NCBI RefSeq assembly: GCF_034119865.1
Contig: NZ_CP139421.1
Location: 2,108,001 to 2,172,000, forward strand
Length of the DNA: 64,000 nt
Direction of reading: 5' to 3'
Origin: Algoriphagus sp. NG3
GTDB taxonomy: Bacteria > Bacteroidota > Bacteroidia > Cytophagales > Cyclobacteriaceae
Of the stretch, positions 1-64,000 are shown in pieces; positions within the stretch are counted from its first letter, which is position 1; every line of letters begins with the position of its first letter. Made by a program: the position numbers and the translations under genes. Under the pieces are notes generated by a model. It did not search any database and was not told where the DNA came from. It worked only from the letters and a program-made list of their open reading frames with translations.

Positions 1-128
1 ATCACCTATTACCCTATAAAACAATCAATTATAATATACTGACAAAACTAAAATAACAGATCAAAAGCTATACTATTGAACGATTGGCGGTTCTTCGGAA
101 AGCCCCATTTACGATCAACTTTTCACAA

Positions 129-791
129 TCATTTCTTCTTTAATATCACAGTGCTGAATGGTCTGCTTACCTCCTCTCCTGCTTTTGACCTTACCTGATC
201 CACATAGTCTTCAGATTTTACAACTGAAAATCCTGCGAACTCCATCAACTCCAACACATCTGTTTTTTCATACAGCGTAAATCCAAATGCTGTAAAAGGC
301 AGCCTTTCCATAAAACTCTTGTGGGCAAAGGTGATGGCGGCGGTACCCTCAGATACCAAGACCCGATAGAGTTCAGCAGCCAGTTGAGTAGGATCAGCCC
401 AAAAGTAGATCGTGTTCACGGTAAACACGCTATCAAATGAATCAGCTTTAAAAGGTATTGCCAATCCATCATAAAGTTCAAAACGGGCCCTGTCTTGGAA
501 AAACTCTTCAGCTTTTACCTTTGCGGCTTTTTGCATAGTCTCTGATATCTCCAGGCCCGTGTACTTGATTTCTCTAGCTTGATCCATCAGATAAGCAAGA
601 TGTGCCGCATTGCCGTGACCTAATTCCAAAACCCTGTCAGAATCTCTTAATCTGAGGGCATCTATCGTACGCTGGGTCATCAAAATATTGCTTTCATGCA
701 TCTGATCGGCCATCTCCAATCCTTCCTTGCCTGTAGGGTTTTTAAGTTGGGAGGCAATCAATTTCATTTCCTCTTTTAACTTGTTTTCCAT
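129..791 (-). CDS. Class I SAM-dependent methyltransferase
   Basis: A 220-aa cytosolic protein of the Methyltransf_11 type. Motif I (VLELGHGNA, about residues 54-62) is the SAM-binding glycine loop, GLEIS (79-83) is the acidic strand-2 end, and ADSFDSVF (116-123) followed by NTIYFW is the post-motif region usual in UbiE/COQ5-like enzymes. The length is complete for a stand-alone class I enzyme. The substrate cannot be told from sequence. It is read leftward and stands alone, about 160 bases from the end of the HxlR gene. The first 128 bases of the window hold nothing recognisable. Confidence 0.85.
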   Translation of the reverse strand: MENKLKEEMKLIASQLKNPTGKEGLEMADQMHESNILMTQRTIDALRLRDSDRVLELGHGNAAHLAYLMDQAREIKYTGLEISETMQKAAKVKAEEFFQDRARFELYDGLAIPFKADSFDSVFTVNTIYFWADPTQLAAELYRVLVSEGTAAITFAHKSFMERLPFTAFGFTLYEKTDVLELMEFAGFSVVKSEDYVDQVRSKAGEEVSRPFSTVILKKK

Positions 792-952
792 AAGTTTTAG
801 TTTGATTAAAAGTCATTAAAAGCTATCCCAGAAAAAGAAAACGGGATATACTGCGCAGTAGTTTTCACCTTAGATAATCGTCCTAAAATAAGGATACAGA
901 TCAATGATAACCCAGGTTAACTCTATTAAATAGATCATGCCCAATGATTGAT

Positions 953-1324
953 TTAGGACTTTGTGTTTTTCATTGCTTCCTGATGCTTGGCTCCCCAGGC
1001 CTCTAGTTGGAGCATTAATGGTTCCAATTCCTTACCAATCCCCGAAAGTTCATATTCAACTCGAGGCGGCACCTCTGCATAAACGGTTCTTACCACTATG
1101 CCGTTTTCTTCCAATTTCCTTAGTTGTAAGGTGAGCATGCGTTCCGTTATTTTCGGGATTTTCCTTTTCAATTCGCTGAACCTTAATTTCCCATTCAAAA
1201 GTCGGCAGCAGATAAAAAGAGTCCATTGTCCTCCTATCAGATTGGCAGCATATATCCCTGTGCTTTCATCTTGCAGAAGTTGCCTGTTTTCAAAATTTGT
1301 TGAAGATTCCTTGATTTTTCCCAT
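953..1324 (-). CDS. HxlR-family winged-helix transcriptional regulator
   Basis: A 123-aa DNA-binding protein of the HxlR (DUF24) family. The core runs from GGQWTLFICCRLLNGKLRFSE through KRKIPKITERMLTLQLRKLE to the wing VYAEVPPRVEYELS, the usual family order. The open frame continues 29 codons further upstream, but that extension (to 1411) is unlike the family and would run into the divergent promoter region, so the internal ATG at 1324 was chosen. It is divergent from a DHFR-like reductase, a common HxlR arrangement in which the regulator controls the reductase. The inducer is unknown; family members often respond to reactive electrophiles or redox state. Confidence 0.85.
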   Translation of the reverse strand: MGKIKESSTNFENRQLLQDESTGIYAANLIGGQWTLFICCRLLNGKLRFSELKRKIPKITERMLTLQLRKLEENGIVVRTVYAEVPPRVEYELSGIGKELEPLMLQLEAWGAKHQEAMKNTKS

Positions 1325-1350
1325 ACTTACATTTTTGTCGGTACCATACA

Positions 1351-1363
1351 ATTGGTTGCCAAT
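1351..1363. promoter_or_regulatory. Candidate HxlR operator dyad
   Basis: The perfect dyad ATTGG-TTG-CCAAT lies in the 102-bp gap between the divergent HxlR and DHFR-like genes, with a further half-site-like CCAAT at about 1367. Position and symmetry fit an operator for the dimeric HxlR protein. This is inference from position only. Confidence 0.35.
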
Positions 1364-1387
1364 ATACCAATTATGAGGTAGGCCCAT

Positions 1388-1395
1388 TATTTTTG
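1388..1395 (+). promoter_or_regulatory. Candidate Bacteroidota -7 promoter element
   Basis: TATTTTTG matches the Bacteroidota -7 consensus TAnnTTTG and sits about 31 bases before the ATG of the DHFR-like gene. No convincing -33 TTG is seen at the usual spacing, so this is tentative. Confidence 0.3.
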
Positions 1396-1426
1396 AACTC
1401 ATAAATTTCAATTCAAAAAAAAAACA

Positions 1427-1915
1427 ATGAAAACTATTCTTTATTCAGCGCTTACGGCAAATGGTAACTATGGGGACAGTGAAACCGGGCAACTGCCAAA
1501 ACAAGAAGAATTAAACAATTTAGATAAGCACGCAAAAGAAGCCGGGAATATAGTGATGGGTCGCAAAACATATGAAATCTTCAATGATGGTGAGATTTTC
1601 AGTGGTCTTGACGTAGTCGTGGTATCTTCCAATCGGACTTTTGAGGATGCCAAGGTAGTGGAGTCTCCGGGTGAGGCTTTGAAGTATTTAAACCTTCAAG
1701 GATATGATAAAGCCTTTGTAATCGGAGGAGTCACCTTGGCAAGTGTCTTTCTATCAGAAAATCTGATTGATGAGCTTTATATAAATATTGAGCCGTACAT
1801 AGAATCAGGTCTGAAGTTGGAACCCAATGATGGAAAATCCCTAAACCTCACCCTTCTGGGCCATCGGGAAATTGAAAAATCCGGTATAGTGCAGTTGCAT
1901 TATAAAATCAGTTAA
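1427..1915 (+). CDS. Dihydrofolate reductase / RibD C-terminal family reductase
   Basis: A 162-aa cytosolic protein of the RibD_C/DHFR fold. VMGRKTYEIF (about 43-52) is the family's GRxTY motif, and the loop FVIGGVTLASVFL is the nucleotide-binding GG motif of NADPH-dependent reductases. YINIEPYIESG is the typical late strand. It is much shorter than bifunctional RibD and lacks a deaminase domain. The physiological substrate is unknown; stand-alone members paired with HxlR regulators are common and probably have nothing to do with folate. Expression is probably controlled by the divergent HxlR protein. Confidence 0.8.
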   Translation: MKTILYSALTANGNYGDSETGQLPKQEELNNLDKHAKEAGNIVMGRKTYEIFNDGEIFSGLDVVVVSSNRTFEDAKVVESPGEALKYLNLQGYDKAFVIGGVTLASVFLSENLIDELYINIEPYIESGLKLEPNDGKSLNLTLLGHREIEKSGIVQLHYKIS

Positions 1916-2074
1916 GCTTTTCCCCGACATCTTAATACCCATGGTCTAGAATATCAACAATAGCATTGATCAATAGGGAATCAATTAAAACCGATATCTC
2001 CAAATACAGCAAGTTTCGGGTTTCCCTACAGAAGCTGAGTCCCAATCTTTGTATCATAATTTATAAAAAAGGAA

Positions 2075-2827
2075 ATGCAAAGATTTAAAAACAAAAATGC
2101 CCTGATAACAGGGGGTACTAACGGGATGGGTTTTGCCACTGCACAACAATTCATTACCGAAGGCGGTAGCGCTATAATTACCGGGAGAACTGAGGAAACA
2201 GTTAGGGTTGCAGTAGAAAAATTAGGGGCAAGTGCCAGGGGCATAGTTTCCAACGCTGGAAAAATGGAAGATGTATTTGCATTAAAAGAACTCATAAAAA
2301 AACAAACCCCGTCTATTGATTTATTATTTGTCAATGCAGGTTACGGAAAGTTTGCCTCTCTGGAAGATGCTGACGAATTCCATTTTGATGAGCTCTTCAA
2401 TATGTTGGTAAAAGGCACATTTTTTACGGTTCAACAAACGTTGCCTTTATTGAAGGAAGGCAGTTGCATCGTCCTCAATACCTCGGTGGTAACTAATATG
2501 GCAATCCCGAATTTCACTGTCTATACTGCGGCAAAAGCGGCAGTCCAATCCTTTATAAAATCCTTTGCTGCGGAGAATACCGCAAAGGGAATTCGCGTAA
2601 ATGGAATCAGTCCCGGCTACATTAAAACCAATGGATTTAACAATACAGGCTTAAGTAAAGATCAGATTGAAGGAGCGATTCAAAGTATTGTCCCGACGAT
2701 ACCATTCAAGCGTTTTGGCGAACCTTCAGAAATAGCACATGCCGTGCTTTTCCTGGCATCATCGGAAGCATCCTACATTCACGGAGCCGAGTTAATAGTG
2801 GATGCTGGAGTTTCAACTATCGGATAA
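2075..2827 (+). CDS. Short-chain dehydrogenase/reductase (SDR)
   Basis: A 250-aa classical SDR. TGGTNGMG (12-19) is the TGxxxGxG cofactor loop, VNAG (86-89) the structural NAG motif, and the catalytic set is Ser137, Tyr150 and Lys154 (YTAAK). The C-terminal PGYIKT and 'GAELIVDAG' are typical. It oxidises or reduces an unknown alcohol/ketone with NAD(P). The stop codon overlaps the ATG of the 2OG-Fe(II) oxygenase by one base (TAATG), so the two are probably translated together and may act on the same substrate. Confidence 0.88.
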   Translation: MQRFKNKNALITGGTNGMGFATAQQFITEGGSAIITGRTEETVRVAVEKLGASARGIVSNAGKMEDVFALKELIKKQTPSIDLLFVNAGYGKFASLEDADEFHFDELFNMLVKGTFFTVQQTLPLLKEGSCIVLNTSVVTNMAIPNFTVYTAAKAAVQSFIKSFAAENTAKGIRVNGISPGYIKTNGFNNTGLSKDQIEGAIQSIVPTIPFKRFGEPSEIAHAVLFLASSEASYIHGAELIVDAGVSTIG

Positions 2828-3531
2828 TGAAAACAGCCATGGAAGAAATAAATTGGAACTTAATAAGGGATGAGATGCATCAAAATGGATATGCAATCCT
2901 CCCCAATATGTTAACAGACAAAGATTGTGAAGATTTAAAAGCTGATTATTATAAGGCTGATTCTTTCAGAAAAACAGTAGTGATGGAACGCTACCGTTTT
3001 GGCTTGGGGGAATATAAGTATTTCGATTATCCCTTGCCGAAACGTATTCAGCAAATCAGGACCACATTGTACCCACATCTTGCCCCCATTGCCAATGCAT
3101 GGTTCAAAGCTCTCAAAATGGATAGGCAATTTCCATTGGAACATGCACAACTTTTAAAACAATGTAAGGAAAACGATCAGCGAAAAGCAACAGTATTGAT
3201 TCTTAAATATGGTAAAGGTGGGTTCAATACACTACACCAGGACTTATATGGCGACATCTATTTTCCGATGCAAGTGGTATTGTTTCTAAACGAGCCGGAT
3301 AAGGATTATACAGGAGGTGAGTTTGTGCTGACTGAACAAATTCCAAGAGCTCAATCCAAAGCTATCGTATTGAAACCTAAAAAGGGCGATATGCTTGTAT
3401 TCACCACCAATTTCAGACCAAAAAAGGGAACCAAGGGATATTACCGGGTCCAAATGAAACACGGAGTTAGCGAAATCCGGACTGGGGAACGCCATACTCT
3501 TGGAATCATCTTTCATGATGCTTTAAGTTGA
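2827..3531 (+). CDS. 2-oxoglutarate/Fe(II)-dependent oxygenase
   Basis: A 234-aa cupin-fold oxygenase of the prolyl-4-hydroxylase-like 2OG-FeII group. Iron ligands are visible as His137 and Asp139 (HQD) and His212 (MKHGVS), with Arg222 placed to bind 2-oxoglutarate. FTTNFRPKKG precedes the third ligand. The substrate is unknown. The start overlaps the SDR stop. Its own stop abuts the stop of the convergent AraC gene with no spacer, so 3' ends of the two transcripts must overlap. Confidence 0.82.
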   Translation: MKTAMEEINWNLIRDEMHQNGYAILPNMLTDKDCEDLKADYYKADSFRKTVVMERYRFGLGEYKYFDYPLPKRIQQIRTTLYPHLAPIANAWFKALKMDRQFPLEHAQLLKQCKENDQRKATVLILKYGKGGFNTLHQDLYGDIYFPMQVVLFLNEPDKDYTGGEFVLTEQIPRAQSKAIVLKPKKGDMLVFTTNFRPKKGTKGYYRVQMKHGVSEIRTGERHTLGIIFHDALS

Positions 3532-4512
3532 CTACAACTGGCCCGAAGTTCCTTCTTGGTATTTTAATCGGTATCTCATGGGCGATAATCCTGTTTCACG
3601 TCTGAAAATTTTCCTGAAAGCCTCAAAATCAGTGTATCCTACTTCATAGATAATTTCACTGACAGACAAAGCATCATATTCAAGAAATTTCTTTGCAGCT
3701 TCTATTCTCACTTTTTGAATATAGGTGTTCACAGTATGGTGTGCGGCATTCTTAAATCTTCTTTGAAAGGTCCGTTGTCCTAATTGGGCAACCTCAGCCA
3801 ATTCTTCGAGATTTAACCTTTCCTGATATTGACGTTCTATGAAGTCCTGTACCTTATGTATGGCCTCATCATTATGAAGGCGGCTTCCCTCGAAAATCTC
3901 ATAGGAACCCTGATCTACCCTATCCATGTCCACCTCAAAATATTTACTGGTCTTGATGGCAATTTCATGGTTCGAAAACTTTCCTACCAAATAAATAAGC
4001 AAGTTCCAATAAGAATTGGCCCCACCACTGGTGTAAAGGCCTTTATCATCTGTAAAGACCTTATTGACAAGCCGAACTTTGGGGTACTGAAACCTAAATT
4101 CATTCACCGCTTTCCAATGGGTGGAACACCACTTATAATCCAACAATCCTGTTTCGGCCAATAAAAACGCTCCTACACATAAACTGGCCACCTGGGAACC
4201 ATTTGCGTATTGTTGCTTAATCCAGGGTAGAAACTCTTTATTGACATCTATACTCTCAGATAGATCCCCACTTACCGGAGGGATTAGGATTAGGTCTGTT
4301 TTGCCAAGCTCGTCTATCGTAGTATCTGATTGAATGGTATAAATACCATCAGAAAGTCTTACTTGATTGGAAAGGCCAACGAGCTGGATGTGGAACATTG
4401 GTTCTGACCCACTTGCTTCCAGAAAATCATTGACGCTCTTAAACATATAGTGTGCATTACCAATGGCTGCAATCAGCGCCTTGTTAATAACAAGTATGGA
4501 AATATGCTTCAT
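3532..4512 (-). CDS. GlxA-type transcriptional regulator (DJ-1/PfpI plus AraC HTH)
   Basis: A 326-aa protein with an N-terminal class I glutamine-amidotransferase-like (DJ-1/PfpI) domain (about 1-190) and a C-terminal AraC/XylS double HTH (about 220-320). The nucleophile elbow SLCVGAFLLAETG has Cys112, and STHW contains His132, as in GlxA/FtrA regulators. In this family the N-domain is a ligand sensor, not a proven enzyme. HTH text includes LNLEELAEVAQLGQRTFQRRF and VSEIIYEVGYTDFEAFRKIF. It is convergent with the SDR/oxygenase pair; control of that pair is plausible but unproven. Confidence 0.88.
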   Translation of the reverse strand: MKHISILVINKALIAAIGNAHYMFKSVNDFLEASGSEPMFHIQLVGLSNQVRLSDGIYTIQSDTTIDELGKTDLILIPPVSGDLSESIDVNKEFLPWIKQQYANGSQVASLCVGAFLLAETGLLDYKWCSTHWKAVNEFRFQYPKVRLVNKVFTDDKGLYTSGGANSYWNLLIYLVGKFSNHEIAIKTSKYFEVDMDRVDQGSYEIFEGSRLHNDEAIHKVQDFIERQYQERLNLEELAEVAQLGQRTFQRRFKNAAHHTVNTYIQKVRIEAAKKFLEYDALSVSEIIYEVGYTDFEAFRKIFRRETGLSPMRYRLKYQEGTSGQL

Positions 4513-4738
4513 TTGATCAAAGTTATTTAAATGGATTGAATGGCAATTTTGGCAAAGCTATTTGTCAATTTTGCCCATTTTAGCCCTCTAAGTATTAAAT
4601 TACCTTTACAAAGTTAATTTGTAAAGGTTAAAATCGGCTGAATACAGGAAAACTAAAACATGGAAATTTTTATTGACGTCAACAACAATGTTCTCTATCC
4701 GGCATTGGAACCATAAAGAAAAACTACCACAATAAATA

Positions 4739-5872
4739 ATGATACACTTTTTCACCCCTCTTTACCTAAGTCTAAGCCTTATTCTTGGTACAGCAACAAT
4801 AAATGCGCAGGAAGACCCAGCTGTAATAAGTATGCAAGTGCCTTTTATCAGTAGTTATATTGTCAAAAAAGAAGAACCAACAGTATACTATGAATTGCAT
4901 CTTACCAATCATTCTAAATATCCTGTGCAAGTTGATAAAGTAGAGGTATTAAACCCCAAAAAAAAATCTGCCGAATTTTTTACAAGTGATAAAGAAGACT
5001 TAAAGTCCAGGTTTTCAGAGAAGGGATTTACGAAGGAAAACGAAGCAATATTCCTAATGCCGGAAAGCACAGGAGTTGTATACTTGGAATATGGGATTTA
5101 TACAAGAAGTAATTTAAACATAAAACATCAAATTACATTTTCATCACAAGGAAAATCCTATACCAATATCGGAGGCAAGGTTAAAATTAACTTCAAAAAA
5201 CCCGTTATTTTGGGAGCCCCCTTAAAAGATGGTCTGTGGGCAGCTATTCATAATCCTACTTGGCAACGTGGCCATCGAAGGGTGTTTTATACTGTAGATG
5301 GTGAGACAAGAATACCGGGACGATTTGCAATCGACTTCATGAAAGTGGATGAGAATGGAAAAACAGCAACTGGTGATAAAAATATGGTTGTTAATTGGTA
5401 TGGGTTTAATGCTGATGTGTTGGCTGTTTCTGATGGAATCATCTCATCTGTAAGAAATGATTTTATAGACAGTGAAAAATTGGATAGACACCCCCGTTAC
5501 AATAGCTTAAAGGCAACAGGAAATTATATTTCCCTTTCTATAGGCAACAACAACTATGTATTTTATGAACATCTCAAAGCCGGAAGTATTCGAGTCAAAC
5601 CCGGCCAAAAAGTAAAAAAAGGGGAAGTGATTGCTAGTTTAGGATTCACAGGACAGGCAACAGGTCCACATTTGCATTTCCATGTGGCCAATAAAAATTC
5701 CCCATTAGGTGCAGAAGGGCTTCCTTTTGTGTTTGAAAACTTTACATTGTTGGGGATGTATGATGACTTTAATAGTTTTGGAATTAAACCCTGGGTTGAT
5801 CTGGAACTTAATTATTGCCCACAACAAAGTAATGAATACCCACCTCCAAATTCTGTTCTTCTGTTTGATTAG
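4739..5872 (+). CDS. Secreted M23-family metallopeptidase
   Basis: A 377-aa protein with a signal peptide (about 1-23, ending NAQ) and a C-terminal LytM/M23 domain (about 175-330). Zinc-site residues are Asp199 in RFAIDF and the HLHFH cluster at 311-315 after ATGP. As in one M23 subgroup, Arg rather than His precedes the AID motif, and a GHRR motif (178-181) lies about 20 residues earlier. It would cut peptidoglycan cross-links or peptides in the periplasm. Residues 30-150 form a beta-rich region that may be Ig-like. It stands alone on the plus strand. Confidence 0.8.
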   Translation: MIHFFTPLYLSLSLILGTATINAQEDPAVISMQVPFISSYIVKKEEPTVYYELHLTNHSKYPVQVDKVEVLNPKKKSAEFFTSDKEDLKSRFSEKGFTKENEAIFLMPESTGVVYLEYGIYTRSNLNIKHQITFSSQGKSYTNIGGKVKINFKKPVILGAPLKDGLWAAIHNPTWQRGHRRVFYTVDGETRIPGRFAIDFMKVDENGKTATGDKNMVVNWYGFNADVLAVSDGIISSVRNDFIDSEKLDRHPRYNSLKATGNYISLSIGNNNYVFYEHLKAGSIRVKPGQKVKKGEVIASLGFTGQATGPHLHFHVANKNSPLGAEGLPFVFENFTLLGMYDDFNSFGIKPWVDLELNYCPQQSNEYPPPNSVLLFD

Positions 5873-6023
5873 TAGGTACAAAAACCATTTCCAATAACTT
5901 ATCATAAAAATAAATTTAAGAATAAAACCTATTTGTTGAACTCACTTCAAAGCTTTTTAAAAATGGCAATTTCAACAACCTTCTTTGTCAATTTTACCTC
6001 TTTTCATTCGTATTTGTACCCTG

Positions 6024-6031
6024 TAGATTTG
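6024..6031 (+). promoter_or_regulatory. Candidate Bacteroidota -7 promoter element
   Basis: TAGATTTG fits TAnnTTTG and lies 35 bases before the ATG of the FMN reductase, at the head of the 6.0-9.1 kb gene run. No clear -33 TTG at the expected spacing was found. Confidence 0.35.
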
Positions 6032-6066
6032 TAAAAAAACAAAGTAAACAGAATATATAATACTAT

Positions 6067-6642
6067 ATGAAAATTGTGATTTTAGCAGGAAGTGCAAGAA
6101 GAGACAGAAAGTCCTTCAATGTATGTGTTCATCTTGAAAAGCTACTTTCCGGACTTGGCATTGAGGTTGATCTGTTGGATCCGGTCAAAACACCACTCCC
6201 GGTTTTTGATGATTTTGCAGACGGGAATCCCGCAGTAATCCAAGCTGTCGAAAAAATGGGGAAACGTTTGGAAAATGCTGATGCAATGGTATTTGTGACC
6301 CCTGAGTACAATGGAAGTTTCTCCGGGGTATTGAAAAACACCCTGGATTATTTCTGGGCCGAATTTTCTGAAAAACCAATTGGCGTGGCTGCGGTATCTT
6401 CTGGAAAAATGGGAGGAATCAACGCTTCTACCCAACTCCAGCATGTCATACTTAGTCTGGGGGCATATCCCCTACCTATAAAACTGCTCGTTCCTGATGT
6501 GGACAACACTTTTGATGAACACCTGAATCCTACGAGTGAAGAATTCATTAAAAACTCAAATAGATTCACTAAAAAATTATTATGGTTTGCCAATGCCGTT
6601 TCAAGCGCAAAAAATACACAATTGTATGAAAATGCTGAATAA
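6067..6642 (+). CDS. NADPH-dependent FMN reductase family protein
   Basis: A 191-aa flavodoxin-fold protein. The N-terminal LAGSARRDRKS is the FMN-phosphate loop, and VTPEYNGSFSGVLKNTLDYF is the signature of the NADPH-dependent FMN reductase family (SsuE/ArsH/chromate and quinone reductases). It reduces free or bound flavin or quinones with NAD(P)H. It is first in a same-strand run with HMA-like, SnoaL-like, cupin and AhpD-like genes, which suggests an electrophile or redox stress role. The substrate is not determinable. Confidence 0.85.
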   Translation: MKIVILAGSARRDRKSFNVCVHLEKLLSGLGIEVDLLDPVKTPLPVFDDFADGNPAVIQAVEKMGKRLENADAMVFVTPEYNGSFSGVLKNTLDYFWAEFSEKPIGVAAVSSGKMGGINASTQLQHVILSLGAYPLPIKLLVPDVDNTFDEHLNPTSEEFIKNSNRFTKKLLWFANAVSSAKNTQLYENAE

Positions 6643-6710
6643 AGTACAGAACAACGACATTCATTCTATGCAGAAGTATATTTTTTTATCCATTTAAAAT
6701 AAAACATAAA

Positions 6711-6977
6711 ATGATTCAAAACCAACTTAGAACAATGACCCACCAATTACAGGATGTAAGATCTTCTATCTATGTCTTTGCGACAACTATTGACAGTCAG
6801 GATAAAGCGGAACATGTATGTTTGGAATTACACAAAATGAAAATAGTCAATAATTCAAATGTAGATTTAGATGATTATGAAAACATCCTTCGGGTCGAGT
6901 GTGAGACGGAAATTTCACCACAAATTGTCAGTGAGGCTGTCCATAGATTAGGCTTTGATTGTTTGGAGTTAACCTAG
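6711..6977 (+). CDS. Small HMA-like (ferredoxin-fold) protein lacking CxxC
   Basis: An 88-aa protein. From about residue 20 it reads like a heavy-metal-associated domain: a beta strand (YVFATTID), a helix (KAEHVCLELHKM), then NSNVDLDDYENILRVEC and a second helix (IVSEAVHRLGF). The usual metal-binding CxxC after strand 1 is absent (TIDSQD instead), so metal binding is doubtful. Similar CxxC-less proteins occur in Bacteroidota. Function unknown. It lies 68 bases after the FMN reductase. Confidence 0.6.
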   Translation: MIQNQLRTMTHQLQDVRSSIYVFATTIDSQDKAEHVCLELHKMKIVNNSNVDLDDYENILRVECETEISPQIVSEAVHRLGFDCLELT

Positions 6978-7028
6978 TGGGATTTCTAAGCAGCATATAT
7001 CATCCACCTATAGTATATATACCCTGAT

Positions 7029-7487
7029 TTGGTAAAATTTAAATTAAAAATACCAGTGGCCACAAAACAAAAATCAGACTTACAGTCAATTGAAACCGCT
7101 CTAGAAGATTATGTCTTCTATTGGAATAATTCTGATATGGATTCCTGGGGAAAATTATTCACTCATGATGTTGACTATATCAACAGGAATGGCGGCTGGT
7201 GGAAAAACAATAAAGACAATATCGCAGGACATAAACAAATCCACAAAGTGTTGATCGAAATGGGACAGCCCAAAACATTCAGTCTGGAAATAAAAAAAAC
7301 AGAATTCCTCAATCCTGAGGTTGCGGTTGTTCAGGCATGGAGTGAATGGCCGGGATTCAAAACCTCTAATTCTGAAGATCAAACAAAGACCCTAAAAGGT
7401 ATCATGACCTGTATTTTTGTGAAGCTGCAGGGGCAATGGCTTATCAAAACCTTACACAACACCCTTAGAACCAAAGGTGAGGAATAA
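7029..7487 (+). CDS. SnoaL-like / NTF2-fold protein
   Basis: A protein of about 150 aa with the SnoaL/DUF4440 pattern: SIETALEDYVFYWNNSDMDSWGKLFTHDVDYI, then AGHKQIHKVL and a C-terminal GIMTCIFVKLQGQWLIKTLHNT. This cone-shaped alpha+beta fold covers small-molecule isomerases and hydrolases as well as non-enzymatic proteins. There is no ATG in a sensible place: the frame opens at a TTG (7029), with a GTG a few codons later, so the start is uncertain. It sits in the FMN reductase run. Confidence 0.65.
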   Translation: MVKFKLKIPVATKQKSDLQSIETALEDYVFYWNNSDMDSWGKLFTHDVDYINRNGGWWKNNKDNIAGHKQIHKVLIEMGQPKTFSLEIKKTEFLNPEVAVVQAWSEWPGFKTSNSEDQTKTLKGIMTCIFVKLQGQWLIKTLHNTLRTKGEE

Positions 7488-7528
7488 GTATAGATATTAA
7501 ACAGGAACCAATCCAAAATTCAAAAACC

Positions 7529-7882
7529 ATGAATTCAAACATTCAAGATTACATTATCAAAACAACCAACTTAGACTGGAAACCACTGATAGAAAAGGGA
7601 GTCCACTACAAAGGGGTTTTTATCAAGTCTTTAAGGCCTGATAAATCAACCAATCGTTCTACGACTATATTGCTGAAATTTGAGCAGGGAGCTAGTTATC
7701 CTTACCACAATCATCCTGCAGGTGAAGAATTACTTGTGCTGGACGGTTCCGCTATAGTGGAAGGGACAATTCTCCATGCCGGTGATTATTTATATACTCC
7801 TCCCGGTTTCAAGCATGCCGTGACCACAAAAACAGGTTGTTCAATTTTACTTGTTGTGCCTGAAGAAGTAGAAATTCTATAA
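7529..7882 (+). CDS. Cupin-domain protein (ChrR-like)
   Basis: A 117-aa single-domain cupin. YPYHNHPAGEELLVLDG carries the first cupin motif (HxH...E), and GDYLYTPPGFKHAV carries the second (PxxxxH), giving a plausible His/His/Glu/His metal site. The overall pattern resembles the cupin of ChrR anti-sigma factors, but the N-terminal zinc anti-sigma domain is missing, so it is not an anti-sigma factor in itself. It could be a small metal-dependent dioxygenase or isomerase, or a sensor. Confidence 0.75.
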   Translation: MNSNIQDYIIKTTNLDWKPLIEKGVHYKGVFIKSLRPDKSTNRSTTILLKFEQGASYPYHNHPAGEELLVLDGSAIVEGTILHAGDYLYTPPGFKHAVTTKTGCSILLVVPEEVEIL

Positions 7883-7951
7883 AAGAATAATTGCAGGCTA
7901 CTATCACTTTAATCACTTATGCTCTTTTAAAACAAATTAAATTATTCAGTA

Positions 7952-8413
7952 ATGAAAGAAAGAATCAAATTTTCTGAAATATCAAATGAATTGATCCATG
8001 TATTGATGCAAACAGAAACTTATATCAAAAAATCCCAATTCCCGATACAACTTATTGAAATGATAAAATTCCGTGTTTCACAAATCAATGGCTGTGCGTA
8101 TTGCCTGGATATGCATTTCAAAGAGGCCATACATCACGGAGAAAGCGAAAAGAGATTGTACTCCCTTTCTGCCTGGAAGGAATGCCCATATTATTCAGAA
8201 AAGGAAAGGATAACTTTGGAATTTGCGGAAACTTTAACTCTAATCAGTGAAAATCACTTAAGTGATGATCAATTTGAAAAACTGCAAGCACACTATACAG
8301 TTCAGGAGATCGCAGACCTTACATTGATAATTAACCAGATAAATCTCTGGAACAGGTATATGAAAATATTAGGAACAGAACCCGGAAACCATAAAGTCTT
8401 GCAAGGGTCTTAA
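7952..8413 (+). CDS. AhpD-like / carboxymuconolactone decarboxylase family protein
   Basis: A 153-aa all-helical protein. NGCAYCLDMH gives Cys48 and Cys51 with His55, the peroxidase-active CxxC...H motif of AhpD-like enzymes, followed by KEAIHHGE. These proteins use thiol chemistry against peroxides or other electrophiles. The second member at 13.7 kb has the same CAxC motif position. Together with the FMN reductase, cupin and SnoaL-like genes upstream it suggests a stress-response set. Confidence 0.85.
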   Translation: MKERIKFSEISNELIHVLMQTETYIKKSQFPIQLIEMIKFRVSQINGCAYCLDMHFKEAIHHGESEKRLYSLSAWKECPYYSEKERITLEFAETLTLISENHLSDDQFEKLQAHYTVQEIADLTLIINQINLWNRYMKILGTEPGNHKVLQGS

Positions 8414-8460
8414 TATTCAGGTGTAAAGAAACCTTCACATTGTTTGATTTGAAAAAAAAC

Positions 8461-9057
8461 ATGTCACGGCTTGCATACAAAAGCAGAATACAGATTGGAT
8501 ATTTAGTGATTTTTGTCTTAGTCACTTCTATGTTAGCTCCATATAAGGTGGTGTCCCAGACTACGAGCCAGCCTCGCTTAGAAGTTGAATCAGATCCACT
8601 GGCTTTTGTATTCAACGGCTACTCACTACACACGGCAATAACCTATTCCGGTTTTAGAACGAGCCTAGGTGTTTTTGCAATTGAAACCCCTGATTTTTTA
8701 CTTCAGAATGATGCTTTTTCGGTATATACCTCCGGATATGATGTAAAAACCGATTACCTTTTTGGTGAGAGTAGCGGGTTCTTCACAGGGATTCAGCTCA
8801 GTTATACTACTGATAAAATAGAACTTAAGTACAGCGAAGAAAATTCTGATAAGCTCAGAAGCCTAAATATCGGATTTAGGGCAGGATACCGTTTTATGTT
8901 TGGTAAAATAGAAAACAACTACAAAGGTTTTTACATCTCGCCATGGGTTGCTCTTTTATATAACCCTTCAGCGAAAACGATCTGGCAAGACTCTCAGGAA
9001 TATAAACAAGCTTCTTGGGTTCCCTTTCCTACGATTCATCTTGGATGGCGGTTTTGA
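8461..9057 (+). CDS. Probable outer-membrane beta-barrel protein
   Basis: A 198-aa protein starting at the ATG at 8461. An in-frame TTG lies 21 bases earlier, but the ATG gives a better signal peptide (about 1-32, IGYLVIFVLVTSML...VVSQ). The mature part has alternating amphipathic beta strands (for example GYDVKTDYLFGESSGFFTGIQLSY and SLNIGFRAGYRFMFG) and ends in WRF, a C-terminal aromatic typical of BamA-inserted barrels. It belongs to no specific family I recognise. It is the last gene of the 6.0-9.1 kb run. Confidence 0.6.
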   Translation: MSRLAYKSRIQIGYLVIFVLVTSMLAPYKVVSQTTSQPRLEVESDPLAFVFNGYSLHTAITYSGFRTSLGVFAIETPDFLLQNDAFSVYTSGYDVKTDYLFGESSGFFTGIQLSYTTDKIELKYSEENSDKLRSLNIGFRAGYRFMFGKIENNYKGFYISPWVALLYNPSAKTIWQDSQEYKQASWVPFPTIHLGWRF

Positions 9058-9327
9058 ATAAAAGAATATTATACTCACTCCAAATGGGGAATAAGAACAG
9101 TATGAAATTGTGATCAAGATTTCACAACCGATGGATTGCCTGCGGCAGTCACCGAAAATGATCACAAACAAATCCCAAACCAAAGCTACTACATCTAATA
9201 GAACTCCGTTGACACCCTAAAACAGGTAATTCTAATTACCCTCAATTTGGCTACAAAAGAACCCGGTTCTACTACACCACTGTATGCTATGTGGCAGAAA
9301 TTTGCATTATCACTTAAATAAAAGAAT

Positions 9328-10086
9328 ATGCAATCAGCACAAAACAAAATTGCCCTGGTGACGGGAGCAAATACGGGAATTGGTTTTCAGCTGGCCAAAG
9401 CTTTGGTAGAAAACAACTATACCGTTTATGTAGGGGCACGAAATCCGAAAAAAGGGAATGATGCCGTACGGGAACTTGGGGAACATGCACTGGCAATTGA
9501 ACTGGACGTCACCAAAAGCAGTTCTATAGAATCTGCGGCAGCGCAAATCGGGAAAGCACATGGCTATCTAGACTTATTGGTAAACAATGCGGGTATATCC
9601 AACGCAGGCACCCGGGAGGGCGCTATGGAGGAAGTACTTGCCGCACAGATGCCGAGTGTGGCCTCCATCTCAGAAATGAAAAAGGTATGGGACACCAATG
9701 TCTTTGGTGCTTTAGAAGTAACCCAGGCTTTTCTTCCTTTGCTGCGCAAAGCTTCCGCTCCGAGAATTGTAAATGTATCAAGCGCCTTGGGCTCACTTAC
9801 TATGAACCAATCCCCCTCCAATCCTTATAGAAAAAGTTTTGATGTGGTCTATGGAGCTTCCAAAGCGGCTATGAATGCGATTACGGTTTCTTTGGCAAAT
9901 GAGCTTGAGGGCACGAATATCAAGGTAAATGCCGTAAGTCCGGGGTTTACAGCGACTGCGCTCAATAATTTCCAGGGAACCGACTCGGTGGAAGAAGGCT
10001 CAAAAGAACCCATCCGTGTGGTATTGGACGAAAACGGGGCCAGCGGGCAATTTACCGGGCCGAACCAGGAAGTCCTCCCTTGGTAA
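9328..10086 (+). CDS. Short-chain dehydrogenase/reductase (SDR)
   Basis: A 252-aa classical SDR. TGANTGIG (12-19) is the dinucleotide loop, ARNP (37-40) suggests NADP preference, NNAG (86-89) is the NAG motif, and Ser151 (NVSS), Tyr175 and Lys179 (YGASK) form the catalytic set. The C-terminus (ENGASGQFTG) resembles the carbonyl-reductase-like subgroup. The substrate is unknown. It is followed by a hairpin and an AraC regulator on the same strand, an arrangement often seen for aldehyde or ketone reductases and their activator. Confidence 0.88.
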   Translation: MQSAQNKIALVTGANTGIGFQLAKALVENNYTVYVGARNPKKGNDAVRELGEHALAIELDVTKSSSIESAAAQIGKAHGYLDLLVNNAGISNAGTREGAMEEVLAAQMPSVASISEMKKVWDTNVFGALEVTQAFLPLLRKASAPRIVNVSSALGSLTMNQSPSNPYRKSFDVVYGASKAAMNAITVSLANELEGTNIKVNAVSPGFTATALNNFQGTDSVEEGSKEPIRVVLDENGASGQFTGPNQEVLPW

Positions 10087-10099
10087 GCACAACACTTTT

Positions 10100-10128
10100 G
10101 CCTGCAAATCCCCTCAGGTTTTGCAGGC
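10100..10128 (+). terminator. Intergenic hairpin (attenuator or terminator)
   Basis: GCCTGCAAA and TTTGCAGGC form a perfect 9-bp stem between the SDR stop and the AraC ATG, followed by AATTATTT rather than a pure T-run. It may be a weak terminator or attenuator between the two genes. Confidence 0.5.
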
Positions 10129-10146
10129 AATTATTTATCATATAAG

Positions 10147-11064
10147 ATGAAAAAGGAAAAAAAACTCATCCGCTTTCGCAGCATTTCCGAAATACACGAT
10201 GCTTGTGGTCTTGCGAAGCCGAAACATCCTCTGATCAGCATGACACATTGTGGCAGCAACACCCACTTTGACCTCAGCCAGGGGCCGGTCTATGATGTGC
10301 TGGATTTTTATAAGATCTTATTGATTACCGACCGGCAGGGAAAAATGAAATACGGCCAAAGCCATTACGATTTCAACGAGGGCAGTCTGATGTTTTTGGC
10401 ACCCAATCAGGTAATGGGATCCACCGAAGACGACCATCTGGCAAGTGCGCGCGTTTTATTGATCCATCCTGATTTTTTACTGGGATTTCCCTTGTCAAAG
10501 AAAATAAAACAGTACCAGTATTTCTCATATTCCGTGAATGAGGCGTTGCATTTATCCGATCAGGAAAGGGAAGTGTTACTGTCTCTTTTCAAAATTATTG
10601 AGGAGGAATTGAACAGCCGTATTGATGAGTTTAGCCAGGAAGTCGTCATAGCGCAGCTGGAACTGCTGCTGCATTATGCCAACCGGTACTACAGGCGTCA
10701 ATTCATCACCCGGCAAGTTGTCAACAAAGATATTCTTCAAAAGACAGAGGCTATTTTAGATGATTATTTCAACGATCAGAAAACCCTGCTCAGCGGCATC
10801 CCCACCGTTCAGTATGTGGCCGAAAAACTCAATATATCAGCAGGGTATTTAAGCGATACCCTGCGCTCGCTGATCGGACAAAATGCCAAACAGTACATCC
10901 ATTACAAACTCATCGAAAAAGCCAAGGAGAGACTTTCCACATCCGAATCATCCGTCAGTGAAATCGCATACGAACTAGGGTTCGAGCATTCCCAATCATT
11001 CAATAAGCTTTTCAAACAAAAAACTAATCAAAGTCCTCTGGAATTCCGGGCGCTTTTTAATTAG
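10147..11064 (+). CDS. AraC-family transcriptional regulator
   Basis: A 305-aa one-component regulator with an N-terminal sensor region (about 1-190) containing a short cupin-like stretch (FNEGSLMFLAPNQVMGS) and a C-terminal AraC double HTH (about 205-303). The HTH carries PTVQYVAEKLNISAGYLSDTLR and the second-helix signature SVSEIAYELGFEHSQSFNKLF. It lies 60 bases after the SDR and probably regulates it. The ligand is unknown. Confidence 0.87.
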   Translation: MKKEKKLIRFRSISEIHDACGLAKPKHPLISMTHCGSNTHFDLSQGPVYDVLDFYKILLITDRQGKMKYGQSHYDFNEGSLMFLAPNQVMGSTEDDHLASARVLLIHPDFLLGFPLSKKIKQYQYFSYSVNEALHLSDQEREVLLSLFKIIEEELNSRIDEFSQEVVIAQLELLLHYANRYYRRQFITRQVVNKDILQKTEAILDDYFNDQKTLLSGIPTVQYVAEKLNISAGYLSDTLRSLIGQNAKQYIHYKLIEKAKERLSTSESSVSEIAYELGFEHSQSFNKLFKQKTNQSPLEFRALFN

Positions 11065-11098
11065 TTGGCCCGGTGATTTTTCCAACAGCCTATCCTGG

Positions 11099-12914
11099 AG
11101 ACACTAACGGGGCGCACAGGGAAAGTCTAAAAGATGAAGTGTGAAAGTTGAAATGCCGGGTGACGGATGCCCGGTGCAGGGTTTAGAGATGAAGAAGAAA
11201 TGGAGAGAGTCTCAGTGGGCACTCTCAGTAGGCAGGGTAACATAGAATCCCATGGGGATGATTCATGTTATTGCCAGCCATTTCAACGGCTGGAATATGG
11301 ATGACACTATGGATCTGGCAAAGTGCCATAGGCACGGACGATAGAGATTACAAATTCCGGTTAAATGGGTAATTCAGCCCTGAAAGGCTGGCACTATAGT
11401 AGCCCAGGGCAAGGAGGCTCGACGCAGGCCTGGGCGAAAGATATAGCAATGAAACGGCGCTGGACGGCTCGAGAATCGGAATACGTTCGAGACACGAACG
11501 GGGCGTGCAGGGAAAGTATAAAAGATGAAGTGTGAAAGCTGAAATGCCGGGTGACGGATGCCGGGTGCAGGGTTTAGAGATGAAGAAGAGATTGGGAGAG
11601 TCTCAGTGGGCAGTCGCAGTCGGCAGGGCAACATAGAATCCCATGGGGATGATTCATGTTATTGCCAGCCGTTTCAACGGCTGGAATATGGATGACACTA
11701 TGGATCTGGCAAAGTGCCATAGGCACGGACGATAGAGATTACAAATTCCGGTTAAATGGGTAATCCAGCCCTGAAAGGCTGGCACTTTAGTAGACCAGGG
11801 CAAGGAGGCTCGACGCAGGCCTGGGCGAAAGATATAGCAATGAAACGGCGCTGGATGGCTCGAGAATCGGAATACGTTCGAGACACGAACGGGGCGCACA
11901 GAGAAAGTATAGAAGATGAAGTGTGAAAGCTGAAATGCCGGGTGACGGATGCTGGGTGCAGGGTTTAGAGATGAAGAAGAGATTGGGAGAGTCTCAGTGG
12001 GCAGTCGCAGTAGGCAGGGCAACATAGAATCCCATGGGGATGATTCATGTTATTGCCAGCCGTTTCAACGGCTGGAATATGGATGACACTATGGATCTGG
12101 CAAAGTGCCATAGGCACGGACGATAGAGATTACAAATTCCGGTTAAATGGGTAATTCAGCCCTGAAAGGCTGGCACTATAGTAGCCCAGGGCAAGGAGGC
12201 TCGACGACGCAGGCCTGGGCGAAAGATATAGCAATGAAACGGCGCTGGACGGCTCGAGAATCGGAATACGTTCGTGACACGAACGGGGCGCATGGGAAAG
12301 TATAAAAGATGAAGTGTGAAAGTTGAAATGCTGGGTGACGGATGCCCGGTGCAGGGTGGAGAAATTAAGAAGAGATTGGGAGAGTCGTAGTGGGCAGTCT
12401 CAGTGGGCAGGGCAACATAGAATCCCATGGGGATGATTCATGTTATTGCCAGCCGTTTCAACGGCTGGAATATGGATGACACTATGGATCTGGCAAAGTG
12501 CCATAGGCACGGACGATAGAGATTACAAATTCCGGTTAAATGGGTAATCCAGCCCTGAAAGGCTGGCACTATAGTAGCCCAGGGCAAGGAGGCTCGACGA
12601 CGCAGGCCTGGGCGAAAGATATAGCAATGAACGGCGCTGGACGGCTCGAGAATCGGAATACGTTCGAGACACGAACGGGGCGCACAGAGAAAGTATAGAA
12701 GATGAAGTGTGAAAGCTGAAATGCCGGGTGACGGATGCTGGGTGCAGGGTTTAGAGATGAAGAAGAGATTGGGAGAGTCTCAGTGGGCAGTCTCAGTAGG
12801 CAGGGCAACATAGAATCCCATGGGGATGATTCATGTTATTGCCAGCCGTTTCAACGGCTGGAATATGGAGGACACTATGGATCTGGAAAAGTGCCATAGG
12901 CACGGACGATAGAG
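11099..12914. repeat. 391-bp tandem repeat array, about 4.7 copies
   Basis: The marker CATAGAATCCCATGG recurs at 11241, 11632, 12023, 12416 and 12809, so the period is 391-393 bp. Copies are nearly identical. Each unit holds a chain of hairpins: CCAGCCGTT/AACGGCTGG, GTGCC-ATA-GGCAC, CCAGCC-CTGAAA-GGCTGG, GCCCAGG...CCTGGGC and a CGTTCG...CGAACG dyad, plus a stretch with a 7-bp period. Open frames inside it repeat with the unit and look non-coding. It occupies the whole gap between the AraC and Crp genes. Confidence 0.92.
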
Positions 12915-13057
12915 GGTTATGCTAAGAGCAAATTAAGGATTTCGTCAATCCTGTCAAGCGGGATTTGGGTATATTTATTAGACTATAGGCGGAAGCTTAA
13001 TGTTGTGGATTTTGAGATCAGTTGCTTGCTTTATAAATTCCCTAAAAGTTTTTTCCC

Positions 13058-13633
13058 ATGTCCCAAGTACTTCTCGAGCATATCCGAAAATTTATTTCTT
13101 TGACACCAGCCCTAGCCCTACAAATCCCGGGATACTTCGAGCGTTTGGAAGTTGGCAAAAAAGAAATTCTTCTACCCGCCAACCACCTCTGTGACCACTT
13201 GTTTTTTGTGGAAAGAGGTTGTATCCACGCTTTTTTCGTCGATCAGCGCGGCGTTGAAAAAACCGTTCAATTTGCCCTGGAGAATTGGTGGATCAGCGAT
13301 TATCAGGCTTTTTACAAAAAGAAGGTGACCGATGCAACGATCCAGGCTGTGGAAGATTCGGTAGTTTGGAGTATTTCACGGGAGAAATACACTGCCTTGC
13401 TGAGAGATCATCCGGAAATGGAGTCCTACTTTCGCCAAATGTATGAGATCGGCTATGGAGCCGTGATTACCCGGCTAAAATACCTTTTCAATTATTCCAA
13501 GGAGGAGATCTTCTACAACTTCAGTGAGCAGTTTCCCTACTTTGTACAGCGTGTGCCGCAGTATATCCTCGCTACCTATCTGGGGCTGACCCCGGAATAT
13601 CTCAGTAAACTTCGAGCGAAAAGACGATCTTAA
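13058..13633 (+). CDS. Crp/Fnr-family transcriptional regulator
   Basis: A 191-aa protein with an N-terminal cyclic-nucleotide-binding-like beta barrel (about 15-115; FVERGCIHAFFVD) and a C-terminal HTH (VPQYILATYLGLTPEYLSKLR). It lacks the Fnr cysteine set and a clear cAMP phosphate-binding RxS motif, so the ligand is unknown. This short Crp type is common in Bacteroidota next to small stress genes. It lies 68 bases before an AhpD-like gene, its likely target. Confidence 0.82.
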   Translation: MSQVLLEHIRKFISLTPALALQIPGYFERLEVGKKEILLPANHLCDHLFFVERGCIHAFFVDQRGVEKTVQFALENWWISDYQAFYKKKVTDATIQAVEDSVVWSISREKYTALLRDHPEMESYFRQMYEIGYGAVITRLKYLFNYSKEEIFYNFSEQFPYFVQRVPQYILATYLGLTPEYLSKLRAKRRS

Positions 13634-13701
13634 TCCAGTTCAAGTTTTTTCGGATTAGAGTCGAATACCTTTGGCCATGTTTCAACAAAACAGATAAAAA
13701 C

Positions 13702-14151
13702 ATGGAAACCAGACTGCAAATCGACAAAGTAGAGCCGAAAGGCTATCAGTCACTTTTCGGAATGGAGAAGTATCTCCAGCAATCCGAACTTACCCCCACT
13801 CATAAGGAACTGATCAAAATCAGGGCTTCCCAGATCAACAAATGCGCGTTCTGTATCGACATGCATACTAAAGATGCTTTGAAGCAGGGTGAAAAACTCC
13901 AGCGGATACTATTGCTGAATGCCTGGAGAGAAACTGACCTTTTCACTCCGGAGGAAAAAATACTTCTCCAGATCACCGAAGAAGTCACTCTCATCAATGA
14001 AAAGGGACTGAGTGAAGAGAGCTACGGCCAAGCGTTGAAGGCTTTTGGAGAAAACTACCTAGCCCAGGTGATATTGGCAATAATCGCCATCAATGCATGG
14101 AATAGGCTGTCTGTCAGCACCAACAAGCCCATTCCCAACGAATCGCTTTGA
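13702..14151 (+). CDS. AhpD-like / carboxymuconolactone decarboxylase family protein
   Basis: A 149-aa helical protein with NKCAFCIDMH, giving Cys48, Cys51 and His55, the redox CxxC...H motif. It is a clear paralogue of the gene at 7952 (same motif positions, similar helices IKIRASQIN and ITEEVTLI), but is somewhat more G+C-rich and sits with a Crp-like regulator. The likely role is thiol-dependent removal of peroxide or electrophiles. Confidence 0.85.
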   Translation: METRLQIDKVEPKGYQSLFGMEKYLQQSELTPTHKELIKIRASQINKCAFCIDMHTKDALKQGEKLQRILLLNAWRETDLFTPEEKILLQITEEVTLINEKGLSEESYGQALKAFGENYLAQVILAIIAINAWNRLSVSTNKPIPNESL

Positions 14152-14160
14152 CCGGGATGG

Positions 14161-14197
14161 AAAAGGCTGGATTCCCCTTTGCGGAATCCAGCCTTTT
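14161..14197. terminator. Bidirectional rho-independent terminator
   Basis: AAAAGGCTGGATTCC and GGAATCCAGCCTTTT form a perfect 15-bp stem with a 7-base loop. The A-run on one side and T-run on the other let it end both the rightward AhpD-like gene and the leftward BrkB-type gene, which converge here. Confidence 0.85.
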
Positions 14198-14235
14198 GCT
14201 TGATATGGCTGAGCAGCGATAGGGGATGTTAGTCC

Positions 14236-15147
14236 TCAATTTTTGTTATGGCCCGACTCCCCCATAGCATGCCGCTCGATTTCGTAATTCAATTCAGCAC
14301 CTAAGAGCACTATAAAAGTGCTAATAAAAAGCCACAACATAAGAAAAATAACTGCCGAAATGGATCCATAGATTTCACCTAAATTCCAGAAATTACGGAT
14401 GTAAAATGAAAATCCCCAGGAAGCGAGAAGCCACAGGGAGGTAGCTAAAATGGCTCCCGGAATCACCCACATAAACCCGGGCCGCCTTCTTTTTGGTCCA
14501 AAATTATAAATCAGACCAATACCCCCCACCAGAACAATACCCATGACTAGCCATCGCAACCAACTTACAAGGCTTTCGATGTTATCGGGTAAACCTATTT
14601 TCTCACTGATTGCCGGAAATGCCACGATCAGTGCGGCACTTAGAATGATTAGTAAGATAGCCCCAAAAGTAAATAACAAGGTAAGCCCATTGTGTTTTAT
14701 GATCCCCCTCTTACTTTCGGTCTCATAGGCAATATTAATTCCCCTAAACAAAGATTTTGTCCCAAGATTGCCAATCCAAATGCCCATAAAAATCCCGAAA
14801 AAAGTACCCCAACCTAGCGGTTTCCCCTCGGGTTTGATAAAGTTGTCCACCCGGGATTGGAGGATTTCATGGGTCTGCTCTGGCATCATCGAACTGATTT
14901 TGGATACCTGTTCCTCAATTTGCTGAGGATCCATTACAAACCCATAAATAGAAATGAGTGCCATAATCGCAGGGAAAATGGCTAAAAAACCAAAAAAACC
15001 CACTCCGGCCGAAATAATTACCACATTATTTTCGTCAGTACGCTCTTTTACTTTTATAAATATGCTCTTCCATTCAGAGAATGATAGTTTAGAAATGGAT
15101 TGAACCGTTTTGTGCATAATTCTAACTTCGGTGAAATCTTCACTCAA
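14236..15147 (-). CDS. YihY/BrkB-family inner-membrane protein
   Basis: A 303-aa polytopic membrane protein of the UPF0761 (YihY/BrkB) family. About six hydrophobic segments are visible (GVGFFGFLAIFPAIMALI, FGIFMGIWIGNLGTKSLF, LLFTFGAILLIILSAALIVAF and others), and the family signature GFLAIFPA...IYG is present. The function is unsettled; despite old names it is not RNase BN. A second ATG at residue 11 is also possible as the start. It stands alone. Confidence 0.85.
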   Translation of the reverse strand: MSEDFTEVRIMHKTVQSISKLSFSEWKSIFIKVKERTDENNVVIISAGVGFFGFLAIFPAIMALISIYGFVMDPQQIEEQVSKISSMMPEQTHEILQSRVDNFIKPEGKPLGWGTFFGIFMGIWIGNLGTKSLFRGINIAYETESKRGIIKHNGLTLLFTFGAILLIILSAALIVAFPAISEKIGLPDNIESLVSWLRWLVMGIVLVGGIGLIYNFGPKRRRPGFMWVIPGAILATSLWLLASWGFSFYIRNFWNLGEIYGSISAVIFLMLWLFISTFIVLLGAELNYEIERHAMGESGHNKN

Positions 15148-15423
15148 GATACTGAATGCTTTTTTCTGCTTTTAACTAATCCCAACTTTCTTTTATGACA
15201 AAGGAATAAATAGGGTCTGCTGAAAAACTAAAGGTGAAGGGGGATTTTGGGAAGTGCTGCCTCTGAAGCTGAGGTCAGTTGAGCAAGGAATGATTTTCAC
15301 CACACGTTCCTACGGAACGAGACGTGAAAAAATTAACCACAATGACCACAGAGGGTTACACGGAGGACGCCGTTTTCAGTGAGCAGAAGGGGTGTTGGAT
15401 GTATGGTGTTGGATGTTAGATGT

Positions 15424-15464
15424 CCGGTGCCCGGTGCCCGGTGCCCGGTGCCCGGTGCCCGGTG
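15424..15464 (+). repeat. CCGGTGC heptanucleotide microsatellite
   Basis: About six near-perfect tandem copies of the 7-bp unit CCGGTGC, flanked by variant heptamers (TGTTGGA, TGTCCGG). It is the most regular of the period-7 arrays in this window and sits between the BrkB-type gene and the large hairpin repeat array. Confidence 0.9.
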
Positions 15465-15650
15465 TCAGTTTTTAGTCGCAGTGGGCAGTACAGTTTTGAG
15501 TCACATCGGGACGGTCCATGTTATTGCCATCCGTTTCAACGGCTAGAATAGTGATGACTAGTTGATTTGGTGAAGTGCCATAGGCACGGACGAAAGAGTC
15601 TCTCCCCGCCGAAGCCCGCGTCCTCACGTACGGCTTGCACTGGATATTTT

Positions 15651-18540
15651 GAATGGAAAGTTACCCTGAAGGGGTAAAACTTTTAATAGCCCCGGGTAAG
15701 GGAGCGATACGAAGTGAGCGGGCGAAACCCGGGGTAACTAATGATCAATCCAATTGTCCTCGGAGCAGGGGGACTTTTTGGAAAAGAGGGTGTGGTCCGA
15801 GGAGTAGTACTAAGCCCAAACGGAGAAATTGAAAGTATGAGACGCAAGCTTCAATTTCACTATTGGGCCGAATAGCTAAGGGGAAGTGTTTTTTCTCCCG
15901 TCCTTTTGCCTTGACGCAAAAGGACCCCGCCACTGCGGGCAGGCAAAAAGTCAAGTCGTGGCAAAGCTTCCTCCGCACGTACCGGCCGCCTGCCCCGCTG
16001 CCACGACCTCCTCCCCGCCTTAAAAACAGAGCCATTTGCTAGCTGACTAATAATCCTTTTTTTACTGGTTACCACTACTCATAGCAGTATCTTAAAAACG
16101 TTTCCAAGCCAAAGCCCGTGTCGTCAGGGCCAGCTGGCACCGGATTATCGAATGGAAAGTTACCCTGAAGGGGTAAAACTCTTAATAGCCCCGGGTAAGG
16201 GAGCGATACGAAGTGAGCGGGCTAAACCCGGGGTAAAGAATTAGGCCCAAACAGGTCTATATGAGAGCCAAGCTTCAATTTCACTATTGAATCGAATAGC
16301 TAAGGACAAGTATTTTTTCTTGTTCTTTTGCCTTAACGCAAAAGAACCAAAAAGTCAAGACGCCAGCAAACTTCCACAGCGCAATACAGCCGCACCCTCG
16401 TGCTGCGTCATCCCTACCCGCCCTAAAATCATAGAATACTGCTAACTGATTGGTTATCTTAATATAGGTGTCCGTGTCCTCATAGACGGCTTGAACTTGA
16501 TATTTTGAATGGAAAGTTACCCTGAAGGGGTAAAACTCTTAATAGCCCCGGGTAAGGGAGCGATACGAAGTGAGTGAGCGAAACCCGGGGTAAAGAATGT
16601 TCAATCCAATTGTCCTCGGAGCAGGGGGATTTTTTGGAAAAGAGGGTGCGGTCCGAGGAGTAGCACCAAAGTTCAAAGAGAGAAAAAGAGAGTTTGGCTT
16701 CAATTTCACTGTTTGCCTGAATGGATAAGGACAAGTACTTTTTCTTGTTCTTTTGGCTTGGCCCAAAAGAACCAAAAGGCCAAGACGCCAGCAAAGCTTC
16801 TCCCCGCTAGCCAACCGCCTGGCTCGCTGCTGCGTCACTCCTCCCCGCCTTAAAAACAGAGACATCTGCTAGCTGACTAATAATCCTGTTTTTAGTGGTT
16901 ACCACTACTCATAGCAGTATCCCAAAAAACGTTTCCCCGCTGAAACCCGTGTCGTCAGGGCCAGCTGGCACCGGATTTTCGAATGAAAAGTTACCCTGAA
17001 GGGGTAAAACTCTTAATAGCCCCGGGTAAGGGAGCGATACGAAGTGAGCGGGCTAAACCCGGGGTAAAGAATTAGGCCCAAACAGGTCTATATGAGAGCC
17101 AAGCTTCAATTTCACTATTGAATCGAATAGCTAAGGACAAGTATTTTTTCTTGTTCTTTTGCCTTAACGCAAAAGAACCCCGCCACGTCGGGCAGGCAAA
17201 AAGTCAAGTCGTGGCAAAGCTTCCACCGCACGTACCAGCCGCCTGCCCCGCTGCCACGACCTCCTCCCCGCCTTAAAAACAGAGACATCTGCTAGCTGAC
17301 TAATAATCCTGTTTTTAGTGGTTACCACTACTCATAGCAGTATCCCAAAAAACGTTTCCCCGCTGAAACCCGTGTCGTCAGGGCCAGCTGGCACCGGATT
17401 TTCGAATGAAAAGTTACCCTGAAGGGGTAAAACTCTTAATAGCCCCGGGTAAGGGAGCGATACGAAGTGAGTGAGCGAAACCCGGGGTAAAGAATGTTCA
17501 ATCCAATTGTCCTCGGAGCAGGGGGATTTTTTGGAAAAGAGGGTGCGGTCCGAGGAGTAGCACCAAAGTTCAAAGAGAGAAAAAGAGAGTTTGGCTTCAA
17601 TTTCACTGTTTGCCTGAATGGATAAGGACAAGTACTTTTTCTTGTTCTTTTGGCTTGGCCCAAAAGAACCAAAAGGCCAAGACGCCAGCAAAGCTTCTCC
17701 CCGCTAGCCAACCGCCTGGCTCGCTGCTGCGTCACTCCTCCCCGCCTTAAAAACAGAGACATCTGCTAGCTGACTAATAATCCTGTTTTTAGTGGTTACC
17801 ACTACTCATAGCAGTATCCCAAAAAACGTTTCCCCGCTGAACCCCGTGTCGTCAGGGCCAGCTGGCACCGGATTTTCGAATGAAAAGTTACCCTGAAGGG
17901 GTAAAACTCTTAATAGCCCCGGGTAAGCGAGCGATACGAAGTGAGCGGGCTAAACCCGGGGTAAAGAATTAGGCCCAAACAGGTCTATATGAGAGCCAAG
18001 CTTCAATTTCACTATTGAATCGAATAGCTAAGGACAAGTATTTTTTCTTGTTCTTTTGCCTTAACGCAAAAGAACCCCGCCACGTCGGGCAGGCAAAAAG
18101 TCAAGTCGTGGCAAAGCTTCCACCGCACGTACCAGCCGCCTGCCCCGCTGCCACGACCTCCTCCCCGCCTTAAAAACAGAGACATCTGCTAGCTGACTAA
18201 TAATCCTGTTTTTAGTGGTTACCACTACTCATAGCAGTATCCCAAAAAACGTTTCCCCGCTGAAACCCGTGTCGTCAGGGCCAGCTGGCACCGGATTTTC
18301 GAATGGAAAGTTACCCTGAAGGGGTAAAACTTTTAATAGCCCCGGGTAAGGGAGCGATACGAAGTGAGCGAGCGAAACCCGGGGTAACTAATGATCAATC
18401 CAATTGTCCTCGGAGCAGGGGGACTTTTTGGAAAAGAGGGTGTGGTCCGAGGAGTAGTACTAAGTCTATACGGAGAAATTGAAACTGGCCAACCTAGCTT
18501 CAATTTCACTATTGAGCCGTATCGATAGTGTTAAGGTACT
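15651..18540. repeat. Array of seven hairpin-chain repeats (two alternating types)
   Basis: The motif TTACCCTGAAGGGGTAA recurs at 15661, 16160, 16517, 16991, 17413, 17888 and 18311. Units alternate between a longer type (about 474 bp, with a CCTCGGA...TCCGAGG hairpin) and a shorter type. The block 16517-17412 is tandemly duplicated as 17413-18310 (offset 897 bp, nearly identical). Each unit carries successive hairpins: TTACCC/GGGTAA, CCCCGGGT/ACCCGGGG and GTTCTTTTGC/GCAAAAGAAC. Frames inside are repeated and look non-coding. Confidence 0.92.
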
Positions 18541-18821
18541 TTCTCTTCCGTCCTTTTGCCTTGGCCCCCTTCATAGGCGGGCAGGCAAAAGGCCAAGGAA
18601 TAGAAATGAAAAGTTTTATATATAAATCGCCTCTACTATTAAGTTTTGAATGTGAAATAATGATAGGTGAAGTAGGAAGAGCAGTCTGAAGACTGCATTG
18701 TCCCAGGGCCAAGTCATGAAAACCAGAACCAGAAGGGGTGGCCCTGCTTTTGAAGGAGCAGGCATTTTTGAAAAGAGTCATATTCAGGTATGTGTTCGAA
18801 ACCCAAATTGTATCAAAGGAG

Positions 18822-21800
18822 CTATCTGCGCCGCCAGCACGGGACAAAATGCCCTGGCATCAGGTAAAGTAGGGCCTGGATCTGTCCGATAGTTACCGGC
18901 ACTATCGGTGCATCCCGTGTGGTCACCACGGACACATTCAGCGAAACGCCATGGACACGCTCAATAGCATCAATCACCGCATGTCCCGTGGGGGAATAGA
19001 TAGTAATCTGTCTTCCCTCCCGGATATCTTCATGATCCTTTGCAAGCATACTCCGGATCTGATCTACTTCCTTGACAGTAGCATCCCTGCCCAGGGCATG
19101 GCGAAGCAGCGAAAAGATCAGGCAGGCGTTCCAGGTGCCGGAGGCATGACCGATCTGGTAGGAGGCAGAAATACCGTCACGCCGGGCACTATCCTGCTCA
19201 TACCTGCGCAGCGGATGCTCGTCTAGGGCAGACGTATCCCTCAGCGCCCTAAAGCCGGAAGAGTCTGCCGGCAGTTTGCCGGCCAGTTTTGTAATCGGGA
19301 TTGTTCCCTTGACCTGCTCCTGCACCGGAAGGCCGGCCATCAGCCCCAGCACCTCCGTACCATCCACGTTTAATTTGCGTGTGATCAGGCGGATTTTTTC
19401 AGAGTTGTCCAGATCACCCCACGAATCGCTATAGGAACGGGGATAAGATACCTCCATCGAGTGCAGGAAGCTATTCAGCGCCATGGCATGGGGAAGGAGA
19501 AGGGAAGCGTTCTTTGTTTCCACCTTCCCTGCGTTTCCTTCAAGTTCCTGAAGTAATTTCAATTCTCCTTCTTCCAGTGGCTTTTCAACAAAGGCCCGGG
19601 CCCGGCTATCTCTTTTCTCCTTGTTTTCGAATTCAACCATATCGGGATGTCTCCGGTACGTTGCGCCTTTCCTTGATTCCCGTCCATCATTCCGCTTCTG
19701 GATTTTTGTGCTGGCAGGCGGTTCGGGAAAAAGGTTGTCCGAAAAGGATGCTGCTGAATTGGCATCATACAGGCTCCAGAAAGCTGTTTCCAGCCGGTCT
19801 TCTTTCAGGATGGTTTTGTGCCTGATTACCTTTCCTTTCTTGTCTTTCTTGGTGAAATCTGTCAGTTTACCCGCCTCATGCGCCAGTAATCTGGCGCGCC
19901 AGGTACCTTCCGAGTTGCCCACCGTACTGGCAGCCTCTGCGGTATGGAGCGGGAGTGCATTGGTAAACTGCAGGTATGCCGAGATCAGCTGCTGCAGCCG
20001 GGTCTTTAGGATCAGTTCCGAGGCTCCCTTTTGCTGTATGATTCGCTGAAAATACTGGAGCTCCACCTGCGAACTGGCCAAAAGTCTTGCCTGGTCGGGC
20101 AGAATAAACGGAACCAGACTCAACAGCGGTGAGGTTTGCGCCTGTACAGACAGCAAAAGTACCGTGTGAACCGCACCTATGAGATCCCTGCCTCCCAAGG
20201 CCGCCCTCAGCGCATCCAGGTGGGCTACCCATGCGGTAGAATGTGCTCCCATACTTCCCACAAACGGGCTGGGGGTCCGTCCCTCCATGCGTACGTCCTC
20301 TACTGTGCCTTCTGCGGAAAACCGTACCTGTACGGCCAGGTCTCCGCCGACAGCCGTTCCTGCCCCACCTTCCAGCAACTGTAGTTCTGGCTGATCGGGA
20401 AGTCCTCCCTTATCGCCAAGTTTTGCCAGCAAATCCAATATATTGTCCGGGACATCCGGGTGTAGTCCCCTTAAAAAATCTCCCAAAACACGGTCATCAT
20501 CCAATTCGGCTGCCACATACGCAATGGGGTAAGCCTTCCGTATCCCATGCAGGAACCCATGGAGGGCTATATCCCAGACCTGGGATCCGGCGGGCTTTCC
20601 GAGGAAATCCGACTGAGACTTTACATATCCTCCCGGGGTATCTGTGGCAAAGAGAGCAGCAAGGTCTTTCCGGATAACTTCAGCCTTTTCCACACCTCCC
20701 CCTTCGACCCTGATCAGGTTGGTCCGCGCATCGCCTTCGGTATCACCGGTAGTTTTGGCTCCCAGCACAGTGGCCAACGGCAGATGGTTGACCAAGTCAA
20801 GGTATGCGTAGATGAAATCCTCCAACCAGACCGTTTTCCCAGACTCATCTTTTCCTTTATACCCTCCTTTCTGCATGGCCTGAGCCCGGTCCATAGCCGG
20901 TTTCAACTTGCCATACTCGCTGAATGGATTGGTATCCACTGGGGCCAGATCCATCTGGGGCGAAGATATGGCCTCGTTCAGCATCCCACCTACTTTTACA
21001 ATGGCCGCATCGAGTGTAAGCCCCTGCAACTGCCTCCGGAGCCCGTCTGTATGGACCACCCATGCTGTAGAGTGCGCCCCCATCGTCCCTGAGTGTGGAG
21101 AGGGGGTACGGCCGGTAAGTTTGATGTCGGCGATTACCCCATTCCCATCTTCGTCTTCTTTAGCAACGATCTGCGCCTGGAACCTCTGTAACACATTCCC
21201 CGAAGGATCACCATTTACTTCCTGAATGCCACCGGACAGCTTGCTCACCGAAACTGTTGCCTTCAACTGGACCGCCTCAGGGAAGATGGGGAAATCGCCG
21301 ATGAAACCTTCGCCTCCTGACTGTAGGCTGGCGCCCGACCCCTTTACAGCAGTTCTTTGCAATGCCTTTTCCCCCATCCGGTCTGCCTCTTCTTCCAGTC
21401 CAAGGTCATCATTGATCCTAACTCCACTTTTCATCTGGTGTGTAGGGGATACCCTCCCCTGCTTCTGTTGCACCACATGCCAGGCCTCATGCGGCAGATG
21501 CTTTTCCTGGCCGGGAGCAATATGGATATCCGTCCCCTGGGCATAAGCATGCGCCTGTAACTGCCCTGGCTTGGTGGAATTGTAGTGTACTTTCACATCA
21601 TCCAGAGTGTATCCTGAAAGAGCTTCTACCCCATTTTTGACCTGATCTGGCAATCCGGTCCGGTTTGGCAAAGGCGAAGCAGCCTTCGTTTGAAGTACGT
21701 GTGAGCCGTTGGATGTGGGAACTCCTGTACCAGCCCCTCCTCCTCCTCCGTTTACCAAACTCGCAAACTGGCGCTGGATAAGTGTCTCCGGACGGTTGTC

Positions 21801-21893
21801 CTTAAACTGAAAAGTATCTGAATCTACAGACCGGGAGGCTGTGACATCGGGTTTTATGGCAGGACCAAAGGCCTTTAGGATCTTTTTACCCAT
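18822..21893 (-). CDS. DUF4157 (eCIS core domain) protein with C-terminal cysteine-protease-like domain
   Basis: A 1023-aa protein. The DUF4157 domain (about 80-180) has the zinc-peptidase motif HEAWH (135-139), a downstream LEEEADRMG (166-174) and the usual NDDLGLE. No signal peptide is seen. Residues about 250-480 and 530-840 are two copies of one module: GRTPSPxxGxMGAHSTAWVxH at 261-281 and 538-558, LPL...TxGxxEG at 371-386 and 647-663, and a FLHxxxxxYP stretch at 447-455 and 809-818. The C-terminus (about 880-1023) has GTWNACLIFSLL with Cys924 and GHFVPCW with His1015, the order and spacing of OTU/papain-like proteases. DUF4157 marks cargo of extracellular contractile injection systems, but no such cluster is in the window. 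Base composition is visibly more G+C-rich than its neighbours. The terminal-domain call is an inference. Confidence 0.75.
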   Translation of the reverse strand: MGKKILKAFGPAIKPDVTASRSVDSDTFQFKDNRPETLIQRQFASLVNGGGGGAGTGVPTSNGSHVLQTKAASPLPNRTGLPDQVKNGVEALSGYTLDDVKVHYNSTKPGQLQAHAYAQGTDIHIAPGQEKHLPHEAWHVVQQKQGRVSPTHQMKSGVRINDDLGLEEEADRMGEKALQRTAVKGSGASLQSGGEGFIGDFPIFPEAVQLKATVSVSKLSGGIQEVNGDPSGNVLQRFQAQIVAKEDEDGNGVIADIKLTGRTPSPHSGTMGAHSTAWVVHTDGLRRQLQGLTLDAAIVKVGGMLNEAISSPQMDLAPVDTNPFSEYGKLKPAMDRAQAMQKGGYKGKDESGKTVWLEDFIYAYLDLVNHLPLATVLGAKTTGDTEGDARTNLIRVEGGGVEKAEVIRKDLAALFATDTPGGYVKSQSDFLGKPAGSQVWDIALHGFLHGIRKAYPIAYVAAELDDDRVLGDFLRGLHPDVPDNILDLLAKLGDKGGLPDQPELQLLEGGAGTAVGGDLAVQVRFSAEGTVEDVRMEGRTPSPFVGSMGAHSTAWVAHLDALRAALGGRDLIGAVHTVLLLSVQAQTSPLLSLVPFILPDQARLLASSQVELQYFQRIIQQKGASELILKTRLQQLISAYLQFTNALPLHTAEAASTVGNSEGTWRARLLAHEAGKLTDFTKKDKKGKVIRHKTILKEDRLETAFWSLYDANSAASFSDNLFPEPPASTKIQKRNDGRESRKGATYRRHPDMVEFENKEKRDSRARAFVEKPLEEGELKLLQELEGNAGKVETKNASLLLPHAMALNSFLHSMEVSYPRSYSDSWGDLDNSEKIRLITRKLNVDGTEVLGLMAGLPVQEQVKGTIPITKLAGKLPADSSGFRALRDTSALDEHPLRRYEQDSARRDGISASYQIGHASGTWNACLIFSLLRHALGRDATVKEVDQIRSMLAKDHEDIREGRQITIYSPTGHAVIDAIERVHGVSLNVSVVTTRDAPIVPVTIGQIQALLYLMPGHFVPCWRRR

Positions 21894-22088
21894 GTGAAAA
21901 AATAAACGGTGGAAAAAAGCGGTTCAATGGACATTTAGCTTAGCCCGGTTTTCATTTTATTAATTAAGATAAGTAATTACCAGTTACTATACAATAGTCA
22001 GGTAGTTGGAAGCAAATTGAAAGTAATACGGTTTATCAAAGCAAAAAGGGGGAACAAAACAGTGTGCACTGTAAAAAAGGGATTGTAT

Positions 22089-22517
22089 TCATTTGTCTTT
22101 TGTTAGGGTAACTTGGGGTGAGTATTCAGCAAGTTCAAGTGTCCTATCCTCAATATTGTTCACAAAGGTGCCATGCTCCTTACTCGTCAGTGCCTTTATA
22201 TCTTTCCATTCTTGGTCTGCCATGAAATTATCCCATGCTCCTTCCATAGTACTTTCATCTTCCCACTCCAATAAATATATAAACTCTGTCTTATCGTTAA
22301 ACTTGGATTCCCACATAGCCACAATTGGGAAATCATACTTTTTCATTATCCTATGAGCATGGTCTCTAAACCTATCATGAAATGCTTGCATATTTTCTGA
22401 GGGAACTTCATAAATTCTTAGTTGGTGAATAGGTTTTTTATCAACTAACTCCAAACCTGATTGTGCATGGCCTATTGCAGCCCAAATTATCAAGATTAAA
22501 ACGATTGTTTGTTTCAT
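22089..22517 (-). CDS. Secreted NIPSNAP-family protein
   Basis: A 142-aa protein with a signal peptide (about 1-19, ILIIWAAIGHAQ) and a NIPSNAP domain (LRIYEVPSENMQAFHDRFRDHAHRIM, then FIYLLEWEDE and a second half). The fold is a dimeric alpha+beta barrel. The role is unknown; bacterial members sometimes accompany monooxygenases. It lies upstream of the DUF4157 gene on the same strand, separated by about 195 bases, so cotranscription is possible. A short ACAGTG/CACTGT hairpin follows its stop at about 22059-22072. Confidence 0.8.
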   Translation of the reverse strand: MKQTIVLILIIWAAIGHAQSGLELVDKKPIHQLRIYEVPSENMQAFHDRFRDHAHRIMKKYDFPIVAMWESKFNDKTEFIYLLEWEDESTMEGAWDNFMADQEWKDIKALTSKEHGTFVNNIEDRTLELAEYSPQVTLTKDK

Positions 22518-22769
22518 ATTTCTCCTTCTTTTAGAATTTTCTTTGTTATGCTATGATTACCTGGTTGTCCTAACAATGGCCGCCAACACCTGTTGTCTCA
22601 ATATTCCGTACCTTATTATTTTTATACTGCAATTGTGAACAGGTCTTCTGGATTCTTCTGGAAGCAAATTAATAAATTTTTCTCACCCCCTCCCCCGATA
22701 TCTCGTGCTTATCCGGAACCAAGTTTGAGCGTGGCGAGAACAAAATAGGAGAGGGACCTCTGGTCATTG

Positions 22770-23245
22770 GAATGGAAAGTTACCCAGAAGGGGTTAAAGA
22801 ATGGTCAATCCAATTGGCCTCGGAGCAGTTTTTTCTGGAAAAGAGGGTGCGATCCGAGGAATGGCACCAAGGTCCAAACAGGTATATGAAAAGTATGAGA
22901 CCCAAGCTTCAATTTCACTATTGGGCCGAATAGCTAAGGGGAAGTTTTTCTTCCGTCCTTTTGGCTTAGCCCCTTCTCCAGAGGCGGGCAGGGAAAAGAC
23001 CAAGACGCCAGCCTACCCGCAGCCCGGCTCCTTCACTAAAACAGTCCACTGGACTGTTTCTTTACGCTTGGCCCTCCTTCAAGCTGGCCCCAGCCTAAAT
23101 TCTTTCACTGAAAGAATTTTTAACGGCTTGTCCTACCGCACCTACCAGCCGCTTGCCCCGCTGCCACGATCTCCTCCCCGACTTAAAAACAGAGACATCT
23201 GCTACCTGACTAATAATCCTGTTTTTACTGGTTACCACTACTCAT
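22770..23245. repeat. Diverged copy of the hairpin-chain repeat
   Basis: One further unit of the 15.65-18.5 kb family, starting GTTACCCAGAAGGGG at 22779 and running through AATTGGCCTCGGAGCAG, TTCAATTTCACTATTGG and the terminal GGTTACCACTACTCATA. It has lost the CCCCGGGT hairpin and gained an inserted segment around 23040-23120. With the large array it brackets the DUF4157/NIPSNAP genes. The open frame across it has repeat-derived sequence and is not called. Confidence 0.85.
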
Positions 23246-23327
23246 AACAGAAATAAATAGGCCACATCGCATCTGCCTATCCATGCATCATTACTAAGAA
23301 TAAGTAGGCATCACCTACAATACCTCT

Positions 23328-23403
23328 ACGATGTTTCTTCGATGCTCCTTCGATATATCATCGACGCAGACTCGAAGAAAAGTCGAAGGAAAGTCGAAGA
23401 AAA
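23328..23403. repeat. Helically phased TCGA array (11-bp period)
   Basis: TCGA occurs at 23339, 23350, 23361, 23372, 23383 and 23393, preceded by ACGA at 23328. The spacing is 11, 11, 11, 11, 11 and 10 bases, about one helical turn. The bases between vary, but the right half reads TCGAAGAAAAG, TCGAAGGAAAG, TCGAAGAAAAG. It lies about 235 bases upstream of the XRE gene pair. It looks like an array of protein sites on one DNA face or a degenerate 11-bp minisatellite. Confidence 0.8.
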
Positions 23404-23638
23404 GCCTACTTTGCTCCCAAGCTAATCCCTTCTTGCTCCCATAAATCTCCCTTGGTACTTAGGAGAATCAAGGGGACAGCTAGGAAGAACCATAAGAGGA
23501 AGTATAAGGCAGGCAATGGTGAAGTACCCAACAAAACGATGGTAAGATTGATCATTTCCTTAAAGGAATAGGAAAAACAAAGCCAAAAAAACAGTATCTT
23601 AGTCCTGACTACTCTTCGGGATATTTATAGGGATTGTA

Positions 23639-24055
23639 ATGAAAAATGCTCAAAAAATCATGCGGATACTAAGAGAATCAAATGATTACTCTCAGGAATA
23701 TGTGGCAGATGTCCTAGACATTGCCCAAAAAACATATTCTAATCTGGAATCCGGCAAGTCTAAACTCACTTTGGATAGAATTCATCAGCTTTCTAAATTA
23801 TACCATGTCAAGCCGGACTATTTCCTGTCCGAAGAGCTGCCAATTGTCAACTACAATACGGGGGATTTCAGCAGATCTATTATAGCAACCAAATCTTATC
23901 ATGAGGGTCATTCCGGTAAGTTCCATCAAGATATCATTAAAGAAAAAGAGGTTCAGATCTCCCGATTGATTGAAGAGTTAGCATATATCAAAAAGGAAAA
24001 AGAAGAACTTTACTCCATTATAAAAGAGCTAAGCGTAAAAATTAAACATCCTTGA
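23639..24055 (+). CDS. XRE-family helix-turn-helix regulator with C-terminal coiled coil
   Basis: A 138-aa protein with an N-terminal Cro/CI-type HTH (about 8-62; YSQEYVADVLDIAQKTYSNLESGK), a linker NYNTGDFSRSIIAT, and a C-terminal charged helix (about 100-135, EKEVQISRLIEELAYIKKEKEEL) that is a probable coiled coil for dimerisation. It overlaps the next HTH gene by one base (TGATG). Both genes share the linker motif, so they are paralogues in an operon. The target is unknown. Confidence 0.82.
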   Translation: MKNAQKIMRILRESNDYSQEYVADVLDIAQKTYSNLESGKSKLTLDRIHQLSKLYHVKPDYFLSEELPIVNYNTGDFSRSIIATKSYHEGHSGKFHQDIIKEKEVQISRLIEELAYIKKEKEELYSIIKELSVKIKHP

Positions 24056-24330
24056 TGAAAACCACCCTACTTAAAAAGCTTCGTGAAGAACTGAAGTTTG
24101 ATATTGATTTGATTTCCGCAAAAATTGATGTTTCCCCAGCGGAATATATGGATCTGGAGAACGGTATCAGGAGATTGGATTTATTACAGGCTGCCAAGCT
24201 TGGAGATCTATATGACATCAATCCCAGACACCTGTTGGAACTGGCAGAAAGCATCAACTATAATATGGGAACCCATAGCAGGACCATTTACGCCACAAAT
24301 TACTTTGAGGGAAAAGAAGACGGGGGATAA
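24055..24330 (+). CDS. Small XRE-family helix-turn-helix protein, paralogue of its neighbour
   Basis: A 91-aa protein starting at the ATG that overlaps the previous stop (TGATG); a TTG one codon earlier is less likely. It has a Cro/CI-like HTH (DIDLISAKIDVSPAEYMDLENGIR...AAKLGDLYDINPRHLLEL) and then INYNMGTHSRTIYAT, matching VNYNTGDFSRSIIAT in the upstream gene. It ends shortly after and lacks the coiled coil. It may bind DNA as a heterodimer or modulate the longer protein (inference). Confidence 0.78.
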   Translation: MKTTLLKKLREELKFDIDLISAKIDVSPAEYMDLENGIRRLDLLQAAKLGDLYDINPRHLLELAESINYNMGTHSRTIYATNYFEGKEDGG

Positions 24331-24387
24331 GTTGTTTGGGATTTCCAACATTTCTCGGGGAATTGATGGCTAAGTGACTACCACAGG

Positions 24388-24505
24388 TCATTTCGACGAC
24401 CAAAGGGAGAAATCTCTTTTGAAGTAAGAAAGCGGAAATGAGAAAACTGAAAAAATGGAGATTGTTGGATCTCCGGTGTCTGATGCCCGGTGTAGGTAGT
24501 GTTAA
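24388..24505. repeat. Dispersed repeat fragments between XRE pair and hicA
   Basis: TCATTTCGACGACC with GAGAAATCTC (24388-24418) is a copy of the dispersed 'GAGATTTCTCC...CGAAATGAC' repeat. At 24470-24505 a short period-7 stretch (TCTCCGG, TGTCTGA, TGCCCGG, TGTAGGT) follows. Nothing else is seen in the 24331-24618 gap. Confidence 0.7.
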
Positions 24506-24618
24506 AGAAGAGATTTCTCAGTCGCTTTATGCTTTTACGAAAATAAACTCCAAAACCCTAAACAATTGATATTAATATTCGTATCATTGTAGTATGAAAA
24601 ATACAAAATTTAATACCT

Positions 24619-24803
24619 ATGAAGTATTCCGAATTGGAACGAAAGTTAAAAAAGAAAGGGTGTTACTGGGTCTATGACGGAAAAAGCATCCAATCTGGTA
24701 CAGTCCTATTACCAAGAAGGAATTTCAACTCTCACATCACAAGAGTGAGGAAGTGAAAATCGGAACATTGAAATCAATCATGAAGGATGCGGGGGTCAAT
24801 TGA
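24619..24803 (+). pseudogene. hicA: hicA toxin gene broken by a 1-base frameshift
   Basis: The first 22 codons read MKYSELERKLKKKGCYWVYD and then GK, the start of a HicA (YcfA-like) toxin. Frame 1 then leaves the family sequence, but the next frame continues it exactly: KKHPIWYSPITKKEFQLSHH, then KSEEVKIGTLKSIMKDAG and a TGA at 24801. Adding one A to the A5 run at 24681-24685 restores a full protein of about 61 aa, including the catalytic His of KKHPIWY. So this is a frameshifted toxin gene, an assembly error in a homopolymer, or less likely a slippage-expressed gene. The intact antitoxin follows 64 bases later. Confidence 0.82.
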
Positions 24804-24867
24804 CTCCACCCTTTATTCTCCATATATATAATTCTAAAAATCCTAAAAATCTCAATCGTAAAAAAGC

Positions 24868-25269
24868 ATGAGAACTAAAGTAAAAATCGAAAGAGGGGAT
24901 GATGGCACTTATGGTGCATATATTGAAAACAATACTCTTCCCTATGGAATCATCGGTGAAGGAAACACTTCAAATGAAGCTATTGAAGACTTTAAAAACT
25001 CTTATAAAGAGATGAAAGAATATTATAATACAATAAATAAAAAATTTACAGAAAGTGAATTTGATTTTGTTTATGATCTAGCCTCTTTTCTGAGTTATTA
25101 TAGTAAAATATTAAGTCTATCGGGGTTGGAAAGGATCACAGGGGTAAATCAAGGACAATTAAGTCATTATGTAACAGGACATAGAAAGCCCGGTAAAAAG
25201 ACCGTTGAAAAAATTGAAAAGAATATAAAAGGGTTTGCTGAAGAATTAAAGCAAGTAGAGTTCATATAA
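24868..25269 (+). CDS. hicB: HicB-family antitoxin
   Basis: A 133-aa protein with the HicB partial RNase-H-like fold at the N-terminus (KIERGDDGTYGAYIENNTLPYGIIGEGNTSNEAIEDF) and a C-terminal HTH (about 85-125; LSGLERITGVNQGQLSHYVTGHRKPG), so it can bind its own operator. It would neutralise HicA, an mRNA interferase. The partner gene upstream is frameshifted, so the antitoxin may now be solitary. Confidence 0.85.
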   Translation: MRTKVKIERGDDGTYGAYIENNTLPYGIIGEGNTSNEAIEDFKNSYKEMKEYYNTINKKFTESEFDFVYDLASFLSYYSKILSLSGLERITGVNQGQLSHYVTGHRKPGKKTVEKIEKNIKGFAEELKQVEFI

Positions 25270-25306
25270 ATAACACATCATACATACATCACTAAAATAC
25301 TATTTT

Positions 25307-25332
25307 AAGCCTCAAATATTGGGGCTTTTTTA
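25307..25332 (+). terminator. Rho-independent terminator after hicB
   Basis: AAGCCTC and GGGGCTT pair (one G-T) around an AAATATT loop and are followed by TTTTT. It lies 38 bases after the hicB stop. Confidence 0.75.
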
Positions 25333-25425
25333 ATATGTTAATCAACTAAAATTTAAATCTCAGCATATAATTTACCTACACCTCGAGAAAAAGTCAAATT
25401 GCAACTGAACCTGCCAACTACAAAA

Positions 25426-26667
25426 TCACCCCGCATACCTCCTACTCTTCCTGGCCTTAATCTCCTCCCGCTGCTTATAGTAGCGCATTTTCTCCTGCAC
25501 CTTCTGTATTCTCAGCTGCTTATTGTAGGAGATCAGGAAAAAACAGAACAGCAGGAAATAGATCATGGTCATGTTTTTCATGCGCATGACCACTCCCAGG
25601 TTGCTAAGTGCGTTCATAAAGGCCAAAGTAACCGGTATAAAAGTGATTATTCCTGCCTTTAGGAACAGGGGCATATCGCGGATTGCCTCTGGGGACCAGT
25701 TGCGATAGATAAAAAAGCTTAGGTATAAATAGACCAGGTTTTCGACTGAACTAAAGAGTGCCACAAAATTATGCGCATCAAAAAACAAAGGCCGAAACAT
25801 GTAGGTAAAAAGCCGCATAGGTAAGGAATAGGAAGAGATATCCACTGCGGAGCCGACGTTTCCCCTACTCAGGTTGCCTGCGGTAGTTTCGGATAACTGG
25901 GACAAGGATTCCAGATTCAACTCTTCCACTTTTAGGAATTCGGCGGTGGATCCTAAAAGGAAATAAGTACCAACACCTGCAGCCAAGCCCATAACTATCT
26001 TAAAATGTATTTTCAGTTCGCTTCCCATCATAATTGCCATTGCCGCACCTCCGATTAGTGCCTGTCCCATGTGCGGCCTTGCCATATAGACAAAAAACAA
26101 CGCAATTAACCCCTGCCACCACCTGCTCTTGTACTTTTGAAGTGCAAAAAGAAACCAGGCTATTCCCCAGAAGCATATCGCATCCTTACCCACTCCGGCT
26201 GTCCAAAAATGTAGGTTGAGAAAATAAAAGACAGTGGGAAAGAGAGGGACACCAAAAATCTCATAATTATGAGGAAAATGCTCAGCAGTAAGGATAAAAA
26301 TGTATCTGATCCCAACGAAGCCAAGAGCTCCAAAGAGTATATTACCGGTAATATAACTCAACCCAAAAATCTTGCTTGGAATATAGCATAGCCATAATAT
26401 AAACCAGGTGGAATCCCCAAAATAGGACATCCAGGTCACTTCACCTCGCACTAATGCCTGTTCCATTCCAAGTCTCCAGTACCCTTGAGAATCCCCACCG
26501 TAATTCATAATATACCAGGTAAAGAAAAAGCTAAAAAAGATATGGTAAGCCAATAAATAATGGAGATGTAGCTCATATTTATAAGGCAAACCAAAACGCT
26601 TCGCCATACTCGAATTGGAGTTGACGAGGGCTAGGATTACCAGAAGTATGACTATTATATCAAGCAT
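25426..26667 (-). CDS. Polytopic membrane protein, probable polysaccharide polymerase (Wzy/EpsG-like)
   Basis: A 413-aa inner-membrane protein with about ten hydrophobic segments, a large central loop (about 240-280, EELNLESLSQLSETTAGNLSR) and a basic C-terminal tail (YYKQREEIKARKSRR). Features such as YGGDSQGYW, VGKDAICFWGIAWFLFAL and ARPHMGQALI resemble EpsG/Wzy-type polymerases. It is the last gene of a long glycan operon, two bases from the glycosyltransferase before it. Wzy assignment rests on topology and context, since these proteins have little sequence conservation. Confidence 0.65.
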   Translation of the reverse strand: MLDIIVILLVILALVNSNSSMAKRFGLPYKYELHLHYLLAYHIFFSFFFTWYIMNYGGDSQGYWRLGMEQALVRGEVTWMSYFGDSTWFILWLCYIPSKIFGLSYITGNILFGALGFVGIRYIFILTAEHFPHNYEIFGVPLFPTVFYFLNLHFWTAGVGKDAICFWGIAWFLFALQKYKSRWWQGLIALFFVYMARPHMGQALIGGAAMAIMMGSELKIHFKIVMGLAAGVGTYFLLGSTAEFLKVEELNLESLSQLSETTAGNLSRGNVGSAVDISSYSLPMRLFTYMFRPLFFDAHNFVALFSSVENLVYLYLSFFIYRNWSPEAIRDMPLFLKAGIITFIPVTLAFMNALSNLGVVMRMKNMTMIYFLLFCFFLISYNKQLRIQKVQEKMRYYKQREEIKARKSRRYAG

Positions 26668-26669
26668 TT

Positions 26670-27821
26670 CTATAAGTCATAATTCTTACTTGTAAAGTCT
26701 GAAAGGTATATCTTCTTTTCCTTCAAAAGATCCAAATAAAGGGTTTCTATTTCTTTGCAATAACGGGCAGCTGAATAGTTCTCCATTGCCCGCTGATATC
26801 CTTTTTGTCCCATTTCACTTCTAAGATCGGGGTTTTGGAGTAGGATCTTGATTTTTCCCGAAATAGCCTCTGGAGAGAATGGCGGCACCAAAAACCCCGT
26901 TTCCCCTTCCACTACGATATCTTGTAAACCTCCTACCCTTGTTGCGATAACAGGTAATCCGTGTAGCATGGCTTCTGCGGCCACTAGTCCAAACCCTTCA
27001 TGAGCCGATGCGATGCAAAAAATATCCATAACCTGATAGAAAGGAGCAGTATCCATCTGAAATCCCGGAAGAATGATTTGATCTTCCAAGCCTAGTTCAT
27101 TGGCTTTATTGAGTATTAGCTCCCGGTCTTGTCCTTGTCCAAGCAAAAGGAATTTGATCTTGGTATTTTTAAGGGTTTTGATGGCTTCCAGTACATCGGT
27201 AAAGCGTTTGACCTCATTGTAAAATCTTCCTGCTGAACCTATGATCAGATCCCCTTCTTGAATCCCAAGAGCTTTTTTCAACTGAGACTTTTCTTCCGCA
27301 GCAACTTCTCTGGGAAGATTCACGCCATTGTTAATCAGCTTGACTTGTGACTCAGGCAATCTGACCTTTTGCTTGAGGTAAGTAACGACTGTAGGAGCTA
27401 TACCAACTACCGCATCAGCTGCCTTGGCAAAAAATCTTTGCAAGTAGATCGCTTTTTTTGACCTGCTTATTGGATGGGAGGTCTCTTCCAAAATCACTAC
27501 TGGCACCTTACCAAGTGTACCACCTATCGCTGCCATGGCCATCCCTTCGAAAATAGCCCCATGGATGATATGTGGTTTGAATTCCCTGATTACCTGCAAC
27601 ACTTTGTTGTGCTTTCTCCATTCCAGAGGGTTTTTAAATCCTCCTATTGGAATCAGCTCTACCCCCTCTGCTTTCAGTGCATCAGCAATTTCTCCCCCTT
27701 CCCAAGTACAGATAATCTTATGTTCGTATTTGCTTTTGTCTAAGCCTCTGATCATCGTCATTCTGACCTGCTCTACTCCGCCGGAGGCGATGGTTTCTAT
27801 GCAGTGAAGGATCCGGATCAA
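26670..27821 (-). CDS. GT4-family glycosyltransferase
   Basis: A 383-aa retaining GT-B glycosyltransferase. The N-terminal ASGGVEQVRM is the acceptor-side glycine loop. The C-terminal domain has GSAGRFYNEVKRF, FLLLGQGQDRE and the donor-binding motif SAHEGFGLVAAEAMLHGLP (E...E spacing of GT4). It transfers a sugar from an NDP-sugar to the growing glycan at the cytoplasmic face. The start overlaps the next upstream gene by four bases (ATGA). It is a close paralogue of that gene. Confidence 0.88.
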   Translation of the reverse strand: MIRILHCIETIASGGVEQVRMTMIRGLDKSKYEHKIICTWEGGEIADALKAEGVELIPIGGFKNPLEWRKHNKVLQVIREFKPHIIHGAIFEGMAMAAIGGTLGKVPVVILEETSHPISRSKKAIYLQRFFAKAADAVVGIAPTVVTYLKQKVRLPESQVKLINNGVNLPREVAAEEKSQLKKALGIQEGDLIIGSAGRFYNEVKRFTDVLEAIKTLKNTKIKFLLLGQGQDRELILNKANELGLEDQIILPGFQMDTAPFYQVMDIFCIASAHEGFGLVAAEAMLHGLPVIATRVGGLQDIVVEGETGFLVPPFSPEAISGKIKILLQNPDLRSEMGQKGYQRAMENYSAARYCKEIETLYLDLLKEKKIYLSDFTSKNYDL

Positions 27822-28927
27822 AAGTCTGAAGGCTTAGGCATGAAATCTGAAAAAGTATATATTGACATTAAAGATTGGATGTAATTCTCTACAGAAAAAC
27901 GCTTGGACTCTTCCCTGGCTCTCGCCCCCATAGCCAGCCGCTCGGCAGGAGAAAGATCAATCATTTGCTGCATAGCCGATTGAATACTTATTGGATAGAG
28001 AGGATCAATCAACAATCCAGATTGGGAAGCACCTAGTATTTCCACTGCACCACCGACTTGGGTAACGATGCTAGGCAAACCACAGGTCATTGCCTCTGCA
28101 AGTGAAACAGAAGAACCTTCGTGTAAAGAGGGAAGTATAAAAGCATCGGCTTCCTGAAGGAAAAGCCAAACATCGGACTGATAGCCCAAAAACTGCACAC
28201 ACTCGTTAATTCCCAATCTTTGAGATAAGGTTTCCAGTTTCATTCTTTCAGGACCTTCCCCAATTATTTTTAAAACGAGGGATCGGTCAGGATTCTGCTT
28301 AAGCGTTTGTGCCAGAGCTTCCATAAGTCTGTCTAGATTCTTAATAGGCACCAATCGACATGTAGTTATAAACACAAAATCTTTTTTGTACATACCCGCT
28401 TCCTTGCTCACCCCCACTGGATTACTGCAAACCGGATTGTACACCACTCTTACCTTTTCAGCCTCAACTTCCTTCAACGCGACGATCTTATCCTTTACTG
28501 CCTCTGAGATTGCAACCACCCGATGTGCCTGCTTATAAACATACCGGAATACCGCCTTCCAATAACTATGGTGATTAGGTATTCCTATTTCTTCTCCGAT
28601 GATTAAAGGTACACCAGCCAGCCTTGCTCCCATAATTCCGTGAAAATTAGCCTCCGCTCCTTGGGTATGTACTACATCCGGTTTTAACTTAAAAAGGAGC
28701 TTGGAAATTTCCAGAAGTAAGTAAATATTGGGAATCCTCGCATTCTTGCCTAGAATTTGAACTGATATACCTAATCCAAGCAAACGATCCGAGATTTCGC
28801 CTCCTTTGCCGATAACAAGTATTATCAATTCAATATTTTCAGTCTTAGCTAAGATTGGAGCCGAATTGGCTAGGACTTGTTCCACTCCACCAAAATCCAG
28901 TTCGGAGACAATTCGGATGATTTTCAT
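27818..28927 (-). CDS. GT4-family glycosyltransferase
   Basis: A 369-aa GT-B enzyme. It opens with SELDFGGVEQVLANSA, shares the GGVEQV loop with the following gene, and has FITTCRLVPIKNLDRLMEAL and the GT4 donor motif PSLHEGSSVSLAEAMTCGLP. It is probably a tandem duplicate, diverged to use another donor or acceptor. It is directly downstream of a GT2 gene with no gap. Confidence 0.88.
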   Translation of the reverse strand: MKIIRIVSELDFGGVEQVLANSAPILAKTENIELIILVIGKGGEISDRLLGLGISVQILGKNARIPNIYLLLEISKLLFKLKPDVVHTQGAEANFHGIMGARLAGVPLIIGEEIGIPNHHSYWKAVFRYVYKQAHRVVAISEAVKDKIVALKEVEAEKVRVVYNPVCSNPVGVSKEAGMYKKDFVFITTCRLVPIKNLDRLMEALAQTLKQNPDRSLVLKIIGEGPERMKLETLSQRLGINECVQFLGYQSDVWLFLQEADAFILPSLHEGSSVSLAEAMTCGLPSIVTQVGGAVEILGASQSGLLIDPLYPISIQSAMQQMIDLSPAERLAMGARAREESKRFSVENYIQSLMSIYTFSDFMPKPSDF

Positions 28928-29872
28928 TCAGGTATAGATATATCTGAAACAAAATTTGAGATAGTCCCTAAACAACTTTTGAATTCCGGGAGCCTTCATC
29001 AAAGAGCTGAACATCCAAAATGGCAAGCGGTAAAAAAAAGCCACAAGAAAATAGCGAAAAGTCGGCAGCTGATGCAACACCTTGGCTACATCCATTCTAT
29101 TTTCGTACAACCTGCAATAAGGAAAGAGATTGAAATATACCCATTTGATTTTAAAAGCCTCGAAATACTCCGCTTGGTTAGTAGAATCTCTATGAGCATC
29201 CATAAAATAAGTCTCGCTCAGGATTTTGGGAATCAGCGTTTGATCCAGTGAATATCGTTTTTTGGTTGCTTGCTGTGGATCTTCCCGTTCATAATAGACC
29301 AAGGTGTTTTGGATATAGACTCCATTGCCAAAATACAAAGAGGCACGTAGCCAGAGATCAATATCCTCCCCCAGTTTCAATTGGGGATCAAAGCCCGGGT
29401 TTTTATCAAAAAACTCCTTTTTTAGAACAGTAGCGGAAGTGAAAAAGAGGGTATTATGGATAGCAGTTTTAAAGTAATTCTGTATCCAGAAACACTTTAA
29501 AGCCGGATTTTCTTCCAGTGCAAAAGAATCATAATGTGTCCCAATCATACCCACATCCGGATTTTCAGAAATAGCCTGGGCTACCAATCTGAGGTAGTCT
29601 ATATGCCAAAAGTCATCTGCATCCAAAAAGGCTATCCAAGGGTATTTTGATTCTGCTATCCCTGTATTTCTTGCGACTGATACTCCCTGATTCGCTTGAT
29701 GGATCAGAGTCACCTTATCCTGAAAGTCCTTGACCTTTTGCTCTCCCCCATCCGTGGATCCGTCATTGACTACAATGACTTCGTAATCCTCAAAGCTTTG
29801 GTTCAGCACAGAATCCAGAGCTCTTTGGATGTATGGGGATTTGTTGTATAAAGGGATGATGATACTGAACAT
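28928..29872 (-). CDS. GT2-family glycosyltransferase
   Basis: A 314-aa GT-A enzyme. SIIIPLYNKSPYIQRALDSV and VIVVNDGSTDGGE form the nucleotide-binding half, ARNTGI...WIAFLDADDFW carries the DxD-type metal site (DAD), and LKLGEDIDLWLRA provides the ED catalytic-base region. The C-terminal part (about 240-314) has hydrophobic segments that may touch the membrane. It is separated from the upstream GT2 gene by a 313-base dispersed repeat, the clearest break inside the operon. Confidence 0.88.
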   Translation of the reverse strand: MFSIIIPLYNKSPYIQRALDSVLNQSFEDYEVIVVNDGSTDGGEQKVKDFQDKVTLIHQANQGVSVARNTGIAESKYPWIAFLDADDFWHIDYLRLVAQAISENPDVGMIGTHYDSFALEENPALKCFWIQNYFKTAIHNTLFFTSATVLKKEFFDKNPGFDPQLKLGEDIDLWLRASLYFGNGVYIQNTLVYYEREDPQQATKKRYSLDQTLIPKILSETYFMDAHRDSTNQAEYFEAFKIKWVYFNLFPYCRLYENRMDVAKVLHQLPTFRYFLVAFFYRLPFWMFSSLMKAPGIQKLFRDYLKFCFRYIYT

Positions 29873-29879
29873 GGGTTTA

Positions 29880-30165
29880 CGTCATTGCGAGGACGAGGTA
29901 CGAGGTCGTCATTGCGAACCTGAGGCACGAAGGTGAAGCAATCTCAAAGAAGTCCTATTCTATAAAAGATTGCTACCGATTCTTTAGGGATTCGTCACTG
30001 CGAGCGGAGGAACGGAGCAGCCTGTCCCGATTATTTCGGGAAAGTAGTCCCCCAATTCAATAACTGCCCACCCCAAGGGATTGCTTCGGGTCACCAGGCG
30101 TAGTCCTTCAATTATAGCTTCTGTAAACTGCCCCTAGCAATGACGTGGTGCCACTACAATGACAA
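29880..30165. repeat. 'CATTGCGAG' dispersed palindromic repeat inside the glycan operon
   Basis: GTCATTGCGAGGACGAGG, GTCATTGCGAACCTGAGG, GAAGCAATCTC, CACTGCGAGCGGAGGAACG, GGGATTGCTTCGGG and GCAATGACG belong to the CATTGCGAGC...GAAGCAATC family that is common in Bacteroidota genomes. Several copies are nested here in both orientations. It fills the gap between two GT2 genes and has no coding potential. Confidence 0.85.
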
Positions 30166-30185
30166 AGCCCCATCGCCACGAGGTG

Positions 30186-31160
30186 CTACCCCAAAAACCG
30201 TTTCAGTCTTAATGCATTTTTAAACCCGATTATCCTGGAAAGCTGCTGAAATTTGGGTCCCCCAATATAGGTCAATTCATTTACTCCCAGATTCTGTATC
30301 AGTTTTTCGGCTTTATCGATCAAATCCGGATAAAGCGGAAAAACATCGTAAATAAACTTCTGATATACTTTTTTTAGTGCAATCCGGACACGGGATGAGT
30401 CTTCCACAGGCAAAACAGCCCGCTCGTAGGCCTGATAAGATTCCAATAAGGAAGACATGGCTTTGTATCCTTTTTGCTGACTGACATTTGTTTCTCCCGG
30501 AGTACGGTAGTATACCTTTCCCTTCGTTTCATACAGCACCTGATCAGCATGCAAAAGTACTCGCGTAAAAAACTCACCATCTTGATTGATTTTCAAAGAC
30601 TCATCCCAAGGCCCGGCTTTTTCTATCAATTCCCTAGGCGTCAAATAGGAAGAGATTGCCATCATCTCCTGATGGTCCCAAAATCTCAACAATAAGTCCA
30701 GCCCGGAATCAAAATCCTGAAATACACCATAGGGGACAGTAGTAGCCTGTCTTATATCCTCTCTGAAGTTCACCCATTCGCAGGAGGTGATCACCTGAGT
30801 ATCCTTCTCAGATAATATTTTCATCTGCTCTTCTATTTTATCGACAGATAGCAAATCATCCGCATCCAAAAACTGAATATATTCTCCGCTGGAAGTTTGA
30901 AAACCCAAATTAGATGCCGCGGAGACTCCTTTATTCATCGAATCCATCAACCTAACCTTGAGAGGATACTTTCTGGCATATTCTTCAAGAATCTTCAAGG
31001 AACCATCAGTACTTCCGTCATTGATCAAAACCAATTCCAAATTTCGATAGCTTTGCGCTAATGCAGAATCCAAGGTCTGTGAAATCACCGAAGCCTTGTT
31101 GTAAACTGGAATGACGATAGACACTAATGGATCTCGTCTCTCTCTCCTTACTTCTTGCAT
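30186..31160 (-). CDS. GT2-family glycosyltransferase
   Basis: A 324-aa GT-A enzyme with VSIVIPVYNKASVISQTLDS, LVLINDGSTDGSLKILEEY and YIQFLDADDLLS (DxD site), followed by WDESLKINQDGEFFTRVLL, where the QDGEF motif marks the acceptor/catalytic-base region. The same QDGEYF motif occurs in the GT2 at 37051, so these two form a subgroup. The C-terminal part is helical. It abuts the next gene with no spacer. Confidence 0.88.
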   Translation of the reverse strand: MQEVRRERRDPLVSIVIPVYNKASVISQTLDSALAQSYRNLELVLINDGSTDGSLKILEEYARKYPLKVRLMDSMNKGVSAASNLGFQTSSGEYIQFLDADDLLSVDKIEEQMKILSEKDTQVITSCEWVNFREDIRQATTVPYGVFQDFDSGLDLLLRFWDHQEMMAISSYLTPRELIEKAGPWDESLKINQDGEFFTRVLLHADQVLYETKGKVYYRTPGETNVSQQKGYKAMSSLLESYQAYERAVLPVEDSSRVRIALKKVYQKFIYDVFPLYPDLIDKAEKLIQNLGVNELTYIGGPKFQQLSRIIGFKNALRLKRFLG

Positions 31161-32033
31161 TTACCTTTTGGTTTCTCCTCCATTAATCAAATTGAAGTAT
31201 TCCTGCATCACTCCATAATTAATTGCATTACAAACTCTCCACAAGGCCATGGATTCTTTTAATGGCAAAGTAAAGAGCCTCTTGATAAAAAAACGATATC
31301 GTCTGAAGATGAAATCCAGAACATACTTCAGAAAGGCCAAATTCCTTCCCTCAAATCTTCTCGCAAAAGTCCCTCCCATCAATCGCTTGTATTTGTTAAC
31401 CAGTTCTTCAGTGAGATACCTTGCAGGGTGATGAACAATCAGACTAGGAGAATAGACAATCCTATATTTCTTTGAAATTCTTCCTGACAATTCTGAATCT
31501 CCGTTTGATTTTAATTTGCCATTGAATCCCCCAAATTCTTTAATTACCGAGGCGGGACTAAACCAGTTGGCTGTGATCGCATGTCCTTCCTTGGCGTATG
31601 CTTCCGTTGTAAATCCTGTGTATTTCTCATAAACTTCCGCATCGGAAAGGGATTTAGGATCTTTAAAAAACAATGGGACAGGGCCTGTTAAAATTCCAAT
31701 TTCTTTCTTGAAATCCTTAGAAAAAAATTTCCAAGCATTGCTTAGCCAATTGGCATCAGGCGCACAGTCCGAATCTATAAAGGCTATAATTTCTCCTTTG
31801 GCTGCTACAATGCCCTTATTTCTTGCATGATAAGAACCAGGTTGCAACTCGTTTAAAATCTTGAATGGAAAAAATAAATTCTGGGAAATAGATAGGCATG
31901 ATTCAGGATCGTTATTGACAATAATCACTTCCCACGGATAAGCGTTAAAAGATTGCTCCGCTAATGCCTCTAACAAACTATACAACTTTTCTCTTTCCCT
32001 ATAGGTGGGGACAATGACTGAAAAATACATCAA
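31161..32033 (-). CDS. GT2-family glycosyltransferase
   Basis: A 290-aa GT-A enzyme: FSVIVPTYREREKLYSLLEA, EVIIVNNDPES, then ARNKGIVAAKGEIIAFIDSD with the DxD-type site (DSD) and CAPDANWL. LKSNGDSELSGRISKKYRI is the acceptor region. The pattern is that of rhamnosyl- or GalNAc-type GT2 enzymes, but donor specificity cannot be read. It overlaps its upstream neighbour by four bases. Confidence 0.86.
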   Translation of the reverse strand: MMYFSVIVPTYREREKLYSLLEALAEQSFNAYPWEVIIVNNDPESCLSISQNLFFPFKILNELQPGSYHARNKGIVAAKGEIIAFIDSDCAPDANWLSNAWKFFSKDFKKEIGILTGPVPLFFKDPKSLSDAEVYEKYTGFTTEAYAKEGHAITANWFSPASVIKEFGGFNGKLKSNGDSELSGRISKKYRIVYSPSLIVHHPARYLTEELVNKYKRLMGGTFARRFEGRNLAFLKYVLDFIFRRYRFFIKRLFTLPLKESMALWRVCNAINYGVMQEYFNLINGGETKR

Positions 32034-32962
32034 TCCTTAAATAGTTTGTATTTTCGCATCCCCCAACGATAAAAAACTAGAATAAAAATAGGTCTTATGG
32101 CATTAGCTACACACTGAAAACCATGAAGGGCTGATCTTCTCAACAAGTCGTTTTTTATCGGATTCGATATGGCTCTGGCAAGATGATAAATCACGGCTTT
32201 TTTCTCAAATTTATATAAGTTCTTAATCCCGATATTATCCATCCAAACCAGCAGCATAATTGTCTTGGTTTGTACTGACTTTTTATAGATAGTGTTGTGG
32301 TCATGCCTTCGAGCAGCTGAAACAGGTTTTTCCAATTCCGAAGCATAAAATTTATATTTCCTATTTAAACGCCACCAAAATTCAGTATCAGTATGCACTT
32401 TTAATCGTTCATCGAAAAAATCACCATTCTCAAAAACATCAAGATGCAATGTGTTTGCATTAACATGACCAAGGACAAGATCATGTTCAATTACATATTG
32501 GTAGCTGTCGAAATTAGAGAATTCTTTATATTCATTAAAAAAATCTGTGCCTTCACCATAAGGAATAACAATTCCATTTGGATAATTAATTGTGGAAAAA
32601 TTATAAACAACTTTCACATTAAGATTATTTTTAATCATTTCAACATCCTTCTTAAATCGATTCGGGAAGTACCAATCATCCGCATCCAGAAAAGCAATAT
32701 ACTTTCCTTTAACCAATTTAATCCCAAAGTTTCTACTAGCAGCTTCTCCCTTATTGATACCACCTGAATGCCTAAATAAAAAAACTTTGTTATATTTTAA
32801 AGCTAACTCTTGACAAATTCTCAAGGAATCATCAGTTGAACCATCTTCTATTAGAAGGATTTCTAAAACCTCATCAAAAAAAACAGCTGAATTGACAGCA
32901 TACTCTAAATATTCAGCAGCATTATAAACGGGAACGATAACAGAAACTTTAAATTCCATCAA
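32030..32962 (-). CDS. GT2-family glycosyltransferase
   Basis: A 310-aa GT-A enzyme: VSVIVPVYNAAEYLEYAVNS, ILLIEDGSTDDSLRICQEL, ASRNFGIKLVKGKYIAFLDADDWY (DAD metal site), and DERLKVHTDTEFWWRL as the acceptor region. It is A+T-rich compared with the genes at either end of the operon, as usual for exchangeable glycan genes. It overlaps the GT4 gene upstream by four bases. Confidence 0.87.
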   Translation of the reverse strand: MMEFKVSVIVPVYNAAEYLEYAVNSAVFFDEVLEILLIEDGSTDDSLRICQELALKYNKVFLFRHSGGINKGEAASRNFGIKLVKGKYIAFLDADDWYFPNRFKKDVEMIKNNLNVKVVYNFSTINYPNGIVIPYGEGTDFFNEYKEFSNFDSYQYVIEHDLVLGHVNANTLHLDVFENGDFFDERLKVHTDTEFWWRLNRKYKFYASELEKPVSAARRHDHNTIYKKSVQTKTIMLLVWMDNIGIKNLYKFEKKAVIYHLARAISNPIKNDLLRRSALHGFQCVANAIRPIFILVFYRWGMRKYKLFKD

Positions 32963-34137
32963 TCAATACGATAAAAATTCTTCATATTATCAACGAACAC
33001 CTTCTTTCCGCAATCCTCGATCACACTTTGTCTAATTTCATCACCATTATAATTTAAATATCTTTTTTTCACTTTTTCAATCTTACTAGCCAAATCAGCA
33101 GCATCTCCATTATTCGAAATTAAACCAGTAAGATCAAATATCGAATCTTCTACGCCACCGTTATCTGTAGAAACAACAGGTAAACCACATAGCATTGCCT
33201 CTCTAGGTGCCATACCATGGGTCTCCACAATTGAGCTACAAACGTACAAATGGGACCTATTAAAAAATTGGCATAAATCAGAATGCTTTATATTATAAAA
33301 ATACTCTCCCCATTCATACACATTAAAATTTCTACATAAAGAAATTAAATACTCAATTCCTTCTCCAATGAGTATAAATCTAAACTCAACCCCCCTATTT
33401 TTTAAAATACTTAACGCTTGAACTAATGTCTCATAACCTTTAATTGGTTTAAAATACAAGACGGATATAATAGTAAATACACTAGGCTTTTTTACATTAT
33501 AATCAATATAAAATAATTCTTCGTTAATTAAATTAGGAATTAACACAGTTTTTATTTTAAAATCACAGTTTAATAAAGATAAATTTTGAAATTTACTTAA
33601 CGCTGCAACTTCTCTAGAATTTACATAGGATTGTATTATCTGTTTTCCACGGCTTCTAGATAAATGATGAAAAAGAATCGGATTATGTTCTGTCATAACC
33701 ACTGGTTTCTTTAATATATCAACAACAACGTTTGCTAATAAACCAGATGGGTTCCCATTAAGCGCATGAATTAATACAGGATCCTTATCATCTTTTTGGT
33801 AAAGATTAATGAATTTCCGGACATTATACTTTTCTATCAATAATTGTAAAAAATCAGGAACTCTACGATTATTGGGGATGAATAAATGGTAAACTGATAA
33901 ATCCTCACTTCTCTCTAATATCTTAAAATTTCGTTTCTTGAAAAGAAATCTATTGACAAAATTAGAAATTAAAGAAGTTAATTTACAAGATCTAATATCT
34001 ACGTATAGTACATCAAAAATAAATTCTCCCGTCTCTGCCAATGCCAATATCTGCTCCTTAACAAACAATCCCTTGGCGGGGTAGTCAGGCATTGTATATA
34101 TAGCAGTAACAATTAAGACTCTTCTTTTCTCAACCAT
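32959..34137 (-). CDS. GT4-family glycosyltransferase
   Basis: A 392-aa GT-B enzyme. N-terminal DYPAKGLFVKEQILAL, middle HALNGNPSGLLANVV and VMTEHNPILFHHLSRS, and C-terminal FTIISVLYFKPIKGYETLVQAL and CSSIVETHGMAPREAMLCGLP, the GT4 donor motif. Notably A+T-rich with many Asn/Lys/Ile codons. A 341-base gap lies upstream, so it may also have its own promoter. Confidence 0.86.
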   Translation of the reverse strand: MVEKRRVLIVTAIYTMPDYPAKGLFVKEQILALAETGEFIFDVLYVDIRSCKLTSLISNFVNRFLFKKRNFKILERSEDLSVYHLFIPNNRRVPDFLQLLIEKYNVRKFINLYQKDDKDPVLIHALNGNPSGLLANVVVDILKKPVVMTEHNPILFHHLSRSRGKQIIQSYVNSREVAALSKFQNLSLLNCDFKIKTVLIPNLINEELFYIDYNVKKPSVFTIISVLYFKPIKGYETLVQALSILKNRGVEFRFILIGEGIEYLISLCRNFNVYEWGEYFYNIKHSDLCQFFNRSHLYVCSSIVETHGMAPREAMLCGLPVVSTDNGGVEDSIFDLTGLISNNGDAADLASKIEKVKKRYLNYNGDEIRQSVIEDCGKKVFVDNMKNFYRID

Positions 34138-34478
34138 TTTTATTATTAGCTAATTAGAAACATCAGTTTTACTCTTATTCAAGATAAAACACCCATAGAA
34201 TATAAAACGATGGAACTTATAGTTCTGATCATTGATTTCAATAACAAGCCAGAAATATTTTCCTCAATAATTTACATATTAGATCTAACAAAGAACCAAT
34301 AATTTCAATCTTTACTATTTAGTAGTTATGGAATAATCTAAAAAATCTATTACACAAAGCATCAAATAAAGATTTTAAACTTACTTGAAGAAGGAAAAGC
34401 AAAGTAATAGCCACAACTCAAGTTAAAATATTTCAGGCTATCCACATGAAAAATCATTTTAAAGGACATGGGCACGTT
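34138..34478. other. A+T-rich intergenic gap inside the glycan operon
   Basis: 341 bases of A+T-rich DNA without an open frame of note, hairpin terminator or recognisable repeat. It could hold an internal promoter for the GT4 gene to its left, or be what remains of a lost gene. I see no decisive signal. Confidence 0.5.
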
Positions 34479-35360
34479 CTACTTTCTTAGAATTAACTGT
34501 AATTTCAAAACCAAGAAGTAATACGAAGAAATTAAAACATATTGAAAATCTCTCTTTAAAATTAATTTTTTAAGATTAGTCTTAATACGAACAATCAATG
34601 CTTCTAAAATTATTTTTTTATTTTCATGAACCTTTCCTTTCACAAATCTAATAATTCTAAAATAAGCACCTGTTGAAAGTCTAATCAGCTCCAACTCTGA
34701 TTTTTCTTGTAGAGTCATTTGATTATTATGAACTATCTGCTTTGCGGTAACTTTTCGAATAACTCCAAAATTCTTATCACAAAATAATACTCTGAAATAA
34801 AACTCAAACTCCTGATGCCTCTTCATTCCCATATCAAATACCCCTACTCTATTTAAAAAGGATTTTCTAAATAGTGGCCCATGTATTAAGAAAAAAGTTT
34901 CTCCATTGATATAGCTTTTGAAAATATTTTCACTTTCTAAATTATGATAGTAATCTTTACCAGTATTTAATTTAACATAATGCCAAGCAGTTTGGCTTAC
35001 CACATAATTAATCTCTGTATTTTGGTCAAGATATTGAACCTTAGTTTGCAAAAAATCTGGGAACATGATATCATCAGAATCAAACCATTGAACATAGTTG
35101 CCATTTGATATTTCCAAACCATAATTCCTGCATGCATTAGCACCTTTAGGAAGAGATTTCGGTCTATCGACTAGAGAAAATCTTTCATCGTTTTTAATTA
35201 TTTCTCTCAGCTCTTGTAAATATTGACCTTCAGAGTCATCATCAACGAAAATACATTCCCAATCTTTAAATATTTGATTCTTAACAGCTTCAATTGTAGC
35301 ATGACATTGAATTCCTCTATTAAAATGCGGGATAATTACAGAGACCTTAGTTGCCTTCAT
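34479..35360 (-). CDS. GT2-family glycosyltransferase
   Basis: A 293-aa GT-A enzyme: VSVIIPHFNRGIQCHATIEAV, CIFVDDDSEGQYLQEL, GANACRNYGLEISNGNYVQW and FDSDDIMFPDF with the DSD metal site, then FDMGMKRHQEFEFYFRVLF. The N-terminal half is close to the GT2 at 37051 (same ANACRNYG/NAARNYAFE and YVQWFDSDD/YIQWLDSDD blocks). The C-terminal helix is rich in Lys and Ile. It lies eight bases after the unclassified 307-aa gene. Confidence 0.87.
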   Translation of the reverse strand: MKATKVSVIIPHFNRGIQCHATIEAVKNQIFKDWECIFVDDDSEGQYLQELREIIKNDERFSLVDRPKSLPKGANACRNYGLEISNGNYVQWFDSDDIMFPDFLQTKVQYLDQNTEINYVVSQTAWHYVKLNTGKDYYHNLESENIFKSYINGETFFLIHGPLFRKSFLNRVGVFDMGMKRHQEFEFYFRVLFCDKNFGVIRKVTAKQIVHNNQMTLQEKSELELIRLSTGAYFRIIRFVKGKVHENKKIILEALIVRIKTNLKKLILKRDFQYVLISSYYFLVLKLQLILRK

Positions 35361-35368
35361 TCTTCACT

Positions 35369-36292
35369 TTACTTATGGAGTAAATATGCTTTAGAAACTC
35401 CTTCCTCTTCATACCTTCCAAACATACTAACAAAGGGGAATCCGGCATATATCTTTTCATTTTCCACTACAGATTCCTGATGGAATGCCAAATCGTATTT
35501 TTCCTTACGGTAGTCAGACTCCAGTTTTCGCTGCAGTCTATATCCATAATAGCAATAATTCCAAACCCAGCTAAAAGGGACTTTTCCATCCCAAAAGCCA
35601 GAAGTGGGATAATAGTTCTCTTTCAGGACATAATTGAAGACAGGCATATCGTAATTTCTGCCATCCCCCAAAACCTCAAAAATCTGCGTCATTTGGTTAA
35701 AGAGGGCCACTACAAGGTCTTTTCTGCCGGCAATCGTTCCCGGATTGAATACAGGATAATCCAGAAAACTTAAGGGAATCGCCTTGTTAAATCTATCATG
35801 GAATTGCCTGAGCGCAGTTAGAGTCCAAATGCCGTTTTTCCATACTCTTCTGTTACCTCTTCCCACAAAAAGCTTTATGGGCTTTGCTTGTAAGAGCGGT
35901 AATGGATTTTTATTGATGACTACATCATTGATATCCGTAGTCAGAACAAAGCAGTCCTCAGGGAGCCCTGAAATAAATTCCTGAAAAATAAAAAACCTTT
36001 CATCATTCAGCGACATCCCCCCTAACTGACATCTGACAAATCTGATTTTTTCGGTTTGGTATATTTGAATAAATTCCTCAGAAAGCCTGTCATAAAAAAC
36101 CACTGCTTCGAGGTCATGCTTTTGTACACTGTTGTACCAATGTTTGATATAGGCAAAGTTGTCGGTCTGCTTAAAGCCTCCCCTCACCGGGTCCTGTTTG
36201 GAGGAAAAATACGTGGAAAGAATTATCAATCTCCCATCGGTTTCTGACAAATACTGAGAATAAGATGATAGGTCTTCTGCCAGCCGCTTCAT
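35369..36292 (-). CDS. Unclassified glycan-cluster protein, possible glycosyltransferase
   Basis: A 307-aa soluble protein I cannot place in a named family. RLIILSTYFSS at the start, then FVLTTDINDVVINKNPLPLL, where an Asp-x-x-Asp/TTDxxD block looks like the metal site of GT-A 'nucleotide-diphospho-sugar' proteins (compare TTDxRDVxxxxNP in that clan), and PVFNPGTIAGRKDLVVALF with the NPGxIAGR-type acceptor loop often seen there. Position in the operon between a GT2 and a GT32-like gene supports a sugar-transfer role. This is an inference. Confidence 0.6.
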   Translation of the reverse strand: MKRLAEDLSSYSQYLSETDGRLIILSTYFSSKQDPVRGGFKQTDNFAYIKHWYNSVQKHDLEAVVFYDRLSEEFIQIYQTEKIRFVRCQLGGMSLNDERFFIFQEFISGLPEDCFVLTTDINDVVINKNPLPLLQAKPIKLFVGRGNRRVWKNGIWTLTALRQFHDRFNKAIPLSFLDYPVFNPGTIAGRKDLVVALFNQMTQIFEVLGDGRNYDMPVFNYVLKENYYPTSGFWDGKVPFSWVWNYCYYGYRLQRKLESDYRKEKYDLAFHQESVVENEKIYAGFPFVSMFGRYEEEGVSKAYLLHK

Positions 36293-37054
36293 TTAAGGTT
36301 GTTTCTTATACATTCGATAAATAGAACCAAACTTATCGGCAAGAAAATACTTCATAAAATCAAGTGGGAAGGAATCTTTCCCTACGGATTTGGGAGAAGC
36401 AATGAGCCTTTGGAAATATTTCTTAAGGGCCATGGTAAAATTCTTATCATGCAGATAATCCCTTTCCTGTTTCCAGGTATGATTCCAAAGATGAACGGTA
36501 TAGGTTTCGGGCTTGATAAAATATTTGAAATGATTACCCCTTTTGGCATAAGGAAGCGGATAGAAATATTCTTTTGGAAACACTTTAATATGTTCCCTAT
36601 CCAGTGAAGCATTTAGATATTTGGGGATATCCAAAGGATCAAAATAATCAAATTCTACAGTCTTATATCCTTCAAGTAAGCCCTTAATTACAGGATGTTT
36701 TGGTGCTGCTCCAATGATAGCCGCATTCAGACTTTGTTTTTTTTGTTCTCCGATAAAAAAATCAAAGGAAAGCAAGTCATCTAATGTTTTGATAACCATC
36801 ATATCCGTATCCAGATAAATCCCACCTTCCTCATAAAGGGCATATAATCGGCATACGTCAGAGACAAAGGCAAATTTGCCAAGAGCATATGCTTTTGCTG
36901 CAAATGGATAGCCTGAATAATCAAAGTTGTGCTCATTCCATAGGTTGATTTCATAATCAGGTAAAACTTCCTTCCAAGACCTGATACAATTAAGTTCCAA
37001 ATCTGTCATAGAGTTCTGTCCAAACCAGCAATAGTGAATGCGTTTGGGAATCAA
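36293..37054 (-). CDS. GT32-like glycosyltransferase (Gly_transf_sug, DXD)
   Basis: A 253-aa protein of the capsular-polysaccharide/OCH1-like group. IPKRIHYCWFGQ at the N-terminus, FVSDVCRLYALYEEGGIYLD and the DXD motif DTDMM are the hallmarks of the Gly_transf_sug family. TVHLWNHTWKQERD near residue 200 is the usual late His/Trp block. It transfers a hexose or N-acetylhexosamine; the linkage is unknown. The start overlaps the upstream GT2 gene by four bases. Confidence 0.88.
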   Translation of the reverse strand: MIPKRIHYCWFGQNSMTDLELNCIRSWKEVLPDYEINLWNEHNFDYSGYPFAAKAYALGKFAFVSDVCRLYALYEEGGIYLDTDMMVIKTLDDLLSFDFFIGEQKKQSLNAAIIGAAPKHPVIKGLLEGYKTVEFDYFDPLDIPKYLNASLDREHIKVFPKEYFYPLPYAKRGNHFKYFIKPETYTVHLWNHTWKQERDYLHDKNFTMALKKYFQRLIASPKSVGKDSFPLDFMKYFLADKFGSIYRMYKKQP

Positions 37055-38058
37055 AATGAGAAAAGATTGATTTTTACCAAAATCCGCCTTAGTCTAATTG
37101 CGCTGTCAACACCTAACCAATAAGAAGCTAAAAGAAATTTGGATTTGGAAAAATTAAATCCAAACGATGAATTTAACAGTTTGATTTCTCCTAACGATTT
37201 TTGAGCTAGTTGAGGATATTTACCAATCACCTGAATAAAATAGCTCTCGAAGATTTGACTTAAAGCTTGCCTAGTTTGTTTATGATCTTTCTTTCTAAGT
37301 AAAGATTGTTTACATTTAACCAAACTTTCAAATAAAGATGAATAGCTTTCAAAACTCTCCGACCTACTTTTATGGCTAACATCCGGTCTTCTATAAAATG
37401 CTAGTACTGTGTCGACAAATTTTAGTTTTTCAGTATCAACCAATACTCGCGTAAAATATTCTCCATCCTGGTTTCTAACGAGTGATTCATCCCAACCACC
37501 AGAATGGATATGGCAATTCCTAGAGATTAAATAGGCATGAGGAGGGATAAAAGTTTTTAAGCTCCATATCTTTAAAAGTAATCCAATCCCATCATCAGGG
37601 AATCCATCCCACCTTTTATTTTCCCTTTTATTTTCAGAGCTTGTTAGAAATTCCTTTCTCCACTCAGAGCTTTCAAAGCTATACCAATTCACGATTGAAA
37701 CATTTTCTTTATCACTATTATATATTGATTGGATTTGCAATTCAATTTTCATAGGGCACAGCAAATCATCGGAATCCAACCATTGGATATAATCCCCGGA
37801 AGATTGTTCAAAGGCATAATTTCTCGCCGCGTTTCCCCCTCTTTTTCTATTTTTCGGTCGCTTGAAGATCATTATCCTTGAATCTTTTTGTGAATAGGAT
37901 TCAAGGATCTCCCAAGACCTGTCGGTACTATGGTCATCAACAATAATACATTCCCAGTTAGTGTAGGTTTGAGTCAACACTGAATTCAAAGTTTCTCTTA
38001 AATAGGCCAACTTATTATAATTCGGCACCAGAATTGACACTTTAGGGTTATAAGTCAT
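37051..38058 (-). CDS. GT2-family glycosyltransferase
   Basis: A 335-aa GT-A enzyme: VSILVPNYNKLAYLRETLNS, CIIVDDHSTDRSWEILESY, NAARNYAFEQSSGDYIQW and LDSDDLLCPMK (DSD site), then WDESLVRNQDGEYFTRVLV. It shares the QDGEYF block with the GT2 at 30186. A Ser/Lys-rich C-terminal 80 residues are helical. It overlaps the methyltransferase upstream by 11 bases, so expression is tightly coupled. Confidence 0.88.
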   Translation of the reverse strand: MTYNPKVSILVPNYNKLAYLRETLNSVLTQTYTNWECIIVDDHSTDRSWEILESYSQKDSRIMIFKRPKNRKRGGNAARNYAFEQSSGDYIQWLDSDDLLCPMKIELQIQSIYNSDKENVSIVNWYSFESSEWRKEFLTSSENKRENKRWDGFPDDGIGLLLKIWSLKTFIPPHAYLISRNCHIHSGGWDESLVRNQDGEYFTRVLVDTEKLKFVDTVLAFYRRPDVSHKSRSESFESYSSLFESLVKCKQSLLRKKDHKQTRQALSQIFESYFIQVIGKYPQLAQKSLGEIKLLNSSFGFNFSKSKFLLASYWLGVDSAIRLRRILVKINLFSF

Positions 38059-38719
38059 TTTTGCGTAAAACTATTGTATAACCTGTTTTTTCCAAAAAGA
38101 CTAATCCATTTTTAGTAAGTCTCCAAAAAATAGAGTTTACAAACCTATTTAAAATATTATTTGGTTTTAAATTTGTCAAATTGAATCTTTCAAAATTATC
38201 TCTATACCTAAACACCAATTTGGTCAATTTATAGCTACTGGAAACGGCAGGTCTAGTCAGGTTATTGCTATCAACTCCACATAAATACTTTTCAAAAATT
38301 TGTGGATTATAAGGTTTGACATGAGATAAGTCATTATAAAAATTCTCCCAAAGCATTGGAGTTGAAATAACAATATTTCCTCCAATTTTCAAAGTACGAT
38401 CCATCTCTATTAGAAATTCGTATAATTCTTGAGGATTCAAATGTTCCACAATATGACTACAGTGAATCAAATCAAAAAAATTACTTTCAAAAGGTATTCT
38501 AGGAATATTTCCGAAAAAAACGTTCTCATATTTTCTTCTGAGAAACTCAACTGTTTCGGAATTTCCCTCCAATAAGAAAAAGTCACTCCTTTCACAATAT
38601 TCTGAAAAGGCACCAATTCCAGGCCCCACATCTAAGACTTTAGAATCTTCGGCTATTAATCTTTTTGCTATCTCGAAAAATGGTTCTCTACTTTGGGTAA
38701 TATACTTTTTATCTATCAT
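38048..38719 (-). CDS. Class I SAM-dependent methyltransferase
   Basis: A 223-aa methyltransferase. VLDVGPGIGAFSEYC (about 29-43) is motif I, FFLLEGN the acidic strand, and FDLIHCSHIVEHLNPQELYEFL the post-II/motif IV region. It sits one base after wzt. In ABC-exported O-antigens a methyltransferase next to a Wzt with a C-terminal domain can cap the chain end to signal export (E. coli O8/O9a type). That role is plausible here but unproven; it may instead methylate a sugar within the repeat. Confidence 0.82.
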   Translation of the reverse strand: MIDKKYITQSREPFFEIAKRLIAEDSKVLDVGPGIGAFSEYCERSDFFLLEGNSETVEFLRRKYENVFFGNIPRIPFESNFFDLIHCSHIVEHLNPQELYEFLIEMDRTLKIGGNIVISTPMLWENFYNDLSHVKPYNPQIFEKYLCGVDSNNLTRPAVSSSYKLTKLVFRYRDNFERFNLTNLKPNNILNRFVNSIFWRLTKNGLVFLEKTGYTIVLRKNDL

Positions 38720-38720
38720 T

Positions 38721-39962
38721 TTAGATTAGATTCCACTGTGAATTCGTTATTACAGGATAGCCGTTGAACGTACAAACTGGGCCATTTTGAATTATTTCAC
38801 CTGGACTTACCTCAATTTTCATTATTTTTGGTAAAAAATCATAGGCTACCCCCTTCGAACCTAGCCATAGATTGAGATAGTAAATTCCGCTAATCAAAGG
38901 TAAACTATCAATGTTGGAGGTTATTCGGTTTATCCCTTTCTTTAATTTAAAAACCTGGCCCACATGGCCAGAATAAAATTGTAATATTGGCTGATTTTCT
39001 ATAGTAGTAATTGTTATAGCAAACTCTACCATCCTCTCTAATACTAAACTTTTCACTTCTATTGAAAATTCGACATTTGCACCTGTTTTTAGATAATCTA
39101 CGATTTCGAACCTATTAATATAAATCTCTTTATGATTTGATTGAGAGTTCAAAAAAACTAGAGAACCCGCTTTTGCGCTATTAATTAAGTATTTCTCTAA
39201 AGTAAGTGAGACGTCTGCAAAATTTTTCACTTCACCATCTTCTAAAAACAATCCCTTTTTACATAGATTCCTAACCATCGCAAGATTATGACTCACAAAC
39301 AACACCGTTCTCCCCTCCTTTTGACTGACATCCTCCATTTTACCTAAGCATTTCTGCTGAAACTCAAAATCCCCAACCGCCAATACCTCATCAATAATCA
39401 AAATCTCAGGTTCCAAATGGGCTGCTACAGAGAATCCCAACCTGACCCGCATACCTGAAGAATAGAACTTGACCGGGGTATCCACATACTTTTCTACCCC
39501 TGAAAAGTCTATAATTTCATCCAATTTTCGGTCGATTTCCTTTTTGGTCATCCCAAGGATGGTCCCGTTCATATAGATGTTTTCCCGACCTGTCAGCTCG
39601 GGATGGAATCCGGTACCGACTTCCAATAGGGCGGCTACACGACCATTCATTTCTATCCTACCGGAAGTGGGTTCAGTGATTTTGGATAAAATCTTGAGCA
39701 AAGTAGATTTACCTGCCCCATTCTTACCGATAATTCCCAATACTTCTCCCTGCTTGACTTCAAAGCTTACATCTTTGAGTGCCCAGTGTACAGACTCGCT
39801 ATCCTCCCCGAATTTGCCAAGGCTTTTGATACGCTTAAAGTTCTCTACCGGGGCTTTGAAGTTATTCCAAAGTTGCTGGGCAAAGGTATCCGCCTTTTTT
39901 TCCTGCAGGCCAATTCGGTAGCGTTTGGAAAGGTTTTCTACTTTGATGATGGTGTCAGACAT
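38721..39962 (-). CDS. wzt: Polysaccharide ABC exporter ATPase (Wzt-like) with C-terminal carbohydrate-binding-type domain
   Basis: A 413-aa protein. The ABC domain (about 1-250) has Walker A GKNGAGKST (79-87), signature YSSGM (167-171), Walker B ILIIDEVLAVGD (187-198) and switch His225. An insert before the Walker A (about 20-55) is usual in Wzt/TagH. Residues about 265-413 form an extra beta-rich domain matching Wzt_C, which in characterised systems binds the terminal modification of the polymer. It pairs with the upstream permease to export a finished undecaprenyl-linked polysaccharide across the inner membrane. Confidence 0.9.
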   Translation of the reverse strand: MSDTIIKVENLSKRYRIGLQEKKADTFAQQLWNNFKAPVENFKRIKSLGKFGEDSESVHWALKDVSFEVKQGEVLGIIGKNGAGKSTLLKILSKITEPTSGRIEMNGRVAALLEVGTGFHPELTGRENIYMNGTILGMTKKEIDRKLDEIIDFSGVEKYVDTPVKFYSSGMRVRLGFSVAAHLEPEILIIDEVLAVGDFEFQQKCLGKMEDVSQKEGRTVLFVSHNLAMVRNLCKKGLFLEDGEVKNFADVSLTLEKYLINSAKAGSLVFLNSQSNHKEIYINRFEIVDYLKTGANVEFSIEVKSLVLERMVEFAITITTIENQPILQFYSGHVGQVFKLKKGINRITSNIDSLPLISGIYYLNLWLGSKGVAYDFLPKIMKIEVSPGEIIQNGPVCTFNGYPVITNSQWNLI

Positions 39963-40015
39963 TCTTTGAAAAGCAAAAGGATAAATTCAGAAAGCTGAAA
40001 AGTTTAATTTGGGTT

Positions 40016-40831
40016 TTAAGCGACATCAGCGAACACTTTCTCCATCCTTCGGAAATATAACAGTCCAAAAACAAACAGTAAACCAGCCACTATAGCCCCT
40101 GGCCAGATCCACTCCCAAGGCATGGGACGGCTGAGAAACATGGCACGGATGCCTTCGATGACGCCCACCATGGGGTTAAGGGAATAGAGAAACTGATATT
40201 GTTCTGGTACTGCTGTGGTGCTGTAAACCACAGGGGCTCCGTAGAGCAAGAGTTGGACAATAAAGCCTAGCGCATACTTGACATCACGGTACTGTACTGC
40301 CATGGCAGACAGGATCATTCCAATCCCAAGAGAAGTCATCAGCAATTGAATCAAAAGGATAGGAAGCCAGATAATTCCTACTCCCGGCATGACTTTGAAG
40401 TAGATCAAGAGAACAAGTAAGACTACAAAAGAGATGATAAAGTCGAGAAGTTTGGAAAAGATCGCAGCCAAAGGCAAAATCAATCTTGGGAAATAGACTT
40501 TGGTGATCATCCCTGCATTGGCGACAAGGCTGTTGGCTGATTCGGATAGGGTTCCTGAAAAGTAATTCCATGGCCATAAGGCCAAGTAAGAAAACAAGAT
40601 GTATGGCATCCCATCTGAATCCACCTTGGCCAAACCTCCAAATACTACCGTAAAAACCAACGTAGTAAATAAGGGCTGAATTATCGCCCATCCTACTCCT
40701 AATATGGATTGCGCATAACGGGCTTTGATTCCCCTGACGGTAAGGAAATATAGCAGATCTTTATATCTCCAGAGTTCTTCAAAGTCTATGACTTTCCAGC
40801 CCTTGGAAGGTTCTATTATGGTCTTATTCAT
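40016..40831 (-). CDS. wzm: Polysaccharide ABC exporter permease (Wzm-like)
   Basis: A 271-aa ABC-2 type permease with six hydrophobic segments. ELWRYKDLLYFLTVRGIKARYAQSILG is the typical N-terminal interfacial region, and GVIEGIRAMFLSRP lies before the last membrane span. The open frame extends 24 codons upstream, but the ATG at 40831 starts at MNKTIIEP, the usual place for this family, and overlaps the preceding methyltransferase by 8 bases. It forms the channel with the ATPase that follows 53 bases later. Confidence 0.9.
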   Translation of the reverse strand: MNKTIIEPSKGWKVIDFEELWRYKDLLYFLTVRGIKARYAQSILGVGWAIIQPLFTTLVFTVVFGGLAKVDSDGMPYILFSYLALWPWNYFSGTLSESANSLVANAGMITKVYFPRLILPLAAIFSKLLDFIISFVVLLVLLIYFKVMPGVGIIWLPILLIQLLMTSLGIGMILSAMAVQYRDVKYALGFIVQLLLYGAPVVYSTTAVPEQYQFLYSLNPMVGVIEGIRAMFLSRPMPWEWIWPGAIVAGLLFVFGLLYFRRMEKVFADVA

Positions 40832-41564
40832 AAATGAAAAATTTATCCGGAATAGATTTAATGTCCCATAGAACCATTGATTTATCAGCAAATCTTCCTT
40901 CATCTCCCATATACTCTTCCATGATAATTTCTTTTGGGCTTCCCAAATTTAAAGGCATTATCGCCAAATTTAAAGGCCTCCAGTCTCCTGTTGTAATATT
41001 TATATTTTTGGATCTGTTAGTAAAGCTTGTAGTCAAAAGGTATTTGGCTCCTGATCTTTTAATATTGTTTAATGTCTTTTTGATATCATCAAAGGAAAAA
41101 TGGACTAGGCAATCTCTGCACAATATTAAATCTACTTGGGTTAAAGGATCAGAGATAATATTTCCATAGCGAAACTTCACCCCTGTTTTATAGCTGTATT
41201 TGGACTTGTTCTTATGGACAAGTTCCTCTACTATATCGATTCCCAAATAGTTTATCCCCTCCAAATTCACCAGATTCATCCAGTTAAAATCTCCACAGGG
41301 TGCATCTAAAATGCTGGTTACATTATACTTCTGAAAGAGATGATCTAATTTTCCAATCATAACGTTTGTCTGATTAAAATTAGAACCTGGTCCTGAAACA
41401 CTTTCTTTGGATCCCCAAGAGTTTTCATTATAAATTTTTGAAAACACTTCCTTAGTATTTAAATCAGCCATATTAATTTTCCTTTCTTTCTGAAAAAAAT
41501 TATAAAAATTAATTAAAAAAGCTGGTGTTGAATTTTTAAGGAAGATTTTAATTTTTTGATTCAT
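40824..41564 (-). CDS. Class I SAM-dependent methyltransferase
   Basis: A 246-aa protein starting at ATG 41564; an upstream TTG at 41588 is less likely. SILDAPCGDFNWMNLV is motif I (LDxxCGxF), YLGIDIVEEL motif II, and VDLILCRDCLVHFSFDDI the motif IV/post region. Family members of this 'DAPCGDFNWM' type occur widely near glycan genes. It is the first gene of the wzm/wzt operon, with a gap of more than 500 bases upstream, so the operon promoter is probably just right of 41564. A chain-capping role with Wzt_C is possible. Confidence 0.82.
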   Translation of the reverse strand: MNQKIKIFLKNSTPAFLINFYNFFQKERKINMADLNTKEVFSKIYNENSWGSKESVSGPGSNFNQTNVMIGKLDHLFQKYNVTSILDAPCGDFNWMNLVNLEGINYLGIDIVEELVHKNKSKYSYKTGVKFRYGNIISDPLTQVDLILCRDCLVHFSFDDIKKTLNNIKRSGAKYLLTTSFTNRSKNINITTGDWRPLNLAIMPLNLGSPKEIIMEEYMGDEGRFADKSMVLWDIKSIPDKFFIYE

Positions 41565-41769
41565 GAAGCACTTAAATTTTTTTAGCAAAACCTACCATAA
41601 ACCCGTTGTTCGATACTGCAAGTCAGCCAATTTCTTTCCCAGATTCCATCAAGGTAGCTATCATATTCGTGACGTGGGGGAAGAAAGGGTTTGGGTACGG
41701 GGATCAATTGTTAGCTATTTAATTAGATCAAAAACTCAAAAACATGCACTTGGTAGGGTTTAGCAGTTG

Positions 41770-42075
41770 GATACTTCGACTTCGCTCAGTACAAGGGTTG
41801 TAAGATTAAGGGTTGAGATTTCTGCTCCGCCGCGGCGGAAAGATTATTACCCGGGATCAATAGGATGGCACTTGACCGTTCGTGAGACACGAACGGGGGG
41901 CGGAATTTCTCAATTAATCGATGACTCAGTGGTTACCATAGGGTCATTTCCAGCCACGGGCTGGCAGGCGACGACGAGGGACGAGGAGGAGAAATCTCAT
42001 GATGTGTTGCGGTGGAGATTTCTCCCGCTGGTCGAAATGACGGAGAATTCCCGACAAGTGCAGCTCCTTCGTCTG
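41770..42075. repeat. Dispersed repeats upstream of the glycan operon
   Basis: The 41565-42112 gap holds TTCGACTTCGCTCAGTACAAG (41776), a CCGTTCGTG-AGA-CACGAACGG hairpin (41876-41896), and two facing copies of the GAGAAATCTC/GAGATTTCTCCC...CGAAATGACGGAG repeat (about 41988-42045). No gene is apparent. The bases between 41565 and 41760 may include the operon promoter, but no clear TAnnTTTG was identified. Confidence 0.8.
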
Positions 42076-42112
42076 CCTGCCGAAGGCATGGAAATGACGG
42101 GCGACACAGCAC

Positions 42113-43540
42113 TCAATACTCTCGCAAATATTTTTTTCTTCTGCCATAGAAGAAGAAAGCTATAGCTCCCCATACCACAGCCAGCACCGCATAGGCAGTT
42201 AGGGAAATGTATTCGGGATAGTGGATGGCCCACTTCTGTATGGAGAAGGAATTGACTGCATCGCTCCCCCTATTTTCCAGAAAATCCTGCAGGCCAGAGG
42301 AATTGATGGGTAACCAGGCCAGGGATACCAGCAGGGCAAAGAAGCCCAGCAGCAGCAGTTCCTTAGTAGTCCAACTGTATTTCTTCAGTGCCTTGATCAG
42401 CACCCCTACCCAGATAGGGATCCAAGGTGCCAATGCGGAGATTTTAAAGAATACCGCGAATACCAGTCCCAGAACCAGGATGATGACAATGGCCCAGCCT
42501 AAACCTGCGAGTTCCGGGTAAAACCTGTGCAGAAATACCAGCGTGAGGACGGCCGGGAGCCCCCAGTGCAGTCCGGTGCTGATGATAAAATCCCAGGGAA
42601 ATCTCAGGGAACCTGTTCCACTTTCCCGAAGGAAGCGCGCTATTCCCAAGCCTTCATTTTCCCCGGATAGTAAGACCAGAAGCAGCAGTATCCCCGCCAG
42701 TCCCATAATCCCCTTGCTCAGTCTGTCGGTTTTGGTCCTTTTTTTCAGCTGGGCAATGGCCAAGGCCCAGTTGATCGGGTTCTGCTTGGCACCCAATACT
42801 ATGAGTAAAGGAATGGAGATCAGCGCAAGGACATGGAAGAGTTGTGCGCCCCAGGGCTGCTCTCCCCAGCCCCAGAGGCCCCATCCCAGTGCTGCAATAA
42901 ATAAGGGGATAATAAGGCAAAGGAAGGCAGGGAGAAGGGATTTTGGTCTTTTCCCTTCGTAGTATTGGAGTTTATCGCCCGGCAAGAAGAGCATCAGCAT
43001 CCCTGAAATAAGCAATAAGGGTGACACGAACATGCCCAGGAGGGAAACCATCCCCAGTTTGAACTTCTCGTAGCGCAGGAAGTAATTCATCTGCCCCATT
43101 CCCAGGGCGAACGCCATCAGGTCTGGGGTGAAGGGCTGGTACCATACGGATTTCAGCCAGGCGAAGTTGAAGAACATCAGGATAAAGCCTATGCTAATCT
43201 GGGCGGTGTTCAGGCGTAGTTTTTTGCTGATTCTAAAGTACCAGTAGATCGCCAGGGCCAGGTAGATCACCTGCCAGATGATCATGCCGTTTCTCAGTGC
43301 TTCGTCGTTTTTGACGATATGGAATGCCGAAAAGGACAGGTTGAGTAAGGCAAATGGCAGGATCCTGGTGAGTTGGACCAGGTTATAGCTGGCGTTTTCT
43401 ATGTTGTCGAGGAAGAACCTGCCCACTTCCCTGTAGAAGACCCCGTCTCCGAAGGCACCCTCATTTACGGGTACTTTCTCGCCGTTGATCTGGATAAGAG
43501 CGATGAGGAGAAGGAAGGAAATCAGGAGGGCTTTTCTCAA
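42113..43540 (-). CDS. Polytopic membrane protein of unknown function
   Basis: A 475-aa inner-membrane protein with about 11-12 hydrophobic segments. The first loop, VPVNEGAFGDGVFYREVGRFFLDNI, and later WYQPFTPDLMAFALGMGQMNYF suggest a GT-C-like architecture (acidic residues in the first periplasmic loop), but no family motif is certain. It lies just outside the glycan operon on the same strand and could add lipid-linked sugars or be unrelated. More G+C-rich than the glycosyltransferase block. Confidence 0.6.
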   Translation of the reverse strand: MRKALLISFLLLIALIQINGEKVPVNEGAFGDGVFYREVGRFFLDNIENASYNLVQLTRILPFALLNLSFSAFHIVKNDEALRNGMIIWQVIYLALAIYWYFRISKKLRLNTAQISIGFILMFFNFAWLKSVWYQPFTPDLMAFALGMGQMNYFLRYEKFKLGMVSLLGMFVSPLLLISGMLMLFLPGDKLQYYEGKRPKSLLPAFLCLIIPLFIAALGWGLWGWGEQPWGAQLFHVLALISIPLLIVLGAKQNPINWALAIAQLKKRTKTDRLSKGIMGLAGILLLLVLLSGENEGLGIARFLRESGTGSLRFPWDFIISTGLHWGLPAVLTLVFLHRFYPELAGLGWAIVIILVLGLVFAVFFKISALAPWIPIWVGVLIKALKKYSWTTKELLLLGFFALLVSLAWLPINSSGLQDFLENRGSDAVNSFSIQKWAIHYPEYISLTAYAVLAVVWGAIAFFFYGRRKKYLREY

Positions 43541-43574
43541 GTTGGGAGTTGAAGGTTAAGGGTTAAGGTGGAAA

Positions 43575-43745
43575 GAAGGAGATTTCTTCTCCGCCGCGGC
43601 GGATCGAATTGACGGATGGGTACTACGTGTCATTTCGAAGGAGGTACGACTGAGAAATCTCTGCAGGTATCCCTATTGAGATTTCTCCTCGCATTAGTGG
43701 ATGTAGTTCGTCAAGTGTTCCGTTTCGCTCGTCGAAATGACGGGG
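43575..43745. repeat. Dispersed 'GAGATTTCTCC...CGAAATGAC' repeats
   Basis: GGAGATTTCTTCTCCGCCGC, GTGTCATTTCGAAGGAGG, GAGAAATCTC, GAGATTTCTCC and CGTCGAAATGACGGGGAATT lie in both orientations and fill the gap between the membrane protein and the GNAT gene. The region is non-coding. Confidence 0.8.
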
Positions 43746-43774
43746 AATTCCCGATGTTTCAATTAATCCATGGC

Positions 43775-44305
43775 TCAGTGGCTCTGGAAGTCAATGTTCC
43801 AATAGTGGTAGATATATGTTTTTTCCGAAGGTTTATATCCTAAGGATTTGTAAAGTCCGCAAGCTGGAATATTGGATTCCTGAGTAGGGATCAGAATCTC
43901 CCTTGCTCCTTCTTGCCAGCATTCGAACTCGGCAGCTTTAACCAGTTTTTTTCCCCAGCCTTTTCCTTGATGCTTTTCAGACACTGCGATCAGTCCAATC
44001 GATCCTCTTGACAGTTCCACACTTACAGTTACCATTCCTGCCAAGTCAGGGGCAGCATAGACCTGGTTAGTTTCCCATGCTTTACCGATCCAGATTTTAT
44101 AGAGTTTTTGAAACTCACCCTGTTTGAGACGGGGGTCGGTCTGAAAGCGGGAGTGAATTCCACTTAGGTATGCAAGTTGCTCCAGGTTATTGTTTAGCCC
44201 ATCCTTATAGAGCTCTATTTCTGGCTGTTGGTAAGGATGTATCAGCTCTTTTTGGAAGACAACCTTTGTATCCACCTTCAGTATTTCACGGCTATTAAAT
44301 TCCAC
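43775..44305 (-). CDS. GNAT-family N-acetyltransferase
   Basis: A 176-aa protein. LIAVSEKHQGKGWGKKLVKAAE contains the acetyl-CoA pyrophosphate loop (Q-x-x-G-x-G), preceded by the beta-4 strand VTVSVELSRGSIG and followed by NIPACGLYKSLGYKPSEKTYIY. The pattern is that of WecD-like amino-sugar acetyltransferases. With the nearby glycan genes it may acetylate a dTDP-amino sugar; other acceptors cannot be excluded. It is separately spaced from both neighbours. Confidence 0.82.
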   Translation of the reverse strand: MEFNSREILKVDTKVVFQKELIHPYQQPEIELYKDGLNNNLEQLAYLSGIHSRFQTDPRLKQGEFQKLYKIWIGKAWETNQVYAAPDLAGMVTVSVELSRGSIGLIAVSEKHQGKGWGKKLVKAAEFECWQEGAREILIPTQESNIPACGLYKSLGYKPSEKTYIYHYWNIDFQSH

Positions 44306-44459
44306 CGGAGTATTTGAAAAAAGGTAAACAAGCTGGAAAGCTTTTGCGGAAAAAAGAAAATCTTCTTCCTTCCAACCCCTCCCGATCGTGTTTTTCCCAA
44401 CAGGGTAGTTAAAAAGTGATGAATCAAATGGGAGGTGTGTTACTTGTTTTTTCAGGGTA

Positions 44460-44755
44460 TTGTTTGGTTAGGAGATGGGAGACGTGGGATGTCCGCTGTT
44501 GGTGTTTAGGGTTAAAGGTTGGAAAGTTTGAAGTTAGAAGTTAGAAGTTAGAAATTGGAAAGTTCGAAGGTTTGAAAGTTAAAGGAACGGTACTGCTAAC
44601 TGCGACTGATGACTGCGACTGATCACTTGGACTGACTTACTTTTTACTTGTCACCTCCTACTATCTTGGCTCTGGGTTCTTGCTTCTCGGCTCTTGATTC
44701 TAGCTACTTGATACTTGATACTGATATCTGAGACTGCTTATTGCTTAACAATCCC
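44460..44755. repeat. Mosaic period-7 array
   Basis: Runs of related heptamers, for example GTTAGAA GTTAGAA (from about 44534), then ACTGCGACTGAT blocks, then CTCTTGATTCTAGCTACTTG and ACTTGAT ACTTGAT. The purine-rich half comes first and the pyrimidine-rich half follows. Fills the 44306-44767 gap. Confidence 0.8.
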
Positions 44756-44767
44756 TTTTCAGTCTTC

Positions 44768-45274
44768 TCAACTACCAAAGACCAGAATCCCCTGAATATC
44801 CCCGGGATCTTCTTCGAGAATGGATACTTCCACTTTCCGCTGTACTTTCTCGTAGGTTTTTTCCTTGAGGAATTCCAGGTATTCCTTGTCCAGATCTTTG
44901 CCGATAAGGATCATCTGAATAGTTCCGGAGTCTATGCCCTTCGCATAATCCCCCACTATATAAGCCATCTGCACCTCTCCCATCCTGTTGACGATGCGCT
45001 CCATCAGGTCATCCAGTCCCAGGAACTTGGATACCATACCCTTGATTTCGTCAAAGAAGGGGTGTCCGGTATTCGCCTTATACATCTTGGTCTTACCCTC
45101 GTCTTCCGAGACCAGCAGACCGGCTTCGGTAAGGCGGTTCAGTTCCACCCTTACCGAGTTGGTGGACTCATCAAATTCCTTGGCCAGTGACCTCAGGTAC
45201 CCGGTATTGGTATGGGAAAAGAACTTCAGGAGAAGTTTGATGCGTGTTTTGGAAGTGACTAGGGAATCGAGCAA
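44768..45274 (-). CDS. Winged-helix (ArsR-like) transcriptional regulator
   Basis: A 168-aa protein. The N-terminal half (about 5-75) is a wHTH: TSKTRIKLLLKFFSHTNTGY, LRSLAKEFDESTNSVRVELN as helices 2-3 and LLVSEDEGKTKMYKAN as the wing. The C-terminal half (about 95-168; AYIVGDYAKGIDSGTIQMILIG) resembles a degenerate nucleotidyltransferase-like fold. Similar proteins stand at the edge of polysaccharide clusters in Bacteroidota, so it is a candidate regulator of the glycan operon (inference). Confidence 0.75.
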   Translation of the reverse strand: MLDSLVTSKTRIKLLLKFFSHTNTGYLRSLAKEFDESTNSVRVELNRLTEAGLLVSEDEGKTKMYKANTGHPFFDEIKGMVSKFLGLDDLMERIVNRMGEVQMAYIVGDYAKGIDSGTIQMILIGKDLDKEYLEFLKEKTYEKVQRKVEVSILEEDPGDIQGILVFGS

Positions 45275-45289
45275 GGGAGGGAGGGGCGG

Positions 45290-45680
45290 TGTATGGAGTG
45301 GTAAGTCGTAAGTGGTAAGTGGTAAGTGGTAAGTAGTTAGTGGTCAGTGGTATGTAGTCAGTGGTCAGTAGTCAGTAGTCAGTGGTCAGTGGTCAGTGGT
45401 TAAATGTTAAATGTTAAATACAGTGCTGATAACTTCAACTGGGATGCTTCTTACTTTTCACCTCTTACTATATTGGGGTTGGATGTCCGGTGTTGGAAGT
45501 GGTAAGTAGTAAGTGGTAAGTGGTAAGTGGTAAGTTGTTAAAGAAAGTCTGAAAGCTAGAGTGAGAAAGCTGAAAGCCTGAAATCCAACCTATTCTTGAT
45601 TCTTACCTACGGCAGGCAAGCTTGATTCTAGCTACTTGATATTGATAACTTTTGCTATTGTTGGATGTTGGAGGACCGGA
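45290..45680. repeat. Mosaic period-7 array with GTGGTAA/GTGGTCA core
   Basis: At 45296-45420 heptamers succeed one another: GTGGTAA several times, then GTGGTCA, AGTAGTC variants and TTAAATG TTAAATG TTAAATA. Further period-7 words (GTAAGTG type) run from 45490 to 45540. A GCAGGCAAGCTTG hairpin fragment interrupts it at about 45610. No gene. Confidence 0.85.
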
Positions 45681-45806
45681 GAAGGGAGACAGAAATTTCT
45701 GCTCCGCCACGGCGGATCGAAATGACCCGAAATTTAACCAATGTTGAGTTTCCTCTCAATAGGCTCCGTTCCAAATGACTCGAAATATTAATAGGCTTGC
45801 TTTAGA

Positions 45807-45827
45807 CCGTTCGTGTGACACGAACGG
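45807..45827. repeat. CCGTTCGTG / CACGAACGG dispersed hairpin
   Basis: A 9-bp perfect stem with a TGA loop. Further copies with an AGA loop lie at 41876-41896 and 62844-62864, and partial ones in the 391-bp array and at about 50661. All are intergenic. Confidence 0.85.
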
Positions 45828-45851
45828 TGGCGGAGAATTGGTTGAGTTTTG

Positions 45852-45961
45852 TGCGCACGAGAGGATTCGAACCTCCACACTACGTATAGCACTTTTAATA
45901 ATTGGATCCACTGATTAATTTGTTGCCTCACCAGGGCTCTAACCTGATCCTAAGTGTGGGC
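45852..45961 (-). pseudogene. tRNA-like remnant
   Basis: Read leftward, this 110-base stretch has an acceptor-like 5' end GCCCACA, a D-arm-like CTTAGGATCAGGTTAGAGC, a long disordered middle, a good T-arm GGAGG-TTCGAAT-CCTCT (45860-45876) and a 3' acceptor CGTGCGC. The acceptor halves pair with two mismatches and the length is far too great, so it is a decayed or composite tRNA rather than a working gene. Confidence 0.45.
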
Positions 45962-46011
45962 CAGCTAGAACCGGGCAATTAAATCAACTACTTAAGTTTT
46001 TCTTGGAAAAA

Positions 46012-46045
46012 GTACCCAGAGCCGGAGTCGAACCTGCTACCTAAT
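46012..46045 (-). pseudogene. tRNA T-arm fragment
   Basis: On the minus strand GCAGG-TTCGACT-CCGGC followed by TCTGGGTAC resembles the T-arm and 3' acceptor strand of a tRNA (one stem mismatch). A third T-loop-like piece, GCCCGG-TTCTAGC-TGG, is at 45961-45976. The 5' halves are missing. Confidence 0.4.
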
Positions 46046-46490
46046 TCGAAGCTACTATTCGTATTTCGAAATTGTCAACTGATCATTATAAACTCCAAAT
46101 ATAGTATTTCTTTGTTCTGACCTCTAATCTTTGAGTACTATATTCACTGTTGTTACCGGCAATGCCTTTAGCACTAATTATTTGTTCTCTTTGTGCCTTT
46201 GTGGTTAAAAGAAATTGAAACTTATCATGCTTTTGGCACTCCGATGTAAGGCTATTTTATTTATCCCCTGAATTTTACCTAACTGCTTCCAGTTGGTATT
46301 TGTCTCTCAGACCAAACACAGCTTCGCCCTTTCACTCCCAGATGATTTAAGCTGGCGGGTAAGGGGGAGATTCTGCTAATCAGGTTATTGGAATCATTTT
46401 GAAAGAGATTTCTCCCTTCGCTCGAAATGACCGCACAAAAGACTGAGTAATAAATTTACTCGGTTGGATTTAAAAAGCAAATTATGGGAG
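46046..46490. other. Intergenic, mostly featureless
   Basis: CTTTGTGCCTTTGTGGTTAA (46190) belongs to the dispersed 'TTAACCACA...' family (also at 15334), and GAGATTTCTCCCTTCGCTCG with CGAAATGACC (46408-46432) is another dispersed repeat. No gene or terminator is seen. Confidence 0.6.
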
Positions 46491-46494
46491 AGAT

Positions 46495-47015
46495 AATGTT
46501 GGGTGAGGGAAGTGGGAAGTGGGATGTTGGAGGTGGGAGGTGGGAGGTTGGAAGATTGAAAAAGGTTGTAAAGTCGTAAAGTTGTAAGGTGCGGTACTGA
46601 TCACTGCGACTGATGACTGGGACTGATATACTTCTTACTTTTCACCTCTACTATCTTGGTTCTAAGATCTTGGCTCTTGAATTTTGGCTCTTGCTTCTTG
46701 GCTCTTGCTTCTTGATACTTGATACTGTTGGGGGTCCGGTGTTGGAGGTTGGAAGATTGAAAAAGGTTGTAAAGTCGTAAAGTTGTAAGGTGCGGTACTG
46801 ATCACTGCGACTGATAACTGCGACTGATCACTGGGACTGATATACTTCTTACTTTTCACCTCTACTATCTTGGCTCTAAGATCTTGGTTCTTGCTCTTGA
46901 TTCTAGCTACTTGATACTTGATACTGACATCTGCGACTGGCGACTGGGAAGGTTGGAAGTTGGAGGCGGGAAGTGGTTAGTGGTTAGTGGTAATTGTTAA
47001 GTAGTAAGTGGTCAG
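46495..47015. repeat. Two successive mosaic period-7 composite repeats
   Basis: Two copies of the same order: GTGGGAA/GTGGGAG/GTTGGAA heptamers, AAAGGTTGTAAAGTCGTAAA, GGTACTGATCACTGCGACTG, TTACTTTTCACCTCTACTAT, then TTGGCTC TTGCTTC TTGGCTC TTGCTTC TTGATAC TTGATAC. First copy about 46505-46735, second about 46736-46935, then a third purine-rich start (GTGGTTA GTGGTTA GTGGTAA). Confidence 0.85.
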
Positions 47016-47022
47016 TAGTAAG

Positions 47023-49086
47023 TCAGGGTGTCAAAAAAGCAGGGTCTAGCTCGTTAATGAGTGCATTTCCGTTTTTGTTGATGTAATAAAACTTACCCTC
47101 CTCATAGCTCAAAGATTCGGTGAAAATATCGTAGTTGTCGGTTTTACCGAGGTATTTCACCGTTAAGCTGGCCGGGCTGAACAGGTAGAATTCGTTCCCA
47201 TTACTAAGATAAACCCCGGATTCTGTGGAGAACGCCCTAAAGCTGACGTCAAATTTCCCGGGAAAGGTATGCATGGTTTCCCAGGTATTAGTCTCGGAAT
47301 TATAACGATCAAGCTTATCCATCACCTTATCTTTGGGCGCATCATAGTATTGGATGAACCTGAGATTTTGTCCCTGCCACTCAAAGATTTTTCCTACATC
47401 ATATAAGCCAGGCTCAGACAAGGTATTCCTTCTTATCAATTTCCATTCGGAATTATAAATTCCGTTCCAGGCCCAAAGTTCCTCTATATACCCATCTCCA
47501 TGTAAATAACTTACCTCGTAATACATATGGTCACCTGAGACAAAAGATCCTAAAACCCTACCACTCATGGGAAGGTAACCTGCCGAGGTGCTATTTCCAG
47601 AGTTGGGATCATATTGAAAAAGTGAAACAGCATTGACCAGACCTCCATGGGAAGAATTGTTGGAAAAGTAATACTTCCCATTTAGAAAGGCCCTGAATAC
47701 ACTTACTTCAGAAAAGCTGTGGGGCAAGTTTCCTTTATAAGTGGTACGTTTTCCTGGAACATCGTAGATAAAGGAACCTAAATCGCTCAACACATGCATC
47801 TTTTTATTATGGGTAAAAGACATGGCACTAAACAATAAAGTCTCCTCGGAGTCAGTATCCAGGTAACTTACCGGATAAGCCGGCAGATTATACGTAATCT
47901 CCAAGGGCACCTTCCCCTTGACGCCTTGATTATATCCATAGAGATTGAAAGTCCTGCCCGATATAGGCGCCGAGAGATGGAAGGCGAATGAGATAGACTC
48001 GGCGTCTGCTTTGGTCACATTGGCGACCACCTGGTCTGGGGTGTCAATTATCAGGTAATTACCATTTTTCACAAAAGCATTAAAATCCCTGGCATTTGCG
48101 GTGACGGTTTGGTTATACGTAGTTATGGTGCGTTTTTGATCTGGAGCAAATTCCGCTGTGCGGATTTTGACATGTCTGATGGTGTACGTACTATCCCGTA
48201 TGTTTATCCCCAATGTGGGCTCGTTGGTGTTTGGGACGAATTTCGGGCTAAAGGAAATCTTGTCGTCTTCCACATTATGAATGGTATAGCTACCGTAAAG
48301 CTCTGTGTCTTCCAGACCGTTGACCTGGTAGTTGCTGGAAAAAAGGTAGTTACCCGGTAATTCCCAGATTTCCGCCATAGACACCTCGGTATATTCCGGA
48401 AATACTGCAGGTCTGAATTTGAATTTTTGGTGAATCTCTGAGTGATTTCCGTTCATCCTAAGCTTAAGCACAAACCCTTCTGTCCTATATTGTCCACCGA
48501 AAAAAATATCGATGGGGATAGTATAGCTAAAGCTGCTGTCGGTAAGATTAAAGAGTTCTGCATTCATCATGTTGAACTTAACATTAATGCTATCCAGACT
48601 GGCAGGAAGGTATTTGCCTCTGACAGTCACCGTATCGCCATAATAGACCTGCGCAGGAAAACTGCTTCCGAGATACTGAAAGCCGGGGGGATCACCGCCT
48701 ACAAAGCGGTATATTGGGGAATAAGTAATGTCGTTTTGAGTACGGACAAATGCCTGTATGTAGTAATTTTTGTCCTTTACCAGAATCTTCTCAAAAGAGG
48801 ATTCAAATCTTTCGCCGGGGTCCCCTTCTGCTTGGTGGATCCGGTCGCTGGAATAAAACAGAGAAGACTCATCAGAAAAGAGAAAACCATACTCAAGAAT
48901 AGGAAGAGATCCATTTTCCTTGATTTGGGCAGAAATGGCAAAACGTCCCGGTTCCACTTCTTCAATCCCGACAACTTCCAAAAAAGGAATAATCAGTGGT
49001 TCTTCTTCCTTGTCTTTCTTGCAGGAGGTGGACAGCAATACCGTTAGGATAAGGATGAGGATTTTGAGATAGCTATTAAGTTGCAT
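47023..49086 (-). CDS. Surface lipoprotein with IPT/TIG-like and kelch-like regions
   Basis: A 687-aa lipoprotein: signal peptide with lipobox LLSTSC (Cys22), followed by KKDKEEE, an acidic export-type tail usual in surface lipoproteins. Residues about 35-125 look fibronectin-like (YGFLFSDESS...YYIQAFVRT), 130-215 IPT/TIG-like (FPAQVYYGDTVTVRGKYLP), and from about 400 repeated blades suggest a kelch-type beta-propeller (GKRTTYKGNLPHSF, YFSNNSSHGG, RYNSETNTWETMHTFPG, YLSNGNEFYLFSP). Function unknown; likely surface binding. Confidence 0.75.
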   Translation of the reverse strand: MQLNSYLKILILILTVLLSTSCKKDKEEEPLIIPFLEVVGIEEVEPGRFAISAQIKENGSLPILEYGFLFSDESSLFYSSDRIHQAEGDPGERFESSFEKILVKDKNYYIQAFVRTQNDITYSPIYRFVGGDPPGFQYLGSSFPAQVYYGDTVTVRGKYLPASLDSINVKFNMMNAELFNLTDSSFSYTIPIDIFFGGQYRTEGFVLKLRMNGNHSEIHQKFKFRPAVFPEYTEVSMAEIWELPGNYLFSSNYQVNGLEDTELYGSYTIHNVEDDKISFSPKFVPNTNEPTLGINIRDSTYTIRHVKIRTAEFAPDQKRTITTYNQTVTANARDFNAFVKNGNYLIIDTPDQVVANVTKADAESISFAFHLSAPISGRTFNLYGYNQGVKGKVPLEITYNLPAYPVSYLDTDSEETLLFSAMSFTHNKKMHVLSDLGSFIYDVPGKRTTYKGNLPHSFSEVSVFRAFLNGKYYFSNNSSHGGLVNAVSLFQYDPNSGNSTSAGYLPMSGRVLGSFVSGDHMYYEVSYLHGDGYIEELWAWNGIYNSEWKLIRRNTLSEPGLYDVGKIFEWQGQNLRFIQYYDAPKDKVMDKLDRYNSETNTWETMHTFPGKFDVSFRAFSTESGVYLSNGNEFYLFSPASLTVKYLGKTDNYDIFTESLSYEEGKFYYINKNGNALINELDPAFLTP

Positions 49087-49168
49087 GAGACAAAAAGAAA
49101 TGGGCGGGTGTGTTTTAAAAAAAGAGCCACTTTACATCAAAGGGCTCTTGGGGAATGCATAAAACAAT

Positions 49169-49684
49169 TTATCTGGTGAGGGTAAAATCCCCGTCAATTT
49201 CAGTCACACTCTCAATCCCATAGAATGAACTTGAAGTGGAAGTTTGCATTTTCATCACGAGCTCAGTTGCTGTTTGTGATATAATTTCTGCGGTATCTGT
49301 TCCGTTTTCATTATGAAAATGAATCTTAGTGCCCTCAAGCTCAAAAGTACCCGAATAGACATGTCCATCTACAGGAACAATCATAGGCATATCAGGAAAC
49401 GATTCATTGTGTATAACCATTTTATAACTTCCTGTCACATTCACTTTGTCCTGAATAAAATTGAATATCATATCAACATCAGTTCCTGTTCCCGTGATGT
49501 TTTCCTTAGAAAAAAGCTCCCCATCCTGAGTGATAGTTTGTGTACCTACATAGTCCACCGACTGAAGATTCCAGCTTCCTTCAAGATCGGTAGAGGTTAT
49601 GGGATCAGTGTCATCATTGCCACAGGATAATAAAAACCCTATACTGATTATTAAGGGGATAATTCGTAAAAGTCTGTAATTCAT
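49169..49684 (-). CDS. Lipocalin-like lipoprotein
   Basis: A 171-aa lipoprotein with lipobox FLLSC (Cys21) and GNDDTDP after it. LEGSWNLQSVDYVGTQTI is the start of the Bacteroidota 'lipocalin-like' domain (W near the first strand), followed by alternating beta strands and the final FTLTR. Probably sits in the outer membrane; ligand unknown. It lies 82 bases upstream of the 687-aa lipoprotein gene on the same strand, so the two may be cotranscribed. Confidence 0.75.
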   Translation of the reverse strand: MNYRLLRIIPLIISIGFLLSCGNDDTDPITSTDLEGSWNLQSVDYVGTQTITQDGELFSKENITGTGTDVDMIFNFIQDKVNVTGSYKMVIHNESFPDMPMIVPVDGHVYSGTFELEGTKIHFHNENGTDTAEIISQTATELVMKMQTSTSSSFYGIESVTEIDGDFTLTR

Positions 49685-49809
49685 AAAAGATAGTTTTGGT
49701 TTGATTTTCGAATTAAATAATTAAAAATGAAACTTTACTATTAAAAAATTAAACAAACCATAAATCACAGATTTTCAATTGATTAAATATTATTCATATA
49801 CGCAATTCT

Positions 49810-49974
49810 GCCAGTAGCCAAATTCCATTAAGCTTCACCTCGACTTCGCTCGGTGCCCGTTAATTTTGGTTTTTGGAGAGGAGGGGAAAATGCGGCTGCA
49901 GCCGCATTTTCCCCTCCTCTCCAACATCAAATCCGTTGGCCGAGCGAAGTCGAGGCCATTGTGATCTACTGGCA
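49810..49974. repeat. Nested inverted repeat with a 52-bp perfect palindrome
   Basis: 49874-49925 is a perfect 52-bp palindrome centred on CTGCAG, made of a purine arm (GGAGAGGAGGGGAAAATGCG) and its complement. Outside it CCTCGACTTCGCTCGG (49838-49853) pairs perfectly with 49941-49956, and GCCAGTAG (49810-49817) with 49967-49974. The unpaired pieces in between are short. It resembles a MITE or a cruciform-forming element. No gene ends at it. Confidence 0.9.
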
Positions 49975-50109
49975 AAGAAGCGTATAATCAGATTAAATAT
50001 TAAGCTTATACAAGTACCCTTGCTGATTACCGTACATACAATTATGCAGTCGGAACCACGGGAGCACTTCGACGACCGAAGGAAGGAGAAATCTCATTTG
50101 TAGTCGGAA

Positions 50110-50990
50110 CGTTGGACATTAAGTATCAGATGTCTGGTGCGCGGTGTGCGGCGACAGAAGTTGGAAATCTAAAAACTAAAGTCAAAAAGCTGAAAACCTA
50201 GAATCCAACCTACTCTTGACTCTCGGCTCTTGATTCTCGGCTCTTGATTCTAGCTACTTGATACTGATGAATGCGGCTGGGAAGTGGGAGGTTTGGAAGT
50301 GGGAAGTGGTTAGTGGTCAGTGGTCAGTGGTAAGTTGTTAAGAAAGTCTGAAAGCTGAAGTGAGAAAGCTGAAAGTGCTGATAATTTCTACTGGGAAACT
50401 TTTTACTTCTCACCTCGTGCTATCTTGGTTCTAAGGTCTTGGATCTTGCTTCTTACTTCTCGGCTCTAAGATCCTACCTCCAGTAGGCAAGCTTGATTCT
50501 AGCTACTTGATACTTGATACTGACATCTGCGACCGGAGACTGGGAAGGTTGGAAGTTGGAGGTTGGGTGTCGGCTGTCGGGTGTCAGGAGAAAAGGGACG
50601 GAAGAAAAGCTCGATGGCATACATCCACACTCCATGTTTACTGAAGGCTGGGATTAAACCGTTCGTGTGAACGGGGGTGGAAGTGAGTTTGAAGTACCAA
50701 AATGTACAAGCAGTCTGAAGACTGCATTGACATAGGTACGAGTCATGAGACTCGCACCAACTGGATGTTGGGAGTGGGAAGTGGGATGTTGGAAGGTTGG
50801 AAGATGCGGTACTGATCACTGCGACTGATGGCCGGGACTGACATACTTTTCACCTCCTACTATCTTGGTTCTAAGGTCCTACCTCCGGTAGGCAAGCTTG
50901 GCTCTTGCTTCTTGCTTCTTGGCTCTAAGATCCTACCTCCGGTAGGCAAGCTTGAATCTTAGTTCTTGTACCTCTGTCTAGCATACAGGA
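50110..50990. repeat. Mosaic period-7 composite repeats
   Basis: Three composite copies with the order seen elsewhere: GTGGGAA/GTGGTCA words, ACTGATCACTGCGACTGATG, TTTTCACCTCCTACTATC, CTCTTGATTC, then ACTTGATACTTGATACTG. CCTACCTCCGGTAGGCAAG-type mini-hairpins are inserted at about 50475, 50880 and 50934. A GCAGTCTGAAGACTGC palindrome lies at about 50710 (also near 18680). No gene. Confidence 0.82.
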
Positions 50991-50992
50991 AA

Positions 50993-51028
50993 TAAAAAAA
51001 GCCGTCACAAGCAGAGGTTGTGACGGCT
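50993..51028 (-). terminator. Rho-independent terminator of the 182-aa barrel gene
   Basis: On the minus strand GCCGTCACAA and TTGTGACGGC form a perfect 10-bp stem with a 7-base loop, followed by TTTTTTTATT. It lies about 43 bases after the stop. Confidence 0.88.
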
Positions 51029-51070
51029 GTATCAGAAATTGAGGACTTTTGCTCCTTTGATGCTTAAGAA

Positions 51071-51619
51071 TTATGGAAGCTTGAAGGCTACACCCAGGTT
51101 CAGGTAAGAGACACCATATCCCAATTCGGCAAAACCGCCAATATTGTCGGAGAAATAGTATCTACCGCCCACGTAAAGGCTAAGCCCGAGGTTATTGCCA
51201 TAATTGTTTATGGAAGATCCGGAGTTGTCTGAATAATTAACGATATAATAACCAAGCATAAGGCCACCGTAAATATCAAGCTTGTCCACGTTGTGTCCAT
51301 TGAAATGATAGGCACTACGTACACCTAGGAGTGTATAATTCCATTTGGACTGATACCCAGAACCATAATTGTAACGGTACCCTTTGTACCCTATATATCC
51401 ACCTAGGCTGATCACGCCCGGGCCGCCGACGTCCCAAATACCTTGTTCATACTGGGCGCTGATAGCTGGCACCTGGCTACTGTAACTGAATCCACTACCT
51501 ACCGCACTTCCCAGCCCTAATCCTACAGAAACCACCTTGCTTCCCTGCTGGAATTCCTGTCCGAAACTGACAAAGGGTACTGCAATCACGAGTAAAAAAA
51601 CTACTAAATAATTTTTCAT
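51071..51619 (-). CDS. Outer-membrane beta-barrel protein
   Basis: A 182-aa protein with a signal peptide (about 1-20, VVFLLVIAVPFVSFGQ) and eight or so amphipathic strands: VVSVGLGLGSAVG, LGGYIGYKGYRYNYG, YTLLGVRSAYHF, LDIYGGLMLGYYIVNY, LSLYVGGRYYFS, GGFAELGYGVSYLNLGVAFKLP. It is a small OmpX/OmpW-like barrel without a named family. It has its own terminator and stands between repeat blocks. Confidence 0.75.
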   Translation of the reverse strand: MKNYLVVFLLVIAVPFVSFGQEFQQGSKVVSVGLGLGSAVGSGFSYSSQVPAISAQYEQGIWDVGGPGVISLGGYIGYKGYRYNYGSGYQSKWNYTLLGVRSAYHFNGHNVDKLDIYGGLMLGYYIVNYSDNSGSSINNYGNNLGLSLYVGGRYYFSDNIGGFAELGYGVSYLNLGVAFKLP

Positions 51620-51699
51620 GCTGTTATAAAGTTTTGTTCGTGCAAAAGTACAAATAACTGGATTATTCCAGCATTTTTTGATGTTTTAAAATTGTGGGG

Positions 51700-53055
51700 G
51701 GGGTGGGATGTTGGGTGTCGGGTGTTAGATGACCGATGTTGGGTGTAGGATGACTGCAGACTGCAGTGGGGAGTGGGAAGTGGTTAAAAGTTAAATGTTA
51801 ATAGTTAAAGGTTAAATACAGTGCTGATAACTTCAACTAGGGGACTTCTTACTTTCTTTTCACCTCGTACTATATTGGGGTTGGAAGTTGGATGTCCGGT
51901 GTCGGGTGTCCGGTGTGGGAAATAGGAAGATGAAAGGTGAAAGGTGGAAGGTGGAAGGTTCAGTACTGATCACTGCGACTGATCACTGCGACTGGGACTA
52001 CTATACTTTTCACTTGTCCCCTCCTACTATCTTGGCTCTAAGATCTTGGCTCTTGGTTCTTGACTCCTACCTCCGGTAGGCAAGCTTGATACTATAATCT
52101 AGCTACTTAATTCTAGCTACTTGATACTGATATCTGCGGAAGTGGGAAGTGAGGAGCGGGATATTTGGCTGGTGGTTAGGTTAAACGTTAATAGTTAAAG
52201 GTTAACCTTTAGAGTTTAGTGAGAATTTAGGTTGATTATTGATCTTCAAAATCCTGTGAAAACGGAGCAATGCCGTAGGCATGGCAGATTTTATAGCGGC
52301 GGGTTTTGACCCGGCGCAAAAAAGACAAAAGGCCATTACCCTTCCCGATATCGCTATGCTCATCGGGACAGGCAGGACATGAGGTATAGTGATAAAACAA
52401 AGGCTTGTCCCGAGGAGGTGTACAGCGTTTGAGAATCCATAGTAAGTGGCGGCAGTATCCAGTCGCAGTGGGCAGGAATAAAGTCTGAAACCTGAAGGAG
52501 ACCGGAGACGGGTGTTGAAGGCAGTGGTAAGTGGTAAGTTGTTAAAAGTTAAAAGTTGGAGGTGGGAGGTGGGAAGTGGGAAGTAGGAAGTAGGAAGGTT
52601 GTAAGGTACGGTACTGATCACTGCGACTGACAACTGGGACTGACAACTGGAAAGGTTGGAGGTCGTAAAGTTGGAAAGTTTGAAGGTGCTGGATACTGAG
52701 ATTGGGGTACTTCTTACTTTTCACCTCGTACTATATTGGCTCTAAGATCCTACCTCCAGTAGGCAAGCTTGACTCTTGGTTCTTACTTCTCGGCTCTAAC
52801 ATCTTGATTCTAGCTACTTGATACTTGATACTGATACCTGTGACATGAAAGGTTGGATGTCCGGTGTCGGGTGTCCGGTGTGGGAAGTGGGAAGTTGGAG
52901 GTTGTAAGGTACAGTACTGATCACTGCGACTGATCACTGTGACTGATATACTTTTTACTTATCAACTCGTACTATTTTAGCTCTGTCATCTTCGTTTTAA
53001 CATCTCGGTTCTTGACTCTCGGCTCTCGGCTCTTGCTCTTGATACTTGATAATTA
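51700..53055. repeat. Mosaic period-7 arrays with an embedded hairpin repeat
   Basis: Composite period-7 repeats at about 51700-52190, 52490-52850 and 52850-53050, for example GTTAAAA GTTAAAA GTTGGAG GTGGGAG GTGGGAA (52540-52580) and CTCTCGG CTCTCGG CTCTTGC (53018). At 52258-52325 sits a hairpin repeat with AATGCCGTAGGCATG and GCGGCGGGTTTTGACCCGGC. CCTACCTCCGGTAGGCAAG inserts at 52067 and 52748. No gene. Confidence 0.82.
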
Positions 53056-53091
53056 CTACTGTTGACCTACGTTTGGGGACAAGGTAAACCC

Positions 53092-53124
53092 AAAAAAGCC
53101 TCCACATCTTCTGGATATGGAGGC
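53092..53124 (-). terminator. Rho-independent terminator of the susCD operon
   Basis: On the minus strand GCCTCCA and TGGAGGC (with further TATCC pairing inside) are followed by TTTTTTGGG. It lies about 25 bases after the susD stop. Confidence 0.8.
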
Positions 53125-53148
53125 AGTATTTAGTGAATGGCTCTGGCT

Positions 53149-54843
53149 TTAATCCCAAGGGGCTGAAGTACCCTGATAGAGCCAGGACTTGGACCACTGG
53201 CTGTCTTTACCAAAACTACCGGAATAGTCCGTCAGTTCCAGCCTATCCAAGGCTCCTGTGATACTCTCGGAATTGTTGTTGTATTCATCATCTCCATATT
53301 GGAATCTCAATGCGACGCGGGGCTGTGGGGACTGAGGGCCTGTTACCAACTGAGGATAGCCTGTACGTCTGTAGTCGGCAAAAGCCTCGGTAGCCGCTGT
53401 CCAACTGGCGACCCACTTTTGCTCCATCACCTGCTCCAGACTGCCTTCAAAAGCAACCCCATCTACCGTTATAAAACCTTCGTAATCATCGGATTTCCCC
53501 CATACTGTCAAGGACTTGAGAATACCCTCGTAATAATGCTGCTCGGCGCCCCCTACATTCCATCCCTTCAAGGCCGCTTCGGCAAAAATAAAGCTGACTT
53601 CCGCAGAGGAGATCAATCTTGCCTTCAGGATATCCCCTGCAGCTCCCGCTGACTGATATATATCCGCCAGCTGGGAGACATGCTGGTTTTGCGTACCCTG
53701 GCCTGGAGATGGGTTGCCATTGTAAGATTCGGGAACCATAAGTGAGGGAGGCAACCCCACGTATTCCGCATCGTTATATGCTATCAGATTTGGATTGTAT
53801 TTTCGGGTAAAGTGCTCACCTGGATACTGGTTCACAAAATCATCAAATGGGTAGGTCACCACCCCTAAAGGCTCCCCGTCATTTCTGATGAAGTCCTCTG
53901 AAGCCACAGCCAATGACTCATCTGCCTCCCATCGTACCCGCACCGGCGCAAACCATACCGGCAGTCTGGGATCATTGGTTTCACTGAGCTGATCAATAAA
54001 AGTCTGGCAAGCTTGGTAGCGTTGGAAATCATCCGGGTTTAAGGGGATGTGACGGGTAATCCAGATATCGCTGGCGCCTCCCGTATAGTCCAACACAGCA
54101 TCCTGGGACACATTTTGTATATAGTCCCCAGAGGCATAGACAGCTTCAATCCCCGCCTTGGCCACATCCGGTTTTTTTTCTGAAATCCTCATGTAATAAC
54201 GAAGCAAGAGGGAGTTGGCAAAGCGCTTCCAGCCTGCGGTATTCCCACCATAGTAGAGGTCGTTGGCGGGAGTTACGGCATCATTTCCCGCAGTTCCGAA
54301 CAAGGAAACCGCTGTCTGTAAATCAGCAATGATCCCGTCGTAAATCACTTCTTGGCTATCAAACTTAGGAAATTGCGATTTCACTGAAGCCTGGTCGCCC
54401 TTGAGCGCATCGGTGTAAGGCGCATCTCCCCAAAGATCAGCGATATTGCCAAACACAAATGATTTCATAGTCAAGGACACTGCTTGGAAAAAATCATTAT
54501 CCAGTTCTACAGCTCTATTGTACAGCAGCTCATTGTCCCTCAGGATATTATACCATCCTGTCCAGTTCATGCTTTCCCAGCTATAGTTGTTATGTCCACC
54601 ATACCAGCCGTTTTTCTGGGTATGCTGCACGGCACCGGCCATATCATTGACCCCTAGGTTGGCATAGCTTTGGGCAGCCGCGGCCAAGACAGAAGGCATA
54701 AGCAGATTAGGGTTTACTTCTGCGGGATCTATGCCATAGGGGTTGACGTTCATCTCATCAAGCTTGTCATCGCAGCCTGTGAATCCCAGACAGCAAATCA
54801 ATGCCATCAATAATCCTTTATAAATTTTAGATGTTATATCCAT
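53149..54843 (-). CDS. SusD/RagB-family nutrient-binding outer-membrane lipoprotein (SusD-like_2)
   Basis: A 564-aa lipoprotein with lipobox GFTGC (Cys24) and DDKLDEMNVNPYG, the usual start of the SusD-like_2 group. GWYGGHNNYSWESMNWTGWYNILRDNE and WKRFANSLLLRYYMRIS are the TPR-like helical region. It caps the SusC barrel at the cell surface and helps capture a glycan or peptide. It follows susC by 17 bases. No glycoside hydrolase or peptidase is adjacent in the window, so the substrate is not indicated. Confidence 0.93.
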   Translation of the reverse strand: MDITSKIYKGLLMALICCLGFTGCDDKLDEMNVNPYGIDPAEVNPNLLMPSVLAAAAQSYANLGVNDMAGAVQHTQKNGWYGGHNNYSWESMNWTGWYNILRDNELLYNRAVELDNDFFQAVSLTMKSFVFGNIADLWGDAPYTDALKGDQASVKSQFPKFDSQEVIYDGIIADLQTAVSLFGTAGNDAVTPANDLYYGGNTAGWKRFANSLLLRYYMRISEKKPDVAKAGIEAVYASGDYIQNVSQDAVLDYTGGASDIWITRHIPLNPDDFQRYQACQTFIDQLSETNDPRLPVWFAPVRVRWEADESLAVASEDFIRNDGEPLGVVTYPFDDFVNQYPGEHFTRKYNPNLIAYNDAEYVGLPPSLMVPESYNGNPSPGQGTQNQHVSQLADIYQSAGAAGDILKARLISSAEVSFIFAEAALKGWNVGGAEQHYYEGILKSLTVWGKSDDYEGFITVDGVAFEGSLEQVMEQKWVASWTAATEAFADYRRTGYPQLVTGPQSPQPRVALRFQYGDDEYNNNSESITGALDRLELTDYSGSFGKDSQWSKSWLYQGTSAPWD

Positions 54844-54860
54844 GATGCGGTGATTTGAGA

Positions 54861-57800
54861 TTAAAGATTAAAATTCAATTTGAAGCCAATAGGAAAGCTC
54901 CAGGGCATTACATTCTGTCGCTCAATCCCCTGACGGAACTGTGAGGAGGAATTCCCTTGGGTATCACTGTTGGCCCAGAAAGCCCTTTCTGGATCCACTC
55001 CTATATCGGCCTTGGTCCATAGCATTAGGTTTCTGGTATAGATCGAGAAAGTCGCGTTTCTGAATTTGCCCAGATTAGGAAATCTATAGCCTATGCTTAA
55101 TTCCCTTAGCTTGACAAAACTGGCATCAAAGGTGATCTGCTCGTTGAATCCCCATGGGTAGGTATTGGTGATGGGATAAATATTGGTTCCCTCTCCGCCT
55201 AGGTGTTCTTCGTAAACATCGTCACTGTAATCATCCGGGGTATCCGCACCGCCGACCTGGATCACGCCTGGAACAAATGCCCCATCACTCCCATTTTCAT
55301 CTACGTAGTAACCGCCAGTGGCCGCTGTATAACCGCCAACTCTAGGAAAATTGCCCGTAGTGGGAATGATGTACCGCTCAGGATCAGCCTTCATCATGGC
55401 TATCAATTCATCGACTGAGTAAAGACCGCCAGGTATCAGGTTGTCTATCTGTCTTTGCGATTTCCAGTCAGATTCCCCATACCTATAGGTAAATGACATG
55501 AATTCCCCACCATGCCTCCAATCCAGACTTGCCCCGATGACAAAGTTTTTAATAGTCAAGGTAGTCTGCAGTCCCATCTGGAAGTCCGGGTTGAAGTTCC
55601 CTACTTTCTTTAGGTTTTCGGTTCCCGATAGTTCTTGCCAAGATCCTGCATTGGAGAGCACAGGCCATCTATAATAGGGAGAATTAGGATCTTTTACCGA
55701 AGCATAGCTTCTGCTATACATGTTGCCGATTTCCTCTCCCACGAATGTGATCGCCCCTCCCCCATTTTCAGACCATAAGGTGATCCTGTCCAGGCCATCT
55801 GCCAATTCTATCACAGATGTCCTGTTTCTACTCCAGTTTACATCCATGTCCCATGAAAAATCCCCTTTGGAGATGAGCGTACCTCCCAGAGCAAGTTCAA
55901 TCCCCTTACTACGGATCAGGCCTGCATTGATCAGACGGCCTGAGTATCCTGAGGAAGAAGGCAGGTTAACCGAAAAAATCTGGTTTCTGTTGTCTATCTG
56001 GTAAATGGTGGCAGAGAACCTCAGCCTGTTGTTGTACATATTAAGGTCCACCCCACCCTCATAGGATGTCGCTTCCTCGGGTTTCAGATCCGGGTTTAAA
56101 ATACCAGAGGGCATACTTGCCGTATTTATGGAATTGTACAATCCTGTACCCAGGTTAGGCACGAGATTGTACGGGCCGGTATCATTACCCACCTGTGCCC
56201 AGCCAAACCTGAACTTCAGCATGTCGATTTTCTCTGTCAAGCCGAAAGTGTAATTGGCGAGCCAGCTCAGCGAGGCAGATGGGTAGAAGTAGGACCTGTT
56301 GTCCGCCGGCAAGGTAGATGACCAATCATTTCTGGCTGTAACATCCAAATACAATTGATCTGCATATCCAAAGGAGACCAACCCGTAGATGGAGTAAATC
56401 CCTTTTTCAAAGTACCCGTTGTCCATGGACCGGTTATCCGCAGGGATGTTCTGCACATTATAGATTCCGGGGATTACCAGACCGTTGTTCCGATCCCCTC
56501 CCACACCCACATTGGTGCTTTTACCAAACCTGTTCATGATATTCCCGCCCACAGAAGCATTGATATCCAGGTCACCAAAATCGTCCATCCAGGAAACCAA
56601 AAAATCCGCGTTGGATTCCTGAGTCAGGACACTGGAGGTGTAGTAGCCTCCCCTGGCCATTCTACTGTAGCTGAAGGGGATTTTGGTTTCCAGTTCCTCA
56701 TCAGATCTATCCAGGGAATATCTCACCCGGAAGTTGAAGGAATCGGAGAGTTGGTAATCCAGTGACACATTTCCATAAATCCTATCTCTCACAAAAGCGT
56801 TTTCTATTCCATAGGCGATAAAATAAGGATTGTCCCCGGCAGCGGTTCTTATCTGCTGAACCCCTTCCTGCCCGGGCACCCAGATACCGCGCATCTGATT
56901 ATAGTCCACATAGGGGCTGTCATAAACTGCCTCCAGCGGGTTGGCTCTTCTATCCCCGGTACTTGGACGGTCATTGGATTTGCTGTTGGTATAGTTGAAA
57001 TTAGAACTGAAAGTCAATTGCGGTAAGATCTTGTGGCTTATGGAAGTAGAGTAGCTGTTTCTGAAAAGGTCAGAATTGGGGATCATGCCTCTATGTAGCA
57101 TATTGGAGTATGAAATTCTATAGGTGGTCTGGTCCGAACCTCCATCCAGTGCGATATTATTGGTGGACGTGATCCCTGTCTGCATAAAGTCCTTCATGGC
57201 ATTGGGATAGGATATCAGATCCGTGGGCACAGGGTCGCCGTTTTCATCCAAGGGACTGTTCCATTGAATCGCTTTGTTGCCTGCATCCAGATCCGGTCCT
57301 CCCCAGTAGGCCGAACCATCATTGAAGACCCCGTTACGGTTGCCGTTGGCATACTTATAGTGAAAATCCAGTAGACGCGTGGGTCTTTCGAAAATATTAC
57401 TGGTAGAGAAAGAAACACCCATGGTTTTTCCGGCTTTGCCTGACTTGGTGGTAATGATCACTACACCATTTCCGGCACGGGTACCATAAAGTGCGGCCGC
57501 ACTGGGGCCTTTCAGCACAGAGATGCTCTCAATATCGTCGGGGTTGATATCAGAGATCGCATTCCCATAATCCACCTGGTTTCCGTCCCCGTTTTGCCTG
57601 ATATTGTTCAGGGAATTGGACATGGGCACGCCATCGACCACAAACAGGGGCTGATTATCGGTGGTCAGGGATGTAGCGCCCCGAATGACCATGCTCATGG
57701 AAGATCCCGGCCCGGAGGTCTGATTGATGGTCACCCCAGGCATCCTTCCGGAAAGGGAGCTGAGCACGTTTTCCTGCGATACCTGGGTCAGCTCCTCCCC

Positions 57801-58256
57801 TTTCACATTGGAGACATCGTATCCCAGTGAGCGCTGGTCCCGCTTGATGCCCAAGGCTGTCACCACTACCTCAGACATATCCGTCGCGGTTTCGGACATG
57901 GACACATCTATTGTAGATTGGTTTCCCACCGTGATTTCCTGGGAATCAAACCCCACGAATGAAAACACCAGTACCGCGTCAGGCCCGGCTACATTTAAGG
58001 TATAAGTGCCGTTAATCTCGGTGACAGTACCATTGGAGGTGCCTTTTTCCAGCACCGTGACTCCGGGGAGGGGGGAGCCATCTACACTGGATACTATTTT
58101 ACCGCGTACCTGTTGTGCCTGGATAATCTCCTCCAACAGCACAGGGTGGTGCGGGCTTTTCGCTGAGGTATGGGCAAATGTGCCCATGATGACGCCAAAG
58201 ACCATGGGAACTCCCCAGAATATCTTGGCGGGTTTGATTTTGGAAAATTGTTTCAT
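54861..58256 (-). CDS. SusC/RagA-family TonB-linked outer-membrane transporter
   Basis: An 1131-aa TonB-dependent transporter. Signal peptide (about 1-32), a CarboxypepD_reg-like domain (about 52-125; GKIVSSVDGSPLPGVTVLEKG), a plug domain (about 130-275; VIRGATSLTTDNQPLFVVDGVP, then SISVLKGPSAAALYGTRAGNGVVIITTK) and a long barrel ending in FKLNFNL. It imports a substrate delivered by the SusD partner, using TonB energy. The start ATG overlaps the stop of an upstream 31-codon leader ORF (ATGA). Control is not by an adjacent ECF sigma/anti-sigma pair in the window. Confidence 0.95.
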   Translation of the reverse strand: MKQFSKIKPAKIFWGVPMVFGVIMGTFAHTSAKSPHHPVLLEEIIQAQQVRGKIVSSVDGSPLPGVTVLEKGTSNGTVTEINGTYTLNVAGPDAVLVFSFVGFDSQEITVGNQSTIDVSMSETATDMSEVVVTALGIKRDQRSLGYDVSNVKGEELTQVSQENVLSSLSGRMPGVTINQTSGPGSSMSMVIRGATSLTTDNQPLFVVDGVPMSNSLNNIRQNGDGNQVDYGNAISDINPDDIESISVLKGPSAAALYGTRAGNGVVIITTKSGKAGKTMGVSFSTSNIFERPTRLLDFHYKYANGNRNGVFNDGSAYWGGPDLDAGNKAIQWNSPLDENGDPVPTDLISYPNAMKDFMQTGITSTNNIALDGGSDQTTYRISYSNMLHRGMIPNSDLFRNSYSTSISHKILPQLTFSSNFNYTNSKSNDRPSTGDRRANPLEAVYDSPYVDYNQMRGIWVPGQEGVQQIRTAAGDNPYFIAYGIENAFVRDRIYGNVSLDYQLSDSFNFRVRYSLDRSDEELETKIPFSYSRMARGGYYTSSVLTQESNADFLVSWMDDFGDLDINASVGGNIMNRFGKSTNVGVGGDRNNGLVIPGIYNVQNIPADNRSMDNGYFEKGIYSIYGLVSFGYADQLYLDVTARNDWSSTLPADNRSYFYPSASLSWLANYTFGLTEKIDMLKFRFGWAQVGNDTGPYNLVPNLGTGLYNSINTASMPSGILNPDLKPEEATSYEGGVDLNMYNNRLRFSATIYQIDNRNQIFSVNLPSSSGYSGRLINAGLIRSKGIELALGGTLISKGDFSWDMDVNWSRNRTSVIELADGLDRITLWSENGGGAITFVGEEIGNMYSRSYASVKDPNSPYYRWPVLSNAGSWQELSGTENLKKVGNFNPDFQMGLQTTLTIKNFVIGASLDWRHGGEFMSFTYRYGESDWKSQRQIDNLIPGGLYSVDELIAMMKADPERYIIPTTGNFPRVGGYTAATGGYYVDENGSDGAFVPGVIQVGGADTPDDYSDDVYEEHLGGEGTNIYPITNTYPWGFNEQITFDASFVKLRELSIGYRFPNLGKFRNATFSIYTRNLMLWTKADIGVDPERAFWANSDTQGNSSSQFRQGIERQNVMPWSFPIGFKLNFNL

Positions 58257-58348
58257 GTGTTTATATTTTGATTTTCAATGGTCACATGGAATCTCACATC
58301 ACAGATAATCATTCCAGTGCTTGACGCTTGAGCCATGCTCGATTTCAT
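58253..58348 (-). CDS. Leader ORF copy nearest susC
   Basis: A 31-codon ORF starting MKSSMAQASSTGMIICDV and ending NQNINT, with its TGA overlapping the susC ATG (ATGA). It is an exact product of a 92-bp tandem unit and shares start context (AAAATATAAACAC before the ATG) with susC. It could couple susC translation or be a by-product of duplication of the susC 5' region. Confidence 0.45.
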   Translation of the reverse strand: MKSSMAQASSTGMIICDVRFHVTIENQNINT

Positions 58349-58440
58349 GTGTTTATATTTTGATTTTCAATGGTCACATGGAATCTCACATCACAGATAA
58401 TCATTCCAGTGCTTGACGCTTGAGTTATGTTCGATTTCAT
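58345..58440 (-). CDS. Leader ORF, second copy
   Basis: The same 31-codon ORF (MKSNITQASSTGMIICDV...NQNINT, four residues differ at most), again ending in an ATGA overlap with the next leader ORF. The 92-bp unit length equals 96 coding bases minus a 4-base overlap, which keeps each copy in a coupled chain. Confidence 0.45.
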   Translation of the reverse strand: MKSNITQASSTGMIICDVRFHVTIENQNINT

Positions 58441-58451
58441 GTGTATATAAT

Positions 58452-58553
58452 TTAATTTTCATTGGTCACATGGAATCCCTGCCTGCCGGCAGGCAGGTCG
58501 CATATATTATGATCATTCCAGCGTGTGTGTCCGGTAGGCAGGCTCGATTTCAT
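58452..58553 (-). CDS. Leader ORF, diverged first copy with inserted GC-rich palindrome
   Basis: A 33-codon ORF starting MKSSLPTGHTRW and ending FHVTNEN. It shares the ends of the leader unit, but its middle is replaced by a segment holding CCTGCCTGCCGGCAGGCAGG (a 20-bp palindrome). It stops 11 bases before the next leader ATG and so is not overlapped. It starts 14 bases after the small upstream gene. Confidence 0.3.
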   Translation of the reverse strand: MKSSLPTGHTRWNDHNICDLPAGRQGFHVTNEN

Positions 58554-58567
58554 GTGTGCTCTATTAA

Positions 58568-58798
58568 TTATTCATTTGATTGATCGCTTGGGTCAGCATC
58601 TTTCCTATTCGGATCCATTGCATCAAAAATTTCCTGAAAAGCCTGGTCGATATCCTTTAAATCCGTTTCTGATTTTATTTTTTCCAAGAACAGATCAAAT
58701 TCTTCTTTGGATATCTTACCATTGGCTAATTTTCCAATCAATTCCCTGATGCTAGGATTTTTCATAGGCTTTACCTTCATACATACTACTACTGACAT
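58568..58798 (-). CDS. Small acidic helical protein (possible FecR N-terminal-like remnant)
   Basis: A protein of up to 76 aa; starts at 58798, 58780 or 58765 are all possible, the later ones giving MKVKPMKN... or MKNPS.... IRELIGKLANGKISKEEFDLFLEKIK looks like the short helical N-terminal segment of FecR-type anti-sigma factors ('KYLxGxxSxEExxxLxxWL'). No downstream FecR domain is present. It is immediately upstream of the leader ORFs and susC, where a FecR gene is often found, so it may be a degenerate regulator. Confidence 0.5.
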   Translation of the reverse strand: MSVVVCMKVKPMKNPSIRELIGKLANGKISKEEFDLFLEKIKSETDLKDIDQAFQEIFDAMDPNRKDADPSDQSNE

Positions 58799-58874
58799 TC
58801 AAAAAAGGACTACCTAGCCACTGATTACCAGTTTGTTAATTTATGGGAGCCGTTATCAGGAAGTTGATAACAAT

Positions 58875-60025
58875 TTGAAAACATGGAGGGAGGGTGGGTG
58901 ACCGAAGACGGGAGACCGGAGACGGAAGACGGAAGACAGTCAGATGTGGGGTGTCCGGTGTCGGATGACCGATGTGGGAAGTGGGAAGTGGGATGTCGGA
59001 GGTTGGATGTTGGATGTGCAGGTAGTAGATAAAGTCACAGTATCCAGTCTCAGTGGTCAGTGGGAGGAAATGAAGTCTAAAAGTTGGGAATTACGATTCG
59101 ATTGGAAGATTTTGAAAACTGGAAGATTTATGCTTCGACCTCACTCAGTACAAGTGTCGGGTGTGGGGTGACCGATGTTGGAAGTGGGAAGTTTGGAAGT
59201 AGGAAGTTTATTTCTAAAATCCTAGGTAAACGAGCAATGCCGTAGGCCTGCCTGACCGGTAGGCCCGCCTCCCGGAGGGCAGGCAGGCATGATAGATTTT
59301 GTAGCTCCGGGTTTTAACCCGGGGATTCAATTTGAATCACAGCCATTACCCTCGGAGCACACAGTCCTTATGGAAATGACACAATGGGTGTTGGATGCCG
59401 GGTGTTGGGTGACCGAAGACAGTCAGATCTGGGGTGTCCGGTGTCGGGTGACCGATGTGGGAAGTGGGAAGTGGGATGTCGGAGGTTGGATGTTGGATGT
59501 GCAGGTAGTAGATAAAGTCACAGTATCCAGTCTCAGTGGTCAGTGGGAGGAAATGAAGTCTAAAAGTTGGGAATTACGATTCGATTGGAAGATTTTGAAA
59601 ACTGGAAGATTTATGCTTCGACCTCACTCAGTACAAGTGTCGGGTGTGGGGTGACCGATGTTGGAAGTGGGAAGTTTGGAAGTAGGAAGTTTATTTCTAA
59701 AATCCTAGGTAAACGAGCAATGCCGTAGGCCTGCCTGACCGGTAGGCCCGCCTCCCGGAGGGCAGGCAGGCATGAAAGATTTTGTAGCCTCGGGTTTTAA
59801 CCCGGGGATTCAATTTGAATCACAGCCATTACCCTCGGAGCACACAGTCCTTATGGAAATGAGCGTCTAGTCCGAGGGCTGGAAATGACACAATCGGTGT
59901 TGGGTGACCGAAGACCGAAGACCGAAGACAGTCAGATGTGGGGTGTCCGGTGTCGGATGACCGATGTTTGGAAGTTTGGAAGTAGGAAGTGGGAAGTAGG
60001 AAGTTGGATGGGTGTTGGATTGTGT
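58875..60025. repeat. 483-bp tandem duplication of period-7 plus hairpin repeats
   Basis: The block from about 58932 recurs at 59415 (offset 483 bp, nearly identical). Each copy has GACCGAA/GACGGAA and GTGTCCGGTGTCGG heptamers, a GCTTCGACCTCACTCAGTAC segment, and a hairpin repeat GCAATGCCGTAGGCCTGCCT...GGCAGGCAGGC followed by CCGGGTTTTAACCCGGGGAT. A shorter third start is at about 59892. Repeated frames inside it are not called as genes. Confidence 0.88.
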
Positions 60026-60099
60026 AGATAGTAGCAACAAAAGGCCAAGTAAGCACTGTGCCGTTCTTCGTGTCGTCACAGATGGCTAGCACAGGATGC

Positions 60100-60310
60100 T
60101 TGAACGAAAAGTTACCCCGAAGGGGTAAAACCCTTAATAGCCCCGGGTAAGGGAGTGATACGAAGTGAGCGAGCGAAACCCGGGGTAAAGAATGTTCAAT
60201 CCAATTGTCCTCGGAGCAGGGGGATTTTTTGGAAAAGAGGGTGCGGTCCGAGGAGTAGCACCAAAGTTCAAAGAGAGAAATTGAAACTAGCAAACCTAGC
60301 TTCATAGCCT
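60100..60310. repeat. Further copy of the TTACCC...GGGGTAA hairpin-chain repeat
   Basis: GTTACCCCGAAGGGGTAAAA at 60110 starts a copy of the longer type from 15.65-18.5 kb, running through GCCCCGGGTAAGGGAGTGAT, ACCCGGGG and the CCTCGGA...TCCGAGG hairpin. It ends near 60310. The remaining gap to 60869 holds only a period-7 scrap at about 60735-60800 (CTCTTGACTCTTGG, ACTTGATACTTGATAC). Confidence 0.85.
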
Positions 60311-60869
60311 CCATGGCAGCTCCTCACAAGTGAAAAAGGTGCTAAAAATGGACTGTCTGGTGTAGGCGGCAGGCTGAAGTCACGGATTATAAATCCCCCT
60401 GCCCCCTTTGACAATGGATCTATTTCAAAATAAACTAAAACTTAAAGGGAGAGTTTGGTAAGTGCTGGATTTGGCCCTGGGATAGAAATTAGTCGTTCGA
60501 GTCACAGGAACAGCATCCTGATGAATTCTGGGTTGATCCTTGCCACTTACTATTAAACCTGTTTTTAACCTATTTCACAGGGTGTAATCTTAACTCTGTC
60601 TACGACTTTTCACCGGGAATTTTACCCAGTACAGTTTAAAGAAGATCCAATTGCTCAAGCTCGGCTTTCAGCCCTTTGATAGTATTCTACAGAGAATCTT
60701 GGACAGTGGATCTCCTCTTACAACTTAATCTTATCCTGTTTCTTGGCTCTTGACTCTTGGTTCTTGATACTTGATACTTGATACTAATCACTGCGACTGT
60801 TGTCCGGTCTAGTCACAGGCATACACACCGTTTCACGCCTTTACTACACTCAGACAGGGATTAGTCACA

Positions 60870-62060
60870 CTAATAAAGAAAACCAAAAAGCCACAGGGGT
60901 ATTTTGGATCCAAAGCCTGTTTCAATATCGTCGGCAGCAATAAATCCGCTATCCAATCCTGCTTTAGACAACGATTTTCCAGCTCCCCCAACTTCTATAT
61001 TCCAGCTCTTATTGATCAGGAAATCTCCTTTTGGAGGTAATACAACTTCATGGTTATAGCCCACCTGATTTAAAAAGAAGGTTTCTCTTAGATTACCTAT
61101 ATCTACATTTTTTCCTAGCGCAAAAGCCAGATTAGTATTTTCGAGATACAACTTGGAGGGTTTTTGTAAAAGCGAGATCCCTTCAGTGGACTGGTAAAGG
61201 TTCTTGGTCAATTTACTTTGGTCCAAATAATGAAAATAGGTTAAAAGGGTAGTTCTGTTTATCCCGATTTTCTGTCCAAGCTTAGTGACATTGGGCATAA
61301 AGGGAACTGAATCAGCGATAATTGCCAGTAATTGTTTGATTTTAGGAACATAAGCAACATCAAATTTTCTGAGCTGGGGCAGTTCAACCTCCAGCACCAA
61401 GTTTACTACCGCAGTAAGTTGCTGCTCGTATAGCTCTCCAAACTCCCTTGAAAAAGGATAATAACCTTTTCTCAAGTATTCTTTGAAGTATTGAAAAGGG
61501 CGAAAATCAACCAAGAGTTCATTGCTTAGCTCCACATGTCGGTCTAAAATATCCTCCATTTTCAGTATTGGAAGTTTTAAGTCAGTTTCCAAGTTTATAT
61601 ATTCCCTAAAAGAGAGCCCTCTAAGCTGATACATCAATGCCCTTCTGCTCAGATCTGCTGCGGAATTCAGTATTTCCAATAAGGAGGATCCGGTAAAAAT
61701 AACTTTGAGCTCAGGATAAAAGTCATAGATATTCTTCAATTGCCTGGACCAGTCAGGGTACTTATGAACTTCATCCAGAACCAAAACCTTCCCTCCCACT
61801 TTGGTAAATTGATCCGCAAGATCCAAAAGGCTATTGGAAGAAAACCAAAAATGGTCCAATGACACAAAAAGCACTGTACTATCAGTTTCTCCAAACTGCT
61901 TTTTCAGATATTGGAGAAGCATGGTGGTTTTGCCCACCCCTCTCGCTCCGGTAATGCCTATCAATCTATTTTCCCAGCGGATAGATGCAAGTAAACTTCT
62001 CTGAAAATCCAGTGAAGTATTTCTTAAAAGTTTTTGATGTAAACTAAATAACTCTTGCAT
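60870..62060 (-). CDS. AAA-family ATPase (DUF4143-type)
   Basis: A 396-aa protein starting at ATG 62060; the frame extends 21 codons upstream into the promoter dyad, which is unlikely to be coding. Walker A GARGVGKTT (38-46), Walker B VLVLDEVHK (92-100) followed by YPDWSRQLKN, and sensor IFTGSS (121-126), then RGLSFREYIN. The C-terminal half ends with a PD-(D/E)XK-like GDFLINKSWNIEVGGAGKS. Proteins of this type are common stand-alone ATPases of unknown function. The dyad at 62072-62122 probably regulates it. Confidence 0.85.
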   Translation of the reverse strand: MQELFSLHQKLLRNTSLDFQRSLLASIRWENRLIGITGARGVGKTTMLLQYLKKQFGETDSTVLFVSLDHFWFSSNSLLDLADQFTKVGGKVLVLDEVHKYPDWSRQLKNIYDFYPELKVIFTGSSLLEILNSAADLSRRALMYQLRGLSFREYINLETDLKLPILKMEDILDRHVELSNELLVDFRPFQYFKEYLRKGYYPFSREFGELYEQQLTAVVNLVLEVELPQLRKFDVAYVPKIKQLLAIIADSVPFMPNVTKLGQKIGINRTTLLTYFHYLDQSKLTKNLYQSTEGISLLQKPSKLYLENTNLAFALGKNVDIGNLRETFFLNQVGYNHEVVLPPKGDFLINKSWNIEVGGAGKSLSKAGLDSGFIAADDIETGFGSKIPLWLFGFLY

Positions 62061-62071
62061 ACCTACATAAT

Positions 62072-62122
62072 TGTATATTACAATAAACAAAAATACAAAA
62101 ATTTTGTTTATTACAATATACA
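62072..62122. promoter_or_regulatory. Operator-like dyad and -7 element upstream of the ATPase
   Basis: TGTATATTACAATAAACAAAA (62072-62092) and its near-complement at 62102-62122 form an imperfect dyad with a 9-base centre; both arms also contain the word TATTACAATA-like in direct order. On the minus strand TATTTTTG near the centre fits TAnnTTTG for a promoter. The arrangement suggests self- or regulator-controlled transcription. Confidence 0.5.
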
Positions 62123-62204
62123 TTATTTAAATCAGTATTCTGTCTATACCTATGTTAGGGGTGCTGGAAGACGGAAGACCGAAGATGGAAGACGGAAGTA
62201 GGAA

Positions 62205-62780
62205 GTTTTTTTCTAAAATCCTGTGTAAACGAGCAATGCCGTAGGCCTGCCTGACCGGTAGGCCCGCCTCACGGAGGGCAGGCAGGCATGATAGATTTTG
62301 TAGCTCCGGGTTTTAACCCGGGGATTAAATTTGAATCACAGCCATTACCCTCGGAGCACACAGTCCTTATGGAAATGAGCGTCAAGTCCGAGGGCTGGAA
62401 ATGACACAATCGGTGTTGGGTGACCGAAGACCGAAGACGGAAGACAGTCAGATGTGGGGTGTCCGGTGTCGGGTGACCGATGTGGGAAGTAGGAAGTGGG
62501 AAGTGAGAAGTTTATTTCTAAAATCCTGTGTAAACGAGCAATGCCGTAGGCCTGCCTGACCGGTAGGCCCGCCTCCCGGAGGGCAGGCAGGCATGATAGA
62601 TTTTGTAGCTCCGGGTTTTAACCCGGGGATTCAATTTGAGCCGCAGCCATTACCCTCGGAGCACACAGTCCTTATGGAAATGAGCGTCAAGTCCGAGGGC
62701 TGGAAATGACACAATCGGTGTTGGGTGACCGAAGACGGGAGACAGTGGGGCGCTGGGTGATAGATGTGGGGTGTCCGGTG
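62205..62780. repeat. 305-bp tandem copies of the GCCGTAGGC hairpin repeat
   Basis: Two copies, TTTCTAAAATCCTGTGTAAA at 62210 and 62515, each with GCAATGCCGTAGGCCTGCCT, a GGCAGGCAGGC arm, CCGGGTTTTAACCCGGGGAT and CCATTACCCTCGGAGCAC, joined by GACCGAA/GACGGAA period-7 words. They belong to the same family as 58.9-59.9 kb. The rest of the gap to 63038 has a CCGTTCGTG hairpin (62844) and period-7 scraps (62880-63020). Confidence 0.87.
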
Positions 62781-63038
62781 TCAGCACCGTCTTTGCGAAG
62801 ACGAAGGACGAAATGAAAAGAACCAATTATGGCTGGTAATAGACCGTTCGTGAGACACGAACGGTGGCGGATCTCAGTCGCAAGAGGCAGAAATAAAGTA
62901 TGAAAGCTGAAGTATGAAAGCCGAAAGTCTATAATTCCAACCTACTCGTAATCCCTACCTACGGCAGGCAAGCTTGATACTTGATACTTGCTATTAATAA
63001 CTGGGACGGAAGATGGGTGACCGAAGTGCAGCCTATTC

Positions 63039-64000
63039 TTACCTCTTGAAGGATGTAGTGTTGTTCCCGAACCGCTTCCTGTACTCTCCAGGTGCAAATC
63101 CAGTCAGTTGCCTGAACTGCCTGGCGAGGTTATTACTATCCTGAAAGCCCAAATCCAATGCCAGCTCAAACACACTCTGGTCAGTGCTCAGGAGTTTTTG
63201 GGCCAGTCTCTCCATTCTCACCTTGGTGATATACTTGTACACGGGTTGTCCTGTGATTTTCAGAAAACGCTTTTCCAAGGCTCTCCTGGAAAGCGGGACT
63301 TCTTTGACCACCTGGTCCACCAAAATATTGTTATCTATATTCCTGTGGATAAAAGTCAGGGCTTCCGCCACATATTCATCCGAGGAAGCATACATGTCGG
63401 TAGAGGAGCGGGTGATGATCTTCAAAGGGGGGACAATGATATCCCTGATATTCTTCTCCCCTGTCCTGATCATTTCATCCAAAAGCCTGGCTGACTCATA
63501 CCCTGCCCGTTCTATATCCAGATCTATACTGGACAGTTGGGGGTCTGAGAGTTCACAAAAGGTCATATCGTTATCCACTCCCAATACTGCCACTTCCTGT
63601 GGGACTTTAATGTTATTGTGATTACAGGCCTCGATTATATGGACCGCCCTGTTGTCATCGCAGGCCATCAAGGCCACTGGTTTGGGGAGATTTTTGAGCC
63701 ATTTGCTAAGTGATTTGCTTTTGTAGTACCACATATCTGCAGTGTGGGATTTTTTATGCTCATAATAGTTGACCTCATAGCCTGCCTCCTGAACTGCAGA
63801 TTCAAAGCCCTCTGCCCGCTCTCTGGACCAAACGATATTGTTGAAACCATAAAACGCAAAATGATAATACCCTTTGTTCAAAAAGTATTCAGCTCCCATC
63901 ATGCCGGTTTCCCTATAGGATCCGGTGATATTGGGGATTTTCTTAAACCTCTCTTTAAAATCCTGGGCAATAACCGGGATATCTTCTGCGAGAAAGCCAT
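63039..64000 (-). CDS. XylR-type transcriptional regulator (LacI-like sensor plus AraC HTH), 5' end outside window
   Basis: The open frame runs off the window's right edge: at least 320 aa are present, with the N-terminus missing. The sensor half is periplasmic-binding-protein-like: GAEYFLNKGYYHFAFYG, RERAEGFESAVQEAGYEV, VALMACDDNRAVHIIEAC, VAVLGVDNDMTFCELSDPQLSSIDLD. The C-terminal ~100 residues are an AraC HTH: VPLSRRALEKRFLKITGQPV and SVFELALDLGFQDSNNLARQFR. E. coli XylR has this architecture; the sugar ligand here is unknown. It lies 5 kb from the susCD operon, so control of it is uncertain. Confidence 0.9.
   Translation of the reverse strand, partial: GFLAEDIPVIAQDFKERFKKIPNITGSYRETGMMGAEYFLNKGYYHFAFYGFNNIVWSRERAEGFESAVQEAGYEVNYYEHKKSHTADMWYYKSKSLSKWLKNLPKPVALMACDDNRAVHIIEACNHNNIKVPQEVAVLGVDNDMTFCELSDPQLSSIDLDIERAGYESARLLDEMIRTGEKNIRDIIVPPLKIITRSSTDMYASSDEYVAEALTFIHRNIDNNILVDQVVKEVPLSRRALEKRFLKITGQPVYKYITKVRMERLAQKLLSTDQSVFELALDLGFQDSNNLARQFRQLTGFAPGEYRKRFGNNTTSFKR

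Follow-up and report, generated by a model that had tools for sequence, protein, structure and literature searches.

The 1023-aa product of an open reading frame at 18822..21893 (minus strand) of the window, by which we mean the whole 64,000-nucleotide stretch that was analysed, is most likely a cargo (effector) of an extracellular contractile injection system (eCIS), a phage-tail-like injection machine, and is encoded away from that machine. The frame starts with ATG and contains no internal stops, and its length, its DUF4157 domain and its conserved leader rule out a chance open reading frame. In the reading that we favour and consider probable, the protein is cargo of one of two eCIS clusters in the genome (cluster B), comes from a separate locus, is loaded into the tube by its leader, and combines a doubled unit with a C-terminal papain/OTU-like cysteine hydrolase. 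The first ~190 residues, with a FQFxDNRPExxxQR signal and DUF4157, would load the cargo into the particle tube, the middle would consist of two diverged copies of one ~270-350-aa unit, and the ~150-aa C-terminal domain with Cys924 and His1015 would act as the hydrolase on a target-cell protein after injection.

Leader, domain layout and genomic setting

The only Pfam family found in the protein was eCIS_core (DUF4157) at residues 81-146 (21456..21653, minus strand, as for all parts of the gene), with an E value of 1.1e-8 and 35.6 bits against a cut-off of 22. The initial annotation had proposed such a domain with the motifs HEAWH and LEEEADRMG, both of which are present in the translation. Ahead of it, a motif search located FQFKDNRPETLIQRQ at residues 28-42 (21768..21812), a candidate loading signal. 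One copy of a duplicated unit lies at residues 240-505 (20379..21176; motif GRTPSPHSGTMGAHSTAW) and a second at residues 518-866 (19296..20342; motif GRTPSPFVGSMGAHSTAW), and the C-terminal Cys...His domain, a papain/OTU-like candidate, spans residues 867-1023 (18825..19295). The modular effector architecture suggested earlier is thus borne out as a leader, a doubled unit and an exchangeable C-terminus. NCBIfam, PADLOC and PDB sequence searches with the 1023-aa protein gave nothing useful, and scans of contigs with the full protein and with its C-terminus returned no relatives, these scans reaching close relatives only and perhaps leaving out the genome itself.

The genome, a single 5.89-Mb contig, encodes three DUF4157 proteins and two eCIS clusters. 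Cluster A, near 5.14 Mb, adjoins a DUF4157 protein of 1314 aa with an Endonuclea_NS_2 match. Cluster B, at 2.0467-2.0740 Mb and outside the window, adjoins a DUF4157 protein of 585 aa and encodes a sheath, two gp19-like tubes, CIS_tube, base_V, CIS_TMP, an AAA protein and a GH18 protein. The 1023-aa gene lies at 2.1268-2.1299 Mb, 52.8 kb beyond the end of cluster B, and is therefore not within about ten genes of an eCIS operon. The initial annotation saw no eCIS genes nearby, which is correct inside the window, where 19 proteins of clusters A and B (tblastn, E<=1e-6) matched only the leader of the gene itself and, weakly, a TonB receptor at 57.9-58.1 kb. It does not hold genome-wide, as the two clusters show, and the leader points to cluster B. 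According to the available portion of PMC11297309, 88% of known eCIS toxins are found within ten genes of the operon, and such a position is typical, not obligatory, for cargo.

The evidence that ties the protein to cluster B is the leader, which it has in common with a cargo-like gene within an eCIS cluster of the same genome. It is 54% identical to the 585-aa cargo of cluster B over 164 aa, compared to 28% over 74 aa for the cargo of cluster A, and cluster A was rejected as the delivery machine because this distance is too great. Leader matches occurred in 17 of 97 genomes, namely its own, those of 12 congeners, whose best matches are 45-67% identical, and four others from the order. The C-termini of the leader-bearing relatives are varied, a conserved leader with exchangeable C-termini being the pattern of polymorphic toxins, and the tail of the 1023-aa protein was found by blastp among the fetched frames only in copies of its own gene. 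When the whole of L031, a relative described below, was searched against plasmids, 12 records matched, in the leader region only. Cluster B is conserved almost gene for gene in genomes G408 and G423 (sheath 88 and 84% and one tube protein 96 and 95%, respectively), and in both a leader-bearing effector follows immediately after the GH18 gene. Around the effectors with the doubled unit in G408, G423 and G652, a search with 19 cluster proteins (tblastn, E<=1e-6) gave no eCIS genes over about 18-27 kb in each direction.

The FQFxDNRPExxxQRK-like motif was present in its strict form in 5 of 15 frames that were distinct around HEAWH and in four further frames without HEAWH. Among these, L024 retains an alignment along the leader. 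DUF4157 was not found in the other three, by Pfam for L062 and by genome search for L067 and a 533-aa frame in L007, and each of them begins with a motif similar to FQFKDNRPETLIQRQ. We infer that the motif, independently of DUF4157, may serve as a loading signal. The 533-aa protein (L007:10842-12443, with FQFVDKRHETIASRK) adjoins the 585-aa DUF4157 protein of cluster B in the same genome and is possibly a second cargo of that cluster. L067 (G000:C1:1031353-1031448), a frame of 225 aa that contains FQFLDNRPEAIAQRK and matches the leader weakly (E=0.07), is remote from both eCIS clusters and is possibly a further stand-alone cargo or a remnant.

Antibacterial toxins often have an immunity gene next to them. 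No such gene was recognised beside the 1023-aa gene, in agreement with the initial annotation, and a small unrecognised one may be present; the nearest features are a NIPSNAP gene and DNA repeats. The repeat units, of several hundred bases and ~75-97% related, flank the effector gene and its NIPSNAP neighbour (15608-18597 and 22770-23261) and might be the marks of a cassette; a further partial copy covers 60069-60304, and a fragment lies next to cluster B (L007:4084-4185). A tandem array with a period of 391 (4.6 copies, 95% matches) occupies 11098-12914, and related pieces of ~98 bases occur at 15499 and beside cluster B at L007:3783 and 4282. The window also contains numerous short arrays with periods of 7, 14 or 21 (e.g., AAGTGGT) at 44511-62205 and a near-perfect duplication of 483 bases at 58928-59862, and it gave no Rfam match at gathering score.

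The doubled middle unit

Two GRTPSP...MGAHSTAWV modules had been noted earlier, and both are present, with the motif Met at residues 271 and 548. They turned out to be part of something longer: the GRTPSP...MGAHSTAW motif is the conserved heart of the duplicated unit, whose two copies are 35% identical. Among 72 genomes of the genus, a profile of the unit (A1) matched in 4, with two matches in each, and among 395 genomes of the phylum it matched in its own genome and, weakly and a single time, in G282 (E=0.0057), where the protein concerned likewise has DUF4157. A fifth two-copy protein was added by G652. The two-unit proteins thus number five in five genomes, its own included, and every protein with clear matches has two copies (5 of 5). 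In all ten copies, the motif residues G, R, M, G, H and A, together with one L and one P, are invariant, while the copies are 16-37% identical. G408, G423 and G424 have first copies that form one group (support 0.998), and the doubling is therefore old there.

In an alternative reading, toxicity would reside in the doubled GR..MGxHxxA unit, and the Cys-His domain would have an accessory role, perhaps as a protease that cuts the protein itself and so releases the units in the target, or as a further warhead. The constant doubling, its age in these three genomes and the invariant residues all favour this idea, as do L032, L033 and a 919-aa protein of G652, which have units without the Cys-His domain: the profile of that domain gave no match in G423, and its matches in G424 and G652 lie in a different gene. 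Nevertheless, we consider it rather unlikely. The unit has no known fold or family: it has no Pfam match, an AlphaFold model from two sequences reached a pLDDT of 53 overall with 80 residues at 70-90, and a fold search with that model against the PDB gave nothing at E<=0.001. Moreover, the Cys-His domain is present in L056 and L052, where the unit motif is missing, and it is therefore not tied to the units. In G652, the two-unit protein and the Cys-His protein are encoded by neighbouring genes. Since three of the five two-unit proteins have no Cys-His domain, this domain is an exchangeable part. Homologues without both Cys924 and His1015 had been named beforehand as an observation that would speak against the protease-like reading, and these three do lack the residues, along with the entire domain, but wherever the domain is present, both are kept.

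The C-terminal Cys-His domain

Returning to the favoured reading, with a C-terminal cysteine hydrolase, the candidate nucleophile Cys924 (codon at 19122..19124) and the candidate general base His1015 (18849..18851) are located in the C-terminus as the initial annotation described, and the only cysteines of the protein, Cys924 and Cys1019, are both in the tail (residues 867-1023). Direct searches with the C-terminus gave no clear relative. Against the phylum, it matched its own genome and one other, G125 (E=0.0011), which was judged to be noise as a frame with stops, and the same judgement was made of six Rhizobium plasmid records found by tblastn (E>=0.03). There were no tblastn matches to phages with the C-terminus, to plasmids or phages with the L052 C-terminal domain, or to plasmids with those of L057 and L056. 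Viral contigs searched with the C-terminus and profiles A1, A5 and A6 gave no relatives, the L031 C-terminus matched in none of 395 genomes (a draw that excluded its source genome), and PDB sequence searches gave nothing at E<0.1.

Relatives came instead through profiles. The two-unit relative L031 shows NNCLFDAIA...NHF close to its end, but taken alone it is not significantly similar to the tail: in pairwise alignment, 1325 of 2000 (local) and 684 of 2000 (global) shuffles scored at least as well. A profile of the 1023-aa protein and L031 (A2) found L052 in G424 (E=0.018) among 72 genomes. With L052 added (A4, 145 genomes), it found L056 in G652 (E=9.6e-14) and L057 in G501 (E=3.7e-4). With these two added as well (A5), it matched only G652 and its own genome among 128 genomes of the family, and among 96 relatives of G501 it also matched L077, L079 and L080. 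Two of the seven places found with A4, L058 (E=0.02) and L059 (E=0.03), were weak and were dropped, as was L078 (E=0.039) from the five places found among the relatives of G501. In L058 (G506), a 1093-aa frame, GHYVPYG precedes GTNNCLYDALA, an order reminiscent of permuted OTUs in what is a weak match. The Cys-His family as we define it consists of the tail, L031, L052, L056, L057, L077, L079 and L080.

Against an HMM of L057, L077, L079 and L080, from which it was left out, the tail scored 24.3 bits (E=7.1e-6 in 5001 sequences) and no shuffle of 5000 did as well. The same was true against all seven other members (14.9 bits, E=0.0053) and against L057 and L077 (19.1 bits); the match to L079 and L080 alone was weak (8.5 bits, 2 of 5000 shuffles as good), and that to four members before the others were found gave 9.4 bits with 1 of 5000. 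When 901 fetched frames were searched with the seven-member HMM, the tail had an E value of 0.033 and the next non-family frame one of 1.1. Against the three clearest members (L031, L052 and L056), the score was at chance level (-1.0 bits, equalled or exceeded by 1404 of 5000 shuffles), and the probable membership of the tail therefore rests chiefly on the L057 subgroup, the link running mainly through L057 and L077. L057 itself was discovered through a profile that included the tail, but its membership holds in a test without it, with an E value of 4.3e-9 against L031, L052, L056, L079 and L080; against L031, L052 and L056 alone it scored 9.2 bits (2 of 5000 shuffles as good). The subgroups also join without the tail through L079, which matched the HMM of L031, L052 and L056 at E=2e-8, and against the L057 group, L056 had an E value of 2.9e-7, L031 one of 0.011, and L052 a score of 6.0 bits with 8 of 5000 shuffles.

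Both Cys and His are kept in all eight members, 84-92 residues apart (91 in the 1023-aa protein), and an Asn just precedes the Cys in seven of them (NACL here). The strict signature N-x-C-L...H-[FY], drawn after the fact from this family, arose in 1 of 100,000 shuffles of the C-terminus and its loose form in 233; among 197 frames of at least 150 aa (those with identical first 60 residues counted once), the strict form occurred in one, L009, which is a fragment of the 1023-aa gene. Other effector-like proteins have the domain at their C-terminus or close to it, and in L031, L056 and L052 it is accompanied by the leader or its signal. Next to the long Cys-His effectors of G501 and G552 lies a gene for a 290-aa protein (L063:5297-6169), 91% identical in L077; next to the paralogue L080, a relative (L080:12-641) shares 41% identity with it over 210 aa. 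It is possibly an immunity or adaptor gene, and a search at E<=0.01 gave no relative of it in the window or in L031, L062 or L064.

A papain-like cysteine hydrolase would fit a conserved Cys followed by H[FY] at this distance at or near the end of effector-like proteins, and the family supports a putative papain/OTU-like enzyme. It is improbable, in our view, that the C-terminus is not an enzyme, that the two residues are there by chance and that the effector works otherwise or has decayed. The lack of significant similarity to the clearest members taken alone would agree with that view, as would a single-sequence AlphaFold model of residues 880-1023 with a pLDDT of only 40.4 (pTM 0.26), too low to speak for any fold, but the open frame, the leave-out match and the retention of Cys and His throughout the family count against it.

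The initial annotation had offered an OTU-like deubiquitinase or a papain-type fold, and of this the C-terminal Cys...His domain stands, as part of a wider family that keeps both residues, while the OTU part has lost ground. The 1023-aa protein and the family members had no OTU (PF02338) or papain Pfam match at the cut-off; a PF02338 search over 194 genomes of the order was silent, but so were its controls, making it uninformative. The sole papain-type match was a nonsignificant one of one in five family members to Peptidase_C36 (PF05415; E=0.028), and the sole Pfam match of the tail was Gag_FV_central, below the cut-off (E=0.033). Peptidase_C36 is a plant-virus peptidase. Two residues after the His, no D, E or N was found in any of the eight members, which have V, T, V, V, Q, Q, Q and Q. 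An acid is usual there in OTUs, the A20 type placing it elsewhere (PMC7396840, in part). Lacking both a PF02338 match and this residue, the C-terminus appears less likely to belong to the OTUs, and because of the latter, deubiquitination is one option among several for the predicted enzyme, with ubiquitin as a substrate so far unsupported. By its NCL motif, OTU is presumably its nearest named relative.

The target may be bacterial or eukaryotic. We hold it possible, if short of probable, that the domain is indeed papain-like but has the activity of a deamidase or peptidase directed at a bacterial target, instead of that of a deubiquitinase. This would agree with a catalytic-type Cys and His that are kept when the OTU acid position is not, with the dyad-only papain-like enzymes in the portion seen of PMC10318531, which describes Cys-His dyads among virulence-associated and OTU-like enzymes and treats deubiquitinases and deamidases in one section, and with the killing of Escherichia coli by expressed AlgoCIS Cgo1 (PMC8894135, in part). 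On the other hand, no immunity gene was recognised beside the gene, and a bacterial target is conjecture.

Comparison with known systems

If the favoured reading is true, eCIS cargo must be sought genome-wide by its leader, beyond the surroundings of the machine. Candidate residues would also become available for two effector domains that lack Pfam names, namely Cys924 and His1015 in one and the GR and MGxH core in the other. More tentatively, we propose that eCIS cargo genes away from the machine carry two such domains. One would be the unit in two diverged copies, whose invariant G-R...M-G-x-H-x-x-A core maybe forms an active site of its own, and the other a papain-like Cys-His clade distinct from known OTUs; the two would occur fused, neighbouring or alone, as if they were co-operating warheads. 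A literature search, which is not proof of absence, found no report of the doubled unit or of an OTU-like eCIS cargo in the texts as far as they were covered, and neither "OTU" nor "deubiquitin" appears as a term in the covered main texts of PMC11297309 and PMC8213781.

The bacterial OTU deubiquitinases, in the part of PMC7396840 consulted, resemble the Cys-His family in having the Cys before the His and an Asn before the Cys, and low mutual identity is usual among them; the family differs from them in the Pfam match and in the acid at His+2. A close parallel by description is AlgoCIS of Algoriphagus machipongonensis (PMC8894135, in part), whose Cgo1 and Cgo2 sit in the tube lumen and have a similar N-terminus and DUF4157 with different C-termini, like the present protein with its N-terminal region, DUF4157 and variable C-terminus. 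In contrast, Cgo1 and Cgo2 are encoded inside the eCIS cluster, and the 1023-aa gene is not. The eCIS-associated toxins (EATs) with DUF4157, in the parts seen of PMC8213781 and PMC11297309, are likewise similar in their N-terminal DUF4157, long linker and toxin-like C-terminus, many of them without a recognised immunity gene. Unlike the EATs, the 1023-aa protein combines a doubled unit and a Cys-His family without Pfam names and is not encoded beside an eCIS operon, and it is a fairly unusual member of the DUF4157 class of eCIS cargo.
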